A stretch of DNA of 64,000 nt from Saprospiraceae bacterium (GTDB lineage Bacteria > Bacteroidota > Bacteroidia > Chitinophagales > Saprospiraceae): assembly GCA_020631355.1 (NCBI GenBank), contig JAHDHL010000004.1, forward strand, positions 124,001 through 188,000. The letters run 5' to 3'. The position numbers and the translations under genes are program-made. Under the pieces are notes generated by a model. The model was not told the DNA's origin, searched no databases, and saw only the letters and a list, made by a program, of their open reading frames with translations. The stretch's first letter is position 1, and the number at the start of each line of letters is the position of its first letter. Positions 1 through 64,000 of this stretch are shown here, one piece after another.

Positions 1-813
1 GTGAATCATCAATTCCGGATTATTCATCTCCAATAAGGTAGCGATACCCTCATCCTTTTTGACTTCATCCACTTCATCCTGGGTCGGCAAGGCTTTCAAA
101 CCTGCCAATTGGGCCAGATTATTACCTGTGAGTACCTTACTTTCCAGAACGGATTGGGGCAATGCATCAAAACCGATTGCAATCTGAAGTACGGGCTGTA
201 CGATTGGGAATACATTCGGTCCGCTACACCTGACATAATATGCACGGCCCATCCTACCCATCAGGTCCATTTTGTGCGGGTCTATCCTATCCTTTTCATC
301 TATGGCATCCTCGGCTACATGTAGTTTTTCGACATGGCAAATAATCAAATGGCCTGCTCCTCCATCTTCTCCTAGGGTAATGATTTCCTTTACCTTACAT
401 TCCATCTGCGCCGGAGACTCCTTGATTCTGAATGGCTTGACAGTCTCTGACGCAATAGGAGTCAATCCCGCCTTTACGAATTCATCCACCTCTGTCGGAT
501 ATTGGATACTCGCAATCGCCATTTGGCGAACGATATTATAATTCACCACATTGATAACCACCTCCTTATTCTTCTGAATATTATGTAAGGTATCCTTTGT
601 GGTATTATCCATTACTCTCCTATTCGAAGAAAACACCAGGATTGGCGGATTCGAACTGAATGCATTGAAAAAGCTGTAAGGAGCAATATTCTTGTTCCCA
701 TCCTCATCCACAGTACTGGCAAAAGCTATCGGACGTGGAGCTACGGATCCTAATAAAAACTGGTGCAGGTCTCTTGTAGGGACTTCCTTTGGGTCAATGG
801 TTCTCATTTTCAT
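1..813 (-). CDS. Flavin reductase family protein (C-terminus cut off by window edge)
   Basis: The minus-strand frame is open from the window edge to an ATG at 813, with a second in-frame ATG two codons later at 807. Translation begins MKMRTIDPKEVPTRDLHQFL and contains LLGSVAPRPIAFASTVDEDG and NIAPYSFFNAFSSNPPILVF, the FMN-binding split-barrel signature of the flavin reductase-like family, which bind FMN and reduce flavin or act as small oxidoreductases. About 271 codons are visible and the stop lies outside the window, so a C-terminal extension cannot be judged. The neighbour upstream is noncoding for about 220 bases. Family assignment is firm; the substrate is unknown. Confidence 0.85.
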   Translation of the reverse strand, partial: MKMRTIDPKEVPTRDLHQFLLGSVAPRPIAFASTVDEDGNKNIAPYSFFNAFSSNPPILVFSSNRRVMDNTTKDTLHNIQKNKEVVINVVNYNIVRQMAIASIQYPTEVDEFVKAGLTPIASETVKPFRIKESPAQMECKVKEIITLGEDGGAGHLIICHVEKLHVAEDAIDEKDRIDPHKMDLMGRMGRAYYVRCSGPNVFPIVQPVLQIAIGFDALPQSVLESKVLTGNNLAQLAGLKALPTQDEVDEVKKDEGIATLLEMNNPELMIH

Positions 814-1037
814 GGTTGGACGTTGATGTTAGGTGATTGGATGTTTAGATATTATGGTTGAATATGTGATATTCCACTATCCGAATGCGAAGTTAATTCA
901 TTCTTTCTTAGAGCGTATTCAGATTTGGTCTTTGAATATAATTTTAGGTCATTTTGTGTTTGATTGAAGCTCAAATTAGTCCAAAGTGTTATATCTGGAC
1001 ATGCTCGTAGTCTTGGAGTTGGTTGGAAAACGAATGA

Positions 1038-1964
1038 CTATTCCTTATCGTCGGGCTTATCCTTTCCGAAGCTATTCCTAGGGTGGTAGGTCTGTATGAC
1101 ATCCTTTAGGTATTCCCTATCCAAATGGGTATAAATTTCCGTAGTGGTAATGGATTCGTGGCCCAACATATCCTGTACTGCCTTAAGGTCTGCCCCTCCC
1201 TCGACCAAATGTGTGGCAAAGGAATGTCTGAACGTATGTGGCGAAACATTCTTTTCAATACCTACTTCGGCAGCTATTTCCTTTACGATGTGAAAAACCA
1301 TAATACGGGAAAGTCGGTTGCCTCTCTTATTAAGGAATACGATGTTATCCTCCTTGATTTTACTGTAGCTACGACGCTCATCTAAGTATAGCTTAAGCTG
1401 GTGAATGGCGGATGTTCCTATCGGTACCAGTCGTTGCTTGTCGTTCTTACCAATTACCCGGATGAATCCTATATCGAGAAACAAGTCCGTTATCTTCAGA
1501 CCAATTAATTCACTCACCCGCAAACCACAGGCATACATCACTTCGAACATCGCCCTATTGCGTCTGCCATGCACTGTGGACATATCGAAACCACCCAAAA
1601 AATCATTGACTTCCTCCACAGTCATGACTGCGGGAATTTTCCGGTTCAGCTTAGGGGATTCGATCAATTCCGACGGGTCAGCCTCAATCAGATTCTCAAT
1701 GACCAGATATTTATAATAAGCTTTGATACCTGAAATGATTCTAGCTTGGGTTGCGGCTCCCAATCCTAATTCATTCAAATAAAATACAAAATCCTTGAGG
1801 TGTTGTGTCTTGATTTGCCTAGGTGACAATTCCAATTCACTCAATCTTAGAAAATCCACCAGTTTCCTAACATCCGATGTATACCCCTTAACTGAGTGTT
1901 CAGAAAAGGAACGTTCCAATTTCATGTAGGCTTCGAAACCTTTGATTGTAGAGCGGAAATCCAT
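1038..1964 (-). CDS. xerD: Site-specific tyrosine recombinase XerD
   Basis: 308-residue XerC/XerD-family recombinase that resolves chromosome dimers at dif with a partner recombinase and FtsK. An N-terminal SAM-like core-binding domain spans about residues 5-90 and the catalytic domain about 110-295. The active-site set is complete: R149 in CGLRVSEL, K173 in GKNDKQRLVPI, H243 and R246 in SPHTFRHSFATHL, H269 in MLGHESI and nucleophile Y278 in TEIYTHLD. The ATG at 1964 gives a normal-length family member; an upstream in-frame start at 2021 would add 19 residues unlike the family. XerD is preferred over XerC from length and the TFRHSFATHL block, but the two are hard to separate by eye. Nothing suggests a mobile element at this locus. 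Confidence 0.88.
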   Translation of the reverse strand: MDFRSTIKGFEAYMKLERSFSEHSVKGYTSDVRKLVDFLRLSELELSPRQIKTQHLKDFVFYLNELGLGAATQARIISGIKAYYKYLVIENLIEADPSELIESPKLNRKIPAVMTVEEVNDFLGGFDMSTVHGRRNRAMFEVMYACGLRVSELIGLKITDLFLDIGFIRVIGKNDKQRLVPIGTSAIHQLKLYLDERRSYSKIKEDNIVFLNKRGNRLSRIMVFHIVKEIAAEVGIEKNVSPHTFRHSFATHLVEGGADLKAVQDMLGHESITTTEIYTHLDREYLKDVIQTYHPRNSFGKDKPDDKE

Positions 1965-2064
1965 AATGGCAAGGTAAGACTTTTCAGTATGTAGTCCTAG
2001 CAGGCATATGGCATTGTGCATATTAATCAGTAGTCCATATGGAATTATATTAATTCAAAAAACC

Positions 2065-2323
2065 TTACTGATTATTCTTTTTACCCAAAGAAATCGCTGG
2101 TGCAATATACAAACATAAGAATGCGACTATAATTTGCATCTCTATCATCATTTCCGAAATAACATCCATTGTCAATTCGACAGCATTATTCAATAATTGC
2201 ATTACAAAGAATAATAACACCAAGAATAATCCCACTTTAATAAAACGATTATTTTCTTGATTATTCTTATAAAAAAAATATAAGAACAAGACCTACAATT
2301 CCTACAGAAAGTCTAATGAACAT
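2065..2323 (-). pseudogene. Small two-helix membrane protein, frameshifted in an A8 tract
   Basis: From the ATG at 2323 the minus strand reads MFIRLSVGIVGLVLIFFL and stops at once. After a run of eight T (plus-strand A8, 2271-2278) the reading continues in another frame as KNNQENNRFIKVGLFLVLLF and on to ISLGKKNNQ, ending at 2065. Removing one base of the run joins the two into a single 85-residue protein with two or three hydrophobic helices. The downstream frame alone has a TTG at 2289, so a 74-residue product is possible. It may be a decayed gene, a phase-variable gene, or a sequencing error in a homopolymer. I do not recognise the family. Confidence 0.5.
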
Positions 2324-2404
2324 ATCTTATTTTTAAAATACAAATGGGCATTCAGATTAATTCATTAAAATTAAAACCTGAACACCCTTTTATAAAATTT
2401 AATT

Positions 2405-2558
2405 TTAATCTGATTCTACTGATGCATCATATTTATCCAAACACACCTGAGCAAAGTATTAAAATCTTCATCCTTAGCTATTTCAGCTCCTAAGTCATAC
2501 TGACCAAAAACAGAAGCAGAGACAAAAGATACAATAAACAAAGAAAATATTTTTTCAT
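2405..2558 (-). pseudogene. Remnant of a small exported protein with two frameshifts
   Basis: Starting at the ATG at 2558, adding one base to the A6 run right after the start gives MKKIFSLFIVSFVSASVFGQ, a textbook signal peptide ending in the FGQ common in Bacteroidota, followed by YDLGAEIAKDEDFNTLL. A second one-base insertion near the LLR codons lets the frame continue as VCLDKYDASVESD and stop at 2405. Without both corrections the frame ends after about 22 codons. A repaired product would be about 51 residues. It lies directly beside the other frameshifted small gene, so the patch 2065-2560 looks decayed or badly sequenced. Function unknown. Confidence 0.4.
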
Positions 2559-2736
2559 TTTTAATGAATTTTAAGGTAAAAAATTAATCTAAACAATTTG
2601 ATAATTCTATTCGGCAACTACGCAAATCATATATATTGAGATATTACAATAAAAGACAGACGATTATATTCATCCACCAAGTCAGGAAAAGCCCCTGCTT
2701 CCCTTATCAATCCTGTCCCTTTAGCTTTCCAATTAG
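2559..2736. other. Short intergenic stretch in the decayed patch
   Basis: No complete gene. On the minus strand an open frame of about 37 codons without ATG reads like coding sequence (GLIREAGAFPDLVDEYNRLS) and ends at a TGA. It begins just after a stop codon next to the end of the 68-residue membrane gene. It could be a remnant of a longer gene, or chance. Confidence 0.25.
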
Positions 2737-2943
2737 TTACTCCCTAAAACCACAAACATATCTATAGATATTCGCCAACAATAAAAAAATCGTAATGGAC
2801 GGAAGAATAATTAAAAAAAGTAAGGTATTGAACCCTTCATAAGTCATGCCTAGTAGGTTGGAAGCATTGATACAAAAATCCGTACAAAACCAATATATGT
2901 CATGGAGTAGATGATTCATTTTCGTTTGCGGATGAGTCCCCAT
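2737..2943 (-). CDS. Small membrane protein (68 aa), second of a coupled pair
   Basis: 68-residue protein starting ATG 2943 with a hydrophilic N-terminus and one C-terminal membrane helix (LLFLIILPSITIFLLLANIY, about residues 41-60). It overlaps the end of the upstream gene by 28 bases, which implies translational coupling. Residues N-LLGMTYEGFN-LLF-IILP line up with NPFGLGYAEMN-LIYVILFP near the C-terminus of the upstream gene, so both carry the same short motif (N-x-x-G-x-x-Y-x-x-x-N followed by a hydrophobic helix with a proline). From memory, short Bacteroidota proteins with such a G-x-x-Y-x-x-x-N helix are common, but I cannot name a family or function. Confidence 0.6.
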   Translation of the reverse strand: MGTHPQTKMNHLLHDIYWFCTDFCINASNLLGMTYEGFNTLLFLIILPSITIFLLLANIYRYVCGFRE

Positions 2944-3254
2944 GACAACAATGATATAATCAAGGGAAACAGGATAACATAAATGAGAATATTCATCTCA
3001 GCATAGCCCAACCCGAATGGATTATGCTTCAGCAACTGTATATTCTGTTGATATAATTCGTGTAGGAATAATGTCCAGTTAGAGGATTCGCTATCCAATT
3101 GTCTTTTGTGATGCACACATCCCTTGTCATGGCAATAACGGGTACATCGTTGCTCTTGTCTTTCGTGGGACGGGCTTCCGCCCACAGCATTCACCCATAC
3201 CATCAGGACGATGGGTAACAATAAAATCGAAAGGAAAAAGAGTAACCTTTTCAT
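2916..3254 (-). CDS. Exported or membrane protein with a Cys/His cluster (112 aa)
   Basis: Start chosen at ATG 3254 (MKRLLFFLSILLLPIVLMVW), which opens with a signal or anchor helix; an upstream start at 3311 adds 19 unlikely residues. The mature part begins with a Cys/His-rich stretch, CTRYCHDKGCVHH, spaced like a metal- or haem-contacting cluster (C-x3-C-H-x3-C-x-H-H). The C-terminal third has the motif NPFGLGYAEMN followed by a membrane helix (LIYVILFPLIISLLSWGL) and a basic tail RKRK. Likely topology is two helices with the Cys/His loop outside the cytoplasm. The overlap with the 68-residue gene suggests the two act together. Function unknown. Confidence 0.65.
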   Translation of the reverse strand: MKRLLFFLSILLLPIVLMVWVNAVGGSPSHERQEQRCTRYCHDKGCVHHKRQLDSESSNWTLFLHELYQQNIQLLKHNPFGLGYAEMNILIYVILFPLIISLLSWGLIRKRK

Positions 3255-3469
3255 CAAATCATAACGGATTATCCAGTAAAGTATTATGCGATACAAACAT
3301 TCCAAAAACATCCGTATATCCCAAGCACAGAAGCAACTTAATTATTTCTAGGCAGACATTCGGGCAGGATTAAAAGATAATAATAAAGGGTAAAAAAGTT
3401 TCACTAACTTAGAGTTTGCGGGGATACAATGTATCCGATTCCATCATTACAAAACAGAAATCACTTAAC

Positions 3470-5293
3470 ATGGGAGAAATGTCTTTATCCATTCTTGATT
3501 GGGGTATCATCATCGGATTCTTCATTCTGATTGTTGGCATTGGCCTTTCCTATACGAATAAGGCAGGCAAAAGTCTTGAGCACTTCTTCCTAGGGGGCAG
3601 GAATCTCCCTTGGTATATTGCAGGAATATCCATGGTTGCAACCACGTTTGCAGCAGACACTCCATTGGCCGTTACCGAATTGGTTGGACAAAGTGGTATT
3701 TCCGGTAATTGGCTTTGGTGGAGTTTCCTTGCCGGTGGTATGCTCACAACATTCTTCTTTGCCCGACTCTGGCGCAACTCGGGGGTTCTGACCGAAGTCG
3801 AACTCTCCGAACTCCGATATAGCGGTACGGGGGCTAAAATCCTAAGAGGTGGCAAGGCCGTTTACCTTGGCGTATTCATGAATGTAGTCATCATCGCATG
3901 GGTCAATGTGGCACTGATGACCTTGCTGGAAGTTTTCTTCGGGCTCGGAGAGGTACAATGGATGGGTGTCAAGGCCAGTTTGGTGATTACGGCCGCAGCA
4001 ATGTTATGGACTGCCATCTATTCTTCCATGTCGGGATTATTGGGTGTAGCCATTACGGATGTATTACAATTCATCATGGCCATGATCGGTACCATCGTAT
4101 TGGCTGTTCTCGTTGTGAATTCCGAACAAATCGGTGGTATTGATGGTCTAAAAGCACAATTACCTGAGGGAACACTCAACTTTTTTCCATCCCTAGGAGA
4201 AACAGAAAATGTGGGTAAGACCCTAGGACTATCCATCGGGGCTTTCCTATCCTATGCAGCCATACAATGGTGGGCCAGTTGGTACCCCGGAGCAGAACCG
4301 GGAGGTGGCGGATACATTGCCCAACGAATGATGAGTACCCGTTCACCCAAGGATTCTGTCTATGCGACCTTATTTTTCCAAATTGCACACTATTGTCTGA
4401 GACCTTGGCCTTGGATTATTGTAGGACTCTGTTGCCTCGTACTCTATCCGGAATTACAAGGTGACAACATCAAGGAAGGATATGTCATGGCCATGAAGGA
4501 TTTTCTTCCTAGTGGGCTAAAGGGACTTCTACTGATTTCTTTCTTTGCCGCATATATGAGTACCATTTCCACACAACTCAACTGGGGTGCCAGCTATGTG
4601 GTGAATGACATTTATAAGCGTTTTATTTCTCCCGAATCAGATGAAACAGGATTGGTATTGGCGTCCAGGCTTACGACCCTATTGTTAATGATATTGGGAT
4701 TATTCGTCAGTACTTTCGTCAATTCCATTTCAGGAGCCTGGGGATTCATCATGCAAGCCGGTGCAGGTTTGGGATTGGTCCTTATTCTCAGATGGTATTG
4801 GTGGCGAATCAATGCATGGAGTGAACTTGCAGCCATGATTGCACCATTCTTTCCTACGGCCGTATTCTTCATCCTCAGCAGTGATTGGGTAGGAATGGAA
4901 CCATTTCCGTTTGAGGTAACTTTCCCGATTACGGTATTATTCACAACTATCGTTTGGATCATTGTCACTTTCACCACGCCTCCTACGGAAGAAAGTGTAT
5001 TGCAACATTTCTATAATAAGGTAAGACCCGATGGAGCCTGGGCCCATCACCCCGACAACTACAACATGATACTTGGAGCTGTTTCCGAAAATACGCCTCC
5101 GCCTAAGAATAATTTATTGTTTCTTTTCCTTTGTTGGATTTCAGCCATCATCATGACTTATGGCATCTTATTCCTTATCGGAAAAATGATTCTTAAGGAA
5201 TGGAATGAGGTCATGATTCTGACCGTTATCGTGGCAGTCAGTTTCGGTGCACTGCGTTTCTTTATTTCCAAAACCCGGGTCTTTGCCGCCTAA
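3470..5293 (+). CDS. Sodium:solute symporter family (SSS) transporter
   Basis: Polytopic membrane protein of about 608 residues, a typical length for SSS symporters, which couple Na+ import to uptake of sugars, amino acids, nucleosides or similar. It starts MGEMSLSILDWGIIIGFFIL with helix 1, followed by the family block KSLEHFFLGGRNLPWYIAG, then SMVATTFAADTPLAVTELVG in helix 2, whose small and hydroxyl residues sit where Na+ and substrate bind in the family. Many Trp-rich helices follow (IQWWASWYPGAEPGGGGYIA). ATG 3470 is preferred to an upstream TTG at 3416; ATG 3479 is also possible. The substrate cannot be told from sequence. A sulfotransferase gene begins 12 bases after the stop and may be cotranscribed. 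Confidence 0.88.
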   Translation: MGEMSLSILDWGIIIGFFILIVGIGLSYTNKAGKSLEHFFLGGRNLPWYIAGISMVATTFAADTPLAVTELVGQSGISGNWLWWSFLAGGMLTTFFFARLWRNSGVLTEVELSELRYSGTGAKILRGGKAVYLGVFMNVVIIAWVNVALMTLLEVFFGLGEVQWMGVKASLVITAAAMLWTAIYSSMSGLLGVAITDVLQFIMAMIGTIVLAVLVVNSEQIGGIDGLKAQLPEGTLNFFPSLGETENVGKTLGLSIGAFLSYAAIQWWASWYPGAEPGGGGYIAQRMMSTRSPKDSVYATLFFQIAHYCLRPWPWIIVGLCCLVLYPELQGDNIKEGYVMAMKDFLPSGLKGLLLISFFAAYMSTISTQLNWGASYVVNDIYKRFISPESDETGLVLASRLTTLLLMILGLFVSTFVNSISGAWGFIMQAGAGLGLVLILRWYWWRINAWSELAAMIAPFFPTAVFFILSSDWVGMEPFPFEVTFPITVLFTTIVWIIVTFTTPPTEESVLQHFYNKVRPDGAWAHHPDNYNMILGAVSENTPPPKNNLLFLFLCWISAIIMTYGILFLIGKMILKEWNEVMILTVIVAVSFGALRFFISKTRVFAA

Positions 5294-5305
5294 ACCAAAT
5301 TCGGA

Positions 5306-5989
5306 TTGACATTCCAATATTTGCATGAACAATATCTGATTCGGAAGCGCGGACTCATTCGCAAGGGATGGTTACCCAAGCGGTATCCATTCCATATGAT
5401 GGGTAGGAAAGATGTCATCTTTCTCCACATCCCGAAAACTGCTGGTACGAGTATCCGGGAAACCCTACTATTCTATCCCCCCTTTCGGGGAATCAACCAG
5501 TATGACCAACACCATACAACCCGACAGATTCTTTATCTGATAGGAAAAGAAAGATGGGAGGCTTGTTTTACGTTTTGTTTTGTCAGAAATCCTTGGGAAA
5601 GACTACTATCCCAACATCGGTATTTTGTGCGAAAAGGAGTGATTGATGGAAAACATCGGGAATTTGAATACTGGGCCAAGAAGAAAATTAATAATGCATT
5701 AGAAAATGACCCATTAAAAAGGCAGAACAGGCATTTTTATCCGGCGAGTGATTGGATGAAGGATAAGCATGGGCATTTTATAGAACCAGATTTTATCGGA
5801 AGATTCGAATATGTGGAAAGAGATTTTTCCCTCATTTGTAAGCAACTCAATTGGAATGCATCCCTCAAACAAATGAATATTGCTCCGCAAAAAATAGATT
5901 TCAGGAAAGCCTACAATGACGATTTGAGAGTATTGGTAACATTGTTTTTCAAGGAGGATATCGAACGTTTTGGCTATCAGTTCGAATAA
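5306..5989 (+). CDS. Sulfotransferase family protein
   Basis: 227-residue cytosolic or membrane-associated sulfotransferase that would move sulfate from PAPS to a carbohydrate or lipid acceptor. The 5'-phosphosulfate loop is HIPKTAGTSI (residues 41-50) and the 3'-phosphate site is FVRNPWERLL (92-101), both well kept. The C-terminus has the family pattern of a folded FIGRFEYVERDF segment and an acidic region before RFGYQFE. The first available codon is TTG at 5306; an ATG at 5396 would leave only nine residues before the P-loop, so the start is uncertain. A PAP phosphatase (CysQ) lies at 14.6 kb and could remove the product PAP. The acceptor is unknown. Confidence 0.82.
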   Translation: MTFQYLHEQYLIRKRGLIRKGWLPKRYPFHMMGRKDVIFLHIPKTAGTSIRETLLFYPPFRGINQYDQHHTTRQILYLIGKERWEACFTFCFVRNPWERLLSQHRYFVRKGVIDGKHREFEYWAKKKINNALENDPLKRQNRHFYPASDWMKDKHGHFIEPDFIGRFEYVERDFSLICKQLNWNASLKQMNIAPQKIDFRKAYNDDLRVLVTLFFKEDIERFGYQFE

Positions 5990-6046
5990 CACCAGAATCA
6001 ATACAGTCGACCGGATGATTCCACCCGGCCGACCATCATTATTATC

Positions 6047-6682
6047 CTATTCTACTATATTATATTCTGTTAATCTGAATTCCATTTTCGCATTCGATGA
6101 TGCCCACGAATTCCAATACTTAACCAATCCGACACCATCAGCAAAATAGTAATTATCAAACTTTGACGACCAATCCCAATTGGGTACCGTTGAGGTAATC
6201 TCATTCTGGTACAACAGACAATCGAAGGAACCTACGGGAGTGGTCACTGTTTCATTCAGTCCTGCAATAGAATAATTGTACACGACATCACCCTCCCCTA
6301 TCTCCAAATCCAAACTATTTGAATACACCACTTCACCCACAGCTCCGCCAAAATACATCCATGCCTCATTGTTTTCATTGTAATAATATCCATCTTCCTC
6401 CCTCAGGTATTGGATGAAGTTCCACTGAGCACTGGGATTACTGGATGACCGCTCTATTACGAAATAGGCAATGCCGTTGATGGTGGTGGTTCCGATTACC
6501 TCAACCATGTCCGTTCTCACAAGATTTTCTTCCCCAGAATCCTCAACATTATATACCTCGTAGGTCCACGAATTACCTACTTTTAAAGGATAATATTCGG
6601 TTTCATTCTGATTAGATTCCTTTTGGCAGGAAGTAAGGACCAGACTGGTCATGAGTAGCAAATAGAAAAAGCTCTTTTTCAT
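6047..6682 (-). CDS. Lipoprotein, hypothetical (211 aa)
   Basis: Starts MKKSFFYLLLMTSLVLTSCQ, a signal peptide with lipobox LTSC (Cys about residue 19), so it should be lipidated and exported to the envelope. The mature chain opens with YYPLKVGNSWTYEVYN, a pattern seen in many Bacteroidota lipoproteins of unknown role (all-beta, 'PL-x-VGN-x-W-xY'), and ends with FADGVGLVKYWNSW plus a beta strand. No catalytic residues are evident. It stands alone between a plus-strand sulfotransferase and a minus-strand exporter. Confidence 0.75.
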   Translation of the reverse strand: MKKSFFYLLLMTSLVLTSCQKESNQNETEYYPLKVGNSWTYEVYNVEDSGEENLVRTDMVEVIGTTTINGIAYFVIERSSSNPSAQWNFIQYLREEDGYYYNENNEAWMYFGGAVGEVVYSNSLDLEIGEGDVVYNYSIAGLNETVTTPVGSFDCLLYQNEITSTVPNWDWSSKFDNYYFADGVGLVKYWNSWASSNAKMEFRLTEYNIVE

Positions 6683-6794
6683 TGTTTCAATATTTAATGG
6701 TTGAATTCATAACAATGAAATCAGAAGTCATATTGCCGCCGTTAAGAAAGTGTTAAAAAGGCAATATGGAATAAATCCCAAACTTGATGGGAGA

Positions 6795-7559
6795 TTAGAA
6801 GAAAGGAATGATAAATATTTTGGCAATGGCAAAAATAACGACGGTTACAAGTATCCTATGTGCCACAATCGCCGCCTTGGGATGTGAGGTTGCAAACTTG
6901 GAACTCACCCACGCTCCGGCAACCTGACCAATGGCAATCAATCCACCGGCTTTCCAATCCACATAACCGGATGTAGCGAAAAGTGCGAGGAGAATAATCG
7001 TATAGGTTCCGACAGAGACAATCTTCAGGGCATTGGCCGAAATGATGTCCATCTTACCCACTAGGACCGTAAAAGCCAGAAACAAAATCCCCATTCCCAT
7101 CTGAATGAATCCTCCATAAATTCCAAGGAGATAAAATCCGACCAACAATATGGGCATCGGAATATTAGACTTCTCACTTGGCGGATTAATCCAGCGCTTG
7201 GGCTTGACCAATACGACAAATAACATAACCACCATCAGAAATCCATATACATTCCTGAAATCCGCATCACTAACCCTGAATACCAGCCACAATCCTGTCA
7301 GGGCTCCCAATAATACCATAATGATATAGGGATAACTTCCTTTCCAGTCTATCTTACCTTCTTTATGGAACACCGTAGTGGAAACGGCACTTTGGAAAAG
7401 GATACCCACGCGATTAGAACCATTCGCAACTTTGGGAGGTAACCCCATCAGGTCCATCAGGATAAATAAGGTAATGGCCGAACCATTACCCGCAAGGGTA
7501 TTGATGAATCCGGCAGCAAATCCACCTAATATCGCCACAGGATAAATCCATAATTCCAT
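6795..7559 (-). CDS. TSUP family (TauE/SafE) membrane transporter
   Basis: 254-residue polytopic protein with about eight membrane helices, of the sulfite exporter TauE/SafE family, which move sulfite, sulfonates or other organic anions out of the cell. The first helix (PVAILGGFAAGFINTLAGNG) carries the family G-G-x-x-A-G-x-I-x-x-x-A-G-x-G signature, and the second half repeats it less strictly (YLLGIYGGFIQMGMGILFLA). Length is normal. The methylmalonyl-CoA epimerase gene lies 139 bases upstream on the same strand. The substrate is not evident. Confidence 0.88.
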   Translation of the reverse strand: MELWIYPVAILGGFAAGFINTLAGNGSAITLFILMDLMGLPPKVANGSNRVGILFQSAVSTTVFHKEGKIDWKGSYPYIIMVLLGALTGLWLVFRVSDADFRNVYGFLMVVMLFVVLVKPKRWINPPSEKSNIPMPILLVGFYLLGIYGGFIQMGMGILFLAFTVLVGKMDIISANALKIVSVGTYTIILLALFATSGYVDWKAGGLIAIGQVAGAWVSSKFATSHPKAAIVAHRILVTVVIFAIAKIFIIPFF

Positions 7560-7698
7560 ATAATATCAGATCAATGATTTTTCAGATGCCAATGAGTAGC
7601 GTCCGGAAGTTAGGGTTAGACCTCTTACCCACAACACTATCAACAAAGGAATGACATCTTTCCAACAAAGTTCATGCAATTCTTTGATTCACACGAAT

Positions 7699-8115
7699 TC
7701 ATTCCGTCTCTTTGGGTATTTCCTGACACAATTCCACCAAAACACCATTGGCACTCTTTGGATGGATGAAGCAAACCAACTTATTATCTGCTCCTCTTTT
7801 GGGTTCCTTGTTCAATAGTCTGAAGCCCTCTTTCTCCAATCGTTTCATCTCGGCATGAATATCCTCCACATCAAAAGCGATATGATGGATACCCTCTCCC
7901 TTTTTTTCCAGATACTTTGCAATCGCACTATGCTCCGAAGTAGCCTCCAACAATTCAATCTTATTATCACCCGCCTTGAAAAAAGAGGTCTTTACAAACT
8001 CAGAAGCCACTTCCTCTATCTTGTAATGCTCCACACCCAATAAGGCCTTGAATAATGCATTACTAGCTTCCAAATCCTTGACGGCAATACCAATATGTTC
8101 AATTTTACCCAACAT
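7699..8115 (-). CDS. mce: Methylmalonyl-CoA epimerase
   Basis: 138-residue vicinal-oxygen-chelate protein that interconverts (2R)- and (2S)-methylmalonyl-CoA, linking propionyl-CoA and succinyl-CoA metabolism. The metal ligands are in place: H7 in KIEHIGIAV, the second His in GIHHIAFDVEDI, and the C-terminal Glu in GVLVELCQE. The family's FFKAGDNKIELLEAT strand is also present. Length fits the single-chain form. A promoter-like TACCTTTG lies upstream at 8161-8168. Confidence 0.92.
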   Translation of the reverse strand: MLGKIEHIGIAVKDLEASNALFKALLGVEHYKIEEVASEFVKTSFFKAGDNKIELLEATSEHSAIAKYLEKKGEGIHHIAFDVEDIHAEMKRLEKEGFRLLNKEPKRGADNKLVCFIHPKSANGVLVELCQEIPKETE

Positions 8116-8426
8116 ATACTTCGTTTATTCAATGAATGATGGTAATAATATCTGCTTTCACAAAGGTAACGGAATGCAATCTAAACTGCCTATCTGGTAC
8201 AAAATATCTAATTTTGCAATCATGGATTGTAACTGACGGATTGGCTAGGATATTGTCATTTATCTATCCATAACTAATAGTAAATCAAAAAGATATTATA
8301 CAACCAGGTAAGAATTAGGGAATTGGACAGCTATTTGCTGGAACAGATACACAATATCATTCTATCAAAATCCATGAATTACCAATAATAATTCCTATTT
8401 TCAGCCTGTTTTCTAAACAAAATTTT
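8116..8426. other. Divergent intergenic region between mce and the acyltransferase gene
   Basis: About 310 bases without a gene. It holds the minus-strand TACCTTTG element for mce and, on the plus strand, a TAATTTTG at 8209-8216 followed six bases later by an ATG that opens only three codons. No further structure was seen. Confidence 0.4.
8161..8168 (-). promoter_or_regulatory. Promoter -7 element of mce
   Basis: The minus strand reads TACCTTTG, an exact match to the Bacteroidota -7 consensus TAnnTTTG, about 46 bases upstream of the mce start. No clear TTTG -33 box was found at 19-21 bases further upstream, so the element is a half-match. Confidence 0.45.
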
Positions 8427-9842
8427 ATGAGACAATTATCTGGACAAGATTCAATGTTCGTCTTCCTAGAGTCCAACAAGACTCCAATGCACATCGGAGG
8501 ACTGTACATCTTTGATTCTCCAGGAAAACGTTTTGAACTCAAGGATTTCAAGGATTTTATAGAAGAAAGACTCCATCTTTCACATATTTTCAGACAAAGA
8601 ATGATGGAAATGCCTCTGGACATGGGCACACCATTCTGGGTTGACGATCCTGATTTCGATATCGACCACCATATTTTCCATGTTGCCCTACCCCAACCGG
8701 GAGATAGGAAAGAATTGGTAAAATTGGCGGCCAATCTATACAGTCCACCCCTTGACCGTTCTCGTCCCCTATGGAAAGCTACCGTCATCACAGGCCTGAA
8801 TCTGGAGGAACTCTCAGAGGATGCCTTTGCTGTGTTGATACAGGTGCATCATGCTGCCATTGATGGAAAATCTGGCGTGGAAATCATGGCCTCCCTCTTT
8901 AGTATGACAGAGGAGCCATTCACACCGCCACCACCTGAAAAACCTTGGAAGCCCAGTAAGTTGCCGAACATGGCAGAATTATTTGCTGAAAGCTACGGTA
9001 AGCGAATCAAGAAGCCCAAGAAATTCCTCGAACTCATCAAGGACACCAATGCCAAGCAGAAAGAGTTGAAAAAGGAATTGGGTAAGGATCTGATGCAACT
9101 TCCACCAAGGCCCATGGCGGCACCCAAGACATTCATGAATGTACCGATGTCGGGCAAGAAGACATTCGGCGCCATTGATATTCCCCTAAAGGAAATCAAA
9201 AGCATCAAGAATGCAGTCGAGGGTGCTACCGTGAATGATGTGCTGCTGAGTGTTTGTGCTGGCGGTTTACGAAAGTACATGATCAAGCACGGCAGACTAC
9301 CCATTAAGAACCTGATTGGGTTGGCTCCCGTTTCCGTCAGGAAAGCCGACGAACAAGGGGATATGGGCAATCGTATCTCAGCGATGCTTTTCGATATGGC
9401 TACGAATGAAGTAGACCCTCTGAAACGGCTCGAATCGCTGAGGAAGCACACCCGTACATCAAAGACATACAGCCAAGCCCTACCGGCAGACCAAATCATG
9501 GAATTCGTTCCATCTGAAGTGGCGGCCATGGCAGGCAGATTATACCTGAGAATGGGATTATCCAAGTTACATAATCCTTTTTTCAACCTCATCATTACCA
9601 ATGTACCCGGACCACCAATTCCATTGTACCTGAATAAATTCAAGTTGCAAAGAATGTATGGTTTGGGAGCCGCAATGGACGGATTGGGATTGATGATCAT
9701 CATCTTCAGTTATGCAGGGACCATTTCCCTAAGTGTAACGGGAGATACCAATGCCCTTACCGATATGGAATTCTTTACGAGTTGCCTGAGGGAGGCCTAT
9801 AACGAGCTCAATGAAGCCGTCGAGGAAATCGGCGTTTCCTAA
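8427..9842 (+). CDS. Wax ester synthase / diacylglycerol acyltransferase (WS/DGAT)
   Basis: 471-residue member of the bacterial WS/DGAT family, which condenses acyl-CoA with fatty alcohols or diacylglycerol to make wax esters or triacylglycerol stores. The catalytic motif HHxxxDG is H141-H142-AAID-G147, and the N-terminus MRQLSGQDSMFVFLESN with PMHIGGLYIFD is family-typical. The PLW motif (RSRPLWKATV, 111-120) and the C-terminal NVPGPPIPLYL block are also present. Length matches the family (about 460-500). The alpha/beta hydrolase gene follows 44 bases downstream, probably in the same operon. Confidence 0.93.
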   Translation: MRQLSGQDSMFVFLESNKTPMHIGGLYIFDSPGKRFELKDFKDFIEERLHLSHIFRQRMMEMPLDMGTPFWVDDPDFDIDHHIFHVALPQPGDRKELVKLAANLYSPPLDRSRPLWKATVITGLNLEELSEDAFAVLIQVHHAAIDGKSGVEIMASLFSMTEEPFTPPPPEKPWKPSKLPNMAELFAESYGKRIKKPKKFLELIKDTNAKQKELKKELGKDLMQLPPRPMAAPKTFMNVPMSGKKTFGAIDIPLKEIKSIKNAVEGATVNDVLLSVCAGGLRKYMIKHGRLPIKNLIGLAPVSVRKADEQGDMGNRISAMLFDMATNEVDPLKRLESLRKHTRTSKTYSQALPADQIMEFVPSEVAAMAGRLYLRMGLSKLHNPFFNLIITNVPGPPIPLYLNKFKLQRMYGLGAAMDGLGLMIIIFSYAGTISLSVTGDTNALTDMEFFTSCLREAYNELNEAVEEIGVS

Positions 9843-9886
9843 GGCAGGCTTAGCCTGCAGAGCCATTCGGAACTAAATCTAATGCA

Positions 9887-10681
9887 ATGACTACGAATCT
9901 GAGTATCCCAACACACGCCCCTGATGAGCCCATCAAGGCTCCATCCAAATTATTGTTCCTTACCGAGGGAGGGAGAGCTGCGTTAGGACTCGGAGTCTAT
10001 GCCATGACGCATAAGTTATTAAAGAATGCTCCCAAGGGAGACGGGCATCCCGTACTGGTTGCACCGGGGTTCATGACGAGTGACCGAGTGACTGTCATTC
10101 TCAGGAATTTCCTGAATCATTTGGGGTATGAGGCCCTGACCTGGGATTTGGGCATCAATCTTGGTCGGCCTGAATATGCATACAGAATGCTGGAGCGAGT
10201 GGAGGAAATCCAAAAGGATTACCACTCCAAGGTCAGTATCATAGGATGGAGTCTGGGAGGTGTTTTTGCAAGGGAGGTCGCCAGATTGCAACCTGAGAGT
10301 GTCAGACAGGTCATTACCTTGGGCTCGCCCTTCAGGGATATCCTCGGGCAGAATCATGGAAGATGGTTATATGACTTATTACATGGTCCGAATGGTATCA
10401 ACATCGAGGATGAACTCCTACAGGACATGGCCAAGTCACCACCTGTCCCAACTACGGCTATCTATAGCAAGGAGGACGGGATTGTAAACTGGCAACACTG
10501 CATAGAGGAGGAAGAAGGGCCATTGACACAAAACATCCAAGTTGCGGGAAGCCATTGTGGTTTGGGACACAATCCATCGGTCCTGTATTGTATTGCGGAG
10601 CGACTAGCGCAGGATGACGACCAATGGGAACGTTTCGACCCTAGGGGACTGATTAAGCTCCTGTACCCTAATCTGTATTAG
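9887..10681 (+). CDS. Alpha/beta hydrolase (esterase/lipase-like)
   Basis: 264-residue protein of the alpha/beta hydrolase fold. The nucleophile elbow is GWSLGG with S122; an acidic residue in YSKEDGIVNW and the His in GSHCGLGHN fit the remaining triad positions. The block HPVLVAPGFMTSDRVTVILR is like the lipase/PGAP1-like group that acts on lipids. No signal peptide, so probably cytosolic or on storage-lipid surfaces. Its place just after the WS/DGAT gene, with a strong terminator after it, suggests a lipid-storage pair: one enzyme making neutral lipid, the other hydrolysing or remodelling it. The substrate is inferred from context only. Confidence 0.85.
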   Translation: MTTNLSIPTHAPDEPIKAPSKLLFLTEGGRAALGLGVYAMTHKLLKNAPKGDGHPVLVAPGFMTSDRVTVILRNFLNHLGYEALTWDLGINLGRPEYAYRMLERVEEIQKDYHSKVSIIGWSLGGVFAREVARLQPESVRQVITLGSPFRDILGQNHGRWLYDLLHGPNGINIEDELLQDMAKSPPVPTTAIYSKEDGIVNWQHCIEEEEGPLTQNIQVAGSHCGLGHNPSVLYCIAERLAQDDDQWERFDPRGLIKLLYPNLY

Positions 10682-10707
10682 AACTAAACCTTATCTTAAA
10701 TAAATAG

Positions 10708-10745
10708 AAAGGTCTTCCCTCAAGTGAGTGGGAGACCTTTTCTAT
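10708..10745 (+). terminator. Rho-independent terminator after the WS/DGAT-hydrolase operon
   Basis: A stem AAAGGTCT..CCC pairs with GGG..AGACCTTT (10708-10740), followed by T-rich sequence, 27 bases after the hydrolase stop. It closes the lipid operon. Confidence 0.8.
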
Positions 10746-10845
10746 TTTGTTTTCAGGAGTGTAATGTTGCTAAAAGGGCTTAGTTGTTTGAGGGGCCAAG
10801 CTGCTTAATGGGGGTTATGTTGAAATTTTGAGTTCCAAAATAAGA

Positions 10846-10867
10846 GTGGGGAGTGGCCGCTCCCCAC
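10846..10867. repeat. Short GC-rich inverted repeat
   Basis: GTGGGGAG (10846-10853) and CTCCCCAC (10860-10867) form a perfect 8-bp stem around TGGCCG. It is not followed by a T-run on either strand, so it is not a standard terminator; it could be part of a small repetitive element, which cannot be tested from one copy. Confidence 0.55.
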
Positions 10868-11211
10868 CCTACCAAGTTATGCATCGCAAGGATGTAATTC
10901 TTCATCCTCATTATGAATGTAACACACGAATTTTCCTTTAGTGCTTGGTGTGTCAGTTCAGAAAATGGCACTTTTCTTTGATACAATTCCAAACGGCTAT
11001 TTGACGGGTTATGGAGTTATTATAGTGTCTTTGGCGCGTTGTTTACATTCATCTTGGAGTGCATATTTACATGCGTGTTCTGTTATCCTGGGAAGTTGTT
11101 GTCAAATAGGCCAGTACTTTTACTTGGCATACCCCAAATATGCAAGTGAATCAGGGATAATGTAAAATTTCTGGCTTCCTTTAAAAACCTAATAATCAGA
11201 AAATATTTTAC

Positions 11212-11219
11212 TATATTTG
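11212..11219 (+). promoter_or_regulatory. Promoter -7 element upstream of the AT-rich gene
   Basis: TATATTTG matches TAnnTTTG. A start of transcription near 11226 would precede the open frame that begins at 11254, so the conserved N-terminal codons before the first ATG would be in the transcript. Confidence 0.45.
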
Positions 11220-11253
11220 AATATATAAAACTGATTAACAGATATTTAAATAA

Positions 11254-12750
11254 AAAACTATCAGAAATAAATTAGATAATCCAAAGTTACTTCGTCTTCT
11301 TTCAAAGCTTACAAAACAGGAATTTACGAGTCTAGGCATGTATTTGAAGACCCCGTCATTTAACAAGAATGAGGACCTTATCCGCTTATTTGAGGCACTG
11401 GAATCCTATGCTCCTAGATTCCTGGCTAAAAACATAGACAGAAAGAATCTCTTTATCAAGGTTTATCCCAATACGGCGTTTGACAATGTAAAATTCAACC
11501 ATCTTTGTTCACAACTAACCATAGCCACCCAAAACTTCCTGGCATCCATCGAACTCCGTAAAGAGGAATACATTAAGGAGCGACTCCTCCTTAAACGATA
11601 TGACAATAAGAAGTTCTCGGAGGACTTCATGACGGAAAACAAGAATTTCCAGAGTCACCTAGACCAAAAGAGGCCCTTGGATTTGGCAGGACATTATCAT
11701 GATTTTTGGTTGAAGCGGGAATTATATTACCATTCAGGCAGTTTCAAAAAAGCTGGTGAAAAAAAAATAGACATAGTCACTAATGCAATTACTTGTTTAG
11801 ATAACTTTTATCAGATTGGGAAACTAGAACTCATGTGTGAAGTCACAGGTGCTGCGAAAGTAATAAATGAAAAAATAGACCAATCATTCAGTAATCTAGA
11901 TTTCATATCACACCTAAACTTAGATTCAAAAAGTCAAATCGAAGATTTCAAATCTCTCTACTTCCAACTATTCAAAATCATTAATAATCCACCTGAAACA
12001 AGTACATTCAAAAAACTAGAAAAAATATCTAAATACATTAATTCTGTCAATATCAACAAATACGAAAAGAGTGTCATTTTCACTTTTCTAATAAATTCAT
12101 TAAACCGAATTATAAACTTATCACCAGAAAAGGGACTAGAAACCTATTTCAATATTCTTTTCAACGAATTAGAATCAGGATCACTAAATAAAGGCGGACA
12201 CATTAACCCTGTAATTGTATTAAACTTAATCATCATTGGATACGAATTAAATAAAAATAAAAAAGTAAACTATATACTATCCAAGTACCCTGACAAAATG
12301 TCAAAAACAGGAAAAGAGAGAGCATTAAATCTAATTGAATGCTATACATTATTTAGCACAAAAAAATATGACGAATCACTTAAAAAATTAAATCTAATTA
12401 CTGATCAAAGCTTTTATACAAAAGGCATTTCCGAACCTTTATACATGAGAATATATTTTGAAAAAATATTATTCCTGAACGACAAAGAATCTATATCAAC
12501 TTACAAAACGTATTCTAATAGATACAAAAAATACATCAAGCAATCCAATAGTATGGATAATTTCAGAAAAGAGAGCAACCTGCAATTCATCCAATTCACC
12601 AATAAACTATACAACCATATAATATCAAATAAAATAATTAATCAAAAAATACTTAAAGAGGAAATACAAAATTCTAAATCCCCTTTAAAAATATGGTTAT
12701 ATAAAATTTCAGATGAGGTATTCAAGAGATATCCCTCACCTGAAATTTGA
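11254..12750 (+). CDS. Hypothetical protein of a Saprospiria-type helical-repeat family; start codon not identified
   Basis: The first ATG (11338) gives 470 residues beginning MYLKTPSFNKNEDLIRLFEA. The frame is open back to 11254 and encodes LLRLLSKLTKQEFTSLG just before that ATG; from memory, large Saprospiria paralog families begin with a similar 'leucine-rich helix, KxEL, FL-SPYFNKN' block, so this stretch is probably real coding sequence, yet it has no ATG, GTG or TTG. Either an unusual start is used or the gene lost its start. The chain is all-helical with solenoid-like character and no catalytic motif. DNA up to about 11760 is of average composition, while the rest is strongly AT-rich with Lys/Asn/Ile codons, so the gene looks mosaic. 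Confidence 0.6.
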   Translation, partial: KTIRNKLDNPKLLRLLSKLTKQEFTSLGMYLKTPSFNKNEDLIRLFEALESYAPRFLAKNIDRKNLFIKVYPNTAFDNVKFNHLCSQLTIATQNFLASIELRKEEYIKERLLLKRYDNKKFSEDFMTENKNFQSHLDQKRPLDLAGHYHDFWLKRELYYHSGSFKKAGEKKIDIVTNAITCLDNFYQIGKLELMCEVTGAAKVINEKIDQSFSNLDFISHLNLDSKSQIEDFKSLYFQLFKIINNPPETSTFKKLEKISKYINSVNINKYEKSVIFTFLINSLNRIINLSPEKGLETYFNILFNELESGSLNKGGHINPVIVLNLIIIGYELNKNKKVNYILSKYPDKMSKTGKERALNLIECYTLFSTKKYDESLKKLNLITDQSFYTKGISEPLYMRIYFEKILFLNDKESISTYKTYSNRYKKYIKQSNSMDNFRKESNLQFIQFTNKLYNHIISNKIINQKILKEEIQNSKSPLKIWLYKISDEVFKRYPSPEI

Positions 12751-12762
12751 CTTATGAATTTA

Positions 12763-13107
12763 TTACTGGACTACAAAATGATGAACCACAGACCTAGTCC
12801 CTGCGACAGCCACCAATGTATATGAACCACTACCTAGTTGTTCATAATCGACAACCACCACTCCATCACCCTTGAATACCTCCTCTACCATCGTTTCGCC
12901 ATCACTACTTACAACACTAACCATTGCTTGGTTATTTCCGTTTTCAGTAATGACCACATCTATTTGACTGGCTCCTTGAATTAAATCAATAATCCCACCT
13001 GTCATCTCAACATCCACGCAAATTTCGTTAGCATTTTCAATCGTGTTATTGGAATAACCAATAACACCGAAACATAGAACCGCAATTAAAAGAATGAACT
13101 TTCTCAT
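12763..13107 (-). CDS. Small exported beta-sandwich protein (114 aa)
   Basis: MRKFILLIAVLCFGVIGYSN is a signal peptide. The rest is short beta strands ending GSGSYTLVAVAGTRSVVHHF, which resembles the end of a T9SS sorting domain or a DUF3244-like small Ig fold: a 'G-x-Y-x-L' turn followed by a final strand. It is shorter than a normal sorted protein and may be just the domain itself. No enzymatic residues. It ends 12 bases from the convergent AT-rich gene. Function unknown. Confidence 0.65.
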   Translation of the reverse strand: MRKFILLIAVLCFGVIGYSNNTIENANEICVDVEMTGGIIDLIQGASQIDVVITENGNNQAMVSVVSSDGETMVEEVFKGDGVVVVDYEQLGSGSYTLVAVAGTRSVVHHFVVQ

Positions 13108-13145
13108 ACTTCATTATTTTTTAAGATTACACAATTAGGTTATAG

Positions 13146-13162
13146 CCTGACCTAGGGTCAGG
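13146..13162. repeat. Inverted repeat CCTGACC-TAG-GGTCAGG
   Basis: Seven-base arms separated by TAG, 39 bases upstream of the minus-strand start at 13107. The spacing and symmetry suit a dimeric regulator site; no binding protein can be named. Confidence 0.4.
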
Positions 13163-13172
13163 ATAGTTGTCT

Positions 13173-13184
13173 TGCTGGCCAGCA
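13173..13184. repeat. Perfect palindrome TGCTGGCCAGCA
   Basis: Twelve-base perfect palindrome 10 bases from the preceding inverted repeat. Together they could form a compound operator. Confidence 0.4.
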
Positions 13185-13640
13185 TGTTCCAACTTGAAAA
13201 ATCGGTGTAGGTATCAGACAGGAATAGTTGTTTTCCGGATACTTACATATATATGTCGAATAAAAAACAAATTCGGCACAGCGCCACCGCATTTTTTTTA
13301 ATGCGGAAGAATTTTAATCATCAGGTATTCCATACTAAAATGATTTTCACTCATCTAATTTATTTCAATAGAAATCATACAAACGAATCCAGAATCAGAC
13401 CTATACGATGTCTGCTAATTAGAAAAGAACATAAATATGTGACCCTTGCTTTTCTTCAAATACGGAATCCGTTCCCTTTCAAGAAAATTCAATTGAGGAA
13501 TTGATTCATCCGATAAAAAGTTCCGTTGATGCGGCTAAATAACATATTGGTAGAATGTGGAAAAATAACTTGTTAAAAAGGAACCAAAACATTAGAAAAC
13601 ACCGTTATATAAGTAGACAGTACCAGAAAACTACATAAGT

Positions 13641-14231
13641 ATGACCAAGCAACTATTAACTGCGGATTGGGTCCTTGTGACCCAATACCACCAAGGCAGC
13701 GACGACGCCATTGCCGCACTTTTTCAGAAGTATTCAACTAAGCTGTACCGTAAGGCCCTAAGCATTCTTTCCAATCATCATGATGCAGAGGATTGTGTCC
13801 AGGAAGTCCTGATACAACTCCTGAGTTTCAGCCCTAAGGAAAGAGCTTCCAGATTCAAATCCAACCCATCGGGTGTCCTGCCATCCCTCTATATGAGGGT
13901 TAGGAACAAGGCCATTGATATCTGGAGAAAAAACCAAAGGAAATCACTTAAGACCCCATTGATTTCAGAAAAAACGGATATGCTAACCATGATTGAAAGT
14001 CGAGCCGACACAGACAAGGACACCCTTGAGCTTATTTTCCAAAAGGAGTTACTGGAAATTTGCAAGGATTGCCTCAAACAAGAGGAAGAACAAATCTACC
14101 TCCAACTATTCCTCAGGGGATATGACCGCAATAGTATTGCACAGGAGATGAAAAAGGACTGCAACGGCATCAAGGTGCTCAGACAAAGGGTTATGAGGAG
14201 AATACAACGAAACATCATCCCCTATCTCTAA
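13641..14231 (+). CDS. ECF-type RNA polymerase sigma factor
   Basis: 196-residue sigma-70 family protein with region 2 (about 25-95: FQKYSTKLYRKALSILSNHH, DAEDCVQEVLIQLL, then VRNKAIDIWRKNQRKS) and region 4 (about 140-195: SIAQEMKKDCNGIKVLRQRV), without regions 1 and 3, as in extracytoplasmic-function sigmas. Region 4 is slightly unusual in having a basic, Cys-containing recognition helix. A small gene 99 bases downstream resembles a cytosolic anti-sigma domain, which makes the two a plausible regulatory pair. Confidence 0.88.
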   Translation: MTKQLLTADWVLVTQYHQGSDDAIAALFQKYSTKLYRKALSILSNHHDAEDCVQEVLIQLLSFSPKERASRFKSNPSGVLPSLYMRVRNKAIDIWRKNQRKSLKTPLISEKTDMLTMIESRADTDKDTLELIFQKELLEICKDCLKQEEEQIYLQLFLRGYDRNSIAQEMKKDCNGIKVLRQRVMRRIQRNIIPYL

Positions 14232-14330
14232 GCACAATGATACAGAGGGTGGTGTTAAAACCCGGCATCGCCCATCTTTTTGCCCGTAAAAACCATATAT
14301 TGAATCAACGCACTATTATTCCTAAAGAAA

Positions 14331-14585
14331 TTGACATTTACAACCGACAATATAAACCTCGATCTAATCCTGAAATATATTTTCATGGAATTCGACGAAC
14401 ACCTTGACCAAAACATGGAGGGATTCCTCGACCAACACCCTATCTATGCAGACCTGGTCGAATCATTATCATCCATTTGTATTTCAAATCGTTTCAATAA
14501 GAAAGAACAGATCAGACATTGGCTGAATGAGAAGAACTTCAGTTTCAATGGCTATCTACAACAAAAAAGAGGGGTCTCTATTTAG
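14331..14585 (+). CDS. Small cytosolic anti-sigma-like protein (84 aa)
   Basis: From a TTG at 14331 the protein reads INLDLILKYIFMEFDEHLDQ, then MEGFLDQHPIYADLVESLSS. This resembles the N-terminal helical bundle of Bacteroidota anti-sigma factors (LILRYI-GE-D... EE-L..DP-L). It has no membrane helix and no HxxxCxxC zinc motif. An ATG at 14385 would remove the first helix, so TTG is preferred. The last codons overlap the terminator stem at 14563-14600, so the C-terminus QKRGVSI is dictated by the hairpin. Role as regulator of the preceding ECF sigma factor is inferred from similarity and adjacency. Confidence 0.55.
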   Translation: MTFTTDNINLDLILKYIFMEFDEHLDQNMEGFLDQHPIYADLVESLSSICISNRFNKKEQIRHWLNEKNFSFNGYLQQKRGVSI

Positions 14586-14600
14586 AGGCCCCTCTTTTTA
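14563..14600. terminator. Bidirectional terminator overlapping the end of the anti-sigma-like gene
   Basis: AAGAGGGG(T)CTCTA pairs with TAGAGG(C)CCCTCTT with an A-run before and a T-run after, so it can terminate both the sigma operon (plus) and cysQ (minus). Confidence 0.85.
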
Positions 14601-14621
14601 TATTCCATGTAATATAGAATC

Positions 14622-15398
14622 CTAGCTCATATTGCCATAAGCCACAAAATGAGGATTCAATAAGTTCTCCTTATTGTATTTCAGCGGCTGCTTGGTTTCG
14701 TGATCGATTACACTACCTCCGGCCTCAACCAATACGACATGTGCAGCTCCCGTATCCCACTCCATCGTAGGTGCCAATCTCGGATACACGTGTGCACCTC
14801 CATTCGCAAGGATAAGGAACTTCAAGGAACTTCCCTTTGGTACGATTACAGGACCATTCAATGCATTCACGAATGCTTCCGTATCCGCATTCAGGTGTGA
14901 ACGGGATGCCACAACACCGATGCCCTCGTCATTCAGACTGAAGGATGGTGCCTGCAAACGGGTCGTTTCGCCCTTGGACACCAAGTAAGCGCCCTCACCC
15001 TTGGCAGCATAGTACATCTCATCCACCACAGGTGCATAAACAACTCCAAGAACGGGTTCCTGATTATGAATCAGTGCGATATTCACCGTGAATTCGCCAT
15101 TCCTCTTGATGAATTCCTTGGTTCCATCCAAAGGATCCACTAACCAACTGTAGGTAAAATCCTTTCTTTCCTCATAAGGAATCGCCTTGTTTTCTTCAGA
15201 AACGATCGGGAATTGAACGTCCAATTTTTCCAATCCGGCACAAATGATACCGTTGGCTGTCTTATCAGCTATCGTCAGTGGTGACTCATCTCCCTTGGTC
15301 TCTACCTGGAAATCTTCCGTGCCGTAGATTTTCATGATAGCATCACCTGCATCCTTAGCTATTTTCGTGACTTCTAAAGCAATTGCCTTTAAATCCAT
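14622..15398 (-). CDS. cysQ: 3'(2'),5'-bisphosphate nucleotidase CysQ
   Basis: 258-residue Mg2+-dependent phosphatase of the inositol monophosphatase superfamily that converts PAP to AMP. Metal-site motifs are complete: E in VSEENK, WLVDPLDGTKEFIKRNGEFT (DPLDGT core), and WDTGAAHVVLVEAGG near the C-terminus. The KGDESPLTIADKTAN block is also typical. It ends at a bidirectional terminator shared with the ECF sigma operon. The PAP-producing sulfotransferase at 5.3 kb is a possible physiological partner. Confidence 0.93.
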   Translation of the reverse strand: MDLKAIALEVTKIAKDAGDAIMKIYGTEDFQVETKGDESPLTIADKTANGIICAGLEKLDVQFPIVSEENKAIPYEERKDFTYSWLVDPLDGTKEFIKRNGEFTVNIALIHNQEPVLGVVYAPVVDEMYYAAKGEGAYLVSKGETTRLQAPSFSLNDEGIGVVASRSHLNADTEAFVNALNGPVIVPKGSSLKFLILANGGAHVYPRLAPTMEWDTGAAHVVLVEAGGSVIDHETKQPLKYNKENLLNPHFVAYGNMS

Positions 15399-15421
15399 AT
15401 AAGTGTTTAATTTTATGACTG

Positions 15422-15429
15422 CAAAAGTA
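15422..15429 (-). promoter_or_regulatory. Promoter -7 element of cysQ
   Basis: The minus strand reads TACTTTTG (TAnnTTTG), 23 bases upstream of the cysQ ATG. No clear -33 box at the expected distance. Confidence 0.45.
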
Positions 15430-15563
15430 ATGAATTTGCACGATGTTGGTAGTTAATGCACGAAGATGTTTGTTATCACACACTTTTCAATCCATCTATC
15501 AACGAGTTGTAGTGACCCCAAAACTGGATGACTACGTCTAAGTATCGAACCTTTTATAATGCC

Positions 15564-15571
15564 TATATTTG
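15564..15571 (+). promoter_or_regulatory. Promoter -7 element of galE
   Basis: TATATTTG, 47 bases upstream of the galE ATG at 15619. Its presence inside a longer in-frame extension argues that the start at 15559 is not used. Confidence 0.4.
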
Positions 15572-15618
15572 TCATTGTAAAAGCCTGTTGTTCTAATCAA
15601 ATTGAAATCTTACTCAAA

Positions 15619-16653
15619 ATGAGCAAAATACTAGTAGCCGGAGGTTGCGGCTATATCGGAAGCCACACTGTCATAGATTTAAATGATAATGGATTCAATC
15701 CTATCAGTGCGGATGACTTTTCGAATTCACATGAAAGGATGGTGGATGGAATATCCACCCTATTGGAAAGGCCCCACGTCAATTACAGGGTTGACCTTTG
15801 TGATATGGATGCCACCGAACGCATCTTTGAGGAAAATCCGGACATTGAGGCCGTCATCCACTTTGCGGCACACATCTACGTCCCTGAATCCGTGGATCGC
15901 CCGACGAAATATTACAGGAACAATCTCAATAACCTATTGAATGTATTGGATTGTTGCGAAAAATACGGTGTAAAAAATCTTATCTTTTCTTCTTCCTGTG
16001 CTGTTTATGGCAATACGAAAGTCCTACCGGTAACAGAGCAGACTCCATTCGGAGAAGCAGAGTGTCCTTATGCCAGAACCAAGCAGATGGGAGAGCAAAT
16101 CATCAGGGATTACTGCACGGCACATCCCGAATTCAATGCTGTCCTATTGCGCTACTTCAATCCTGCCGGTTCTCACGAGAGTTCCAAGATTGGAGAGGCT
16201 CCCATCCTGGAAAATACACACCTGGTCCCTATCATTACCGAAGTAGCCATCGGCCATAGAAAAAGCATGACCGTATTCGGAACGGATTATGATACGCGCG
16301 ACGGAAGTTGTGTCAGGGATTTCATTCATGTAATGGATTTGGCCCACGCACATACCAAGGCAGTGGAATTCTTGCTTCATAAGAAAAACGATAGCAATTG
16401 CGAGGTATTCAATCTTGGAATGGGAAATGGTGTCACGGTACTAGAAGCCATTAATGCTTTCGAAAATGTCACGGGACAATCCCTGAATTACTCCCTAGGT
16501 GAAAGACGCGCAGGAGATGTGGCTGCCATTTATGCAGACACTCGTAATTCCAGGGAAAAATTAGGATGGGTTCCTAAAAGGGATATCAATGATATCGTAA
16601 AATCTGCTTGGGATTGGGAGAACAATAAAACGTGGTTATACGAAGAAGTTTAA
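15619..16653 (+). CDS. galE: UDP-glucose 4-epimerase GalE
   Basis: 344-residue extended short-chain dehydrogenase that interconverts UDP-glucose and UDP-galactose (or the N-acetyl forms). The NAD-binding motif GGCGYIGSH is right after the start, FSSSCAVYGN carries the catalytic Ser, and the YARTKQMGE stretch supplies the YxxxK catalytic pair. C-terminal FNLGMGNGVTVLE and ERRAGDVAAIYAD are GalE signatures. ATG 15619 fits the family; an upstream start at 15559 would add 20 residues and enclose the promoter element. Likely supplies sugar nucleotides for envelope glycans. Confidence 0.93.
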   Translation: MSKILVAGGCGYIGSHTVIDLNDNGFNPISADDFSNSHERMVDGISTLLERPHVNYRVDLCDMDATERIFEENPDIEAVIHFAAHIYVPESVDRPTKYYRNNLNNLLNVLDCCEKYGVKNLIFSSSCAVYGNTKVLPVTEQTPFGEAECPYARTKQMGEQIIRDYCTAHPEFNAVLLRYFNPAGSHESSKIGEAPILENTHLVPIITEVAIGHRKSMTVFGTDYDTRDGSCVRDFIHVMDLAHAHTKAVEFLLHKKNDSNCEVFNLGMGNGVTVLEAINAFENVTGQSLNYSLGERRAGDVAAIYADTRNSREKLGWVPKRDINDIVKSAWDWENNKTWLYEEV

Positions 16654-16928
16654 TGTAAAAAACAACGCCTTTAATATGAATTATAGAGGTGGAAATACAC
16701 GAATAACAAGGTCGCTCATCTTACTCCAGATAGCGAGTGACCTTGTTACATTTAGGGTACAACTGTAACATCATCGCATGTAAAATGCGAACAAGAAATT
16801 AATAGTATATCTAACGAAATCCCCTTAATCCTGACTACCATATCGCCTATCAAAAAATAGATTCTTTTCCATTCACCCTATCATCATGGCTTATAGAATA
16901 ATGGTTAACTTCAATCATAAAAACCATT
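16654..16928. other. Intergenic region after galE
   Basis: About 275 bases holding the galE terminator hairpin (16705-16747) and otherwise AT-rich sequence before the DinB-like gene. No gene seen. Confidence 0.5.
16705..16747. terminator. Long hairpin after galE
   Basis: AACAAGGTCGCTC (16705-16717) and GAGTGACCTTGTT (16735-16747) form a 13-bp stem with one G-T pair. It is followed only by ACATTTAGG, so it lacks a strong U-run; it may still mark the 3' end of the galE transcript. Confidence 0.6.
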
Positions 16929-17465
16929 ATGACTGAATCAGAACTTTATCGACTCCGTTTTCCTATTGGACCATTCAAAAAACCATCCATCATTACACAA
17001 GAACATATCGACTCTTGGATCAATGATATCAGACTCCTACCCCAGGAATTAAGAAAATGTGCATCCGCTCTTTCATCAGATGAATTGAATATTACTTACA
17101 GACCTAAGGGCTGGAACACCAAACAGATTATCCATCATTTGGCAGATAGCCATATGAATAGTTGGATTCGTTTCAAATTGGCACTCACCGAGGATACTCC
17201 CAGCATCCGACCCTATGCAGAAGACATCTGGGCCGAACAAACAGATTACCAACATACCCCCATCCAACTTTCATTGGATTTACTGACTGCATTGCATGCA
17301 AGATGGGCCTTGCTCATCGAATCATTATCAAATAACGACCTAAAAAGAAAATTCCATCACCCGGAATCGAATCAGTATTTTACATTGGATGAAAACATCG
17401 GCATCTACGCCTGGCATGGGAAACATCATCTGGCCCACATCCAACTCATACTGGACCGTATCTAA
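16929..17465 (+). CDS. DinB/YfiT-family putative metal-dependent hydrolase or thiol transferase
   Basis: 178-residue four-helix DinB-superfamily protein close to YfiT/BstA (bacillithiol transferase-like). It begins LYRLRFPIGPFKKP, the family's distinctive N-terminus, and keeps the metal ligands in IIHHLADSHMNS (about 67-78) and AWHGKHHLAHI (about 161-171). YRPKGWNTKQIIHHL is the typical 'W-(T/N)-x-(R/K)-Q-x-x-x-H' block. Family members use bacillithiol or act in detoxification; many Bacteroidota make bacillithiol, so that role is plausible but not shown. Confidence 0.88.
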   Translation: MTESELYRLRFPIGPFKKPSIITQEHIDSWINDIRLLPQELRKCASALSSDELNITYRPKGWNTKQIIHHLADSHMNSWIRFKLALTEDTPSIRPYAEDIWAEQTDYQHTPIQLSLDLLTALHARWALLIESLSNNDLKRKFHHPESNQYFTLDENIGIYAWHGKHHLAHIQLILDRI

Positions 17466-17559
17466 ATCACTGGTTGTCCAGCATTGACCATATCCTTAAA
17501 TTATTGGGCCAAAGCCCTCTAAAATCCCTATTTTACCAACCAATTAAATTCATATTTTC

Positions 17560-18837
17560 ATGAGAATCCTTTTCATCACCCTATTACTCGCTTGTTCTTT
17601 CCTGACTCAGGCCCAAGAAGACATTTCCAAATACCTATACGACTTACCTGATATCCAATTTGAGAAAATCGACCCCATAGATGATGGATATTCCTCTTAC
17701 TTGTTGATGATTAAGCAACCCATCGACCATAACGACCTGACAAAGGGACACTTCCAGCAAAAAGTATATCTCAATCATCTCGGACTGAATCAAATCAATG
17801 TGATGGCAACCGAGGGATACGCAGCCAACCGCAATCGCATGTATGAGGCGACCAATTTATTGAGTGGCAACCAAATCAATGTCGAGCATCGTTATTTCGG
17901 AAAATCCGTTCCAAAGAATGCAGATTGGAAATACCTAACACTAGAGCAAGCCACGGCTGATCTCCATAAAATCAGAACGATACTTGGTAAATTATACAAG
18001 AAAGCATGGGTTTCCACAGGTATCAGTAAGGGAGGACAAACCACTATTGCCTACAGGTATTTCTATCCGAATGATGTATCCGTTTCCATGCCTTATGTAG
18101 CTCCTTTGAATAATGATTATGAGGACAAGAGAATCTATAAATTCCTTAAATCCGTAGGCACTGAGGAATGCAGGAAAAGCATCAAGGACTACCAAAAAAG
18201 ATTGTTGAAGAACAAGAAAAAAATCATGCCCCTACTGAAATGGTATGCAAAAGGGGGAGACCAGAAATTCACTTACCACAGTCTTGAGGAAGCTTTCGAA
18301 CTGGGCGTATTGGAATATTCATTCTCTTTCTGGCAATGGGGCAATGACTGTGCATCCATTCCTACCAAGGACGCATCAGTGGATGATATGCTGCAGCACT
18401 TCATTGATGTGGTAGGTATTTCATTCTATAATGACCAAGTAGTGAAGTACTACGGGCCTCATTATTATCAGGCTTCTACCCAACTCGGGTACTACGGTTT
18501 CGAAACCAAGGGCTTTAGAAAATGCTTGGATGTGCTGGGTAAGAAACCCCATGCCTCATTCAACCCCGACAAAATGAGAACCGAATATGATGATACCTAT
18601 AATACCAAGGTAGCCAAATGGCTTGAAAAAAGAGGCGACCGTTTTATCCATATCTATGGAGAAATAGACACCTGGTCCGCTACTGCGGTACCTGAGAGTG
18701 ACAAGGTCGATGCAGAATGGTTCATGTTGAAAGGCCGTCATCATGGTGATGCCCGTGTCGTGAGTTTTAATAATGAGGAAAAGGCGCGACTAAAGGCTAA
18801 ACTAAAGGAATGGTTGGATGTTGATATTGATTTGTAA
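17560..18837 (+). CDS. Exported serine peptidase of the S37 (PS-10) family
   Basis: 425-residue protein with signal peptide MRILFITLLLACSFLTQAQE. The mature chain has the alpha/beta hydrolase fold of tripeptidyl aminopeptidase-type S37/S28 peptidases: VEHRYFGKSVP, then the nucleophile in STGISKGGQT with S156 and the FYPNDVSVSMPYVAP block. The C-terminal IYGEIDTWSATAV (Asp) and KGRHHGDARV (His) give the other triad members. Expected to trim peptides in the periplasm or outside the cell. It begins 94 bases after the DinB-like gene. Confidence 0.85.
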   Translation: MRILFITLLLACSFLTQAQEDISKYLYDLPDIQFEKIDPIDDGYSSYLLMIKQPIDHNDLTKGHFQQKVYLNHLGLNQINVMATEGYAANRNRMYEATNLLSGNQINVEHRYFGKSVPKNADWKYLTLEQATADLHKIRTILGKLYKKAWVSTGISKGGQTTIAYRYFYPNDVSVSMPYVAPLNNDYEDKRIYKFLKSVGTEECRKSIKDYQKRLLKNKKKIMPLLKWYAKGGDQKFTYHSLEEAFELGVLEYSFSFWQWGNDCASIPTKDASVDDMLQHFIDVVGISFYNDQVVKYYGPHYYQASTQLGYYGFETKGFRKCLDVLGKKPHASFNPDKMRTEYDDTYNTKVAKWLEKRGDRFIHIYGEIDTWSATAVPESDKVDAEWFMLKGRHHGDARVVSFNNEEKARLKAKLKEWLDVDIDL

Positions 18838-18907
18838 TGCTGCATCTGATAATGCAGGAATCACAAAACCAATTCGTGTCCCTTTATGGGAATTCTAAAA
18901 ATAAGTG

Positions 18908-20104
18908 ATGAAAGAAAAAATCAATTTCGGTTCCATCTGTGTCAAGGAAGCCAAATTCCAAGGAGATATCCGTTCGCATCAGATGCCCTTGTATGCTACA
19001 TCTTCCTTTGAGTTCGATTCCATCAACCAAGGCATCGATATCTTTTCAGGTAAGGAAAAAGGTTTGGTTTATGGTCGTTACGCCAACCCGAACACCAGCG
19101 CCGTAGCAGATAAGATTGCCAGAATGGAAATGTTCGGTCTAGAGGGAGAAGCCAGCGCATTGCTGACCAGTTCGGGTATGTCTGCCATCTCTACCCTAGC
19201 GATGGGAGTATTGGGTCACGGAGACAAGGTACTGACCCAAGGTAATCTATATGGAGGTACTACGGAATTATTCGTCAAGGTTCTGGGTCGAATGGGTGTT
19301 GAAACCATTTTCACCAACTTACAGGACCTCAATAATGTCGAGGATATTCTCCGTAAGGAGAAAGGAATAAAAGCCCTTTATTTCGAAACGCCTGCCAATC
19401 CAACGATGGCTTGTGTGGATATTGCAGCACTTGCACAACTGGGAAAACAATACAGTGCATATACCATCATTGATAATACATTTCCTACACCCTACCTCCA
19501 ACAACCTTTTCGATTCGGTGTGGATTTCATCATACACTCCACAACCAAATACCTGAATGGTCATGGTAATTCCATTGCAGGTGTCATCGTGGGAAAGGAC
19601 AAGGAACTCATGGAAGGTCCCGTATGGCAAACCCTTAAACTCGCAGGCACCAATGCCAGTCCATTCGAAGCATGGGTTTTGGGCAACGGAATGAGAACCC
19701 TCGAATTGAGAATGGATCGCCATTGCAGCAATGCACAATCCATAGCAGAATATCTGGAACAACACCCCAAAGTAGCCCGGGTAAACTACAATGGCCTTAC
19801 CTCCCATCCTGACCATGAACTGGCCAAGAAACAAATGCGAGGTTTTGGTGGTATGTTGAGTTTTGAATTGAAAGGTGGTTTGGATACCGGAATACAATTC
19901 ATGAATGATATCCAATTCTGTTCACTGGCACCCACACTTGGTGACGTGGATACCCTTGTGCTTCATCCTGCATCGTCATCACACTATAATGTACCAAGGG
20001 AAATGAGGGAAAGGAACGGCATCACTGATGGCCTTATCCGATTATCTGTCGGTATTGAAAGCGTAACGGATATCATCAATGACTTGGAACAAGCCATAGC
20101 TTGA
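18908..20104 (+). CDS. PLP-dependent Cys/Met metabolism enzyme (cystathionine gamma-lyase/synthase type)
   Basis: 398-residue trans-sulfuration enzyme. The PLP lysine is K214 in HSTTKYLNGHG; YGRYANPNTSAV and TSSGMSAIST are family blocks. The position equal to the active-site Cys of methionine gamma-lyases (LYGCT) is Gly here (NLYGGTTELF, about 117), which argues against classical methionine gamma-lyase and for cystathionine gamma-lyase/synthase or O-acetylhomoserine-type chemistry. ATG 18908 is taken over a GTG one codon before. The exact reaction is undecided. Confidence 0.85.
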   Translation: MKEKINFGSICVKEAKFQGDIRSHQMPLYATSSFEFDSINQGIDIFSGKEKGLVYGRYANPNTSAVADKIARMEMFGLEGEASALLTSSGMSAISTLAMGVLGHGDKVLTQGNLYGGTTELFVKVLGRMGVETIFTNLQDLNNVEDILRKEKGIKALYFETPANPTMACVDIAALAQLGKQYSAYTIIDNTFPTPYLQQPFRFGVDFIIHSTTKYLNGHGNSIAGVIVGKDKELMEGPVWQTLKLAGTNASPFEAWVLGNGMRTLELRMDRHCSNAQSIAEYLEQHPKVARVNYNGLTSHPDHELAKKQMRGFGGMLSFELKGGLDTGIQFMNDIQFCSLAPTLGDVDTLVLHPASSSHYNVPREMRERNGITDGLIRLSVGIESVTDIINDLEQAIA

Positions 20105-20129
20105 TTCAACAAAGATTCCCATCATGCAG

Positions 20130-20163
20130 AACAGGTCCATATGATTCATCATATGGACCTGTT
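20130..20163. terminator. Perfect 15-bp hairpin between convergent genes
   Basis: AACAGGTCCATATGA (20130-20144) and its exact complement (20149-20163) with a TTCA loop, between the PLP enzyme (plus) and the metalloprotease (minus). Probably a shared bidirectional terminator. Confidence 0.8.
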
Positions 20164-20195
20164 TCGTATGAATCGGAAACACGATTCCCCTTGGT

Positions 20196-22286
20196 TTATC
20201 CTTTTATCAATTTCCTAACAAAAGAACGACCATCCACTTCTATCCTAACGAAGTAGATACCATCAGCTTGATTGGAAATATCCATTCTTGTAATCTCATC
20301 ATTGGCATTCGTAGCGGCCACTTGTCTTCCCAATGCATCAAATACAAGGATATTGGTTTCCTTTCCTGTCTGATTCATTCTGATATCAAACCATCCATCG
20401 GAGGGATTAGGCATCATATTGAAATTCAGTTCATCCGCCAAGGTATTATCCACACTTGTACTTGAAGCTTCACTCACTCTGAATACATCGATTCCTGCAT
20501 CCACCAAGTGTCCTTCCAATGAAGTAACCTGATCGGATGTCGTCAGAATCAGGGTCATATTACTGGTTGGTGCCATATAATCAGCAATGACGAATTCCTT
20601 ATATACCCATTCTCCCAAATCAGGTGAATTGATATCCACTGTTTCCACAACCATGGTAGTGGATCCATTTGATAGAGAAATTTCCAATATATCGTCGGGT
20701 GTCGCACCTTGTCCACCTCCGGTCATGAACCAACGATAGAAGCTCACCTTAGGTTCCAGATATAAGGTCGCATCAAAAGATGGGGATGTGAGTGTAGTCG
20801 TACCATTATCCACATCATCGGAACCAGCAGTTCCTCCCGAGTTACCGGTCAGGTAACATCGTAGGCCAATATCATTATCCAAGTCATCACTTGGATCATA
20901 ATTGAATTCATCAAACTGGGAACCAATGGGAATTCCTCTCACCCAACTTCCTGTTTCTGCATTTCCTGTGGATGACCATCCCAAATCGAAGTAGAAATCA
21001 TCATAGTATTCCCTTTCCAACTCGAATGTATACGTTCCGTTTGCATTGAACGACATTCCCTCAAACAAGCGAGTTTCGTGCCCCCAACTTCCCACGTAGA
21101 CATCATAGTCTCCTGCGTAGATATCAGAAATCGTAAAATTACCATTGGCATTCGTAACCAAATCCAAACTCACCACACCATTCACATGCAATTTGGCATT
21201 CGGGATACCTTGTCCCGTTGCTGCATCGACAACCTGTCCGCTAAGTGCAAAAGGAGGTGTCGTGGTACAAGCAGGAGAACTCAGTAGACCTACCCTCCTA
21301 GGGCTATTGGCCAATACCGTCAGCATTCTAGCTTTCTGGTCATTCGTAAAGATATTCATGCAAAAATCAGCGGTATAATCCATATAATTCTCAATCATAT
21401 CCTCAGTATCACAAGACATTGTTCCTGATGGACAACCACCATTAGAGCCACCGGCGGCAGGTGTATCATTGCAATAATCATCCTGATTACAACCACCATC
21501 ACCCCATATATGACGCAATCCGAAGAAGTGGCCGGCCTCATGGGTCAATGTTCTTCCAAGGTTGTAGGTATCATCCATAATGAAAGTACCATCATCCAAA
21601 TCTATGGAACCGAAGAATTCCGCACCAATCACAACACCATCCGTATTGGCAGCTCCTCCTCCTAATCCGGGCAGTCCGGAAGAAGATGGGAATTGTGCAT
21701 AACCTAATAATCCAGGAGAAAGATTACAAACCCAAACATTGAAATATTCGTTGGGATTCCAAATCGTATTCGGTTTCATTTGTCCATCAGCACTACCCGA
21801 ATCCCAAGTATCTACCCCCAGATCCACCCGGTTGATTCCATTCGTGGGTAATCCTTGTGGGTCCAATTGTGCCAAGCAGAATTCGACTTCCACATCGGCT
21901 CCGGCCGGATGGTTGTTATACCCATTCGAACCCAGTGTTTTCCTAAAGTCCTCATTCAGGGCCGTCATCTGGGACAAGACCTGTGATGTGGAGATATTGG
22001 GTAACGAACCTACTGGTTCACCACTGTGGATGACATGCACCACTGTGGGAATGGTAATGATTCCTCTTTGCGAAAAATCCATATCTTTCATCTTGCGGGA
22101 CATCCATTCCTCAAAATCTGCCTCACTTTCTGCGCCAAAATGTTGTTGTCGCCACTCGTGCATATGAACAGTTCCACAACGCTCATCAATATGAGGTGCG
22201 GCAGGAATTGTGGATTGTGCTATTATGAATGATGATGCCAATAAAAGCACCGATATTGGGAATAACCTATTCAACATAGATTTCAT
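20196..22286 (-). CDS. Secreted pappalysin-like (M43) zinc metalloprotease with T9SS sorting domain
   Basis: 696 residues. Signal peptide 1-24 (LLLASSFIIAQ). M43 catalytic domain about 75-340 with zinc motif LTHEAGHFFGLRHIWGDGGC (H249, E250, H253, H259) and Met-turn NYMDYTADFCMN. A carboxypeptidase-regulatory-like beta domain follows (about 350-430: LSGQVVDAATGQGIPNAKLH), then a jelly-roll/MAM-like domain (about 430-610). The C-terminus is a type A T9SS sorting domain (NPSDGWFDIRMNQTGK, then GIYFVRIEVDGRSFVRKLI). It should be exported by Sec, carried across the outer membrane by T9SS and attached to the surface or released. Likely digests environmental protein. Confidence 0.93.
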   Translation of the reverse strand: MKSMLNRLFPISVLLLASSFIIAQSTIPAAPHIDERCGTVHMHEWRQQHFGAESEADFEEWMSRKMKDMDFSQRGIITIPTVVHVIHSGEPVGSLPNISTSQVLSQMTALNEDFRKTLGSNGYNNHPAGADVEVEFCLAQLDPQGLPTNGINRVDLGVDTWDSGSADGQMKPNTIWNPNEYFNVWVCNLSPGLLGYAQFPSSSGLPGLGGGAANTDGVVIGAEFFGSIDLDDGTFIMDDTYNLGRTLTHEAGHFFGLRHIWGDGGCNQDDYCNDTPAAGGSNGGCPSGTMSCDTEDMIENYMDYTADFCMNIFTNDQKARMLTVLANSPRRVGLLSSPACTTTPPFALSGQVVDAATGQGIPNAKLHVNGVVSLDLVTNANGNFTISDIYAGDYDVYVGSWGHETRLFEGMSFNANGTYTFELEREYYDDFYFDLGWSSTGNAETGSWVRGIPIGSQFDEFNYDPSDDLDNDIGLRCYLTGNSGGTAGSDDVDNGTTTLTSPSFDATLYLEPKVSFYRWFMTGGGQGATPDDILEISLSNGSTTMVVETVDINSPDLGEWVYKEFVIADYMAPTSNMTLILTTSDQVTSLEGHLVDAGIDVFRVSEASSTSVDNTLADELNFNMMPNPSDGWFDIRMNQTGKETNILVFDALGRQVAATNANDEITRMDISNQADGIYFVRIEVDGRSFVRKLIKG

Positions 22287-22427
22287 GGTTTTAACCGTGC
22301 AACAATAGAGAAAGTATGAAAATAAGAGTTACGAGAATTAAAATAGCATTTGACTCAGAATGTTTATGTTATGACTGGGACATTTGCGACAAGTATTCAT
22401 TCATCGCAACTCCATATTCCTAAAATG

Positions 22428-22460
22428 ACACTACCCATTCCTATTTGGAATGGGTAGTGT
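22428..22460. terminator. Terminator of the DUF4139 gene
   Basis: ACACTACCCATTCC (22428-22441) and its exact complement (22447-22460) with a TATTT loop, 40 bases beyond the stop of the minus-strand gene at 22501. Confidence 0.75.
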
Positions 22461-22500
22461 ATGATTGTGATTGAACAGTAATTATACTTCGAATCCCAGA

Positions 22501-24126
22501 TTAGTAATAGACCTGAACATAAACCTTATAGGTATAGGTGATTTCTAACTCCTCCCCTCCACTGATGGAGGTTTCCCAACATACATCCGTAATCTTGTTG
22601 ATATCTCCTGTTCGGTTGACACGTTCGGCCTTGAGCCACTTTACATCAGTTTCTTGCAAGTCGCCATAAATCATTCTTTTCAGATTCAGGTCTACTTTCT
22701 TATCCTTATAACTCTTGACCTTAATCTTACCCTCAACGGTTACCAAATCATAGTAGTAGCGATTGTTCGTATTGACTCTCCTTACCTTCTGCTCCCTTGC
22801 GATTTCCTTTTCGGCATGTTTGACCTTGATATCAGGAGATTCGGTCAATTTCACATAACTATGACCCTTGATGGGTGTATAATTCAGCATATCCTGACTG
22901 ATGGGCCGTGTTGTTCCGGATTTCTCACTGACAACCATTGCGGAACCTGTCGTCCAAGGAAATTCCAAATTGTTATTGACCTTGATGGAATGGAAAACAG
23001 GATTCTGATTGTCTGGTGTGAACAGGAAATCCTTTTGGTAGTAATTGGCTGCAGCTGAATTCTGTGCCAGATTACATTCATAAATATGGGCAATCTCAAT
23101 ATCCTCACTAAAAACAGGATACTGTCCCCTGCCACCATTCTTCAGATTAATATTCTTGACATTATAAAAATATAAATCCTCATCACCATCACCAGTGACA
23201 CCATTACCCATCGGTGTACCCGTAGCGGTTACCGTAGCTTCTTCCAAGGCATAATCCAGTCGTTGTGTAGTAAGGCTATTCGAAAAATTATTCCCCGCAT
23301 AAATATTATTCGTGGGATAAATCATTCCTAGGAAATCCACTAGGGAAGATAACCTATTGGCATACCTGAAATTCGGAATTCCTACTACGAAATTCACATC
23401 TGCACCCTCTATATCCTCTGCTCCATTCGTAACTTCAGCCCTCAAGGACAATTTGGCCTTGGTATCAGATTTGAGTTCGATGAGATAGGTTGGCACCCAA
23501 TTCAATCCATTTTCCAGATACATCATCTCCAGCGGTTGTTCGGAACGTTTGGTCGTAAAATCCACACTCAGGATATTCTTATTGGTCGTGGTTTCCTTTT
23601 CCAACAATTGATTGGGCTTCTCAAGGAATTCTATCCTACGAATCTCCACAGGAGAGAAAGACAACCATTGTGAATTGGTTTTGAATACAATCACACTCTG
23701 ATTGATGAAACGTTTTTCGTTACCATCAGAATCTTTCATAATGACTTCCTCCGTCGTCCCCTCGTATACCTCATCCTTTCCGATATGTATCTTCATTTTC
23801 TTTCCCTTATTGGCTTCCAATAAGTCTATGAATGATATGGCAACATTCTCAGTCTTGGTGGTTACCTGATCATTATAACTGGTAACGTGCTTCAGTTCCT
23901 TATTCGGGGAATGAATCCAGAATGTACCGAACAGTGCCCTTGGAATATTATCCGTCATGATGTAGGAGCCATCCTTGGGTTTTACTGTTCCCTCTTTAAT
24001 GAAGAATGCCGTTCCATTCTTAAAAATGGAAACCGACTTGGTTTTCAATGCATTGTCTTTCTCTTGGGCCCAAGTAAGATTGGCACTTAGAAAAACAACC
24101 CATAATAAAATGAATCTTGTTTTCAT
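22501..24126 (-). CDS. Exported DUF4139-domain protein
   Basis: 541 residues from ATG 24126 (MKTRFILLWVVFLSANLTWA, a signal peptide); an earlier start at 24162 adds 12 residues. The family pattern is visible: KSVSIFKNGTAFFIKEGTV near the N-terminus and GLNWVPTYLIELKSDTKAKL with VTNGAEDIEGADVNFVVGIP in the middle, followed by a beta-rich C-terminal half. DUF4139 proteins include mucoidy-inhibitor-like proteins of unknown chemistry. Compared with relatives it lacks an obvious coiled coil between the two parts. Probably periplasmic or surface-bound. Confidence 0.8.
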   Translation of the reverse strand: MKTRFILLWVVFLSANLTWAQEKDNALKTKSVSIFKNGTAFFIKEGTVKPKDGSYIMTDNIPRALFGTFWIHSPNKELKHVTSYNDQVTTKTENVAISFIDLLEANKGKKMKIHIGKDEVYEGTTEEVIMKDSDGNEKRFINQSVIVFKTNSQWLSFSPVEIRRIEFLEKPNQLLEKETTTNKNILSVDFTTKRSEQPLEMMYLENGLNWVPTYLIELKSDTKAKLSLRAEVTNGAEDIEGADVNFVVGIPNFRYANRLSSLVDFLGMIYPTNNIYAGNNFSNSLTTQRLDYALEEATVTATGTPMGNGVTGDGDEDLYFYNVKNINLKNGGRGQYPVFSEDIEIAHIYECNLAQNSAAANYYQKDFLFTPDNQNPVFHSIKVNNNLEFPWTTGSAMVVSEKSGTTRPISQDMLNYTPIKGHSYVKLTESPDIKVKHAEKEIAREQKVRRVNTNNRYYYDLVTVEGKIKVKSYKDKKVDLNLKRMIYGDLQETDVKWLKAERVNRTGDINKITDVCWETSISGGEELEITYTYKVYVQVYY

Positions 24127-24256
24127 GATGTTGATTTTAAAAAAGCACTTCCGGAGAAGCACAAGGTACGATATCAGACATTTCTGAATGCACCATTAAA
24201 AAGACCTTTGATTGCTTTATGTTGCCCTTAGGGTTTTCCTTGGAATAGCTGCTATG

Positions 24257-24292
24257 CCAATGGGCCTATCTGAATCCAGACAGGCCCATTGG
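24257..24292. terminator. Terminator of the vWA lipoprotein gene
   Basis: CCAATGGGCCTATCTG (24257-24272) pairs with CAGACAGGCCCATTGG (24277-24292), one mismatch, loop AATC. Lies just beyond the stop at 24298; the minus-strand exit lacks a long U-run. Confidence 0.7.
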
Positions 24293-24297
24293 GTTTA

Positions 24298-25629
24298 TTA
24301 GAATTTAAAACCTTTATCCTCCGCCTGTTTGCGGATAGCATCCATCATCACATTATCCAAGGTATTCTTGGTATCGCCCTCAGCCATTTCCTTTCTTTTC
24401 TCCACGATGTAAGCATCCACTTTTTGCTCTAGGGTTTTCAGTTCTTTCTGGAGTTCCTGACGTTCAGTCCTTTTCTGATCGACATATTCCTTTTGTTCCT
24501 CCTTGCTCATCTTCTGCATTTCCTCAGGTAGTTCCTTGGTTTCCACTCCCTTCATAAATCCATCGTAGTCTTTTTCTGTTGCATCCACCAAATCCCAGGA
24601 GGTATTGCTGTAATTCTTCTTTGTCTTATAGAATGCCCTTGTTCTTGTGTTTGCTGAAGAATAATTTCCAGCTGATGCATCATTGGCTACTTGCATTTCC
24701 TTGTATGAAGACCCCTTGCTTCCATACCCAATATAGGTATCATTCAGTTTCTTATTCAATGCCAGAACCTCATCATCATAAGGAGTGGGAATATGTACGA
24801 CCTTTTCATTCTGGTCAATATTCATATACTTACCTCCCGTACAAGCAGCAAGGTCTCCCCAACCATCACGGATGCCCTCATCGTATCCTCCACAGTGAAT
24901 CGTATTCACGATGATACCTTTTTCCTTGGCCCTTTCACAAGCCTGCCGTACAGTCACCGGGCCTTGTGCAAAAGGTTCATTACCTGCAATGAAGATAATC
25001 TTAAGGTCATTCGGATTATCGGACCAATCCAATATTCCAGCCGCATCCCTGATGGCCCAAGGGCAATACTCATCACCTCCATTGGTGGTGAGTTTGAATA
25101 ATTTATCGGAAATCCATTCCAAATCTATGGTGAGGCGGCCTACCTTACGGATGTAACCTGCTTCGGATGATAACCAATCATTCCCATATTCAAAAAGAGA
25201 CAATTCAATTTGTGGAGCTTCCTCCTCCTTGGTGGCCTTAGCCAATTCATTCACCATTTTCCAGAGTTGGGACTTAGCTTGGTCAATCAAGCCATCCATA
25301 CTGTTGCTGGTATCCAGCAAGAGTGCCACCTGAATACGATTTCTGGCAGGAGGTGGTACAGGAGGCTGAATGGTATCATATTCGGGACGATTCGACGTAG
25401 TCCCTAATCTTGCACTTGAAAATTGTTGGGATTGTTGTTGATTAGGTGCTTGTTGAACCTGAGCAAGGTTGATGTTATTAGATGCATTCTGATTATTCTG
25501 ACTTTGGTTAACGGGTGGATTGGGGCCATTCTCGTCAACGGTATCTTCTGAAACTTGGCATGAGCCGAAAAATAGGACAATGATGAATACAAGCATGCCA
25601 CTAATGGAAATTTGATGGTAGTCTGACAT
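24298..25629 (-). CDS. von Willebrand factor A domain lipoprotein
   Basis: 443 residues. N-terminal signal with lipobox FFGSC (Cys24), then an Asn/Gln-rich linker (about 40-75) and a vWA domain about 98-290 with a MIDAS motif DTSNSM (D106, S108, S110). The FIAGNEPFAQGPV segment and IIVNTIHCGGYDEGI give the later MIDAS residues and strands. The C-terminal about 150 residues are charged coiled coil (RQELQKELKTLEQKV). Such proteins bind metal-dependent protein partners at the envelope. It stands alone, upstream of the DUF4139 gene by about 130 bases. Partner unknown. Confidence 0.88.
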   Translation of the reverse strand: MSDYHQISISGMLVFIIVLFFGSCQVSEDTVDENGPNPPVNQSQNNQNASNNINLAQVQQAPNQQQSQQFSSARLGTTSNRPEYDTIQPPVPPPARNRIQVALLLDTSNSMDGLIDQAKSQLWKMVNELAKATKEEEAPQIELSLFEYGNDWLSSEAGYIRKVGRLTIDLEWISDKLFKLTTNGGDEYCPWAIRDAAGILDWSDNPNDLKIIFIAGNEPFAQGPVTVRQACERAKEKGIIVNTIHCGGYDEGIRDGWGDLAACTGGKYMNIDQNEKVVHIPTPYDDEVLALNKKLNDTYIGYGSKGSSYKEMQVANDASAGNYSSANTRTRAFYKTKKNYSNTSWDLVDATEKDYDGFMKGVETKELPEEMQKMSKEEQKEYVDQKRTERQELQKELKTLEQKVDAYIVEKRKEMAEGDTKNTLDNVMMDAIRKQAEDKGFKF

Positions 25630-25762
25630 ATTGGTTTACTATGAGATTAACGAATTGATGTACGAATGAAAGATGCCCGAACAGTTCTTTTCGGTGTTTG
25701 GACATATGGGATTTAACTGAATGATAAGGATTCATTAACAAATGTTGTTTCATATATCTCCG

Positions 25763-25770
25763 TACCTTCG
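25763..25770 (+). promoter_or_regulatory. Promoter -7 element very close to the following start codon
   Basis: TACCTTCG (one mismatch to TAnnTTTG) ends four bases before the ATG at 25775, so transcription would start at or next to the start codon. Confidence 0.35.
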
Positions 25771-25774
25771 AAAT

Positions 25775-26260
25775 ATGAGCATTTTATTCAAGGAAACCCA
25801 GCGTTTTAACCAATGGTGGCTATGGTTAATTCTTCTAGGTGTAGGAGTTATTCCCATTTATGGGATTTACCACCAAATCATACTCCAGCAACCTTTCGGG
25901 GAACATCCTATGCCTGATACCGCCTTAATAACTTTTGCCGTATTCATGTTGATATTCATTATATTTTTCAGATTGATGCAATTGAAAACGACCATTACGA
26001 ATGAACATATAGAAATGCATTTCCAACCATTTTCCAAAAAGCGAATCCCTTGGAATAACGTCAAATCTGCGGAAGTCATTGATTATGGATTCGTAGGTGG
26101 ATGGGGTATCCGAATCGGAACAAAATATGGAACGGTCTATAACATCAGAGGTCACCAAGGCTTGTACATACAGTTGAAAAATGGCCGGCGGTTCGTCATC
26201 GGAACACAAAAAAGCGAAGCCATGAAAAAAGCCATTCTCCAATACAATCCAGTGGACTAA
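25775..26260 (+). CDS. Small membrane protein, DUF6141-like (161 aa)
   Basis: ATG 25775 gives MSILFKETQRFNQWWLWLIL, with two membrane helices (about 13-35 and 52-72) followed by a soluble C-terminal beta domain (about 75-160: ITNEHIEMHFQPFSKKRIPW, then YGFVGGWGIRIGTKYGTVYN). This is the pattern of bacterial PH-like/DUF6141 membrane proteins. An upstream ATG at 25742 would add 11 residues that overlap the promoter element. Function unknown; ends at a palindromic terminator. Confidence 0.7.
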   Translation: MSILFKETQRFNQWWLWLILLGVGVIPIYGIYHQIILQQPFGEHPMPDTALITFAVFMLIFIIFFRLMQLKTTITNEHIEMHFQPFSKKRIPWNNVKSAEVIDYGFVGGWGIRIGTKYGTVYNIRGHQGLYIQLKNGRRFVIGTQKSEAMKKAILQYNPVD

Positions 26261-26264
26261 AATA

Positions 26265-26300
26265 AAAGCCCCGGTTACTCAATTGAGTAACCGGGGCTTT
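26265..26300. terminator. Perfect 36-base palindrome, bidirectional terminator
   Basis: AAAGCCCCGGTTACTC followed by AATT and its exact complement GAGTAACCGGGGCTTT, i.e. perfectly self-complementary over 36 bases. It sits between the convergent stops at 26260 and 26324. Confidence 0.9.
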
Positions 26301-26323
26301 CTTCAAATGATCCAAATAAGGAT

Positions 26324-29300
26324 TTACCAAGCTCCTTTGACACGACTCTTAAACATTTCCGCAGAAACATCCGAAATCGGTTCGATGGTATACACACCAT
26401 CCTTACCCATCTTGAATTCCAAATCCTTTTTCTTCGCACCTGTAATGGCACTATTATAAAGCGGATTACTTGAACAGGTTTGCAACACTCCTTCCTTATA
26501 CTTGAAGTAGTAAAAGTGCCCACCATTCGAAGATGGGTTCTTGATATATACATGCATTCCATCCTCCTCGTTCCCCGGCATTCTGAATTCCACATAGGCT
26601 TCCACCATCTTATTAATCGTTTGGCCATTCACTTGCGACAAGCCTAGGATTTTCTTACTTGAAACCAAAGATTTCAAATCAGAATCCCATTTCATCGGGA
26701 GGTAACTAAAGAAGAACAGATGTTTTTCCGTATTGGGTAATGTGACCCGTGTCGTAGATCTATAGTTACCCACAATCTGTTTGTAACTCTTTTCATTCGA
26801 AGCAAAAGTTCCCACGACTTCCGGCACCATTTCCGCATAGGCCTTGGGCAGTTCTATATTCTTGACATCATAGGTATTCTGTTGCAAGTCCTTGACCATG
26901 GCCTTGACCGCATCCTCAGGCAATTTATAATTGATGGCGGCCATAAGATCCATTGCCAGTTTTTGCTTACCCAAAGAAACCGTACCTGTGGAATCCGTTG
27001 TCATCTGAGCTGCCTGAAGACTCGCCTGACCGGCTACTTTCGGCTTGAAGAATTTCACTCCTTGTCCGATATTGAACTCACCGGTTGCCCTACTTGATTT
27101 GGTAGTAGCATCCACTATATAAATGTTTCCTTTATAATTACCTGTAGTCAATTTCAATGAATCACCAAAAATGAACTGGTCCTTAGCCTTATCGTATTTG
27201 AATACCCCGGTCACATCCATCAATGCCCTATCCTTTCTTGAGAATAGGATTCCCATCACACTAGGGTAAGGGTAACCAGTCATCCTATCTATGAATAATC
27301 CGGTTTTCAAGGGTTCTCCTGCGGGGTTCTTAGGATTCTCATAAGCAATGGCCAGATTGTTCTTATCTCCCTTACTTCGTATCGTGAACCAATTCTTTTG
27401 CGGGAAATCCAATTCCAATTTGGCGTAGCCCTCAAAGTACAAGTCCTTTTCTTCGGAACTTAATGCAATCTCTCCCTTGTACAGGGTCTTATGGTCAATA
27501 TAGAATTCGTCCTTTCCTGTTACTTTCCCACTTGCTCTTGTAGCCAGGGTTTTCTCCGTACGCTTACCCTTTCCTACCGGAGCACCTACGATATTCGAGA
27601 ATTCGATTTCCTGCAGTTTATCCCCAACATTATACTCATAGAATCCCGATGCGGTATAGTCTCGTCCTCCCTTGATATCCACAGTAGCTCTGTTGATAGC
27701 GTGATATTTCGTCTTATCACTAGCGAGAATACGAGCATTGGTCAATGTAGCCATCTTACCACCCGCTGCAATCTCCACATCTCCTGTTTCCGGATAAACC
27801 AGTGCATCTGCTGTCTTGATGAATGGTACACCTCCAATCTTCAGGGTACTATTGGCTATATCATATTCGGCCGTGGCTCCCTGGAATCGTAGTGAATCAA
27901 GTTCAGGAGAGAGGAATTCATCCATTTTTCCTTCTTGGGCCTTGAATTCTACCTTCTCATTATTCATATCCCAAACAAACTCGTTCATCGAGGTCTTATA
28001 CTTGTTATAGGGCATCGATGTAGAAATCTCATCAGAATTGGCCTTGAATCGCCCTATCCCCTTATCGAAGTCCACTTCAGCACTCAAGTTCTTGGAATCA
28101 AAAGCCAACTCATCCTCCACACCTTCTGCCTTAATGGATAAGTTTGACGTATCTGCCTCTACTGAATAGGCTCCAAAAAGGAAGTTCTTCGAATTCATGG
28201 ATGCCTTATCCCAATCCAAAAGTCCATTTCCACGCAAACCACCCGGAGTCAGGATAAGTGTACCATCCAGTGTATGGAGTCCAGACTGGTAGAGTGCGAA
28301 AGGTGCTTCCTCCGGGGTAACATACATGGAATCCCTGTAAGGAATCCATTTCACCCTTACGTCGATACCCTTTACTTGCGGCAACTCAGGGAACGACCCC
28401 CTATTTTCTTCCAAGTCGAAACGACGGGCAGAGCAAGTCAGTTTCTTGGGACGGAAAATGATATCCTCCGAATCAATGGAAGCTGCAAGGTATCTCACAT
28501 TACCCTCTCCCTGGAAACCTGAATTATTCAATGTAATCTCTCCGGAAAACTGTCCCTTACCTTGGCTACTCTGATTCACATATGTTCCATATCCATCAGA
28601 TGGCGTATCGTGCACAAATCCAAGAGACTTATCCTCATCCATCAATACAATCTTTTCCTTGAACGGTAGGAAGATATCAGATGAATACATTTCACCATCG
28701 AATGCAACATCCTTGGGCATATAGAAATCCAGATTATTGAAACCGAATTCTTCCAATTGGAAATAGAATGAGTCCCTTTTGTATACCCCATCGAACAACT
28801 CTGGTCGGTCATAATAGACATAGCTATATCCCTTACTGGAAAATGATGGGAACATTGGAATATTCTCATTACTTGCCTTATTATTCGGAGCATCAATCAA
28901 TAAGTCACCCGATACTTTTTCTATCCTTGAGTCAATGGAATAGGCTATCGGATCATCATTCTCATCCAATTCTCCCGTATTTTCAAACAAATCGAAAAAA
29001 CGCACCGTATCCATACGGATTAGGAATCCGTCATAATCAAAGCGGAAATCCTTTCCTTGGAAAGAGCTCATCCCTGCGAATACCTTTCCATTGAATTCCA
29101 TGTTCCTATTCTTCTTGAGCAGCAACTCCTTATTCATTGGTTTGAATGCCACTTTCTGAACCTCACTCAATTCCACGAATCCCACATCCTTGATATCGAA
29201 AGGATTTTCGTTGGACTCATCGAGATAGAGATAACCATTGGTATCCCTTGTCTTGGAAATAATATTCACATTATCATAATCCGTTTTCTTTACGGCAGCC

Positions 29301-30874
29301 TTGGCATAATGCCTCAATTTTTCCTGTACATATACCGTTTTACTATCCTTGTCGTATTCTATGAATCCCTTGGACACCAAGGTATACAACAAACTATTGA
29401 TGGAAGAAACATCAAAATTAGGATTGATTTTCTTAGCTAATCCATCTGCATCCAAGGCATCGGAACCCATTTGTTTGGAATAGGCCATAATGACTGCAAT
29501 CGGATTCGTAGTGGAAATATTCTGGATTCCCCTGTAATCCCCCTCATTGAAATAATGCAAGGATTCAAACTTGGCAATCTTATCATTACCACCACCGACA
29601 CCCAGTGTTTTCTTGCCTACGACAATCGTATCGGATTCCAGCATCCAATCCAATTTATCCGCATCCAATCGGATACCGTGATAGGAATCGAAAAAAGGAT
29701 TACGGTCAGAACCCCTTTCTCCCCTTTTGATGGTTAGGTATTTATCAGCTATCTCAAACCTGATATTGGATGAGGGGTGGTAAATGGAATCTTGTCCGAA
29801 ATACAAGGATACTTCCGTTCCCTCACTCACAATCCTACCGATATCCTCCTTGATAACGAATTGTAGGGAATTGGCCCTCATCAAAGGGCGATTGGTTTTT
29901 CTGGAAAGCACCTTAATCTGAGCCCTGATATCCTTATCCCCATAACCATAGATAGTAGGACCATGTAATTTGAATCCTCCTTGGTATTCTATATCAGCTC
30001 CAATATTATCTATTTTCAGTAGTTTGTCATTGGATTCGAATCGGGGATATGTAGAAGTACTTCCCTTACTTTTCACAACGATACGATCCTCGAATCTTCC
30101 TTTGATAGGTGTATTCTTGAAGTATTTCGGAAAGAATAGAGTCGCATCATCACATGTATAGGTATTCTTTTTGACTTCGAATTGGTACTTATCCAACTTA
30201 ACGATAACACCCTCCATACCGATACGTTCCCAGGTTACCTGTCCCTTTTCGCCTTTCCATTCATCCAAGAATGGGAAATAAGAACCTGATGTCTGTGAAA
30301 TCTTGATGGAATCTTCCTTTCTGATACCATATAAATCCAAAGCAGGAAAATTGATTTCAAGTTGTTTATCCTTATACAGCAATTCATAACTCTGGGCTTC
30401 CACTCGCCACTCCGACCCTGCGGACTTACGAATGGATTTGGATTTGTAGAAATCCTTTGAAAATTTCAGGAAGTTCTTATAATTCTTGGAATTCCTATTT
30501 TCTATATCTGCAATGATATTTTGGCAAACCTCATTGAACTCATCCAATTTGGTTGATGATTTTTCGAAACTTGTGATATTATCCAACACTTCTATATAGG
30601 ATAAAAAGGCAGTCGGTTGCATCTTCTGCTTAATCATTGCATCACATACTGCATGGATGGATTTCTTCTGTTCGGGATTGAATGCTCCCGATTCGAATGT
30701 CTTCTTGAATTTTTTGAAAGCGACCTCAATCTTGTCCTGCTTATTCTTATTCATGTAAGCATCCAACTGACTGATGAATTCCTGCGGATTTTCGGAAAAT
30801 TCCTTGGGTGTCTGCGCTATCGCAACTAATGTAGTTAGGCAAAGGATGAAAATCAGTGTCAAACTTCTGATCAT
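26324..30874 (-). CDS. Giant exported beta-rich protein with winged-helix-like insert (1516 aa)
   Basis: ATG 30874 gives MIRSLTLIFILCLTTLVAIA, a signal peptide; an earlier start at 30919 adds 15 residues. Residues 22-150 are helical. From about 160 most of the chain is beta-strand repeats with FKLHGPTIYGYGD, FNGKVFAGMSSF and GEITLNNSGFQGEGNVRYLA-type segments, reminiscent of AsmA/OstA-like solenoids. Residues about 452-522 (NPIAVIMAYSKQMG, DADGLAKKINPNFDVSSINS, YTLVSKGFIEYDKDSKTVYV) look like a winged helix, odd in an exported protein. No membrane anchor or T9SS signal is seen at the C-terminus. I recall similar large uncharacterised Bacteroidota proteins but no function. Probably periplasmic. 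Confidence 0.75.
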   Translation of the reverse strand: MIRSLTLIFILCLTTLVAIAQTPKEFSENPQEFISQLDAYMNKNKQDKIEVAFKKFKKTFESGAFNPEQKKSIHAVCDAMIKQKMQPTAFLSYIEVLDNITSFEKSSTKLDEFNEVCQNIIADIENRNSKNYKNFLKFSKDFYKSKSIRKSAGSEWRVEAQSYELLYKDKQLEINFPALDLYGIRKEDSIKISQTSGSYFPFLDEWKGEKGQVTWERIGMEGVIVKLDKYQFEVKKNTYTCDDATLFFPKYFKNTPIKGRFEDRIVVKSKGSTSTYPRFESNDKLLKIDNIGADIEYQGGFKLHGPTIYGYGDKDIRAQIKVLSRKTNRPLMRANSLQFVIKEDIGRIVSEGTEVSLYFGQDSIYHPSSNIRFEIADKYLTIKRGERGSDRNPFFDSYHGIRLDADKLDWMLESDTIVVGKKTLGVGGGNDKIAKFESLHYFNEGDYRGIQNISTTNPIAVIMAYSKQMGSDALDADGLAKKINPNFDVSSINSLLYTLVSKGFIEYDKDSKTVYVQEKLRHYAKAAVKKTDYDNVNIISKTRDTNGYLYLDESNENPFDIKDVGFVELSEVQKVAFKPMNKELLLKKNRNMEFNGKVFAGMSSFQGKDFRFDYDGFLIRMDTVRFFDLFENTGELDENDDPIAYSIDSRIEKVSGDLLIDAPNNKASNENIPMFPSFSSKGYSYVYYDRPELFDGVYKRDSFYFQLEEFGFNNLDFYMPKDVAFDGEMYSSDIFLPFKEKIVLMDEDKSLGFVHDTPSDGYGTYVNQSSQGKGQFSGEITLNNSGFQGEGNVRYLAASIDSEDIIFRPKKLTCSARRFDLEENRGSFPELPQVKGIDVRVKWIPYRDSMYVTPEEAPFALYQSGLHTLDGTLILTPGGLRGNGLLDWDKASMNSKNFLFGAYSVEADTSNLSIKAEGVEDELAFDSKNLSAEVDFDKGIGRFKANSDEISTSMPYNKYKTSMNEFVWDMNNEKVEFKAQEGKMDEFLSPELDSLRFQGATAEYDIANSTLKIGGVPFIKTADALVYPETGDVEIAAGGKMATLTNARILASDKTKYHAINRATVDIKGGRDYTASGFYEYNVGDKLQEIEFSNIVGAPVGKGKRTEKTLATRASGKVTGKDEFYIDHKTLYKGEIALSSEEKDLYFEGYAKLELDFPQKNWFTIRSKGDKNNLAIAYENPKNPAGEPLKTGLFIDRMTGYPYPSVMGILFSRKDRALMDVTGVFKYDKAKDQFIFGDSLKLTTGNYKGNIYIVDATTKSSRATGEFNIGQGVKFFKPKVAGQASLQAAQMTTDSTGTVSLGKQKLAMDLMAAINYKLPEDAVKAMVKDLQQNTYDVKNIELPKAYAEMVPEVVGTFASNEKSYKQIVGNYRSTTRVTLPNTEKHLFFFSYLPMKWDSDLKSLVSSKKILGLSQVNGQTINKMVEAYVEFRMPGNEEDGMHVYIKNPSSNGGHFYYFKYKEGVLQTCSSNPLYNSAITGAKKKDLEFKMGKDGVYTIEPISDVSAEMFKSRVKGAW

Positions 30875-31018
30875 AGCAGATGAGTTTTCTTTAGTGTGTA
30901 GTAAGCTATCTGAAAACAACTCGTCTCATCGGTTGATGAAAGCATTAACAGACCACTTCATTCATAAAATGGGTTAGGGACGGCATTCATGCGTGGTTCC
31001 TAAGCTATACTTGGGCGT

Positions 31019-31846
31019 TCAGTATCTTCGGTATGCTTTGGTAGCCACCCATTTCCCTTTGTTTTTTGACGTCATGGGCAAGAATCCGTTACTATGATGA
31101 TGTTCATTCATCATCTCCTGATCCTCGGCCAGATAACCTGAGGTAATCAGTATCCCTCCCGGATTCAACCTCTGATGTAACGCAGGAAAGGAATCCAGTA
31201 TTACGTTCCTATTGATGTTTGCCAATATTATATCATATTTCCTATCGGGAACATCACTTAATATTCCATGGAAACAATGTATGAATGCTGCTCCGTTTTC
31301 CTCATTGTTCTCTATCATATTGAGGTACGCGGGGTGTTCTATATCCACTGCATCAATATCATTACATCCCAATTTTGCAGCCAGAATTGCCAGTATTCCT
31401 GTTCCACTACCATAATCCAATACGGATTTTTCTTTCCATTGGATGTTCCTCATCAATTCAATGACCATAAAAGTAGTGGCATGGTGGCCTGTACCGAATG
31501 CCATTTTGGGATTAATGACGATTTCGTGTTCAACGTGTTCAAATGGAGGGTGAAAATCTGCTCTGATTCCACAGAAATCATCCACCAATACCGTAGAAAA
31601 ATTGGATTCCCATACCTTATTCCAATTCTGTCCCTCGATGGTTGAACGTTCGTACTGGAAAGGAAATCTTTCTTGGAGTCCATTGAGGGTATCCTGGATA
31701 TGGGGTCCGTCCTGCGTAACAGGAACGAAAGCATCCATTCCCGAATCGTTCTCCTGAAAAGTATCAAAAGGCAAATCGGCAATGAATGCCTGGATGATTC
31801 CGGTCATTTCCTGACTGGATCTGATTTTATATACAACATAATCCAT
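31019..31846 (-). CDS. prmA: Ribosomal protein L11 methyltransferase PrmA
   Basis: 275-residue SAM-dependent methyltransferase that methylates ribosomal protein L11. N-terminal substrate domain about 1-95, catalytic domain about 105-275 with AFGTGHHATTFMVIEL, SAM-binding VLDYGSGTGILAILAAKLG and post-motif ILANINRNVIL, the PrmA form of the NPPY motif. Its start lies three bases after the stop of tpiA, so both are in one operon. Confidence 0.92.
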   Translation of the reverse strand: MDYVVYKIRSSQEMTGIIQAFIADLPFDTFQENDSGMDAFVPVTQDGPHIQDTLNGLQERFPFQYERSTIEGQNWNKVWESNFSTVLVDDFCGIRADFHPPFEHVEHEIVINPKMAFGTGHHATTFMVIELMRNIQWKEKSVLDYGSGTGILAILAAKLGCNDIDAVDIEHPAYLNMIENNEENGAAFIHCFHGILSDVPDRKYDIILANINRNVILDSFPALHQRLNPGGILITSGYLAEDQEMMNEHHHSNGFLPMTSKNKGKWVATKAYRRY

Positions 31847-31849
31847 GGA

Positions 31850-32614
31850 CTATGCTTGTTTGAATGCATTCGTAATCGGAATGAAAGTCTCGGCTTTCAA
31901 AGAAGCTCCACCTACCAGACCTCCATCCACATCAGGTTGGGAGAACAAATCAACTGCATTGGCAGGTTTCACACTACCTCCATATAGGATGGTAGTCTCA
32001 TCCGCAACGGATTGATTGTATTTCTCAGCAATGGCGTTCCTAATCTCGAGGTGCATTTCCTGCGCCTGTTCCGGACTTGCCGTAACGCCTGTTCCTATGG
32101 CCCATATTGGTTCATAGGCGATAATGACCTTTTTGAAATCTGCTTCGGACAGCTCGAAAATGGAACGTTCCAATTGATTCTTAACAAATCGGGCATGCCA
32201 GCCCTCATTTCGAATATTCAGGGATTCCCCACAACAGAAAATGGGTGTCAGTCCCGTATCCAGAGCTCTACGGACTTTCTGGCCCAACAGTTCATTGGAC
32301 TCCCTGAAGTATTGTCTTCTTTCGGAATGCCCTAAAATCACATATCGAATTCCTATGGAATGGAGCATCGAAGCGGATGTTTCTCCTGTATAAGCTCCTT
32401 TTTCTTCCTGATGGCAATTCTGAGCTGCGATATCGATGTGTCCCACATCCGCTGTCATGGCAACAGCATCCTTTAGATGAATAAAGGGTGTACCCAGAAT
32501 GACATGTACTCCATCCTGTGCTGTGGTACCTTCTTTCAAGGCTTTGATCAATTCGATTCCGCTATTGAAATCCTTATTCATTTTCCAGTTACCTGCTGCA
32601 ATTCTCAATCTCAT
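31850..32614 (-). CDS. tpiA: Triosephosphate isomerase
   Basis: 254-residue TIM-barrel enzyme of glycolysis, dihydroxyacetone phosphate to glyceraldehyde 3-phosphate. Catalytic residues: K in AAGNWKMNK, H in LGHSERR, E in IAYEPIWAIGTG; phosphate loop YGGSVKPANA and GGASLKAE. ATG 32614 fits the family exactly; a start at 32683 would add 23 unrelated residues. Confidence 0.96.
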   Translation of the reverse strand: MRLRIAAGNWKMNKDFNSGIELIKALKEGTTAQDGVHVILGTPFIHLKDAVAMTADVGHIDIAAQNCHQEEKGAYTGETSASMLHSIGIRYVILGHSERRQYFRESNELLGQKVRRALDTGLTPIFCCGESLNIRNEGWHARFVKNQLERSIFELSEADFKKVIIAYEPIWAIGTGVTASPEQAQEMHLEIRNAIAEKYNQSVADETTILYGGSVKPANAVDLFSQPDVDGGLVGGASLKAETFIPITNAFKQA

Positions 32615-32755
32615 AAATTGGTATTTATATATCGAAATTCTTAAAGAACGATTCAAAAAAGGGAATAGAATATGAATCATCAAAACCTGTACCCCTAGGA
32701 TATTACGGATTATTATTCGTCCACAATCGCTGATTCCCGCTCATGCCTTTCATTC

Positions 32756-33421
32756 CTACAAAACAATGGTTTCTTTCTCTCCTAGGAATTTAGGCTGTTT
32801 GCGAATCAAATATAAGTCTAATACTGCTTTTACCTTGGCAAAATATTCCCTAAATCTTGTTTTTCGACCATAAGCCACCCCTACATCCCTTGCATTGTAA
32901 GCTATGGCATCTATACCATATCTATGTGCGATGAAAAGCGCCCGTTCGTTATGGAATTTTTGGGAAATGATAGTGAACTGATTTTGTTGGAATACTTTCT
33001 TGGCCCGAACGACTGAATCCAATGTTCTGAAACCTGCAAAATCGAGGGTTATCTTATCTTCAGGAATTCCGTTTTCCATCAATGCCATCTTCATATCCTC
33101 AGGTTCATTATAGGAATGGGCATGGTTATCACCACTGACCAGAATGTGTTTGATTTTACCCTGGCGATACAAATCCACGGTAGCTTCGATTCTATACCTG
33201 AAATATTGGTTTTCATAACCACTGGCAAGGATTCTCCTTGTCCCTAGTAGTAAGCCTACATTATTTTCGGGTATTATCTCGGGTTTCACATACATTCGGG
33301 AAGCAGATGACTGAACCACCCATACATTACAAGCTATTATGAATATTAAAACCAAAAATCCTAGGACTACGAATAGTCCTAGGATTTTCAGCCATGTTTT
33401 GAGGGAAAGTATTTTCAACAT
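32756..33421 (-). CDS. SanA/YdcF-like DUF218 membrane-anchored protein
   Basis: 221 residues with one N-terminal membrane helix (about 12-34) and a periplasmic DUF218 domain: GLLLGTRR, YRQGKIKHILVSGDN, DFAGFRTLDSVVRAKKVFQQ and SQKFHNERALFIA, matching SanA, linked in other bacteria to envelope barrier function. The codons for the membrane helix contain a perfect 15-bp hairpin (33355-33388). It begins 10 bases after the 1803-residue gene and should share its transcript. Confidence 0.88.
   Translation of the reverse strand: MLKILSLKTWLKILGLFVVLGFLVLIFIIACNVWVVQSSASRMYVKPEIIPENNVGLLLGTRRILASGYENQYFRYRIEATVDLYRQGKIKHILVSGDNHAHSYNEPEDMKMALMENGIPEDKITLDFAGFRTLDSVVRAKKVFQQNQFTIISQKFHNERALFIAHRYGIDAIAYNARDVGVAYGRKTRFREYFAKVKAVLDLYLIRKQPKFLGEKETIVL
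33355..33388 (-). terminator. Strong hairpin inside the sanA-like coding sequence
   Basis: AAAATCCTAGGACTA and its exact complement form a 15-bp stem with a 4-base loop, within codons about 12-23 of the SanA-like gene. On the minus transcript it is followed by TTTTT, so it has the form of an intrinsic terminator or attenuator placed just after the 1803-residue gene. Confidence 0.6.
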
Positions 33422-33431
33422 TAAATGTGAA

Positions 33432-36400
33432 TTAGTTGGATAGTGACAATTTTCTCAGTGTCTCTGTCAAGCTATAATTACTAGGATTCTTCATTGAATT
33501 ATTCTTGAATATTTTCCCTTCCTTATCAATGATAAAAGCAGAAGGCAACTGCTTGACTCCATAATCCGTAGCAACTCCGGAACCTAACGAGCCTTTCGCA
33601 TACAAATGTACTCCTGTAATCTTATGTCTCTTGACATAACTTCTCCATTCGTTTTCTGTATAATCCGTTGAAATGTATACGAATACGACATCCTGCCCCT
33701 TGAACTTTCGCCTCATTTCAGTCGTGTTTGAAATCTGTCTGGTACAAGGTGTACACCAAGTAGCCCAGAAATCAAGATAAACGGCCTTTCCTTTGAAATC
33801 ACCTAAGGATACTTCCTTACCATTGACATCCACCAGTGTAAAATCTGGAGCTGACATACCCGGCAGTAATGTTTTGGAAGCTCTCAATTCGGACTTTATG
33901 GATTCCTTATATTCCTGATATGGACAATAATCCATGAACATTTTCACGTCAAATATCACATCGGATAGCTGCCCATTCCTACAGGAGGATGCCAATCTTT
34001 GTGCCTTGTAGAAATATTGGACCTCTCCTTCGAGGTATTTATCCGCCAGTTCCAACTTGGTCAAACCAAGATTCTCAGGTTCCTTACTCTTATCATCCAA
34101 GAACACATCCACATACTGAGCGAAATACTCATTGGGTAATGCCAGGGAGTTATTCACCTGTATATCCTCAGTGAAATCATAGTAGGATTTATCCCTGATG
34201 GTCATAGGAGAAAGCATATTGAAGTTCAATGGATGTTCCCAACGATAATTGGTCAGGTTATAGGCGTACCAATAATCAATACTTGCCTTGGCATATTGTG
34301 AGAAATCGAATGAGAAATTAGGCATTCTGGTATTATAGAAATCCACCTTATCCTTGTGGATTTTCTTAAGGAAATTCTTGAATGCCCTTGGATTTCTTTC
34401 GGAATACACCTTTCCGGTTGCTTCCTTATCCTGATTGGTGAACTTGGTTCTTAACTCCTTGAGGAAGTTATTGTGTTCACCTCCGGTGCCATTGAATCTG
34501 AGTGAATTCAAGAAATCGGAAGCGGAGAATTCCACATTGATATTATTACCCGGCTCGATGAAAAGTTCAACGATTCTAGCACCATATTCCATCTTACCAA
34601 TGGTAGGTCCTGTAATAATCAATTTGGTAGAGAATGTACCATCTGGTTTGACGTATAAATTGTACGTCACTTCCCTCATGGATACGGGGTCAGGATATAG
34701 AATAACCTTAGCCAGTTTGGTTCGGTGGTTGGTAATTCTACCACTGAATTGCACCTCCATCTTAGGTTGTTCGATGGCAGTCATATCTATCATTTCCAAT
34801 AACTGAGCTGCAGTGAGGGTCCCTCTCACCTCTCTCGTTTTTACTTCGGCTACATCTATGACACCAATTTCCTTAGTGGATTCAAACCCTTTCTCAAAGA
34901 ACTCCTTACATTGCTTTTCTGCATCAGCAGTTGTCAATCCCAATGCGATACCATCCAATACACACTCCTCGATATCATCCAATTGGAAAGGATTCTTTTT
35001 TGGAGCGCTGACTGCCTTGGACGGAGACACGGTCGATGGCATTTCCGTTGCGGTCAGGTTAGTGGAAGTTTCTATTGGCTTGGGAGTCGTATCCGGCTCA
35101 GAGGATGGTGTGGAAGTACCAGCCAAAGCAGCAGCTTCAGCAGCCTTTTTGGCTTCTTCCTCTTCTTTCTTCTTTTGGGCTTCAGCATCCTTTTGTTGCT
35201 GAGCCAGAAGTCTTGCAGCTTCTTCAGCAGCTTCCCGGTCCGCTTTTTCCTTAGCAATCCTAGCTCTTTCTTCTTTCTGGGCAGCAATCCTTGCTTCCTT
35301 GGCCTCTTTCTTTTGGAGAGCAGCGGCTTCTTTCTCTTTCCTCCTCTTGATGGCAGCTTCCTGAGCAGCAGCATAACGAGCTGCTTCTTCGGCAGCTTTT
35401 CTCTGTTGCTCCTCTTCCTTTTCCAATCGCTTTGCTTCCTTAGCAGCAGCTACGGCCTTGGCATTGGCTTCTTTCTTCTCTTGTGCCTTTTGTCTTTCTA
35501 TTCGCTTCGCTTCCTTGTTGGCTGCGATTTCGGCAGCTCGTTTTGCTTTGGCTTCTTCCTTTGCAAGGCGTTTTGCTTCTTGTTCGGCTTTCTTCTTGGC
35601 TTCTGTTTCAGCAGCCAGTCTTGCTTCTTCCTCGGCCTTTTCCTTTGCAGCCTTGATTTCTGCCAATTTTTGGGCTTCTTCTTCCTTTCTCTTTTCTTCC
35701 TCCGCTATTCTCGCAGCTTCCTCCTCAGCTTTCTTCTTCACCTCAGCTTCAGCCGCCAGTCTAGCTTCTTCAGCCGCCTTTTCTTTTTGTGCCTTGATAT
35801 CAGCTAATTTTTGAGCTTCTTCCTCTGCCTTTATCTTAGCTGCCAATGCTTCAGCTTCTTCTTCAGCTTTTTTCTTCGCCTCCGCCTCTGCAGCCAAGCG
35901 TTTTGCTTCCTCCTCTTTCTGCTTTGCAGCAAGCATTTCCGTAGGATCTTCTTTTTCTTGATTGATATCTCTCCTTAAGGCAGCATTAAAAGCCTCCTGT
36001 ATAGCCACATCATATTCCTTATAAGGATTGCTATTGATAAAACGCTTAACATCCTGTTCGATTTCGGATGGCTCGGAACTCTGGCATTTCCAGAAGATAT
36101 CACTCGCCTTGGAGTAAAACAAAGCCCTGCCTGTCAGATACATATCAGAATTACTATCGGTCTGAGCAGTAGGTTGTTCAACAGGAACGGTCTTATATAC
36201 CTTTTGTATGGATTTCTTTTCTTCCAGTTCAATTCCACCACCGAAGACCCAACCGATTCTTCCGTCTGGAGCCTCAATCTTATAGAAGTGGTCATTGTAG
36301 GATAAACCTCTTAGTGTAAAGGTGTAACGTTGTACTGACTTCCTACCCAAGTAAACCAGCTCCTCTCCCTCATTGGCCAATCCAAGTGCACTTGGAAGAT

Positions 36401-38843
36401 CTGGTTCTTTTCTGATTCTCAATCTATCCACCTTGACCGTTGCAACGGTTCTTGTGATTTCCTTTTCCTCCTCAACGGTTTTGAATCTTTGGTTGATTGA
36501 AACGTTCTTATCCTCTACTCCATTCAGAGTACCTGCTCCTCCGAATACCCAACCGATGAATCCGTCATTGGTTCCTACCTGATACCAATAGTCGGTTTTC
36601 ATCACACCATTGACCATTTTCCTTGTTGTCGTTGGTGATTTTACATTCAGATATTTTACAGTCTCACCACTGAAAAGATTGGTGATGGGTGTTGTTCCTC
36701 CCGGAGCACTCATTACCTCCTCGTTATTCACAATGGATTTAAAAGCTCCCTGTCTGATTTGATGGATGATATTACCATCAGGACTATCCCTTCTTAATTT
36801 TAAATATAAATCCAAGAATGAGAGATAGGATTTACTAGCAATGGCATCATCATTACTAATTAATACTTTTCCGAGGAAATTATAATAAACAGCATCTATC
36901 TTCATTGGATAAGGCAAACCATTTGCAGCGGGATGCTCCCAATGATATCTCAATAAATTATATGCCCACCAATATTCAATTTCTGCAGTAATATATTTTG
37001 AAAATCCTCTTGAGAATTTTTGCTTTTCAGAAAAATCATATTGATGATAAAAATTCCATTTTTTCCTACGGATTTTATCCATTAAAAATCGATAATTAGA
37101 TGGTTGCTGATTTACAATTTTATTGTAAACCTCATTATCATCATAATTAACAAATTCCATATTTAATTGATGCAGAAAATTATTTTGCGGACCGCAATCC
37201 CCATCAAAAGTCAAACTATTTAAAAAAGAATTTCCTTTGAAATTAATTTTTAAATGGTCACCCGGTTCAATAAATATTTCTGCTTCCTTACCATCATAAA
37301 TTAATTTAGCCATGGTAGGACGAGCAATATCAAATACTAAATCAAATTCATTTCTTGAATTAAGATTTAATGTCAATGATTCTTCCTCAAATGAAAATCT
37401 ATTTTTATAAAAAACCACATCTATGGACTTCGAAGTAGGATTTTCCACTACCCCTTTTAATTCCGTGCTTTTGGGTATTCCCATAGCATATGTCGTGGAA
37501 CGGGGCAGTGCTCGCTTAAGCATGGGGTTGGAATTAACCGGTGTACTTGTCCTTGGTCTCTGAGTAGTTGAGCTGGAGGAATTACTAGCGACGGAAGTTG
37601 CAGTTGAGGGAGTACTACCGAATTTCCTTGAGAAATCCTCCTCTATGCAAGCCTTGAATTGGGGGTTTTTGGAAGTATTCAAAAATGCATCAAAATCTGC
37701 TTGGGTATAAGGCAATGAACCATTCCTTACACTTTTATGCAATTCTTTCGCTACATAAAATTCAAGTACCTCACCTTTCAAATGCTTTCCTGCATCATTA
37801 TATTTCCCTGCTCTGGATATTTTACCCAAATCAGAATCATCTGCACTTTTCACAAAATCAATTCCACCTTCGATAATCCAACCAATTTGTCCGGAAGCAG
37901 TCCTTACCTTAATCCAAGGTGTTGTTATTTTTTTCCCTCTGGTATAAACTTGTGAAGTTACAGAAGAACGGTCTTTTAAATATTCAAGAATTTCACCATT
38001 CGTTACCGTACCGATTTTTGCACCTGTTTTAGGTTCATCACGAAGTGTCAGACTATTTGATTCTACCCTTACATTATATTTTTTCAAAGCCTCACTTCCG
38101 TGATCTTTTCTGTAGGATAAATATTCGTCAATAAATTTGTGATAATTCTTATTATTTAATCCATTAGGATTCTGAACAGGCACCTTATCCAAAAAAGTAT
38201 AATAACTTTTAGGTAAGACAACCGGACCGGGTTTCAAATTCGCCTTAGGATTTTCAAAACGATATCGCAATAAATTATAAGCCCACTTATAATCTATTTC
38301 TGATTTTAAATAATTCCTAAAATGATATGAAATTCCCGTTATTGAATTTTTCTGGAAAAATAAAAACATTTCTTTATGGACATTATCCATATAAGATCGA
38401 TAATCGGAATGGCTTTTATGGGCCATTTCGTAGATAAAGAAATTATCGGTGTATTTACCGAATTCCTTTTCATAAAAATCAAGGACCTTATTATTACTGC
38501 TTCCTTTTCCAGAAAAAGAAAAGGTATATTCAAATTGACGAGCGTCAAAATTTATATTCAGATTATCTCCGGGCTCAATAAATAACTGCTTCGTTTTTGA
38601 ACCATAACGAACCTCTACGATTTTAGGCTTGTCAATATCCAAGTCAGAAGTAAATTCATTCGCACCATTGAGTGCAATTACATTTTCCTTGACTACCCCG
38701 GATACCAAATCATTTTCCCAAAGAAAACTCACGGAATAAAAATCCGGATTTTTCACCTCTCCCGAAATCGTAGTTGTTTGTGCAGTTATTTGGAGTACGA
38801 ATATAAGAGATAATATTATTGATATTAAAATATGTCTTATCAT
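33432..38843 (-). CDS. Giant three-module protein: DUF4369-like/helical repeats, SH3 domains, coiled coil and TlpA-type thioredoxin (1803 aa)
   Basis: Signal peptide 1-22. Three modules repeat: a beta-sandwich with LFIEPGDNLNINF (88-99), IFIEPGDHLKINF (523-535) and LFIEPGNNINVEF (1427-1439); a helical part with IDYKWAYNLLRYRFENP (183-199), IEYWWAYNLLRYHWEHP (622-638) and IDYWYAYNLTNYRWEHP (1522-1538); then a helical tail. Between helical part and tail, modules 1 and 2 carry bacterial SH3-type domains (about 258-330, 695-775, 800-875), each ending in (G)WIIEGG or GWVFGG. An Ala/Glu/Lys coiled coil fills 963-1240. Module 3 ends in a TlpA/ResA-type thioredoxin (1658-1800) with WCTPC at 1696-1700 and the cis-Pro in KQLPSAF. 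Likely periplasmic, thiol oxidoreductase, probably peptidoglycan- or protein-bound through SH3. The gene's N-terminal part is AT-rich. Followed by the SanA-like gene. Confidence 0.85.
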   Translation of the reverse strand: MIRHILISIILSLIFVLQITAQTTTISGEVKNPDFYSVSFLWENDLVSGVVKENVIALNGANEFTSDLDIDKPKIVEVRYGSKTKQLFIEPGDNLNINFDARQFEYTFSFSGKGSSNNKVLDFYEKEFGKYTDNFFIYEMAHKSHSDYRSYMDNVHKEMFLFFQKNSITGISYHFRNYLKSEIDYKWAYNLLRYRFENPKANLKPGPVVLPKSYYTFLDKVPVQNPNGLNNKNYHKFIDEYLSYRKDHGSEALKKYNVRVESNSLTLRDEPKTGAKIGTVTNGEILEYLKDRSSVTSQVYTRGKKITTPWIKVRTASGQIGWIIEGGIDFVKSADDSDLGKISRAGKYNDAGKHLKGEVLEFYVAKELHKSVRNGSLPYTQADFDAFLNTSKNPQFKACIEEDFSRKFGSTPSTATSVASNSSSSTTQRPRTSTPVNSNPMLKRALPRSTTYAMGIPKSTELKGVVENPTSKSIDVVFYKNRFSFEEESLTLNLNSRNEFDLVFDIARPTMAKLIYDGKEAEIFIEPGDHLKINFKGNSFLNSLTFDGDCGPQNNFLHQLNMEFVNYDDNEVYNKIVNQQPSNYRFLMDKIRRKKWNFYHQYDFSEKQKFSRGFSKYITAEIEYWWAYNLLRYHWEHPAANGLPYPMKIDAVYYNFLGKVLISNDDAIASKSYLSFLDLYLKLRRDSPDGNIIHQIRQGAFKSIVNNEEVMSAPGGTTPITNLFSGETVKYLNVKSPTTTRKMVNGVMKTDYWYQVGTNDGFIGWVFGGAGTLNGVEDKNVSINQRFKTVEEEKEITRTVATVKVDRLRIRKEPDLPSALGLANEGEELVYLGRKSVQRYTFTLRGLSYNDHFYKIEAPDGRIGWVFGGGIELEEKKSIQKVYKTVPVEQPTAQTDSNSDMYLTGRALFYSKASDIFWKCQSSEPSEIEQDVKRFINSNPYKEYDVAIQEAFNAALRRDINQEKEDPTEMLAAKQKEEEAKRLAAEAEAKKKAEEEAEALAAKIKAEEEAQKLADIKAQKEKAAEEARLAAEAEVKKKAEEEAARIAEEEKRKEEEAQKLAEIKAAKEKAEEEARLAAETEAKKKAEQEAKRLAKEEAKAKRAAEIAANKEAKRIERQKAQEKKEANAKAVAAAKEAKRLEKEEEQQRKAAEEAARYAAAQEAAIKRRKEKEAAALQKKEAKEARIAAQKEERARIAKEKADREAAEEAARLLAQQQKDAEAQKKKEEEEAKKAAEAAALAGTSTPSSEPDTTPKPIETSTNLTATEMPSTVSPSKAVSAPKKNPFQLDDIEECVLDGIALGLTTADAEKQCKEFFEKGFESTKEIGVIDVAEVKTREVRGTLTAAQLLEMIDMTAIEQPKMEVQFSGRITNHRTKLAKVILYPDPVSMREVTYNLYVKPDGTFSTKLIITGPTIGKMEYGARIVELFIEPGNNINVEFSASDFLNSLRFNGTGGEHNNFLKELRTKFTNQDKEATGKVYSERNPRAFKNFLKKIHKDKVDFYNTRMPNFSFDFSQYAKASIDYWYAYNLTNYRWEHPLNFNMLSPMTIRDKSYYDFTEDIQVNNSLALPNEYFAQYVDVFLDDKSKEPENLGLTKLELADKYLEGEVQYFYKAQRLASSCRNGQLSDVIFDVKMFMDYCPYQEYKESIKSELRASKTLLPGMSAPDFTLVDVNGKEVSLGDFKGKAVYLDFWATWCTPCTRQISNTTEMRRKFKGQDVVFVYISTDYTENEWRSYVKRHKITGVHLYAKGSLGSGVATDYGVKQLPSAFIIDKEGKIFKNNSMKNPSNYSLTETLRKLSLSN

Positions 38844-38992
38844 TGCCGTTTGTATTCTAACGGTTTAACGTTTCTCCCCCTCCTTACTCAAAATATTCAT
38901 AGTATATATGCCATACAGGTATGCATATGGTAATATACAGAAAATAAGGTTCGATGTCCAATAAATGGACTAATAAATGCCAGAACTTGTCC

Positions 38993-40168
38993 CTAATCGT
39001 ATAGGAACGTTCCCTTTTCATTTACTATACTCACCATCTCTTTCTCAGCATTTTCCACTCGCCCTATAATTTGAGCATCAATATTGAATGATTTTGATAA
39101 ATCAATCAATTCCTTTGCTGTGGTTTCGTTGGTGTAAACCTCAAGTCTGTGTCCCATATTAAACACCTGGTACATTTCTTTATCAGTTGTTCCTGACTCT
39201 TTCTGAATCAAATCAAAAAGAGGTGGGGTTGGGAAAAGATTGTCCTTAATGACATGCTTTCCCTTTATGAATTTTTGCACTTTGGTTTGTGCCCCTCCGG
39301 TACAGTGTATCATCCCATGAATGGATTGTTTATCCAATTCCAACATTTTCAATATTAAAGGGATGTAAGTACGTGTTGGGGACAAGACCAATTTGCCTAC
39401 ATTAATCTCCTCTCCGTTAATTGTAACCGTATCATCTAATTGCTTGCTTCCTGTGAAGATGACCTCCCTTGGTGTATTCGGGTCATAACTATCCGGAAAC
39501 TTTTCTGCATACAATTTAGAAAAGACGTCATGTCTGGCCGAAGTGAGTCCGTTACTTCCCATTCCACCATTGTACTCATCCTCATAAGAAGCGGTTCCAT
39601 ATGATGCAAAACCCACAACGACATCGCCGGCTTGTACGTCATTAATCACCAAATCCGAACGTTTCATTCTTGCGAATGTGGTATACCCCACATCGATGGT
39701 ACGAACGATATCACCAACATCGGCAGTTTCTCCTCCGGCAAGATGAATTCTTACTCCGTGGTCCGCCATTCTATCACAAAACTCAACTGCAGCATTGATG
39801 ATTGTTGCAATCACATCACCTGGAATCAGATTCTTATTCCTACCAATGGTAGAAGAAAGAACGATATCCTGAACTGCTCCGACACATGCCATATCATCAA
39901 CATTCATCACTATCGCATCCTGTGCGATTCCTTTCCACACACTCAGGTCACCGGTTTCTTTCCAGTACATGTAAGCCAAGCTGGACTTCGTACCTGCGGT
40001 ATCAGCATGCATGATATTGCAATAATCGGAATCCATTCCAACGATATCCGGCAGAATCTTACAAAATGCATTAGGATATAATCCCTTATCCAAATGTTTG
40101 ATTGCCTGATGAACCTCATCCTTGGTAGCTGAAACGCCTCTCAAATCGTAACGATACTTGTCGGCCAT
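38993..40168 (-). CDS. purM: Phosphoribosylformylglycinamidine cyclo-ligase PurM (Bacteroidota type)
   Basis: 391-residue AIR synthase, the fifth step of purine synthesis, ATP-dependent ring closure of FGAM. The PurM fold is clear: HADTAGTKSSLAYMYW, NVDDMACVGA, LAGGETADVGDIVRTIDVG, and later IHCTGGAQTKVQKF. It is longer than the about 345-residue E. coli enzyme, as usual in this phylum. Preceded by an AIR-type promoter element at 40192. Confidence 0.92.
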   Translation of the reverse strand: MADKYRYDLRGVSATKDEVHQAIKHLDKGLYPNAFCKILPDIVGMDSDYCNIMHADTAGTKSSLAYMYWKETGDLSVWKGIAQDAIVMNVDDMACVGAVQDIVLSSTIGRNKNLIPGDVIATIINAAVEFCDRMADHGVRIHLAGGETADVGDIVRTIDVGYTTFARMKRSDLVINDVQAGDVVVGFASYGTASYEDEYNGGMGSNGLTSARHDVFSKLYAEKFPDSYDPNTPREVIFTGSKQLDDTVTINGEEINVGKLVLSPTRTYIPLILKMLELDKQSIHGMIHCTGGAQTKVQKFIKGKHVIKDNLFPTPPLFDLIQKESGTTDKEMYQVFNMGHRLEVYTNETTAKELIDLSKSFNIDAQIIGRVENAEKEMVSIVNEKGTFLYD

Positions 40169-40191
40169 GAATTGCTCTTCTAAATTTGTCG

Positions 40192-40199
40192 CAAAGGTA
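40192..40199 (-). promoter_or_regulatory. Promoter -7 element of purM
   Basis: The minus strand reads TACCTTTG, an exact TAnnTTTG match, 23 bases before the purM ATG at 40168. Confidence 0.45.
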
Positions 40200-40256
40200 C
40201 AATATTGGACACTATAAAAAGAAGCCTTTATACATTTAAGAAAATTTTAATTGGCC

Positions 40257-41465
40257 TTATTTCAGGGGTTTAGCCTCCTCATAAATCCGAAGTAGCTTGC
40301 GGAAGTGTTGTTGGGGGTTATATACCTCTCGGATATGCTGCATTCCATCGATTGTCAGCTGTCTCCTAAATTCGGAATCCGAAAGCAATCTTCTGATACA
40401 ATCCGTCAATTCGGCCGGTTGGTCCGGGTTGAATAACAAGCCTGTTTTCTCATGGACACACCATTCCGGAATCCCTCCCGTATCACTACCAATAACGGCA
40501 GTCCCACTGGCGAGCCCCTCTATACCAATCAGACCGAATTGCTCCATATCCAAGGAGGGAACCACAAGTATATTCGCATTATTATAATATTCCCCTATGC
40601 GCTTATAATCCACGAATCCCAATGCCCTTATAAAATCAATTCGTTCCCGATCCAATCTTTCCCTAATGATTTCCAACTGGGACCCAGTCCCTACAATCAA
40701 CAACTGTAGTTCAGGAAACTCATCCTTGAGTAGTTTTGCAGACTGGATGAGGTTATGAATTCCCTTATTCGTTTCTACCCTACCTACAAATAGTAACACA
40801 TCATCCACTTTTCGTTCCTCATTGAATGACCATTCCGCCTCATCTATGAAAAAAGGGATGAATTCAACATTGTCAAATCCTGCCCGCTCTAAGTAGGACT
40901 TAAGTTTGGAGGAGGGTGCTATGAATGTCTGCACCCTGTTTTGTATGGATTTCCTTTTACGATCATGGGCAAACGGATGTCCCAATCTCTGTTTCCAAGG
41001 AAGACATGATCCTTGAGAACAAATCAGTTGGCAATTATCCTTTCTGGATTTGGTTCCGGGAGTATCATAATACAAGTCAGGATAGTATTGGGATGGACAC
41101 AATAACGTGTAGTCATGAATGGTCTGGACGGTGGGTATCCGAAGTTCTTTCAATGCCTTGGCCAGGGATGCCGTGTAGTATCGGTCATGATGGAGATGCA
41201 CCACGTCCGGCTGTAATTCTTCCAATTTATCCTTTAGTGCCTTGTATGCTTCCGGGTTAAAAAAATACTTGGATTTGAAATAATTGAATTTCCCCTCATT
41301 GAAATGGGGCAATACATGATGGTTGATATCCGTAGGTTCTTGATTGCCATGAGCCAACCAATGCACCTCCTGCTCCCATCCAGGCAGTTTGGACAGGAGT
41401 TCCAGACAATATGTCTCGGCACCTCCCAGATGTTGGTAAGTATCATTGTATAATACTATTCTCAA
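40257..41465 (-). CDS. Glycosyltransferase family 4
   Basis: 402-residue GT-B glycosyltransferase. N-terminal domain with [20 protein letters not shown] and [19 protein letters not shown]; a Cys cluster [16 protein letters not shown] (about 145-160) typical of some GT4 enzymes; C-terminal donor site with [38 protein letters not shown] (E-x7-E type) and [15 protein letters not shown]. The only in-frame start is TTG at 41465 because a TGA lies three codons before it. The sugar acceptor is unknown; likely surface polysaccharide. Confidence 0.9.
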
Positions 41466-41503
41466 GGCAAGTCAGGATATTTGTTGAACAAAATGGCTTT
41501 CAA

Positions 41504-41536
41504 TTTGAATCCAAATGGACTAAGAAGCTATCTTTG
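41504..41536 (+). promoter_or_regulatory. Promoter of pyrD
   Basis: TTTG (41504-41507), 21-base spacer, then TATCTTTG (41529-41536): a full Bacteroidota promoter. Transcription would start near 41543, about 12 bases before the GTG at 41555, which supports that start. Confidence 0.7.
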
Positions 41537-41554
41537 CGCCAAAATACTACAGCT

Positions 41555-42589
41555 GTGTATAAAATATTCATAAAGCCGTTCCTCTTTTTGCTTTCTCCTG
41601 AAAAAGCCCACCATTTTACGTTAAGTATGCTCAAGATAGTTTTGGCCATCCCTTTGGTGAGTCAGATTTTCAGAAGTATGCACCGGGTCGAGGATCAACG
41701 TTTGGAACGGGAAGTTATGGGATTAAAATTCCTGAATCCGGTGGGATTGGCAGCAGGATTCGATAAGGATGGTAAACACTACCACGCCATGTCTTCCTTG
41801 GGATTCGGTTTTATTGAAATTGGGACGGTAACACCCAAGGCACAGGTAGGGAACCCGCAGCCCCGACTTTTCAGATTACCAGCTGATGAAGCGTTGATTA
41901 ATCGCATGGGCTTCAATAATGAGGGATTGGATGAAATGGTCAGTAGACTTTCCAAGGAAAAACCAAAGGGGGTCATCATCGGAGGAAATATCGGTAAGAA
42001 TAAGTTGACACCCAACGAGCAAGCAGTGAGGGATTACGAACTAAGTTTTGAGGCCTTATTCCCGCATGTGGATTATTTTGTTGTGAATGTTAGTTCACCT
42101 AATACACCCGGACTCAGGGAACTCCAAAATAAAGAACCACTAACCCGTTTACTGACACGTATCCAAGAACTGAATCGGGCCAAGGCCAAGCCAAAACCTA
42201 TCTTATTGAAGATTGCTCCGGATATGACCAATGAACAGCTGGACGATGTCATAGGGATTGTTCAGGATACGGGCATGGAAGGTATCATTGCTACGAATAC
42301 CACCATCTCAAGAAACGGACTGAATACTTCGGATAATGATATTCAAAACATTGGCAATGGTGGTCTCAGTGGCAAGCCATTGAAGCAGCGTTCGACGGAA
42401 GTCATTCGTTATATCAATGAGAAAACCCAAGGGAAAATCACCATCATTGGTGTAGGTGGAATCAGCTCAGAAAAAGATGCCTTGGAAAAGTTGGATGCAG
42501 GTGCTGCATTGGTTCAGGTCTATTCAGGTCTTGTATACGAAGGTCCATCCCTTATAAAAAGAATTAACCTTTCCTTACTGAACCGCTAG
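41555..42589 (+). CDS. pyrD: Dihydroorotate dehydrogenase (quinone), class 2
   Basis: 344-residue membrane-associated flavoenzyme of pyrimidine synthesis (dihydroorotate to orotate, electrons to quinone). The N-terminal amphipathic helix ([20 protein letters not shown]) is class 2-specific, followed by the FMN site [30 protein letters not shown], and [14 protein letters not shown] (catalytic Ser region). Start GTG 41555 gives the normal family N-terminus, whereas the frame running to 41411 adds 48 unrelated residues across the promoter. Confidence 0.93.
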
Positions 42590-42723
42590 GTTGCAAACAC
42601 ACTGTTGGAAAAACAACTCAGGGAATGCATTGCCATTTTTTGGCATCCTTTTTGGCTTATGCTAACCAAACAATTTGATGACACATTTACCCTTACCTCC
42701 CTGTATCATTAAATTGCTTTGCC

Positions 42724-42882
42724 ATGTTTGCACTATCAATCATTTTTGTCATTACCATAATAAATCTCTTTAAGATGATAACTGAAAACGGTACTGTTTT
42801 CTATAAGGATATCCGTTTCTGGGTCGTATTAGTTTCACTGATTACCCTTATCGTGATAACAGCCAATTCGCAAACCATCTAG
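42724..42882 (+). CDS. Predicted 52-residue membrane protein
   Basis: ATG 42724 opens MFALSIIFVITIINLFKMIT, then ENGTVFYKDIRFW, then VVLVSLITLIVITANSQTI and a TAG. Two membrane helices around a polar hairpin, with hydrophobic codon pattern of a real gene, in an otherwise empty 300-base gap. Family not recognised. Confidence 0.5.
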   Translation: MFALSIIFVITIINLFKMITENGTVFYKDIRFWVVLVSLITLIVITANSQTI

Positions 42883-42894
42883 ACCTGGTTTGGT

Positions 42895-43344
42895 TTAGGA
42901 TTGTTCGACATTCATAACACGAGTGTCCTTGGTTCGGAACCATCTAATCACCCAATACAGCAACAAACCTACCGGCCCAGCCATAAGGGTCAATACCAAG
43001 CAGGGTATTAATATATAGTGAGGTATCTTGTTCTTTTGTGAATCGGTATATTCCCACGTCCCGACCAACAAATCGAACGAAAGATAATGCAGCCAACCGA
43101 CCAAAACGGCTTCTTTTTGGGAGAAAAGTCCAAGTAGTCCATCCAATGTAGAGAAATCGGAGAATGTATCGGCTTCAAAGACCAATATGAATAATATCAG
43201 GTATGCGAGGGCAAACAGTACAGGAAAGAATAAACCCAATATAATCTTTTTAGTCCATTTCCATCCCGGAGCGACCATCATCAACAACCACGGAAGTAGT
43301 ACCAATGTATTCGCCCACTGATAAGCCGTATCCACCCAATCCAT
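42895..43344 (-). CDS. ABA4-like family membrane protein
   Basis: 149-residue protein with four membrane helices of the DUF4281/ABA4-like family, named for a plant plastid protein needed for neoxanthin formation. The family core is visible as VGWLHYLSFDLLVGTWEYTD (about 82-101), with LPWLLMMVAPGWKWTKK before and GPVGLLLYWVIRW after. Its ATG overlaps the nadC stop as TAATG, so its translation is coupled to nadC. Role in bacteria unknown. Confidence 0.78.
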   Translation of the reverse strand: MDWVDTAYQWANTLVLLPWLLMMVAPGWKWTKKIILGLFFPVLFALAYLILFILVFEADTFSDFSTLDGLLGLFSQKEAVLVGWLHYLSFDLLVGTWEYTDSQKNKIPHYILIPCLVLTLMAGPVGLLLYWVIRWFRTKDTRVMNVEQS

Positions 43345-44198
43345 TATCGCTTTATCTTGAGACTAAGGTCCAAACTCCTGATGGAATGTGTCAATTCACC
43401 AACGGAAACGAAATCCACTCCTGTCATTGCATACTTTCTTATGGTATGTAAATTGATTCCACCGGAACATTCTGTCTCGAATCGCCCGCCAATGATATTC
43501 ACAGCTTCCTTGGCCAAGGGAATTTCGAAGTTATCCAACATAATACGATCCACACCTCCTATTTCAAGCACTTGGTATAATTCTACAAGATTCCTTACCT
43601 CAACCGTAATGGCTAAATCCAAATTCTTTTCCTTGAGGTACTGGTGTGTTCTTTCTACGGCCTGCTTCATTCCTCCTGCAGCATCCACATGATTATCCTT
43701 AATCATAATCCTATCGTACAAGCCATCCCTGTAATTGGTGCATCCTCCTATCCTGACTGCTTCCTTTTCCAAAAAACGAATCAGTGGTGTAGTCTTGCGA
43801 GTATCCAACACCTGGGTTCCGAGTCCCTCTACCTCATCAGCAAACCTACGGGCATGTGTGGCTATGCCACTCATGCGTTGCATCGTGTTCAATACCAAGC
43901 GTTCTGCTTTCAACAAGCACTGTGCCTTGGAAGTCACCTCAAAAGCTACCTCTCCCTCCTCGATGTGATCGCCATCATTCTTGAAGGGTTTGAATTCAAC
44001 ATCAGGGTCGACATGCTTAAATATGGCCTCGGCCACTTTCATCCCAGCCAAAACACCTACATCCTTAACCAACAGTTTGGCAGTATCCATCTTATCAGGA
44101 CTAATACAGGCCAATGATGTATGGTCGCCATCCTTGATATCCTCATCTAATCCGCGGATAATGAAATCTTGTAGTTGTGAATTGATTGTACCTGACAT
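43344..44198 (-). CDS. nadC: Nicotinate-nucleotide pyrophosphorylase (carboxylating)
   Basis: 284-residue quinolinate phosphoribosyltransferase of NAD synthesis. Signatures: LNTMQRMSGIATHARRFAD, LDTRKTTPLIRFLEKEAV, IGGCTNYRDGLYDRIMIKDN and ECSGGINLHTIRKYAMTGVD. Length is normal. Translationally coupled to the ABA4-like gene. Confidence 0.95.
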   Translation of the reverse strand: MSGTINSQLQDFIIRGLDEDIKDGDHTSLACISPDKMDTAKLLVKDVGVLAGMKVAEAIFKHVDPDVEFKPFKNDGDHIEEGEVAFEVTSKAQCLLKAERLVLNTMQRMSGIATHARRFADEVEGLGTQVLDTRKTTPLIRFLEKEAVRIGGCTNYRDGLYDRIMIKDNHVDAAGGMKQAVERTHQYLKEKNLDLAITVEVRNLVELYQVLEIGGVDRIMLDNFEIPLAKEAVNIIGGRFETECSGGINLHTIRKYAMTGVDFVSVGELTHSIRSLDLSLKIKR

Positions 44199-44377
44199 TT
44201 TAATGATTTAGGTGATGAAGTGGTTTGAAATCGTTAATTGGAATAAAAGCGGAACAAAAATGGGAGAATTTATAGGATTAGTCAAGGTATGCCCGACAGT
44301 ATTTATCATCGTAATGTAATATCAATGGGGCCCATCCTTATTTCACCCCCTTATCCAAACCTTCCCAAAATAAAAAA

Positions 44378-44403
44378 CGAATAGGCCCACTTGGACCTAT
44401 TCG
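44378..44403. terminator. Hairpin between nadC region and DUF4783 gene
   Basis: CGAATAGG (44378-44385) and CCTATTCG (44396-44403) with an inner CC/GG pair; A-run on the left gives T6 on the minus exit. Terminator of the DUF4783 gene. Confidence 0.7.
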
Positions 44404-44475
44404 AATTATATCAATTTATACTTTCAGTATTTGGAATGCCTATGGGCTGGGACAACAATCTGTCCTAATCATAGG

Positions 44476-44865
44476 TTACTCCTCGATTCGAAGTTCTTCG
44501 ATTTGATAAGAATCCCCTACCTCCTTGAGGTAAATGTAGATTCTGTATGTTTCGCTTCCCGCTACCAAATCACCGATAACGTAATGGGAATCCTCTCCCT
44601 TGGAAGTACCCTTGTGTACCTGACTAAAGGACTTGGGTTTGTGGCTAGCAAAAAAGTTTGCCAGTAATTTTTCAGCTTCATCCTTTGCATACATATCCTC
44701 ATCATCCACTATTGCCAACTCCACATCATCCGCAAAATAAGAAGCCAAGGTGGTGGCGTCGCCAGACCTCAATGCTTTGGTAATACCTGTCATATCAGGC
44801 AAACCCTCAACCATCGGTGTCACGACCATTACCAAACAGATTAAAAGGCTTTTCATGATATTCAT
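44476..44865 (-). CDS. DUF4783 family exported protein
   Basis: 129 residues, start MNIMKSLLICLVMVVTPMVEG (signal peptide; Met4 is an alternative). The mature part, ITKALRSGDATTLASYFADD through YIYLKEVGDSYQIEELRIEE, is the NTF2-like DUF4783 fold common in Bacteroidota, where a helix pair, FADD turn and curved sheet form a small binding cavity. No catalytic role assigned in the family. Confidence 0.85.
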   Translation of the reverse strand: MNIMKSLLICLVMVVTPMVEGLPDMTGITKALRSGDATTLASYFADDVELAIVDDEDMYAKDEAEKLLANFFASHKPKSFSQVHKGTSKGEDSHYVIGDLVAGSETYRIYIYLKEVGDSYQIEELRIEE

Positions 44866-45058
44866 TTGTTTTATGAACTAATAGTTTATCTACCTGACTA
44901 ATAAACAGCACTTTATGATAGATAATTTGTAGCACATAGGCTATTAAGTGTAGTAATTCTCTATAAAAATAATGTTTAGTTCTACCCTTTTAACGAAGAA
45001 TCTCACAAAAGATTCACCATTTCACAAATTCTTAACTTAAACATCGGCGCATTTAACG

Positions 45059-45089
45059 TTTGGAATCCTTGCTTGAGTATGTACTTTTG
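45059..45089 (+). promoter_or_regulatory. Promoter of gpmI
   Basis: TTTG (45059-45062), 19-base spacer, TACTTTTG (45082-45089), 28 bases before the gpmI ATG. Confidence 0.7.
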
Positions 45090-45116
45090 TAAGAAATGTG
45101 AAAATTTTTCCGATAT

Positions 45117-46661
45117 ATGACACAAATCAATGAAAACAAGGCCCTTTTGGTCATTCTGGATGGTTGGGGACATGGCCCTAATCCTGAAGTCAGTGCCATT
45201 GCCAAAGCCAAGACACCTTTTGTGGATGGCTTGTACCAAAAATATCCGAATGCGGAATTGATTACCTACGGCGAACAGGTAGGCTTACCCAGTGGCCAAA
45301 TGGGTAATTCTGAAGTGGGTCATCTCAATATCGGAGCAGGTCGTATTGTTTATCAGGAATTACTCCGCATCAATAATGCCATCAAGGATGGTTCATTCTT
45401 CAAGAATGAGACCTTGGTATCTACTTTGGAATACGCCAAGGCCCATGACAAGGATGTTCACCTGATGGGTTTGGTATCCGATGGTGGTGTACATTCCCAT
45501 ATACAACATCTTCTTGCCTTGTGTGATATGTGTACGAATCACGGATTGAGGCAAACGTACATTCATGCTTTCATGGACGGAAGGGATACCTCTCCTCATG
45601 GTGGTGTCGGGTATCTGGAAAAGGTATTGGAACATATTGAGGACCAACCTGTGGAATTGGCTTCAGTCATCGGTCGATACTATGCCATGGATAGGGATAA
45701 GAGATGGGAACGAATCCAATTGGCTTATGATTTACTTGTGAATGGCCAAGGAACATTGACATCCGAGCCATTGGCAGCCATTAAGGCGTCATATGAAAAG
45801 GGAGCCATGTCCACTGATGAATTCCTCCAACCCATTGTGGTCTGCGGAAAAAATGGCAAGGCCCATGCGACCATTAAGGAGGGAGATGTTGTCATATTCT
45901 TCAATTTCAGGACTGATCGCCCCAGACAAATTACCGAGGCATTGACTCAGAAAGCATTTCCTGAACAAGGCATGAAACCTTTAGGCCTTAAATATGTCAC
46001 CATGACCCGATATGACGAATCCTACCAAGGAGTCGATGTCGTTTTTAGCAAGGATGATATTCAAAAGACTTTGGGAGAGGTTATCTCAGAAGCAGGCAAG
46101 ACACAGGTTAGAATAGCGGAAACAGAAAAATACCCCCATGTCACCTTTTTCTTTTCCGGTGGCAGGGAAAACGAATTCGAGGGAGAGCATAGGATACTCA
46201 TTGCATCACCTAAGGTAGCCACCTACGATTTACAACCAGAAATGAGTGCTATAGCTGTTACCGATGCCATTGTAGCTGCCATCAAAGAAGATGGTCCCGA
46301 CTTCATCTGTCTCAATTATGCCAATACGGATATGGTGGGGCATACGGGGATTTTTGAAGCTGCGATGAAAGCTGCCGAAACGGTAGACCATTGCCTTGAA
46401 AGATTAATCCAGGTAGCATTGGAGCATGGTTATTCTTCCATTATCATTGCTGACCACGGGAATTCGGATTATATGGTGAATGATGATGGGTCACCCCATA
46501 CGGCCCACACTACGAATCCGGTTCCTTGTTTCTATGTCCATCAGGATAATAACAAGCGGAATATCAAGGACGGAAAACTGGCTGATGTAGCACCAACCAT
46601 TTTAGAAATCCTAGGTTTGGAACAACCTAAGGAGATGGATGGTGTTTCCTTGTTGGACTAA
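45117..46661 (+). CDS. gpmI: 2,3-bisphosphoglycerate-independent phosphoglycerate mutase
   Basis: 514-residue two-metal phosphoglycerate mutase of the alkaline phosphatase superfamily, interconverting 3- and 2-phosphoglycerate in glycolysis and gluconeogenesis. LVILDGWGHG binds metal, the phosphoserine is S65 in QMGNSEVGHLNIGAGR, and GVHSHIQHL, DGRDTSPHG, RYYAMDRDKRWER and ADHGNSDYM are all present. Length as in the family. Confidence 0.96.
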   Translation: MTQINENKALLVILDGWGHGPNPEVSAIAKAKTPFVDGLYQKYPNAELITYGEQVGLPSGQMGNSEVGHLNIGAGRIVYQELLRINNAIKDGSFFKNETLVSTLEYAKAHDKDVHLMGLVSDGGVHSHIQHLLALCDMCTNHGLRQTYIHAFMDGRDTSPHGGVGYLEKVLEHIEDQPVELASVIGRYYAMDRDKRWERIQLAYDLLVNGQGTLTSEPLAAIKASYEKGAMSTDEFLQPIVVCGKNGKAHATIKEGDVVIFFNFRTDRPRQITEALTQKAFPEQGMKPLGLKYVTMTRYDESYQGVDVVFSKDDIQKTLGEVISEAGKTQVRIAETEKYPHVTFFFSGGRENEFEGEHRILIASPKVATYDLQPEMSAIAVTDAIVAAIKEDGPDFICLNYANTDMVGHTGIFEAAMKAAETVDHCLERLIQVALEHGYSSIIIADHGNSDYMVNDDGSPHTAHTTNPVPCFYVHQDNNKRNIKDGKLADVAPTILEILGLEQPKEMDGVSLLD

Positions 46662-46692
46662 GGTGTTAATTGCTTCTATAATCTGATTGGAT

Positions 46693-47232
46693 ATGAGATG
46701 GTGTTTCGTGTTTTTGGTCATTGTTCTTTGCTTCGGTTGCACACCACCTGAAGTATCGGAAGTCGTGGGTAGTAAAAGTTTCTATGACCTGAAAGCTTTC
46801 CTTGATTCCGAAAAGGAACGAATCCTACAATCAGGAATACAACTGGAAAAAACAGTGATTCTGAATGGCAAGAAAGAAACTCAAATACTAAAGGAATTCG
46901 ATTTGGATATTGAATTTTCCGAACTATATGCTTCAGACATCAATCGTACCTCATGGTTGGATAAGTACGAAGAAGAAAAAAAGGAAGAACAGGCCTATAC
47001 CCGTACCTATTATAAGGTTCGGGATCAGTCACTGGAGGTCAAGTCCCTTAAGGTCTTGGAGGGTGATTCAGTACCAACTCTGATACAGATTATCAAGAGT
47101 ACGGATAATTTACTGAATCAGTCAGATAAAAAGTTGACTTACGATAGTTCGGATGGGTACAGTATAAAAAGTGTCCGCAAATCTGTTGGTAGACCTGCGG
47201 ACACTTTAGAAATTTTAGTCGAGTTCAAATAG
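46693..47232 (+). CDS. Lipoprotein, hypothetical (179 aa)
   Basis: ATG 46693 (MRWCFVFLVIVLCFGCTP) gives a signal peptide with lipobox CFGC (Cys16). The mature chain begins with LKAFLDSEKERI, a helix, then beta strands (TVILNGKKETQI) and ends KSVGRPADTLEILVEF. No known domain recognised. The final codons contain a 12-bp hairpin that looks like the terminator of the convergent ompA-like gene. A TTG at 46687 would add two residues. Confidence 0.7.
   Translation: MRWCFVFLVIVLCFGCTPPEVSEVVGSKSFYDLKAFLDSEKERILQSGIQLEKTVILNGKKETQILKEFDLDIEFSELYASDINRTSWLDKYEEEKKEEQAYTRTYYKVRDQSLEVKSLKVLEGDSVPTLIQIIKSTDNLLNQSDKKLTYDSSDGYSIKSVRKSVGRPADTLEILVEFK
47168..47207 (-). terminator. Terminator of the OmpA-family gene lying inside the convergent lipoprotein CDS
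   Basis: AAAGTGTCCGCA (47168-47179) and TGCGGACACTTT (47196-47207), 12-bp perfect stem; on the minus strand it is followed by TTTTT. It is about 40 bases beyond the minus-strand stop at 47248, inside the 3' end of the plus-strand gene. Confidence 0.75.
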
Positions 47233-47247
47233 TAAGGCTGTGCCTAA

Positions 47248-47997
47248 TTAATAGGCCTTTAGGTAATCAGGAATGGGAACTTCCTCTACCATATCACTCC
47301 TTACGGAATTATCGGCATCCTTAAGAACGAATTCCACACGTCTATTGTATTGTCTTCCTTCTGGCAAGTCCTTTCCATCAGTAGTCGCATTCTTTGCGAT
47401 AGGTGCTTTTTCACCATTGATACTTGTAGTAATTCTTGAAGAAGTAATCCCCCTTGCAATAAGGTATTTTTTTGCGCTGTTGGCTCTCCTTTGGGAAAGA
47501 TTAATATTGTATTCATCTGTTCCCTTTGAATCCGTATGTGCATCAATCACCACATTGAAAGCAGGATTATCCGTTAGGATTTGATGAAGGACATCCAATT
47601 CGTCCTTAGATTTCCCTCTAAGGAAATCCTTATCAAAATCAAAGAAAATCATACCTACTACGAGGCCGCTGTAATACCCTGAGCCACATGGGCTAGAGCA
47701 TTCTTCCCTTAATTTTTCTAAATCAATTACGGAAGCGTTTTCGAATCCTTTGGAAATGGCTTCTTCCTGGGCCTTGATGGCCTCATTCTGGGTAGCATAA
47801 TTTTTCTTCTTATAATAACGGTAGAATCCGTTCACGTCAATTTCCTGTATCACATTATCCAAACCCGCTGCTGAGAAGTAATTAGATGGTACGCCTGTAT
47901 CGTAGGTGGCTACTTGAACTCGGTAATTCTGTGCATTAAGATTAGTTGTGATTAAGAGCATCATGCACATTGACACCCCTAGAATAATTCTCTTCAT
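47248..47997 (-). CDS. OmpA-family peptidoglycan-binding protein with SPOR-like N-terminus
   Basis: 249 residues. Signal peptide MKRIILGVSMCMMLLITTNL, then a SPOR-like domain (YRVQVATYDTGVPSNYFSAA, about 24-95), then an OmpA C-terminal domain (about 115-230: IFFDFDKDFLRGKSKDELDV, VVIDAHTDSKGTDEYNINLS, QRRANSAKKYLIARGI) that binds diaminopimelate in peptidoglycan. Both halves can contact the wall. Likely periplasmic or outer-membrane linked. Confidence 0.87.
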   Translation of the reverse strand: MKRIILGVSMCMMLLITTNLNAQNYRVQVATYDTGVPSNYFSAAGLDNVIQEIDVNGFYRYYKKKNYATQNEAIKAQEEAISKGFENASVIDLEKLREECSSPCGSGYYSGLVVGMIFFDFDKDFLRGKSKDELDVLHQILTDNPAFNVVIDAHTDSKGTDEYNINLSQRRANSAKKYLIARGITSSRITTSINGEKAPIAKNATTDGKDLPEGRQYNRRVEFVLKDADNSVRSDMVEEVPIPDYLKAY

Positions 47998-48185
47998 GGT
48001 ACTAAGTGTTTGAAATAAAATTTGTAAATCGCCTTGATTATAAATACGTTTAATACCTAAATATAGCTTATTAACAAATTCTCACAAAGGAAAACCAAGG
48101 CTTAAAATCGTAGTTACTACAATTTCGGGCCCAATCTTTCGTTTTCGGGCCTTAGAACGATAAAAAGTATGGAATTGGGAGAGAA

Positions 48186-48626
48186 CTAGAAGAATTCAGA
48201 CCTGTAGGAAAGGGCTTCGTTTTCCTTTTCGGTCATCAGTTGTTGTTCCTTGTCAGATTTGTCCTTATAGCCACAAAGGTGTAGGACACCGTGTATCATT
48301 ACCCTGTGGAGTTCATCCCTAAAGGGAATTCCAAAGTGTTTGGCATTCTCCGAGATTCTTTCGGTACTGATGAAAACATCACTTTCTATGGCATCCCCAT
48401 CGGACAAGGGAAATGTGATGATATCCGTGTAGGTATCATGATTGAGGTAATCAACATTAATCCGGTGGAGGTATTCATCCGAACAGAAGATGTAGGTAAT
48501 GCACTCCAAGGTGGCATTTTCTTTCTGGATGACATACCGAATCCAAGACCGTAGTGCATCAGGATTCTGAAATCGGATATCCACATCCTCATTCTCGAAG
48601 TGGATATCCTGCGCGTCATTTGTCAT
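48186..48626 (-). CDS. ybeY: Endoribonuclease YbeY
   Basis: 146-residue metal-dependent RNase involved in 16S rRNA 3'-end maturation. Motif HGVLHLCGYKDKSDKEQQLM keeps the first two His of H-x3-H-x5-H; the usual third His position is Lys/Asp, which I recall being common in this phylum. LNHDTYTDIITFPLSD is the second family signature. Its start abuts the ATPase gene (48627), so the two are cotranscribed. Confidence 0.9.
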   Translation of the reverse strand: MTNDAQDIHFENEDVDIRFQNPDALRSWIRYVIQKENATLECITYIFCSDEYLHRINVDYLNHDTYTDIITFPLSDGDAIESDVFISTERISENAKHFGIPFRDELHRVMIHGVLHLCGYKDKSDKEQQLMTEKENEALSYRSEFF

Positions 48627-49034
48627 TTATACCTTAAACATCATTTCAACGGTATTACCGTTATTGGAGAAGACAACCAAGTCCGATAATTGCTTCATCA
48701 TGAAGACACCCCTGCCTCCAACCTTAAGTAAATTTTCGGGTGCAGTAGGATCGGGAAGGGTGGAAAAATCGAATCCGGGTCCCTCATCAGTCACTTTGAA
48801 TGTGATATCCTTGGGGCCTTTCTCCATTTTGACCTGAACTTTCTTACCCTCATCCTGCGAATTGCCATGAACGATGGCATTGGTTACAGCCTCAGTGAGG
48901 GATATTAGGATATTCCCATACACTTCGGGCGCAACGCCAAAACGCTCCACTACCCGCTCGACAAAATCCTCTACCTTAGGGATGTTTGTTATGTTTGAAT
49001 TCAGTTCGATCATTTCATCAATTTCAATTGCCAT
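48627..49034 (-). CDS. RsbW-like ATP-binding regulator (HATPase_c_2)
   Basis: 135-residue GHKL ATPase of the anti-sigma/serine kinase type. N box LTEAVTNAIVHGNSQD, G1 box DEGPGFDFS and G2 box GGRGVFMMKQL are intact, no membrane helix. RsbW-type proteins phosphorylate an anti-sigma-factor antagonist and bind a sigma factor. No STAS or PP2C partner gene is visible nearby. It stands between ybeY and the DUF4175 gene, which is an arrangement I recall in other Bacteroidota. Confidence 0.87.
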   Translation of the reverse strand: MAIEIDEMIELNSNITNIPKVEDFVERVVERFGVAPEVYGNILISLTEAVTNAIVHGNSQDEGKKVQVKMEKGPKDITFKVTDEGPGFDFSTLPDPTAPENLLKVGGRGVFMMKQLSDLVVFSNNGNTVEMMFKV

Positions 49035-49141
49035 TTCTCAGAAAGAGTTTCAAGTAATCTGTAATAGTTCGGTGCGTTTGTGTTGTTGGGTTCTGATTCA
49101 ACTGATTGTCCGGATGGTATCCGGACACGTTGTCGCAAATG

Positions 49142-52100
49142 TTATTCGTTTTTCAAACTTTTATAATATTCCTCCACCAAGGTCTTATAATAAGGTTTCA
49201 ATGATGGCGAAACAGTCTTGTACATATTGATTTCAGCCTCTCTTTTCTTGATGTATTCCTCGAGTGCGGGAGGCATCTTACGTTCTTTTTCCTTCGTTCT
49301 TTCAGCCTTTCTCTTTTCGTCATATTCCCTTTGACGCTCGGCTTTTTCGGACTTTAGTAATCGGGTCATGATGTCCTGCTGACGCTTCATTGTTTGGTTG
49401 TTCAATTTCTTGTTGACCAAATCGATTTCCGTCTTATTCATTTCATCAATCATCTCTTGGAGTTCTGGGTCACCTCCCTCTCCTGACTGTTGCTTTTCTC
49501 TTTGTAGTTTTTCCAATGCATCCCTAATGGCAGCCTGACGCTTAGCCATTTCAGCATATTTCTTACTCATTCCTCCCTGACCGGGCTTCATGCCATCCTT
49601 CATTTGCTGGAGGTCCTTATTCAATTGCTCCTGCATACCCTTGAGGTCCTTAGGAACCTTACCATTAGACCCCTTACCTGACTGGGAGCCAGGCTTTTGG
49701 CACATTTGGCTACCTGCCATTTGGTTAGCCATTTGTTGTTGCATCTGGTTCAGTACCTCACTTAGCATCAATGCCAAATCGTTCAGTCCTTTCATGGACG
49801 TATTCTGGGTAACCGTAGCTTGCTGTTTTCTACGTTCTTCCAAATGCTCCAAGGATTCATCCACGTTGTTCTTGACCTCTGCCACCTTTTCCGTTACGAA
49901 TGACTCTATCTGGTACACTCGCTTACTCAATGCATGCAGACTATCCTCCACGATCTTGAAGTCATCCTTAATTTTGTATTGATCCTGTACCAATGAGATA
50001 TAACGAGGAGTATTAATGGCCACACCATTGATGTTCTCCATCACATCTTCCTGTTCGAAAGATAATGTCACCAAGTTCTCCAATAGTTGTCTCAGTGCTT
50101 CCATATCCTCCTGAGCCTGTTCCATCTCTCCGGATTGCATTTGCTGTTGCATCTGCTGGGCAGCCTGCTGCATTTTTTGAGAAGCATTTTTCTGGGACTC
50201 GGATGCTTTGTTATTTTCCTTTTGCTCCAGTTGTTCCTGACTCTTGCTCAGTTCCTCCTGGATTTCCTCCATTGCTTCCTGCATTCCATCCATATCCTTA
50301 GGATTCTCCAACTCCTCATTCTTCTCCTCCAATTCCTCCATCTTCTCCTTCATCTCATCGAACTTCTCGTTGATTTCCTCCTGCTTCTGTTCCAACTGCT
50401 CTTGGGATTTTTGTTGTTCCTCCGTATCCTCACTCAATTGTTCGGTTTCTTCGGCCAACTTTTCCAAATCCTCAATTTGGTCCATCATTTCGGATTCCAA
50501 TTCGAGTTGCTTGAACAGTTCCAACATACGGTCCAACTCCATTTCGAGTTCCTCGTCATTCATCTCCATTTCCTCAAGATTCTCCAAGGCTTCTTCCTTG
50601 TTCATCTTTTCGAGTAATTCTTCCATCTGCTGCATCAACTCCTTCATCTCATCACTCATCAGGTCCTCGAATAGTTCCTGTACTTTTTCCTGCTTATCCA
50701 GAAGTTCTTCATCCTGCTTGTTGAACTCCTCCTGGTTCTTCATATTCTCATCGAAGTTCTCCTTGGCATCCTCAATTTTCTTTTCCAAGTCCTTTTGCTG
50801 CTCAAGTAATTTCTCCAATTCTTTCCTATCCTGCCAATCCAATTCCTTTTCCTGGAGAATCTTATCCTTCATCTCCTTCATTTTCTCCTGAATCTTCTTG
50901 GACTCCTTGATGGCTTCTTCCAAATCCTCCTTGATTTCCTCATTATTCGCTTCTTCCAACTCATCAATTTCCTCTAGAGTCGGAACAGCATAACTCATCA
51001 ATTGGGTACGGGCAGACTTAGCACCATTGATACCATCATTATCAAACACCTCAAAGTAGTAGGTAATATTATCACCGGGTTCTAGGGATAAATCCCTGAT
51101 ATCCCAAGTATAATCATATTCCATTCGCTTTCCGTCAGGCTGCTTGATAGGGAATGAATTCAATGCCCCCTCAGCACCATTTTCCTTTTTGATGCGATAA
51201 TTGAACGTAAGTTTTGACAAGCCATAATCATCCGCAGCATCACCTACGAAGAAGACCAACTTATTATCCGTACTATCCTCGAATTTCTCCACACCTATCG
51301 TCGGATTCAAATCAGGAATAACGGAAATACTGTAACCCACAGAATCAGCCTTGGGTAGGTATTCATTAGAAACATACACCTTGTAAGCCTCATCCCTCAT
51401 TGCTCTCCTATTGAATGAGAACAATTTGCTTCCATCTCGCTTGGCTTCCTTATTTTCGGATTCACCGGAAAACTTCAGGTCTATCAAATCGGTATGCTTG
51501 GTATTGAACGACCAATCCAAATAGGTACCCAAAGGAACGACCATATCACCTATATCGGTTAATGTTTCATTCTTTCTTCCTGTATAAGAGGGGTATTTCA
51601 ACTGTACCTCAAAGCCTAGGATATTGGGTTTTTCCAATACATTCAGCGCCATATCATCAGAATAGAAACCTCCTGAAGCCAATTTGAAGTCCGTATCCTT
51701 TTGGACATTCTTGAAATTATATGTGAATGTGTTCTTGGATGCCTGTGTCAACTTGTACTGGTAACCATCAATATCAACGAACACCTCATTCGGAATGACT
51801 TCACCCTCGGTCTTCACCTTGAGTAGGAAATCATCATATTGAACCACATCCATCTTGTCGTTCTCCACGAGGAATCGGAATGGGGCTTCCCTTTCGAATT
51901 CCTTATCATTATTATATATCCTACTTGTACCATCCTTGATAATGCTGGCATTCACAAACAAAATCAACAATAGTAGCAATAGCGGAGGCAAAGCGTACCT
52001 AAGGTGTTTCTTATTCTTTGTAAGGTCTATGGCTTTCTGAAAAGGTGTGAGCTTGATATCCTCTGATTTCTGGTCGATGGATGCCAATAACAAATCCCTG

Positions 52101-52483
52101 CCACCGGATACCACTTCGGACTGTTGTTTCAGTTGTAGGATGTTCAACAACTTATCCTTGACATTGAAAAAGTGGTCCCCAACAATGGAAGCTGCCTGTT
52201 CATGGGAAATCACCTTTCCCAATTTGAAGTATTGCATCATTGGCCACAATACGAAATAGCCCAAACTAACCGCACTTATTCCAAGGAACGAATAGAAGAA
52301 AGATTTCCTGACCGGCTTATCGAAATAGTAGTAATATTCCAATAGGTTGAATAGGACGAATAGTCCCAGAATAATCCCCACTGCATACAATACACCTCTA
52401 ATCAGCTTATTGATATAATACTTTCGAATGAATCGATCGAGTTTGGAGATAAGAAGTTCGTAATTGGTCTTAGTTGTAGCCAT
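49142..52483 (-). CDS. DUF4175 family membrane protein with long coiled coil (1113 aa)
   Basis: N-terminal membrane helices at about 27-52, 61-85 and 157-178, with a cytosolic stretch (GKVISHEQAASIVGDHFFNV) between the second and third. About 190-490 is a beta-rich outer domain with YPSYTGRKNETLTDIGDMVV and DLSLEPGDNITYYFEVFDND, typical of DUF4175. About 500-960 is a Glu/Lys/Gln/Met-rich coiled coil. The remainder is Gln/Lys-rich helical. Topology suggests an envelope-spanning or gliding/wall-related scaffold; function not established. Read on the opposite strand, the coiled coil gives long false frames. Confidence 0.88.
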   Translation of the reverse strand: MATTKTNYELLISKLDRFIRKYYINKLIRGVLYAVGIILGLFVLFNLLEYYYYFDKPVRKSFFYSFLGISAVSLGYFVLWPMMQYFKLGKVISHEQAASIVGDHFFNVKDKLLNILQLKQQSEVVSGGRDLLLASIDQKSEDIKLTPFQKAIDLTKNKKHLRYALPPLLLLLLILFVNASIIKDGTSRIYNNDKEFEREAPFRFLVENDKMDVVQYDDFLLKVKTEGEVIPNEVFVDIDGYQYKLTQASKNTFTYNFKNVQKDTDFKLASGGFYSDDMALNVLEKPNILGFEVQLKYPSYTGRKNETLTDIGDMVVPLGTYLDWSFNTKHTDLIDLKFSGESENKEAKRDGSKLFSFNRRAMRDEAYKVYVSNEYLPKADSVGYSISVIPDLNPTIGVEKFEDSTDNKLVFFVGDAADDYGLSKLTFNYRIKKENGAEGALNSFPIKQPDGKRMEYDYTWDIRDLSLEPGDNITYYFEVFDNDGINGAKSARTQLMSYAVPTLEEIDELEEANNEEIKEDLEEAIKESKKIQEKMKEMKDKILQEKELDWQDRKELEKLLEQQKDLEKKIEDAKENFDENMKNQEEFNKQDEELLDKQEKVQELFEDLMSDEMKELMQQMEELLEKMNKEEALENLEEMEMNDEELEMELDRMLELFKQLELESEMMDQIEDLEKLAEETEQLSEDTEEQQKSQEQLEQKQEEINEKFDEMKEKMEELEEKNEELENPKDMDGMQEAMEEIQEELSKSQEQLEQKENNKASESQKNASQKMQQAAQQMQQQMQSGEMEQAQEDMEALRQLLENLVTLSFEQEDVMENINGVAINTPRYISLVQDQYKIKDDFKIVEDSLHALSKRVYQIESFVTEKVAEVKNNVDESLEHLEERRKQQATVTQNTSMKGLNDLALMLSEVLNQMQQQMANQMAGSQMCQKPGSQSGKGSNGKVPKDLKGMQEQLNKDLQQMKDGMKPGQGGMSKKYAEMAKRQAAIRDALEKLQREKQQSGEGGDPELQEMIDEMNKTEIDLVNKKLNNQTMKRQQDIMTRLLKSEKAERQREYDEKRKAERTKEKERKMPPALEEYIKKREAEINMYKTVSPSLKPYYKTLVEEYYKSLKNE

Positions 52484-52692
52484 TATATGAACAAACTTTT
52501 ACATTCAGATATGAAAGGAACAATACGCTCCTTTTACTAAACTACTGAAAGTATGAAAAAAGTTTTCTCCGACCTTGTCCTTAATAAGAATTTAGGAATG
52601 GCCCAGACAAAATATTGTCCAGCACCAAAACAGAGTAAAACAACGGTTTTTATACGGAGAATTTTCGAAAATGTTTCATAAATGTACGAAAA

Positions 52693-54921
52693 TTAAGCAC
52701 CCTCGTCAAGGAAGAAAGAGGTATCTTCTTGTGTATCAGAATTGTTATTATAATCCGTCGGTAGAGAGATGGTGAATTGGGAGCCAATTCCTTCTTCAGA
52801 TTCAACGGCAATACTACCATTGAGTCGTTCTATTATCTTCATACAAATGGCTAATCCTATACCTGAACCGCTGTAATGGCTTCTTTTGTGTAGTCTTTGG
52901 AAAACAACGAAAATTCGGCCAAGGGCATCTGCGGGAATACCGATTCCGTTGTCCTTGATGGAAATATGATGTTCATTGTCGAGCATTTCATATCCGACCC
53001 TGACTTCAGGGGGTACACCTTGTTTCTTGAATTTTATGGCGTTACTAATAAGATTCTGGAACAATTGGGAAACATAAGCCCTATTGGTCTGTATGGTAGG
53101 TAGAGTATCGGCTATAATCTTGGCTTCGCTCTCCTCTATCACCAATTTCAGATTGAACAGGGTAACATCGAGGATTTCCTTGAGATTGACTTCCTCCAAA
53201 TCCAACTCATCACTCTTGCCGATGGTTGCATACTTTAGTAGATCGTCAAGGAGAAGCGTCATTCTACTTACTCCCTCATTCACATATTTGAAAAACTCCG
53301 TGGATGAGTCATCCAATTGGGGGGCGTATCGTCTTTCGATTAATTGGGAATAACTGCCTATCATACGGAGCGGCTCCTTGAGGTCATGGGATACGGCATA
53401 GGCAAACTGCATCAAATCATTATTGACATCTATCAATTTCTTGTTCTGTGCCACAATCCTATCGTGTTGGGAGGCCAAGGTATCCTTATACTTGGTCAGT
53501 AGTTCGATTTCCTTTTCCTTTTGTTGGAAATCATATCGGATTTCGATATCTATAATCTGCCGATTCCTTTGGTCCAATGCATATCTTTCCTGAGCCTGGG
53601 AATAAACCAGCTGATACTCAAGCGCCTTTTCGAAATTACCTTTTTCCTTGAAGATATTGGACATGAGTCTGTAGCCCCTGATTTCACTGACACTATCCTT
53701 GACCTGCTTAGCAGAAACAACTCCCTTACCAACATATTTCATCGCCAAGTCATGGTCACCCAGTCTATAATAGATATTACCCAGCGTGATGTAATTGATT
53801 TGCTTACCCTCTATATTCCCTGTCTCCTCGATGAGTTCTTCTGAACGGAAAGCATAGGAAAGTGCTTCCTCATATTTCTTTTGTTCCACCAATGTCCTAC
53901 TGATCTGGGCCAATGTGTGGGCTTTCATTTCATTATAACAGATGGACTCTGCCAGAGCCAATGATTTTTCGAAGTATTCCAATGCATCATCCAGCTTACC
54001 AACAGTGAAGTAAATATTACCCACATTATTCATGATAATCAGTCCTGTACTATCATCCAACACATCCTCATATTCCTCGAGAACCGTCATATATCGGTCC
54101 AGGGCCTCATTATAATTGAAAAGATTGGCATAGATGGTTCCGATATTAATCAGACAGTAGGCAGTACCGTAACGATAATTGATTTCGACGCTCTTATCCA
54201 GTGCATTCCTAAAATACAGCATGGCCATCTTGAAATCGTACTTCGTACCATGATATACTGCTATGGCATTCAAGCCAATGAATTCCTTTTCATTATCATC
54301 GTATTTACGACTCAATTCCAAGGTTTTTTCACTGTATTCCATTATCTCACCATACTCATGTTTCCTGAGATAAATCCTAACGGCTTGGGAGTAGATATCC
54401 AACAATAATATCTCATCTTCCTGTTCCACTAAGGATAGCATCTCATCCACATAAGAGACGGCTTCATCATATTCATTCTGGAGATAATGGAATTCACTTA
54501 TGGCGAGTGAAAGGTTCACTTTTCGCCTGAGGGATTCATTGGTAATTTCTTCCTGGCTGTGGCAATGTGTGAGTAATTCATCCGCTATTTCATAATGTCC
54601 TAATAACAGATGAGTATGTGCCATCTTCAGGTAGGTTTCCCAACGAAGAATGGCGGCATCCTTGGGTAGTATCTTCAACGCATCCTCCAGATAGTCAAGG
54701 GAAGAAAGGTATAATTCATTCTCATTCTGATACCTTCCTTGGGTATTATTGATATCCACGATGAGATGGAGTACCCTTGCATTCTCATCAATCCGCCCCG
54801 TTTCACTGACCTGTTCTAGCAGTAGTCTGGCATAGGACATAGATTCATCAAACCTCCTCTTGGAGAGAGAAAGTTGGGCATTATGAAATTCCTGAATTGT
54901 TATGACAGACTGATCAGACAT
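52693..54921 (-). CDS. Cytosolic TPR-containing sensor histidine kinase
   Basis: 742 residues. Helical tetratricopeptide array about 5-440 (NVGNIYFTVGKLDDALEYFE, YITLGNIYYRLGDHDLAMKY), coiled coil about 440-500, HisKA with phosphoacceptor H512 in AVSHDLKEPLRMIG, and HATPase domain about 600-730 (NLISNAIKFKK, DNGIGIPADALGRIF, GSGIGLAICMKII). No membrane segment and no attached receiver, so an internal signal or protein partner is implied. Ends with FFLDEGA. A response regulator gene is not adjacent. Confidence 0.9.
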   Translation of the reverse strand: MSDQSVITIQEFHNAQLSLSKRRFDESMSYARLLLEQVSETGRIDENARVLHLIVDINNTQGRYQNENELYLSSLDYLEDALKILPKDAAILRWETYLKMAHTHLLLGHYEIADELLTHCHSQEEITNESLRRKVNLSLAISEFHYLQNEYDEAVSYVDEMLSLVEQEDEILLLDIYSQAVRIYLRKHEYGEIMEYSEKTLELSRKYDDNEKEFIGLNAIAVYHGTKYDFKMAMLYFRNALDKSVEINYRYGTAYCLINIGTIYANLFNYNEALDRYMTVLEEYEDVLDDSTGLIIMNNVGNIYFTVGKLDDALEYFEKSLALAESICYNEMKAHTLAQISRTLVEQKKYEEALSYAFRSEELIEETGNIEGKQINYITLGNIYYRLGDHDLAMKYVGKGVVSAKQVKDSVSEIRGYRLMSNIFKEKGNFEKALEYQLVYSQAQERYALDQRNRQIIDIEIRYDFQQKEKEIELLTKYKDTLASQHDRIVAQNKKLIDVNNDLMQFAYAVSHDLKEPLRMIGSYSQLIERRYAPQLDDSSTEFFKYVNEGVSRMTLLLDDLLKYATIGKSDELDLEEVNLKEILDVTLFNLKLVIEESEAKIIADTLPTIQTNRAYVSQLFQNLISNAIKFKKQGVPPEVRVGYEMLDNEHHISIKDNGIGIPADALGRIFVVFQRLHKRSHYSGSGIGLAICMKIIERLNGSIAVESEEGIGSQFTISLPTDYNNNSDTQEDTSFFLDEGA

Positions 54922-54975
54922 ATAATGGGTGACTGGAAATCAGATCCCAATCATGTAAACAATTCTTACCTACAA

Positions 54976-55761
54976 TTACTTTACCACATTTCCTTCCAGC
55001 GTCAACACATGCTTGGAAGGATAGCCATTTGTGTAAATTGTAATCTCTGGTCTTTGGGCTCCGACCTTGTTTGCACTATTGAAACTCACTGAAATAGCAC
55101 TACTCAATCCTGGTTCAAGTGGGAAGAAAGAAAATCCTGGTGCAGTACATCCGCAACTTGCCTTTGCATCCTTGATGACCAATTCTGAATTACCTACATT
55201 GGTATATTCAAATTCGTACTTAACGACCTCGCCTTCCTTGATGGTACCGAAATTATATGTTTTGGTAACGAACTCAATCTTAGCTCCCTTGGGCTTTTCC
55301 GGCTTGTTCGGTTTGGTCGGCTTGATGACCGGCTGAGAAATCGGAAGGTCCTCGACCTTGATGGTTGCTGCTGCAGCTTCCGCTTTTCTTTTTTCCTCCT
55401 CGGCTCTCCTACGAGCTTCTTCCTTACGCTTAGCTTCGGCTCTTTTCTTAGCTTCGACTGCTTCCTTTTCCTTTTTTTCGGCTTCGGCCTTGGCTTCCAG
55501 TTCAGCCAATTGTTCGGCTTCCTCTATGCTATCCTGCTCTGCTTTCTTCCTTGCTTCCTCGGCCAATCTCAGTTCTTCCTCCTCCAACTGCTTTGCAGCG
55601 GCTTCCTTTGCTGCTGCATCCTCTTCCTCGTCAGAGGCAACTGAAGCAGGGGTTGCTATTGAATCATTCGTTACAGTCTCTGAGGATTCTCCTGCACAGC
55701 TGTACAAGATGATGGCAAAAAGTGCCATAAGGGTTAAAAATGGTAGGTTCTTTATATTCAT
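54976..55761 (-). CDS. DUF1573 lipoprotein with TolA-like coiled coil
   Basis: 261 residues from ATG 55761; a start at 55845 would put 28 residues before the signal. Lipobox IILYSC (Cys22), then an Ala/Glu/Lys/Arg-rich coiled coil (about 45-133), a Pro/Lys linker (KPTKPNKPEKPKG) and a C-terminal DUF1573 Ig-like domain (about 160-260) with YNFGTIKEGEVVKYEFEYTN and ASCGCTAPGF. The two adjacent Cys pairs (CGC) are typical of this domain. The coil resembles the one in the 1803-residue protein. Likely spans part of the periplasm. Confidence 0.85.
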   Translation of the reverse strand: MNIKNLPFLTLMALFAIILYSCAGESSETVTNDSIATPASVASDEEEDAAAKEAAAKQLEEEELRLAEEARKKAEQDSIEEAEQLAELEAKAEAEKKEKEAVEAKKRAEAKRKEEARRRAEEEKRKAEAAAATIKVEDLPISQPVIKPTKPNKPEKPKGAKIEFVTKTYNFGTIKEGEVVKYEFEYTNVGNSELVIKDAKASCGCTAPGFSFFPLEPGLSSAISVSFNSANKVGAQRPEITIYTNGYPSKHVLTLEGNVVK

Positions 55762-55910
55762 GATTATGATAATTCTCACTTTGAGACGAAAAAAATTGGG
55801 CAAAGTATCTAAGAACGTGTTCAGATTTAACAATTTTATTTCCAATCAGCCCCCAACCATACTCCATTCACACCAAATGTCACATCTGAACACGCAGAAT
55901 CAATCCTATT

Positions 55911-57200
55911 TTATATCAACATACGGATAGGATCTTCCATGATGCCCTTAAGGGTCTGAAGGAATTGTGCTCCTGTGGCACCATCCACTACCCTATGGTC
56001 ACATGAAAGTGTAACTTTCATCATATTTCCTATAGCCAATTCACCATCCTTAACGATAGGCTTCTGGATGATACCTCCTACTGCTAGGATGCATGCATCC
56101 GGGGGATTGATGATTGCTGTGAATTCCTCGATACCAAACATTCCCAAATTCGATATCGTGAAAGTATTTCCTTGCATTTCGTGTGGCTGCAATTTTTTCT
56201 CCTTGGCCTTACCTGCCAAAGCTCTTACTTCCATATTGATATCGGAAAGGGATTTGGCGTCCGTATTCCTGATAACGGGAACCAATAAACCATCAGGTAC
56301 GGCCACGGCCACACCAATATTGATGTCCTTATTGATTCTAATCTTATCTCCTAACCAGGATGAATTAATGGCAGGATGTTGTTTCAATGCTGCTGCTGCA
56401 GACTTGACAACGATATCGTTGAATGAAATCTTAGTCGGTGCGATCTCATTCATTTGTTTTCTTGCAGCAATGGCCTTATCCATATTCACCTCTACCGTAA
56501 GATAGAAGTGAGGTGCAGAGAATTTGGATTCGCCCAATCTTCTTGCAATCACCTTTCTCATCTGACTTACGGGCACATCCTCGAAAGAAGCTCCCGGCGT
56601 AGGTGCAGAAACATTCAGCTGAACAGGAGCGGCTGGCTTCTGAACAGCAGGACTAGGCGCAGCAGGAGCTGTTCCGGTTCCTTGCTTGATTGCCAATTCT
56701 ATATCTTTCTTGACGATTCTTCCATTGTCGCCCGTTCCCTTGACAGCATGGATATTGATACCTGATTCTTCCGCCATTTTCTTGGCCAGGGGTGAAGCTT
56801 TTACCCTTCCATTATCCGTAACTACAGGATTATTAGCAGGAGCTGCGGAAGTAACAGGAGCCACAGCAACCGCTTCCTCCTTGGCAGCAGGTTCAGGTGC
56901 TTTTTCTTCTGTTGCTACTGAATCATCACCACCAGCTTGGGCCAATGCATCATCGACACTTTCACCCGCTTCTCCAATTACGGCCAAAACACCTCCAATT
57001 CCGATGGAACCCTCAGCTACTGCAATATGTAGGAGTACACCATCAGCAGGGGATTCGAAATCCATGGTAGCCTTATCAGTTTCGATTTCAGCCAATAGAT
57101 CACCGACTTCCACTTCATCACCCACTTTTTTGTGCCATGCCACAATGTTTCCTTCCTCCATTGTGTCACTCATACGTGGCATCTTAATTACCTCAGCCAT
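55911..57200 (-). CDS. Pyruvate dehydrogenase E2 component (dihydrolipoamide acetyltransferase)
   Basis: 429 residues: one N-terminal lipoyl domain with K43 in ETDKATMDFES, an Ala/Pro linker, a peripheral-subunit-binding domain (RVKASPLAKKMAEESGI, about 130-165), another Ala/Pro linker and the acetyltransferase core (about 200-429) ending DHRVVDGATGAQFL, with the catalytic His and Asp. Only one lipoyl domain is fused, the other two being on the preceding gene. The gap to that gene is two bases, so they are one operon. E1 and E3 genes are not in the window. Confidence 0.92.
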   Translation of the reverse strand: MAEVIKMPRMSDTMEEGNIVAWHKKVGDEVEVGDLLAEIETDKATMDFESPADGVLLHIAVAEGSIGIGGVLAVIGEAGESVDDALAQAGGDDSVATEEKAPEPAAKEEAVAVAPVTSAAPANNPVVTDNGRVKASPLAKKMAEESGINIHAVKGTGDNGRIVKKDIELAIKQGTGTAPAAPSPAVQKPAAPVQLNVSAPTPGASFEDVPVSQMRKVIARRLGESKFSAPHFYLTVEVNMDKAIAARKQMNEIAPTKISFNDIVVKSAAAALKQHPAINSSWLGDKIRINKDINIGVAVAVPDGLLVPVIRNTDAKSLSDINMEVRALAGKAKEKKLQPHEMQGNTFTISNLGMFGIEEFTAIINPPDACILAVGGIIQKPIVKDGELAIGNMMKVTLSCDHRVVDGATGAQFLQTLKGIMEDPIRMLI

Positions 57201-57202
57201 GA

Positions 57203-57784
57203 TTATTCTTCTTTAATGTTTTCCAATAAATGTTGAAAATTCATTCCTTTTTCTCCCAGAATAACTAGGATATCGTTTTCGTTCACTTCTGGTTGTTCCT
57301 CGGGTCGGGTATAAAGCACCCATCCTTCTCTAAAGGATTCTATTTCGATAACAGACTTATCTGTTTCCACTTCAGCAAAGATATCCCCTTTTTTGAGGTA
57401 ATCACCTGCCTTGATGTTCCACTTCACAATCCTTGCCATCTCCATCATATCACTCAACTTGGGCAACCTGATAACATCCAAACCGTGGGCCTTATCAATT
57501 TGTTGCTCCGTTGTTTGTATTTCGGATAAAACTTCCGATGCTTTTTCTCCTTTCTCACCGATTACACAAAGTATATCACCTACTTCCACCTCACCCACAG
57601 GTACTTTGATATAAAGCAGAACCCCTTCGGATTCAGCTTCAATTACAATAATCGATTTATCTGTTTCAAATTCCACCAAGGATTCTCCGAGCTTCACCTC
57701 CTCTCCCTCTTTCTTCAGCCATTTTACTATTACGGCTTTATTTTGGTTTTCGGAGAAGCTGGGTAGTCTGACAATTTCAGCCAT
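57203..57784 (-). CDS. Stand-alone di-lipoyl domain protein
   Basis: 193 residues made of two lipoyl domains, each with a lipoylation lysine in a tight turn: K43 in FETDKSIIVIEA and K143 in VETDKSVIEIES. There is no linker of the E2 type, no subunit-binding domain and no catalytic core. The gene precedes E2 by two bases, so its product probably serves as an extra swinging-arm carrier for the same complex. Confidence 0.88.
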   Translation of the reverse strand: MAEIVRLPSFSENQNKAVIVKWLKKEGEEVKLGESLVEFETDKSIIVIEAESEGVLLYIKVPVGEVEVGDILCVIGEKGEKASEVLSEIQTTEQQIDKAHGLDVIRLPKLSDMMEMARIVKWNIKAGDYLKKGDIFAEVETDKSVIEIESFREGWVLYTRPEEQPEVNENDILVILGEKGMNFQHLLENIKEE

Positions 57785-57824
57785 TGATGATAGTTAGCAA
57801 GCCCAATAATATGTTTCAGGGCTC

Positions 57825-57855
57825 CAAAATTAAACTAAAAAACCTTTAATCCCAA
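57825..57855 (-). promoter_or_regulatory. Promoter of the di-lipoyl/E2 operon
   Basis: On the minus strand TTG (57853-57855), 20-base spacer, TAATTTTG (57825-57832). About 40 bases before the di-lipoyl ATG. Confidence 0.65.
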
Positions 57856-58034
57856 CAGGATACACATATATTACGAATATGTTTAAGGTATTGACAAATA
57901 AACAATCGCAAATGTAAGCAATACTTAGTGTAATAATGACGTTAAGATTTATTTTATTCTTCATTACAATGTAATAGTTGGATAAAAAAGGTAGATTTCC
58001 TCTCTCAAATTCTAAATTTGGACGCATTCCTGAT

Positions 58035-58042
58035 TAATTTTG
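58035..58042 (+). promoter_or_regulatory. Promoter -7 element of recR
   Basis: TAATTTTG ends six bases before the ATG at 58049, so transcription would start at or just by the initiation codon. A TTTG at 58017 is too close (14 bases) to be a standard -33 box. Confidence 0.45.
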
Positions 58043-58048
58043 CATCCT

Positions 58049-58660
58049 ATGAATTTTTCATCCAAACTAATGGAACAGGCCGTAGAGGCTTTTTCCAGTC
58101 TGCCGGGGATTGGTAAGAAGTCAGCTTTGCGATTGGTATTGCATATGGTCAACCAATCGAATGATGATGTGGCATCTTTCACTGGAGCCCTTACCCAGCT
58201 CAAGAAGCACCTGAAGTCCTGTACCGAGTGCCACAACCTTTCGGACGAGGAAAAATGTCAAATTTGTTCGGATTCCATGAGGAATCAGGATACCATCTGT
58301 GTTGTTGAAAGCATCAGGGATGTAATGGCGATTGAGAATACCGGACAATTTAGGGGACTCTATCACGTCCTTGGGGGTGTCATACGTCCTATTGAGGGAA
58401 TCGGTCCGGAGCAACTTAACATCGACTCATTGATAGCGCGAGCAAAGAAAGCAGATACCAAGGAAATTGTAATGGCCATCAGTCCGACGATTGAGGGAGA
58501 GACAACGACATTCTATGTATCGAAACAGCTATCCAGTGTGGATGTTCGTATTAGTACCATAGCCCGTGGCGTATCCTTTGGTGGGGAATTGCAATATGCG
58601 GACGAATTGACACTTGGGCGTTCCATTGTAGCCAGGATGCCATATAAAATCAAAGAATAA
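58049..58660 (+). CDS. recR: Recombination protein RecR
   Basis: 203-residue RecFOR-pathway protein that helps load RecA at gaps. N-terminal helix-hairpin-helix (FSSLPGIGKKSALRLVLHMV), Cys4 zinc finger CTECHNLSDEEKCQICSD (about 57-74), and a Toprim domain (CVVESIRDVMAIENTGQFRG). ATG 58049 is taken; a TTG at 58040 lies inside the promoter element. Confidence 0.95.
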   Translation: MNFSSKLMEQAVEAFSSLPGIGKKSALRLVLHMVNQSNDDVASFTGALTQLKKHLKSCTECHNLSDEEKCQICSDSMRNQDTICVVESIRDVMAIENTGQFRGLYHVLGGVIRPIEGIGPEQLNIDSLIARAKKADTKEIVMAISPTIEGETTTFYVSKQLSSVDVRISTIARGVSFGGELQYADELTLGRSIVARMPYKIKE

Positions 58661-58667
58661 TTCAGAT

Positions 58668-59393
58668 ATGAAACATATCATTACCTTTTGCCTTTTCATG
58701 TTATTCAGTCTTTTTGCCATCGGGCAGGATGTCATGGATTATCAGGAGTACTATCTGGGTACAGGATACTCCGTGGGTATCGGAAAGTTCTCCCAAATCA
58801 ATCATGTTTTGGATAAGTTCAATGAAAGAGAAATCCAAGAAAAGGATTTCACAGGTTTCCGTTCGCCCAACGGGATAGCATTCGCTATGGGTACGACCCA
58901 AACATTCTTCAATGTAGAAGCAGGTTTTGTACAAATCCAACAAAGGAGGAAGACAACATACAATGACAACAACAATCTACTACAAAGGGATGTAAGGCTG
59001 AGAATGAATTCGTATTACCTTGGAATTGGTATCTTTCTCCCTGTGAATAGAGGCTTTGGAATAGGAGCAGGTGTCAATGGCGACTATTACAATCTGAAGT
59101 TGAGTACCAGGATAGGCAATGAGGGTAACATGAGTAGGGTTGCATTCATCACACCATCATCAGGTTCGACCTATGGCACGAGTGTGGAGTTGAAATTCTA
59201 CTTCGGGGACATGAATGATCATGGTACCAAGTTGATGATCAAACCCTACTATTCCATTATGTTCAATGATTTTGACGTAACGGATCTGGACAACACAATC
59301 AATGGCGAGAACTCAGCGGATGATAGTGATTCCAATCAGAATCTGAGCCATTTCGGAATCACATTCCTCATCAATTATTCCATTAGAAAATAA
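58668..59393 (+). CDS. Putative outer-membrane beta-barrel protein (241 aa)
   Basis: Signal peptide MKHIITFCLFMLFSLFAIGQ, then alternating hydrophobic strands (YYLGTGYSVGIGKFSQIN, FFNVEAGFVQIQQR, YLGIGIFLPVNRGFGIGAGV, FGITFLINYSIRK) ending in an aromatic/basic last strand, the pattern of small outer-membrane barrels. No T9SS domain. It begins seven bases after recR, likely in the same transcript. Confidence 0.7.
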   Translation: MKHIITFCLFMLFSLFAIGQDVMDYQEYYLGTGYSVGIGKFSQINHVLDKFNEREIQEKDFTGFRSPNGIAFAMGTTQTFFNVEAGFVQIQQRRKTTYNDNNNLLQRDVRLRMNSYYLGIGIFLPVNRGFGIGAGVNGDYYNLKLSTRIGNEGNMSRVAFITPSSGSTYGTSVELKFYFGDMNDHGTKLMIKPYYSIMFNDFDVTDLDNTINGENSADDSDSNQNLSHFGITFLINYSIRK

Positions 59394-59409
59394 ATCCTAT
59401 GGTTAGGAA

Positions 59410-61368
59410 ATGAAACTGTCTGTCGTCATCGTCAATTATAATGTTCGGTATTTCTTAGAACAGACCCTCATTTCCGCTAAGAAAGCAGCTGAATCAGTTG
59501 AAACGGAAATTTTCGTTGTCGATAATAATTCCGTGGATGACAGTGTGCAGATGGTCAAGGAACGATTCCCAGAGGTCCAGTTGATTGCCAACAAGGACAA
59601 CCCCGGATTTTCCATTGCCAACAACCAAGCCATTCACTTATCCAAGGGAGCATACATCCTTCTCCTTAATCCAGACACAGTAGTCGAGGAGAGTACTTTC
59701 AGGAAATGCGTGGAGTTCATGGACGAACATCCAACATGTGGAGGATTGGGTGTCAAGATGATTGATGGTTCGGGAAAATTCCTCCCTGAATCCAAACGTG
59801 GATTCCCCTCTCCTTTTGTGGCCTTTTGCAAGACATTCGGACTTTCCAAACTTTTTCCCAAGTCAAAGTTGTTCAATGGGTATCATCTGGGGTATCTGGA
59901 TAAGGATGAAATCCACAAGGTGGATGTTCTTTCAGGGGCTTTCATGATGTTGAGAAAATCAGTACTTGATGAAATCGGACTATTGGATGAAACATTCTTC
60001 ATGTATGGGGAAGACATCGACCTGTCCTACAGAATCAAGCAGGCCGGTTACGAAAATTACTACTTTCCCTCCACTACCATTATTCATTATAAAGGAGAAA
60101 GTACCAAGAAAGGAAGCCTCAACTATGTAAGGGTTTTCTATCAGGCCATGATCATATTTGCGCGCAAGCATTTCAAGGGTTCCAAGGGTTCCCTTTTCAT
60201 ACTGATGTTGCAAATGGCCATCTACCTCCGGGCTTTCATTACTTTGGTGGGACATTGGTCAAGAAAGCTATTCCTGCCGTTCAGTGATGCCTTATTGATA
60301 GGAATAGGCTTATATTTCCTTAGGGATTTCTGGGCCATCTACTACTTCAAGGATCCGCATTATTATGATGCTACATTTCTTTGGTTCAATATTCCCTTGT
60401 ATACTTCCATTTGGGTCTCATCCATCTTTTTCAGTGGCGGGTATGATGAAACGCATAGCCTGAGAAGACCCATTAGGGGCTTATTCTTTGGTTCCATCCT
60501 TTTGGCGGCCATCTATGGTTTTCTGGATATGGAATTCAGATCTTCAAGAATGCTTATCGTACTGGGAGCCATTTGGGCTTCCTTATCCATTTTGGGTAGT
60601 CGTTTCCTTTATCATTTTATTCGATTCAAGAATTTCAATCTGGGCAAATCAAATCCTAGCAATCTGGTTATCGTAGGGTCTGAGAATGAGGTGGACCGCA
60701 CCCTTAAATTACTGCAAGAAGCGAGGGTGAATAAGAATATCATCGGCAGCATATCATCCTTGGAGGAAAAGGTCACTACACTATCCTTGGGTCGTTTTTC
60801 CCAATTGGATGAAATCATACGGATTTACAAGGTGAATGAAATCATTTTTTGTTCCAAGGACATCGAGTCCCATAAGATTATGGATGCGATGTCCAGATTA
60901 GGACCGGATATCCAGTATAAGATTCTTCCTGAGAAAAGCATTAGTATCATTGGAAGTCATTCCAAAAATCATTCTGGAGAGTTATACACAATAGATGTAG
61001 CCTACCAAATCAACAGCAGTATCAACCAAAGGAACAAGCGTTTTCTGGATTTAGGATTATCCTTATCATTCATCATTCTTCTACCGATAATGTTATTCCT
61101 TGTCAGGAATAAATCCGGATTCCTTGGAAACATGCTGTCTGTCCTGCTAGGAAAGAAAACTTGGGTGGGATATGCTTCTGCCCAACCCCAATTGTGGTCA
61201 CTACCCAAAATCAGACCCTCGGTCCTACATCCTATGGATGCTTTCGACCTTGAACAACAATCTCCCGAAACATTAGAACGTTTGGATTTCCATTATGCCA
61301 AGGATTATCATCTTTGGGAAGATGCACAAATCATCTGGAAAGGCTTCCCGAATCTAGGGCGTCAATAG
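59410..61368 (+). CDS. GT2 glycosyltransferase fused to a degenerate polyprenyl-phosphate sugar phosphotransferase-like module
   Basis: 652 residues. GT2 domain about 1-235 with VIVNYNVRYFLEQTL, VVDNNSVDDSVQM, LLLNPDTVVEE and YGEDIDLSYRIKQAGYENYY. About 255-405 contains five membrane helices, about 415-530 a nucleotide-fold domain (LVIVGSENEVDRTLKLLQEA), then a helix (about 545-565) and a C-terminal part KTWVGYASAQPQLWSLPKIR and LERLDFHYAKDYHLWEDAQI. The latter part matches the layout of WbaP/UDP-glucose lipid carrier transferases, but the catalytic loop region looks shortened. Probably builds lipid-linked glycans at the inner membrane. It follows recR and the barrel gene. Confidence 0.8.
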   Translation: MKLSVVIVNYNVRYFLEQTLISAKKAAESVETEIFVVDNNSVDDSVQMVKERFPEVQLIANKDNPGFSIANNQAIHLSKGAYILLLNPDTVVEESTFRKCVEFMDEHPTCGGLGVKMIDGSGKFLPESKRGFPSPFVAFCKTFGLSKLFPKSKLFNGYHLGYLDKDEIHKVDVLSGAFMMLRKSVLDEIGLLDETFFMYGEDIDLSYRIKQAGYENYYFPSTTIIHYKGESTKKGSLNYVRVFYQAMIIFARKHFKGSKGSLFILMLQMAIYLRAFITLVGHWSRKLFLPFSDALLIGIGLYFLRDFWAIYYFKDPHYYDATFLWFNIPLYTSIWVSSIFFSGGYDETHSLRRPIRGLFFGSILLAAIYGFLDMEFRSSRMLIVLGAIWASLSILGSRFLYHFIRFKNFNLGKSNPSNLVIVGSENEVDRTLKLLQEARVNKNIIGSISSLEEKVTTLSLGRFSQLDEIIRIYKVNEIIFCSKDIESHKIMDAMSRLGPDIQYKILPEKSISIIGSHSKNHSGELYTIDVAYQINSSINQRNKRFLDLGLSLSFIILLPIMLFLVRNKSGFLGNMLSVLLGKKTWVGYASAQPQLWSLPKIRPSVLHPMDAFDLEQQSPETLERLDFHYAKDYHLWEDAQIIWKGFPNLGRQ

Positions 61369-61372
61369 CGTA

Positions 61373-62389
61373 TCAAAACAAGAACATTCCGATTCCGAAA
61401 ATGAATAACCCCAAGGACATGAATGTGAAGAATGCGGACCACAACAAGCCTATATATTTTACAAATGTCTTGAAAAAGCCCTGCCCATAAAAGTTCTTCA
61501 TTGCGAAGAAAATATAAATCGGGCCAATTAGACCCGGAACCAATAACCCATATTGGAGTACATCATATTCGAATATATTTCCTAATAAGAACATCAATAC
61601 TCCTAGCAAAAATATAAAGGCATTGATATGGGTCAGGAAAATAATGTGTTCCACATAGTACCTATTCTGCCTGATATACATCAAAGCCAACGTAATCCCA
61701 AGGAAAGGGATGGACCCCAATATGACCCAAGACAGCAGGCTGAATACATAAGCTACGTAGCCTCCGGGGCTCTTGATGATTTTTTTCGTTCTACGAACCA
61801 GTAATCTTTCAAAATATCCCTCAATCTTATATTTATCCAACAATTCCTCATCGGATAATGACATGATATCATTACCCGAAATTCGTGCACCATTAAAATA
61901 ATTTATGTGAAATGTAGTAGAATCCAAAGCGATGAATTCATCAACTGTTTCTACCAAATCAGCTGAATTGACATCAGGGTGGCGTTCGGTAAGGTACCTT
62001 TCCAGACTATCCCTATTATCATCAAAATAATCATTGACAATCCCAATCTTACGCATATTGTTATCCTCATCCAATTCCTCAAAATCCCCTTTGGTATGAA
62101 AGGCGAATAAGGCAAAGTAAACCAGCAATGTAAACAGCAATAATCTCCCCGGGCTAGTGTATCTTTTTCGTTTACCCTTGAAAAACTCCTTGGTCAGAAA
62201 ACCGGGACGCAATAACAACATTGGGGTCTTATACAATTTGGAATCCCAATTCAACACATTGGAAAAAAACTCCTTGACCAATTCCGACAACTTAATCTTA
62301 CCCTCAATATTCTTTTGTCCACAATGACTACAAAACTGGTCATGTGATTCAATAGGATGATGACAATTCGGGCAATACTGGTCTTTCAT
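61373..62389 (-). CDS. DUF3667 family membrane protein with zinc ribbon
   Basis: 338 residues from ATG 62389 (a TTG at 62398 adds three residues). N-terminal zinc ribbon C6-x2-C9 and C20-x2-C23 (YCPNCHH, FCSHCGQKN), then KLSELVKEFFSNVLNWDSKL and LLRPGFLTKEFFKGKRKRY, the DUF3667 signature, and four or five membrane helices. The FELFDEDN-type soluble part between helices is about 110-200. Function of the family unknown. Convergent with the GT2 fusion, four bases apart. Confidence 0.87.
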   Translation of the reverse strand: MKDQYCPNCHHPIESHDQFCSHCGQKNIEGKIKLSELVKEFFSNVLNWDSKLYKTPMLLLRPGFLTKEFFKGKRKRYTSPGRLLLFTLLVYFALFAFHTKGDFEELDEDNNMRKIGIVNDYFDDNRDSLERYLTERHPDVNSADLVETVDEFIALDSTTFHINYFNGARISGNDIMSLSDEELLDKYKIEGYFERLLVRRTKKIIKSPGGYVAYVFSLLSWVILGSIPFLGITLALMYIRQNRYYVEHIIFLTHINAFIFLLGVLMFLLGNIFEYDVLQYGLLVPGLIGPIYIFFAMKNFYGQGFFKTFVKYIGLLWSAFFTFMSLGLFIFGIGMFLF

Positions 62390-62504
62390 GATGCTCAATT
62401 TAATCTCTCTCGGGATAAAGCCAAAGTATTCGGGTCATTTTCGGATGAATTCTAGTAGGATGCAGACGAAAGGAAACAGAAGAAGCTTCTGGAAGATATT
62501 GGAA

Positions 62505-62536
62505 TTTGAGTTTATTCCCGACTTGGAGTATGTTTG
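62505..62536 (+). promoter_or_regulatory. Promoter of the M20 amidohydrolase gene
   Basis: TTTG (62505-62508), 20-base spacer, TATGTTTG (62529-62536). Transcription would start near 62543, about 12 bases before the ATG at 62555. Confidence 0.7.
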
Positions 62537-62554
62537 TATTCTAAATCCGGTAAT

Positions 62555-63745
62555 ATGCTCAAAGAGAAAATCAAACAATTGGCCCAAGACTATCAGGAAG
62601 AAGCCATTCTGATTCGCAGACACATCCATATGAATCCTGAATTATCCTATGAGGAAGTGGAAACAGGAAAATTCATTGCTGCACAATTGGAAAAGATGGG
62701 AATTCCTTATGAGCATGGAATTGCGGACAACGGTGTGGTAGGACTGATAAAGGGTAAGAATCCTGATAAGAAAATCATTGCCCTCAGGGCGGACATTGAT
62801 GCATTACCCATCAAGGAAGCCAATGATGTTCCCTATAAATCAAAGAAAGAGGGCATCATGCATGCCTGTGGCCATGATGTCCACACTGCCTCATTGCTTG
62901 GAGCAGCCAAAATCCTAAAGGATTGTGAGAATGATTTTGAGGGAACCATCAAATTACTTTTCCAACCCGCCGAGGAAAGACTTCCCGGAGGAGCTTCCAT
63001 TATGATTAAGGAGGGTGCATTGGAAAATCCAAAACCTACTTCCATCATTGGGCAGCATGTACATCCTCCATTGGCTTCGGGAAAAATCGGACTGAAACCC
63101 GGCATATATATGGCTTCGGCAGATGAGATCTATGTGAGTGTGAAAGGACGTGGCGGACACGGAGCATTGCCACAGGATTGTATTGATCCGATTGTGATTA
63201 CGGCCCATATCATCACTGCCTTACAACAAATCGTGAGTAGGAATGCCAATCCTGCCATGCCCACTGTCCTGACTCTTGGGAAAATCAATTCCACAGGCGG
63301 TTCTACTAACATCATCCCCAACGAAGTAAAACTCATGGGTACATTCAGGACTTTTGATGAGGAATGGAGAGGTGAGGCACATAAAAGAATGAAGAAAATG
63401 GCAGAATCCATTGCTGAGGGAATGGGTGGTAGTTGCGAATTCAATGTCATCAGGGGCTATCCTGCGCTTTACAACAATCCTGAACTGGCCATCAATACAA
63501 AACAATGGGCCATCGACTTTTTGGGGGAGGAAAATGTGGTTGATTTGCCATTGCGTCTAACAGCTGAGGATTTCGCCTATTATTCCCAAGTCATGCCAGC
63601 TTGTTTCTACCGACTAGGAACAGGGAACCAAGAAAAAGGAATCACATCACCGGTCCATACCAATACCTTTGATATTGACGAGGATTGCATGGAACTGAGT
63701 ATCGGACTCATGGCTTGGCTTGCTGTGAAAGAATTGGGTAACTAG
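62555..63745 (+). CDS. M20 family amidohydrolase (N-acyl amino acid / hippurate hydrolase type)
   Basis: 396 residues, dimetal peptidase fold. Motifs: RRHIHMNPELSYEE, RADIDALPI, HACGHDVHTASLLGAA with catalytic and metal residues, LFQPAEERLPGGA, and QHVHPPLASGKIG; the lid domain is about 190-305 (GRGGHGALPQDCIDPIVIT). Family members cleave acetyl or benzoyl groups from amino acids. Start ATG 62555 rather than TTG 62534, which overlaps the promoter. Confidence 0.93.
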   Translation: MLKEKIKQLAQDYQEEAILIRRHIHMNPELSYEEVETGKFIAAQLEKMGIPYEHGIADNGVVGLIKGKNPDKKIIALRADIDALPIKEANDVPYKSKKEGIMHACGHDVHTASLLGAAKILKDCENDFEGTIKLLFQPAEERLPGGASIMIKEGALENPKPTSIIGQHVHPPLASGKIGLKPGIYMASADEIYVSVKGRGGHGALPQDCIDPIVITAHIITALQQIVSRNANPAMPTVLTLGKINSTGGSTNIIPNEVKLMGTFRTFDEEWRGEAHKRMKKMAESIAEGMGGSCEFNVIRGYPALYNNPELAINTKQWAIDFLGEENVVDLPLRLTAEDFAYYSQVMPACFYRLGTGNQEKGITSPVHTNTFDIDEDCMELSIGLMAWLAVKELGN

Positions 63746-63747
63746 GC

Positions 63748-64000
63748 TTACAGTTCCTTTAGAATGGCTCTCATTTCCTTGGACTTGTAGGTACCACCAT
63801 TGGATAGGTATGTTTGGATTTCTTCCTTTGCATTGGCCCTATCATCTTCTTTCAGGAGTGTGAGTATATAATACCAATCGGCTTTGGGAGCATCTTGGAA
63901 ATCACTTTTCCGTAAGGTATCAAAAATGGTCTTGGCCGCTTGGGTATTATCTGTTTCCCACTCGGCAATCCCTTTGGATAGATTCAGGTCGAACCAATAG
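63748..64000 (-). CDS. C-terminal end of a helical, possibly TPR, protein (partial)
   Basis: The minus-strand frame is open from the window edge and stops at TAA 63748. It ends YILTLLKEDDRANAKEEIQT then YLSNGGTYKSKEMRAILKEL. The WYY-LTLLKEDDRANAKEEI pattern is like the last TPR unit of Bacteroidota anti-sigma or TPR proteins (WYLALCYL-x-G-x-x-xAK-x-L). Only 84 codons are visible, so identity is open. Confidence 0.6.
   Translation of the reverse strand, partial: YWFDLNLSKGIAEWETDNTQAAKTIFDTLRKSDFQDAPKADWYYILTLLKEDDRANAKEEIQTYLSNGGTYKSKEMRAILKEL

Follow-up and report, generated by a model that had tools for sequence, protein, structure and literature searches.

Locus and gene structure

The window, a stretch of 64,000 nucleotides from contig JAHDHL010000004.1 of a Saprospiraceae bacterium, contains two overlapping genes for small membrane proteins on the minus strand, in agreement with the initial annotation. 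Gene A (2916..3254) encodes a membrane protein of 112 amino acids, which consists of an N-terminal transmembrane helix, a putatively extracytoplasmic loop rich in cysteine and histidine, a C-terminal helix-turn-transmembrane part that resembles the product of gene B, and a basic tail. The methionine of the MKR sequence at 3254 is the start, or is near it, in most of the gene A homologues, and the longer open reading frame from an alternative start at 3311 is absent from them. Gene B (2737..2919) encodes a membrane protein of 60 amino acids, with an amphipathic helix followed by one transmembrane helix. The open reading frame of gene B extends from an upstream ATG at 2943 (2737-2943), which would give a 68-amino-acid form and an overlap of 28 nt with gene A. 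Since the gene B homologues start near the ninth codon of this frame, the most likely start by sequence comparison is Met9 at 2919, with a 4-nt ATGA overlap in which the start of gene B lies on the stop of gene A (2916..2919, minus strand). This is also the commonest junction among the pairs. Neither protein matched a Pfam or NCBIfam family above the curated cut-offs.

The pair is flanked downstream by a tyrosine-recombinase-like gene (1038..2021, minus strand) and upstream by a divergent sodium:solute symporter-like gene (3416..5293, plus strand). Both names, including XerD-like for the recombinase, were assigned by eye. The space that separates the pair from the recombinase-like gene contains a hydrophobic open reading frame of 74 amino acids (2065-2289, minus strand). 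In genome G007, gene B runs into the recombinase-like gene and leaves no space for such a frame.

The Cys/His cluster that had been described for the first product is present in A as CTRYCHDKGCVHH, at residues 37-49 (3108..3146, minus strand). The proposed 17-residue motif N-x-x-G-[LM]-x-Y-x-x-[MF]-N-x-L-[IL]-[YF]-[VL]-I matches both proteins as written, with NPFGLGYAEMNILIYVI at residues 78-94 of A (2973..3023, minus strand) and NLLGMTYEGFNTLLFLI in B (2809..2859, minus strand). The first helix of B contains a conserved cysteine within YWFCTDF (2875..2895, minus strand), which aligns with F-D-x-C-V of the phage proteins described below.

Predicted topology and conserved residues

Protein A has hydrophobic stretches at about residues 3-24 and 85-108, with the Cys/His loop between them, and B has a single one at about residues 29-53 of the 60-amino-acid form. 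In all 36 paired B proteins and in 36 of the 37 phage proteins, positive charge is greater on the C-terminal than on the N-terminal side of B, which suggests that the C-terminus is on the inside. For A, charge does not settle the topology, as the mean net charge of the loop is as positive as that of the ends. Helix 1 of B is amphipathic, with a weaker hydrophobicity (mean KD 0.84 to 0.98) than the transmembrane helix. The AlphaFold model of B consists of helices at residues 2-23 and 27-56, with a mean pLDDT of 93. The model of A is poor (pLDDT 58) and was used for the helix pattern only; it displays a similar helix pair at residues 59-76 and 81-111.

Among the 39 A proteins, the conserved positions are an asparagine (39 proteins), the cysteines and histidine of the loop (C 39, C 38, H 37 and C 39) and a second histidine (30). 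The corresponding numbers for the 36 paired B proteins are C 31, T 34, D 36, Y 36, N 34 and P 34, and a counterpart of the helix-1 cysteine is present in 37 of 37 B-like proteins from phages. The A protein of locus L107 is without the central Cys-His and that of L099 has a tyrosine in place of the histidine, and both loci keep the pair. Thus, the Cys/His cluster of A is strongly, although not absolutely, conserved.

A helix-turn-membrane-helix domain in both proteins

The similarity between A and B extends beyond the short motif. Profiles constructed from B proteins alone matched the C-terminus of A at E=2.2e-4 and 2.1e-6 in a search of the genome from which the window was taken, and profile-profile comparisons of the A and B domains gave E=5e-5 and 7e-7. 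A 45-row profile, composed of B-like rows without any A row, was compared with the whole genome; B was recovered at 9.9e-19 and A at 6.1e-7, with the next match at 0.89. For the copy of the pair on a Hymenobacter plasmid, of which the two proteins were tested, the B profile matched A at 2e-6 and the A profile matched B at 1.5e-5. These E-values rule out a chance likeness of two hydrophobic helices as the source of the motif. Judged from these comparisons, gene B is the C-terminal helix-turn-membrane-helix domain of A standing alone, and the pair is a two-gene module made from two versions of one unnamed domain. An alignment of the window B protein with bacterial and phage forms has 45 rows, every one of which shows the same five residues, C, Y, N, F and P; the bacterial pairs with a residue other than cysteine at this position of B are not part of it.

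The domain does not correspond to a named family in the databases that were searched. No Pfam or NCBIfam family matched more than 2 of the 45 aligned B-like members, and no PHROGs match was better than 0.007 for 10 members of the B-like alignment A6 and 10 further proteins. PADLOC gave no credible match for 10 proteins, the best being partial with E=0.0036. Hence the searches of PHROGs and PADLOC provided no credible sequence match of A or B to known defence or exclusion families. A search of PDB sequences gave one match to A, at E=0.8, and the fold comparison of the B model with PDB and BFVD gave nothing at E<=0.001.

Conservation and linkage of the pair

The A profile matched 39 of 398 genomes of the same family at E<=0.001. 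Inspection of each of these confirmed a real A gene in 34 genomes, one of them split in two frames, which amounts to a patchy spread in the family. The other five matches are something else, with B-like single genes in three of the five. The set of 39 A genes analyzed here consists of those in the 34 same-family genomes, in two viral contigs and in three named genomes, which are a Pontibacter, a Chryseobacterium gleum MAG and a Flavobacteriaceae MAG. The named genomes were supplied by a contig scan that returned at least 588 stretches and at least 5 loci, and in the Pontibacter record A is split by a frameshift.

Gene B is located directly downstream of A for 36 of the 39 A genes, two of which are on phage contigs. 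In the three exceptions, A adjoins an IS66 transposase gene (L092), a contig end falls inside A (L105), or A and B are both retained on different contigs (G005). The pairing is thus real, whereas the motif also occurs outside pairs. G005 represents a natural unlinking of the two genes, with A beside the symporter and B elsewhere, after a gene identified by eye as DprA-like (the two loci are L125:4223-4414 and L111:9672-10046).

In a sample of the class, the B-like profile matched 16 of 345 genomes at E<=1e-4, and reading of the loci resolved these into 8 genomes with pairs, 6 of them additional to the set of 39, and 8 with B-like singles. Together with a copy on a Hymenobacter plasmid, this brings the further pairs beyond the 39 A genes to seven. 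In a sample of the phylum, only 3 of 296 genomes were matched by the first A profile, including that of the window itself and one weak match; A is therefore rare outside its home family. The window pair has the features of the family, with an asparagine after the first transmembrane helix, the C-x3-C-H...C loop and B directly downstream on the same strand; the glutamate that usually follows the conserved asparagine of A is an alanine in the window protein. Two features are specific to the pair, namely protein A and a B of the TDF type.

The distances among the A proteins and among the B proteins of 34 pairs are correlated (r=0.70), a value reached by none of 5000 permutations; the partners thus travel together. 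The dN and dS values were 0.098/0.52 for A and 0.084/0.76 for B in the comparison of G553 with G613, and 0.107/0.29 and 0.049/0.38, respectively, between the two phage contigs. For a B-like single gene the values were 0.019/0.10, and the remaining comparisons were saturated in dS. Both A and B are under purifying selection.

Genomic context and mobility

In the genus of the window, the gene pair of G000 and that of G007 are located between the recombinase-like and the symporter-like genes. In G001 of the same genus (L244), these two genes are separated by 136 bp and the pair is absent. Gene A is located beside the symporter in G005, and five other genomes of the genus have different genes or a contig end at this position. 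The proteins encoded by neighbouring genes cluster mainly between close relatives, and the few common families each occur in two to four loci. A common neighbour of such genes, for which the initial annotation had proposed a check, was not found, nor was a defence island, around the bacterial pairs among the loci listed. By eye, the pairs at these loci are mostly situated amid ordinary chromosomal genes and not in defence islands.

The A proteins separate into type I, to which the window protein belongs (C-x-R-x-C-H), and type II (C-x-W-x-C-H), with a split support of 100/98. Both types are present within one genus in two cases, g16 (type II in G023, type I in G442) and g230 (type II in G394, type I in G483). 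Selection maintains the pair, which is found at varying genomic positions across several families, and additionally on a plasmid and within one lineage of phages. Taken together, we consider the described anatomy and the existence of a mobile, conserved pair to be highly probable.

The plasmid copy, from Hymenobacter yonginensis (L275:4905-5487), corresponds to two annotated hypothetical proteins with genes that overlap by 8 nt. Genes for a relaxase, an HNH endonuclease and a UvrD-helicase-domain protein are located nearby, possibly as parts of a mobile or defence cluster.

Pairs and single B-like genes in viral contigs

Two related viral contigs (L139 and L140), which are relatives of Flavobacterium phage immuto, carry both genes of the pair, with phage genes and a gene for HSP20 in the vicinity. 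A protein encoded next to the pair in L140 matched four records of Flavobacterium phage immuto, a Microcystis phage and an uncultured phage. Both A and B were absent from the part of immuto that was compared (40.6 kb out of 160 kb) and from a region of the Microcystis phage. A degenerate DNA pattern for A matched 17 stretches of viral contigs, and A was encoded only in L139 and L140; no stretch was matched when the Chryseobacterium A protein was used together with a different pattern.

Single B-like genes are far more common. A profile of these genes identified 136 loci in viral contigs, of which 80 were kept, and such singles are also found in some bacteria. Unpaired occurrence of the motif had been named as the observation that would speak against the initial interpretation, and it is widespread. 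The 82 B-like proteins that were fetched form 31 clusters at below 75% identity. The immediate neighbours of the 31 clusters, restricted to proteins under 800 amino acids, comprised 118 proteins, and a tally by best-matched family included, among the families listed, integrase (5), ribonucleotide reductase (4), MazG-like (3) and DNA polymerase (2). Proximity to integrase or ribonucleotide reductase genes places the phage singles in positions that would suit lysogenic or early genes. No lysis family was present among the 25 families listed for the 118 neighbours, beyond which there are 98 more.

Searches of the INPHARED phages by tblastn, both with B-like proteins and with the phage A protein, gave no match; the low-complexity filter of BLAST may hide short hydrophobic proteins in either search. 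A DNA search from one viral locus matched Roseobacter phages around the site, in nine records, and the B-like gene is absent from the two of these regions that were examined.

Possible functions

The B domain represents an unnamed membrane family that is common to many viral contigs and some bacteria, and the pair provides a short, cloneable handle on it. The heteromeric membrane complex suggested in the initial annotation is compatible with the overlapping or abutting genes, the shared domain and the correlated evolution of the partners, and the complex itself is a prediction; as a whole, we regard that interpretation as partly supported.

As a tentative first choice, A and B may protect the cell envelope against phages in a manner similar to superinfection exclusion. 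Both proteins would be located in the inner membrane with their basic C-terminal ends on the inside, the first helix of B and its cysteine would lie at the outer face and the Cys/His loop of A on the outer side, and the proteins would pair via their similar domains. With less certainty, the module might prevent the entry of DNA or some step of infection at the membrane. In the phages, the bare B-like domain could act likewise in lysogeny or at an early stage of infection. We favour exclusion because of the mobility, the patchiness, the carriage by phages and the location of the phage singles beside integrases or early metabolic genes. Superinfection exclusion is mediated by membrane proteins such as Imm of T4 and gp15 of HK97. 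Like A and B, these proteins are very small, reside in the inner membrane, are carried by phages, often as early or lysogenic genes, and are mobile and patchy in distribution. In contrast, A and B have no PHROGs match, and they constitute a mostly chromosomal module of two genes, in which a Cys/His loop is present. The lack of a credible PADLOC match, the position, by eye, of most bacterial pairs at the loci listed outside defence islands and the hydrolase neighbours of some bacterial singles argue against exclusion, which also leaves the need of A for a Cys/His loop unexplained. More doubtful still is the full version of the idea, in which Bacteroidota, a plasmid and their phages would exchange a two-gene transmembrane system for phage exclusion, and two copies of the new phage membrane domain would form a complex gated by an extracytoplasmic Cys/His site. 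If phage exclusion is correct, the pair would be a new module in the arms race between hosts and phages.

Close behind exclusion comes a possible role of the B domain as a small holin-like protein that works with peptidoglycan hydrolases, as a pore, pinholin or antiholin. The A and B pair would then be a domesticated form, with A as a regulator that has a redox- or metal-sensing outer loop. Holins and pinholins, such as S of phage 21, are similar to B in being small phage membrane proteins with a weakly hydrophobic first helix and, for some, peptidoglycan hydrolase neighbours. The two helices of B, the first of which is weakly hydrophobic, fit this pattern, as do several bacterial singles. Those of G724 and G979 overlap the end of a gene for an M23/lysostaphin-like peptidase, those of G574 and G370 are next to a GH25 lysozyme and have C92 and M15 peptidases in the vicinity, and that of G145 is the first gene of a run that continues with two coiled-coil genes and one for a GH19 endolysin-like protein. 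A B-like single also follows a weak match to GTA_holin_3TM (PF11351) in L150 (E=0.001, below the cut-off) and, by eye, in L151. However, the peptidase link, which concerns three bacterial single-gene lineages, was noticed post hoc, and the bacterial pairs at the loci listed are, by eye, generally not beside hydrolases. The listed families of the immediate phage neighbours are without a lysis function, the M15 peptidase of L144 and its like, probably an endolysin, is encoded on the opposite strand, and the window pair has no peptidoglycan hydrolase gene beside it. Neither A, B nor the B-like proteins matched a holin family in Pfam, NCBIfam or PHROGs. A holin-like role would define a new lysis family, and either this answer or phage exclusion could allow annotators to name genes that are now called hypothetical.

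It is less likely that A and B form a redox or metal complex of the membrane, in which the C-x3-C-H...C loop of A would bind haem or a metal, or would undergo disulfide exchange with the outer cysteine of B. The near-invariance of the loop residues and the frequent cysteine of B are consistent with such a function, as is the location of the loop between two hydrophobic stretches, outside if the basic ends are inside. On the other hand, charge does not place the loop, the pair is retained in L107 and L099 in spite of their altered clusters, 5 of the 36 paired B proteins are without the cysteine, and genes for electron transfer or metals are not steady neighbours. A toxin-antitoxin-like pair, in which one protein, B (or A), would damage the membrane and be neutralised by the other, is still less probable: the short, overlapping, patchy and mobile genes, also borne on a plasmid, resemble such systems, but both partners are membrane proteins with one domain in common, G005 has them on different contigs, and in viruses the B-like domain is found alone in many contigs, with the partner mostly absent from phages. 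The remaining probability falls to something else.

Additional observations

Helix 1 of the B-like alignment A6 (profile positions 11-28) resembles a segment of ionotropic glutamate receptors, probably by convergence; the match to glutamate receptors in the search of PDB sequences covered 18 residues at E=0.03 and was taken as chance. The overlap of the B-like gene with the end of the M23 peptidase gene is 4 nt in both G979 (L256:1507-1695) and G724 (L257:1510-1698), which belong to one genus. In two B-like proteins (L136:7765-8139 of G145 and L268:1279-1671 of G812), from genomes of different families, the helix-turn-helix unit seemingly occurs twice per chain.

Follow-up and report, generated by a model that had tools for sequence, protein, structure and literature searches.

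A lineage-wide Saprospiraceae variant of TlpA/ResA-type proteins combining SH3-bearing repeat modules with a single thioredoxin domain

The 64,000-nt stretch of DNA analysed here (the window; Saprospiraceae bacterium GCA_020631355.1, contig JAHDHL010000004.1, positions 124,001-188,000), to which the coordinates refer, carries a gene for a 1803-residue protein that opens with a hydrophobic signal-peptide-like stretch and is laid out, with M for module, S for SH3 domain and T for tail, as M-S-T-M-S-S-T-spacer-M-T-thioredoxin (Table 1). The lipobox pattern is absent from this protein and from nearly all its relatives. Since the protein has a signal peptide but no T9SS tail, it is taken to be periplasmic. 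An assembly artefact could be ruled out, because the SH3-module layout recurs in 43 genes, each from a different genome. Elsewhere in the window, 26324-30919 (-) encodes a 1531-residue exported protein that has no Pfam or NCBIfam match, is 59-68% identical within the genus and keeps a fixed order with prmA, tpiA and a sanA-like gene, and 20196-22286 (-) encodes a likely T9SS-secreted metalloprotease with a Por_Secre_tail domain.

Table 1. Features of the SH3-thioredoxin gene and its upstream neighbour, in window coordinates
Feature	Position	Strand	Basis
Whole gene, 1803 aa	33432..38843	-	single uninterrupted ORF
Signal-peptide-like N-terminus, aa 1-22, without lipobox	38778..38843	-	sequence inspection and pattern
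Module 1, beta-sandwich and helical part, aa 23-246	38106..38777	-	HMM, BLAST
Module 1 SH3 domain, aa 261-333	37845..38063	-	Pfam SH3_3, family HMM
Module 1 helical tail, aa 351-407	37623..37793	-	BLAST, family HMM
Module 2, beta-sandwich and helical part, aa 459-685	36789..37469	-	BLAST, HMM, AlphaFold
Module 2 first SH3 domain, aa 704-776	36516..36734	-	Pfam, family HMM, model, structure search
Module 2 second SH3 domain, aa 804-876	36216..36434	-	Pfam, family HMM, model, structure search
Module 2 helical tail, aa 899-955	35979..36149	-	BLAST, HMM, AlphaFold
Ala/Glu/Lys-rich helical spacer, aa 968-1247	35103..35942	-	composition, salt-bridge test, TRF
Module 3, beta-sandwich and helical part, aa 1363-1586	34086..34757	-	BLAST, HMM, AlphaFold
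Module 3 helical tail, aa 1600-1656, two Cys	33876..34046	-	BLAST, HMM, alignment
TlpA/ResA-type thioredoxin domain, aa 1661-1799	33447..33863	-	Pfam, structure search
WCTPC active site, Gln third after second Cys	33744..33758	-	sequence/alignment
purM-like (AIRS) upstream neighbour, conserved	38993..40168	-	Pfam, NCBIfam

An earlier note on this DNA had read the protein as three homologous modules that arose by internal triplication, and this was borne out by self-BLAST of residues 1-440, 441-985 and 1340-1803, in which block 1 aligned with block 2 at E=6e-47, block 2 with block 3 at E=1.9e-38 and block 1 with block 3 at E=1.6e-24, the helical tails of the three blocks aligning as separate segments. 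AlphaFold models, built on alignments from the SH3-thioredoxin protein family, reached a mean pLDDT of 91.5 for module 2 with both SH3 domains and of 92.0 for module 3 with the thioredoxin; they agree with the shared fold claimed for the modules, since modules 2 and 3 show an identical eight-strand sandwich followed by a matching helix series, in the same strand and helix order. In the model of module 2, the SH3 strands precede the last three (tail) helices. Structure searches placed the module 2 sandwich close to transthyretin (Z about 9, rmsd 2.6, 86 aligned residues); the matches covered only the SH3 and transthyretin-like parts of module 2 and only the thioredoxin of module 3, and the helical part of both modules had no solved match among the matches listed, which does not imply a novel fold. 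The description of the sandwich as DUF4369-like is right, with marked divergence: the window protein itself gives no match to DUF4369 (PF14289) at the Pfam gathering score, but relatives do, with matches in 10 of the 37 rows of an alignment that consists largely of single-module relatives (best 1.1e-6) and in 5 of 45 SH3-bearing modules (best 0.0013). Because the window protein is unmatched while relatives with the same module match, the module is, as judged from these profiles, a divergent relative of DUF4369.

The SH3_3 family (PF08239) matches the protein with 61.6 bits, where the cut-off is 27, and falls into three stretches, in accord with the one and two SH3 domains that had been proposed for copies 1 and 2, and the model of the SH3 part of module 2 fits SH3 structures in the structure search. 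The further proposal that SH3 domains replaced the thioredoxins of the front copies failed. The SH3 domains lie between the helical part and the tail, upstream of the tail, and the thioredoxin lies downstream of it, so the SH3 domains did not take the place of the thioredoxin; moreover, two relatives (G024 and G227) carry both, as module-SH3-tail-thioredoxin within one unit of 610-615 residues. The insertion position and these two proteins rule out a literal replacement; by this positional evidence, the front copies gained SH3 domains in one event and came to lack a thioredoxin in a separate one. A single SH3 domain closely related to those of the window protein also occurs in other Saprospiraceae proteins (L128-L136), mostly with lipoprotein-like N-termini.

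The 280-residue spacer before module 3 is rich in Ala, Glu, Lys and Arg. Its Lys-to-Glu i/i+3,4 pairs number 67 versus 36 +/- 4 in shuffles, about twofold, and its helical hydrophobic periodicity shows no excess over shuffled sequence. Given doubled salt-bridge pairs without such periodicity, a single charged helix would suit the spacer better than a coiled coil. A 141-bp tandem repeat extends over part of its length (TRF). Among relatives, 63 to 407 residues separate the SH3-bearing part from the last module; most of these spacers are rich in Lys, Glu, Pro and Ser, with Ala/charged spacers present also in G077 and G102, which belong to two other lineages. The TolA-like long spacer noted previously is present here, as an Ala/charged helix, but it is not general among relatives, and a Pfam scan of the window protein at E up to 10 found no TolA family. 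A short helical motif precedes module 3 (aa 1291-1312; window 34908-34973, -); it reads (E)ELDLLALGYTPDEA in most genus members and is changed here, with two Cys, to IEECVLDGIALGLTTADAEKQC.

The architecture had been suggested as worth seeking in other genomes, and SH3-bearing relatives occur in 39 of the 248 genomes sampled across Saprospiraceae and in four further genus members, and the resulting 43 SH3-bearing genes all come from this one family, the named matches being Saprospiraceae metagenome-assembled genomes. No SH3-bearing form was seen outside Saprospiraceae in samples of 249 genomes from the order and 296 from the phylum. Beyond the family, profile searches of the order and phylum detected the module only in single-module frames of ~440-625 residues (about 480 aa), and the frames fetched from there contained no SH3 domain. 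Three modules occur in three genomes only (that of the window, G006 and G214) and most members have two; one detectable module is present in G024 and G227, described above, in G077 and G176, as module-SH3-tail-spacer-thioredoxin, and in G102, whose gene is cut by contig ends. The reading of a single gene made by triplication holds for the window protein, and the triplicate is the rarer form among proteins that have between one and three modules.

A phylogeny of 94 modules unites the SH3-bearing ones in a clade (98/95) and keeps the thioredoxin-bearing last modules separate from it. Backbone supports in this tree are modest. Since the first modules from the three triplicate proteins cluster (89/93), the additional copy could be an early gain that sister species lost later. 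Within the genus, the SH3 part seems to have been lost secondarily in one member, since the G008 gene (L020:231-1847) has a signal peptide, a spacer remnant and one module with thioredoxin, and no SH3 domain; this gene starts near a contig end. In G003 (L013:8715-9290 and 5299-8772), the first module contains a frame break, which is either a sequence error or a pseudogene.

In the window and in 36 of the 42 SH3-bearing relatives (37 of 43), the gene lies just downstream of a purM-like gene of the same orientation, as do 4 of 14 SH3-less entries, one of them only a gene fragment from a genus member. The neighbour, whose NCBIfam score falls under the cut-off of that model, looks like a housekeeping purM by its profile matches and points to no partner. 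In L013, L016, L017 and L018, a relative of the window histidine kinase (52693-54921) stands between GT4 and purM, a place that it does not occupy in the window. The locus also bears on whether the repeat expansion was largely neutral, with modules and spacer coming and going without a specific role. Module number and spacer do differ even inside one genus, and the tandem repeat in the spacer would suit such a history; nevertheless, we consider it very improbable, as the SH3-plus-thioredoxin layout and the purM synteny persist over many genera despite strong divergence.

The single terminal thioredoxin with WCTPC that had been recognized in copy 3 is matched by AhpC-TSA/Redoxin at aa 1661-1787 (Pfam), and its structural neighbours are ResA and DsbE-like structures (Z 20-22). 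WAxWCxxC and the cis-Pro are invariant in 46 of 46 aligned last modules, and G102, outside this set, has ETGCPPC at the active site. With the domain, the WCxxC and the cis-Pro, the window protein belongs to the TlpA/ResA-type thioredoxin superfamily. Related single modules with a thioredoxin lacking CxxC, apparently redox-dead, are found in the same class (L119, L120, L121, L123, L124 and L125). A conventional ResA/CcmG-like apocytochrome c reductase with extra domains would be in keeping with the nearest structures, ResA and a DsbE-like protein, and with the intact CxxC; however, we find this account improbable, given that the position of ResA Glu80, third after the second Cys, is Gln in the window protein and Glu in none of the 39 SH3-bearing members, that ResA E80Q is deficient (PMC5909903, from which the role of Glu80 in ResA-type reduction is taken), and that the gene adjoins purM, not cytochrome genes. 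Therefore, from the residues at this position, ResA-type cytochrome c reduction by the SH3-bearing proteins appears unlikely. Glu is present there in 10 of 12 close SH3-less relatives and in 22 of 43 single-module paralogues with a readable site; since the position also varies in distant paralogues, the loss of Glu80 probably marks altered chemistry or substrate and not a trait unique to the SH3 architecture. Two Cys positions are occupied in 28/46 and 25/46 of the thioredoxin-adjacent tails and in 6/45 and 6/45 of the SH3-bearing tails, as raw counts that ignore kinship, and this enrichment suggests that the tail Cys may serve the thioredoxin; both occur together in only 17/46, a count that bears on a putative disulfide between them.

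With the architecture, module homology, predicted fold, distribution, synteny, CxxC conservation and Glu80 loss demonstrated as above, we propose that this member of the TlpA/ResA superfamily may act in the periplasm as a thiol-disulfide oxidoreductase that putative wall binding keeps close to peptidoglycan, a proposal to which we give an even chance. The ancestor would have been a module-tail-thioredoxin protein of about 480 aa, probably already beside purM because of the synteny, and internal duplication would have followed, in which the front copy or copies, without thioredoxin, acquired bacterial SH3 domains, one or two each, at the junction of helical part and tail, and the last copy retained the active-looking CxxC thioredoxin. 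The SH3 modules, we infer, dock on murein, the variable spacer, helical here, may extend the reach of the single thioredoxin, and the repeated sandwich/helical modules could be binding platforms for clients or for each other. The loss of the Glu80 equivalent would favour substrates other than apocytochrome c, and the reaction is plausibly disulfide reduction or reshuffling in wall-associated exported proteins.

Docking on murein is suggested by the SH3 pair, which resembles the tandem SH3 of the NlpC/P60 peptidase 3npf, YrvJ and the phage endolysin 4krt, the nearest solved structures being mostly cell-wall enzymes. The same structural matches weigh against the possibility that the SH3 domains and the extra modules form a scaffold for particular envelope proteins, not murein, with the thioredoxin serving that complex. 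SH3 folds can bind peptides and proteins as well as glycans, the nearest SH3 relatives in sister genomes are lipoprotein-like proteins without assigned function and not wall hydrolases, and the front modules are kept as a clade, all of which would fit a scaffold; we regard it as possible, though clearly less probable than the wall-held oxidoreductase. A bolder form of the latter, which we think unlikely, would make the protein a murein-anchored redox arm and the founder of a new class of periplasmic machines: its repeated SH3-bearing carrier modules would attach it to the wall, and the spacer would serve as a ruler that determines the place at which the single non-cytochrome thioredoxin acts on wall-associated proteins.

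One largely syntenic locus offers a natural series of one to three modules, none to two SH3 domains per module and spacers of tens to hundreds of residues, in which it can be traced stepwise how a multidomain envelope enzyme grew. If the wall binding is true, this would be, to our knowledge, the first thioredoxin tied physically to peptidoglycan via SH3 domains, and it would suggest that disulfide chemistry takes place at the cell wall of Bacteroidota. The earlier statement that no protein of this layout had been described agrees with the open-access literature, in which no description of the SH3-thioredoxin combination was found, most subscription papers lying outside that coverage. The SH3-thioredoxin protein is real and lineage-wide, a variant of the common TlpA/ResA-type proteins that has no description in that literature; each of its parts is known.

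Among known systems, TolA domain II is a long Ala/Lys/Glu-rich periplasmic helix that resembles the spacer, but no homology was found, the likeness is one of spacer composition only and the spacer is not conserved among orthologues. The SH3b cell-wall enzymes, such as the NlpC/P60 protein 3npf and the endolysin 4krt, share the tandem bacterial SH3 domains, although they bear a hydrolase catalytic domain where the window protein has a thioredoxin. ResA, CcmG (DsbE) and StoA share the thioredoxin fold and CxxC; however, the window protein is without the Glu80 equivalent, those proteins are without the N-terminal modules, and ResA and StoA are membrane anchored, unlike the window protein. The DUF4369-thioredoxin (TlpA-like) proteins of Bacteroidota, of about 480 aa, have the same module, tail and C-terminal thioredoxin, and differ from the window protein in having one module and neither SH3 domains nor a spacer.
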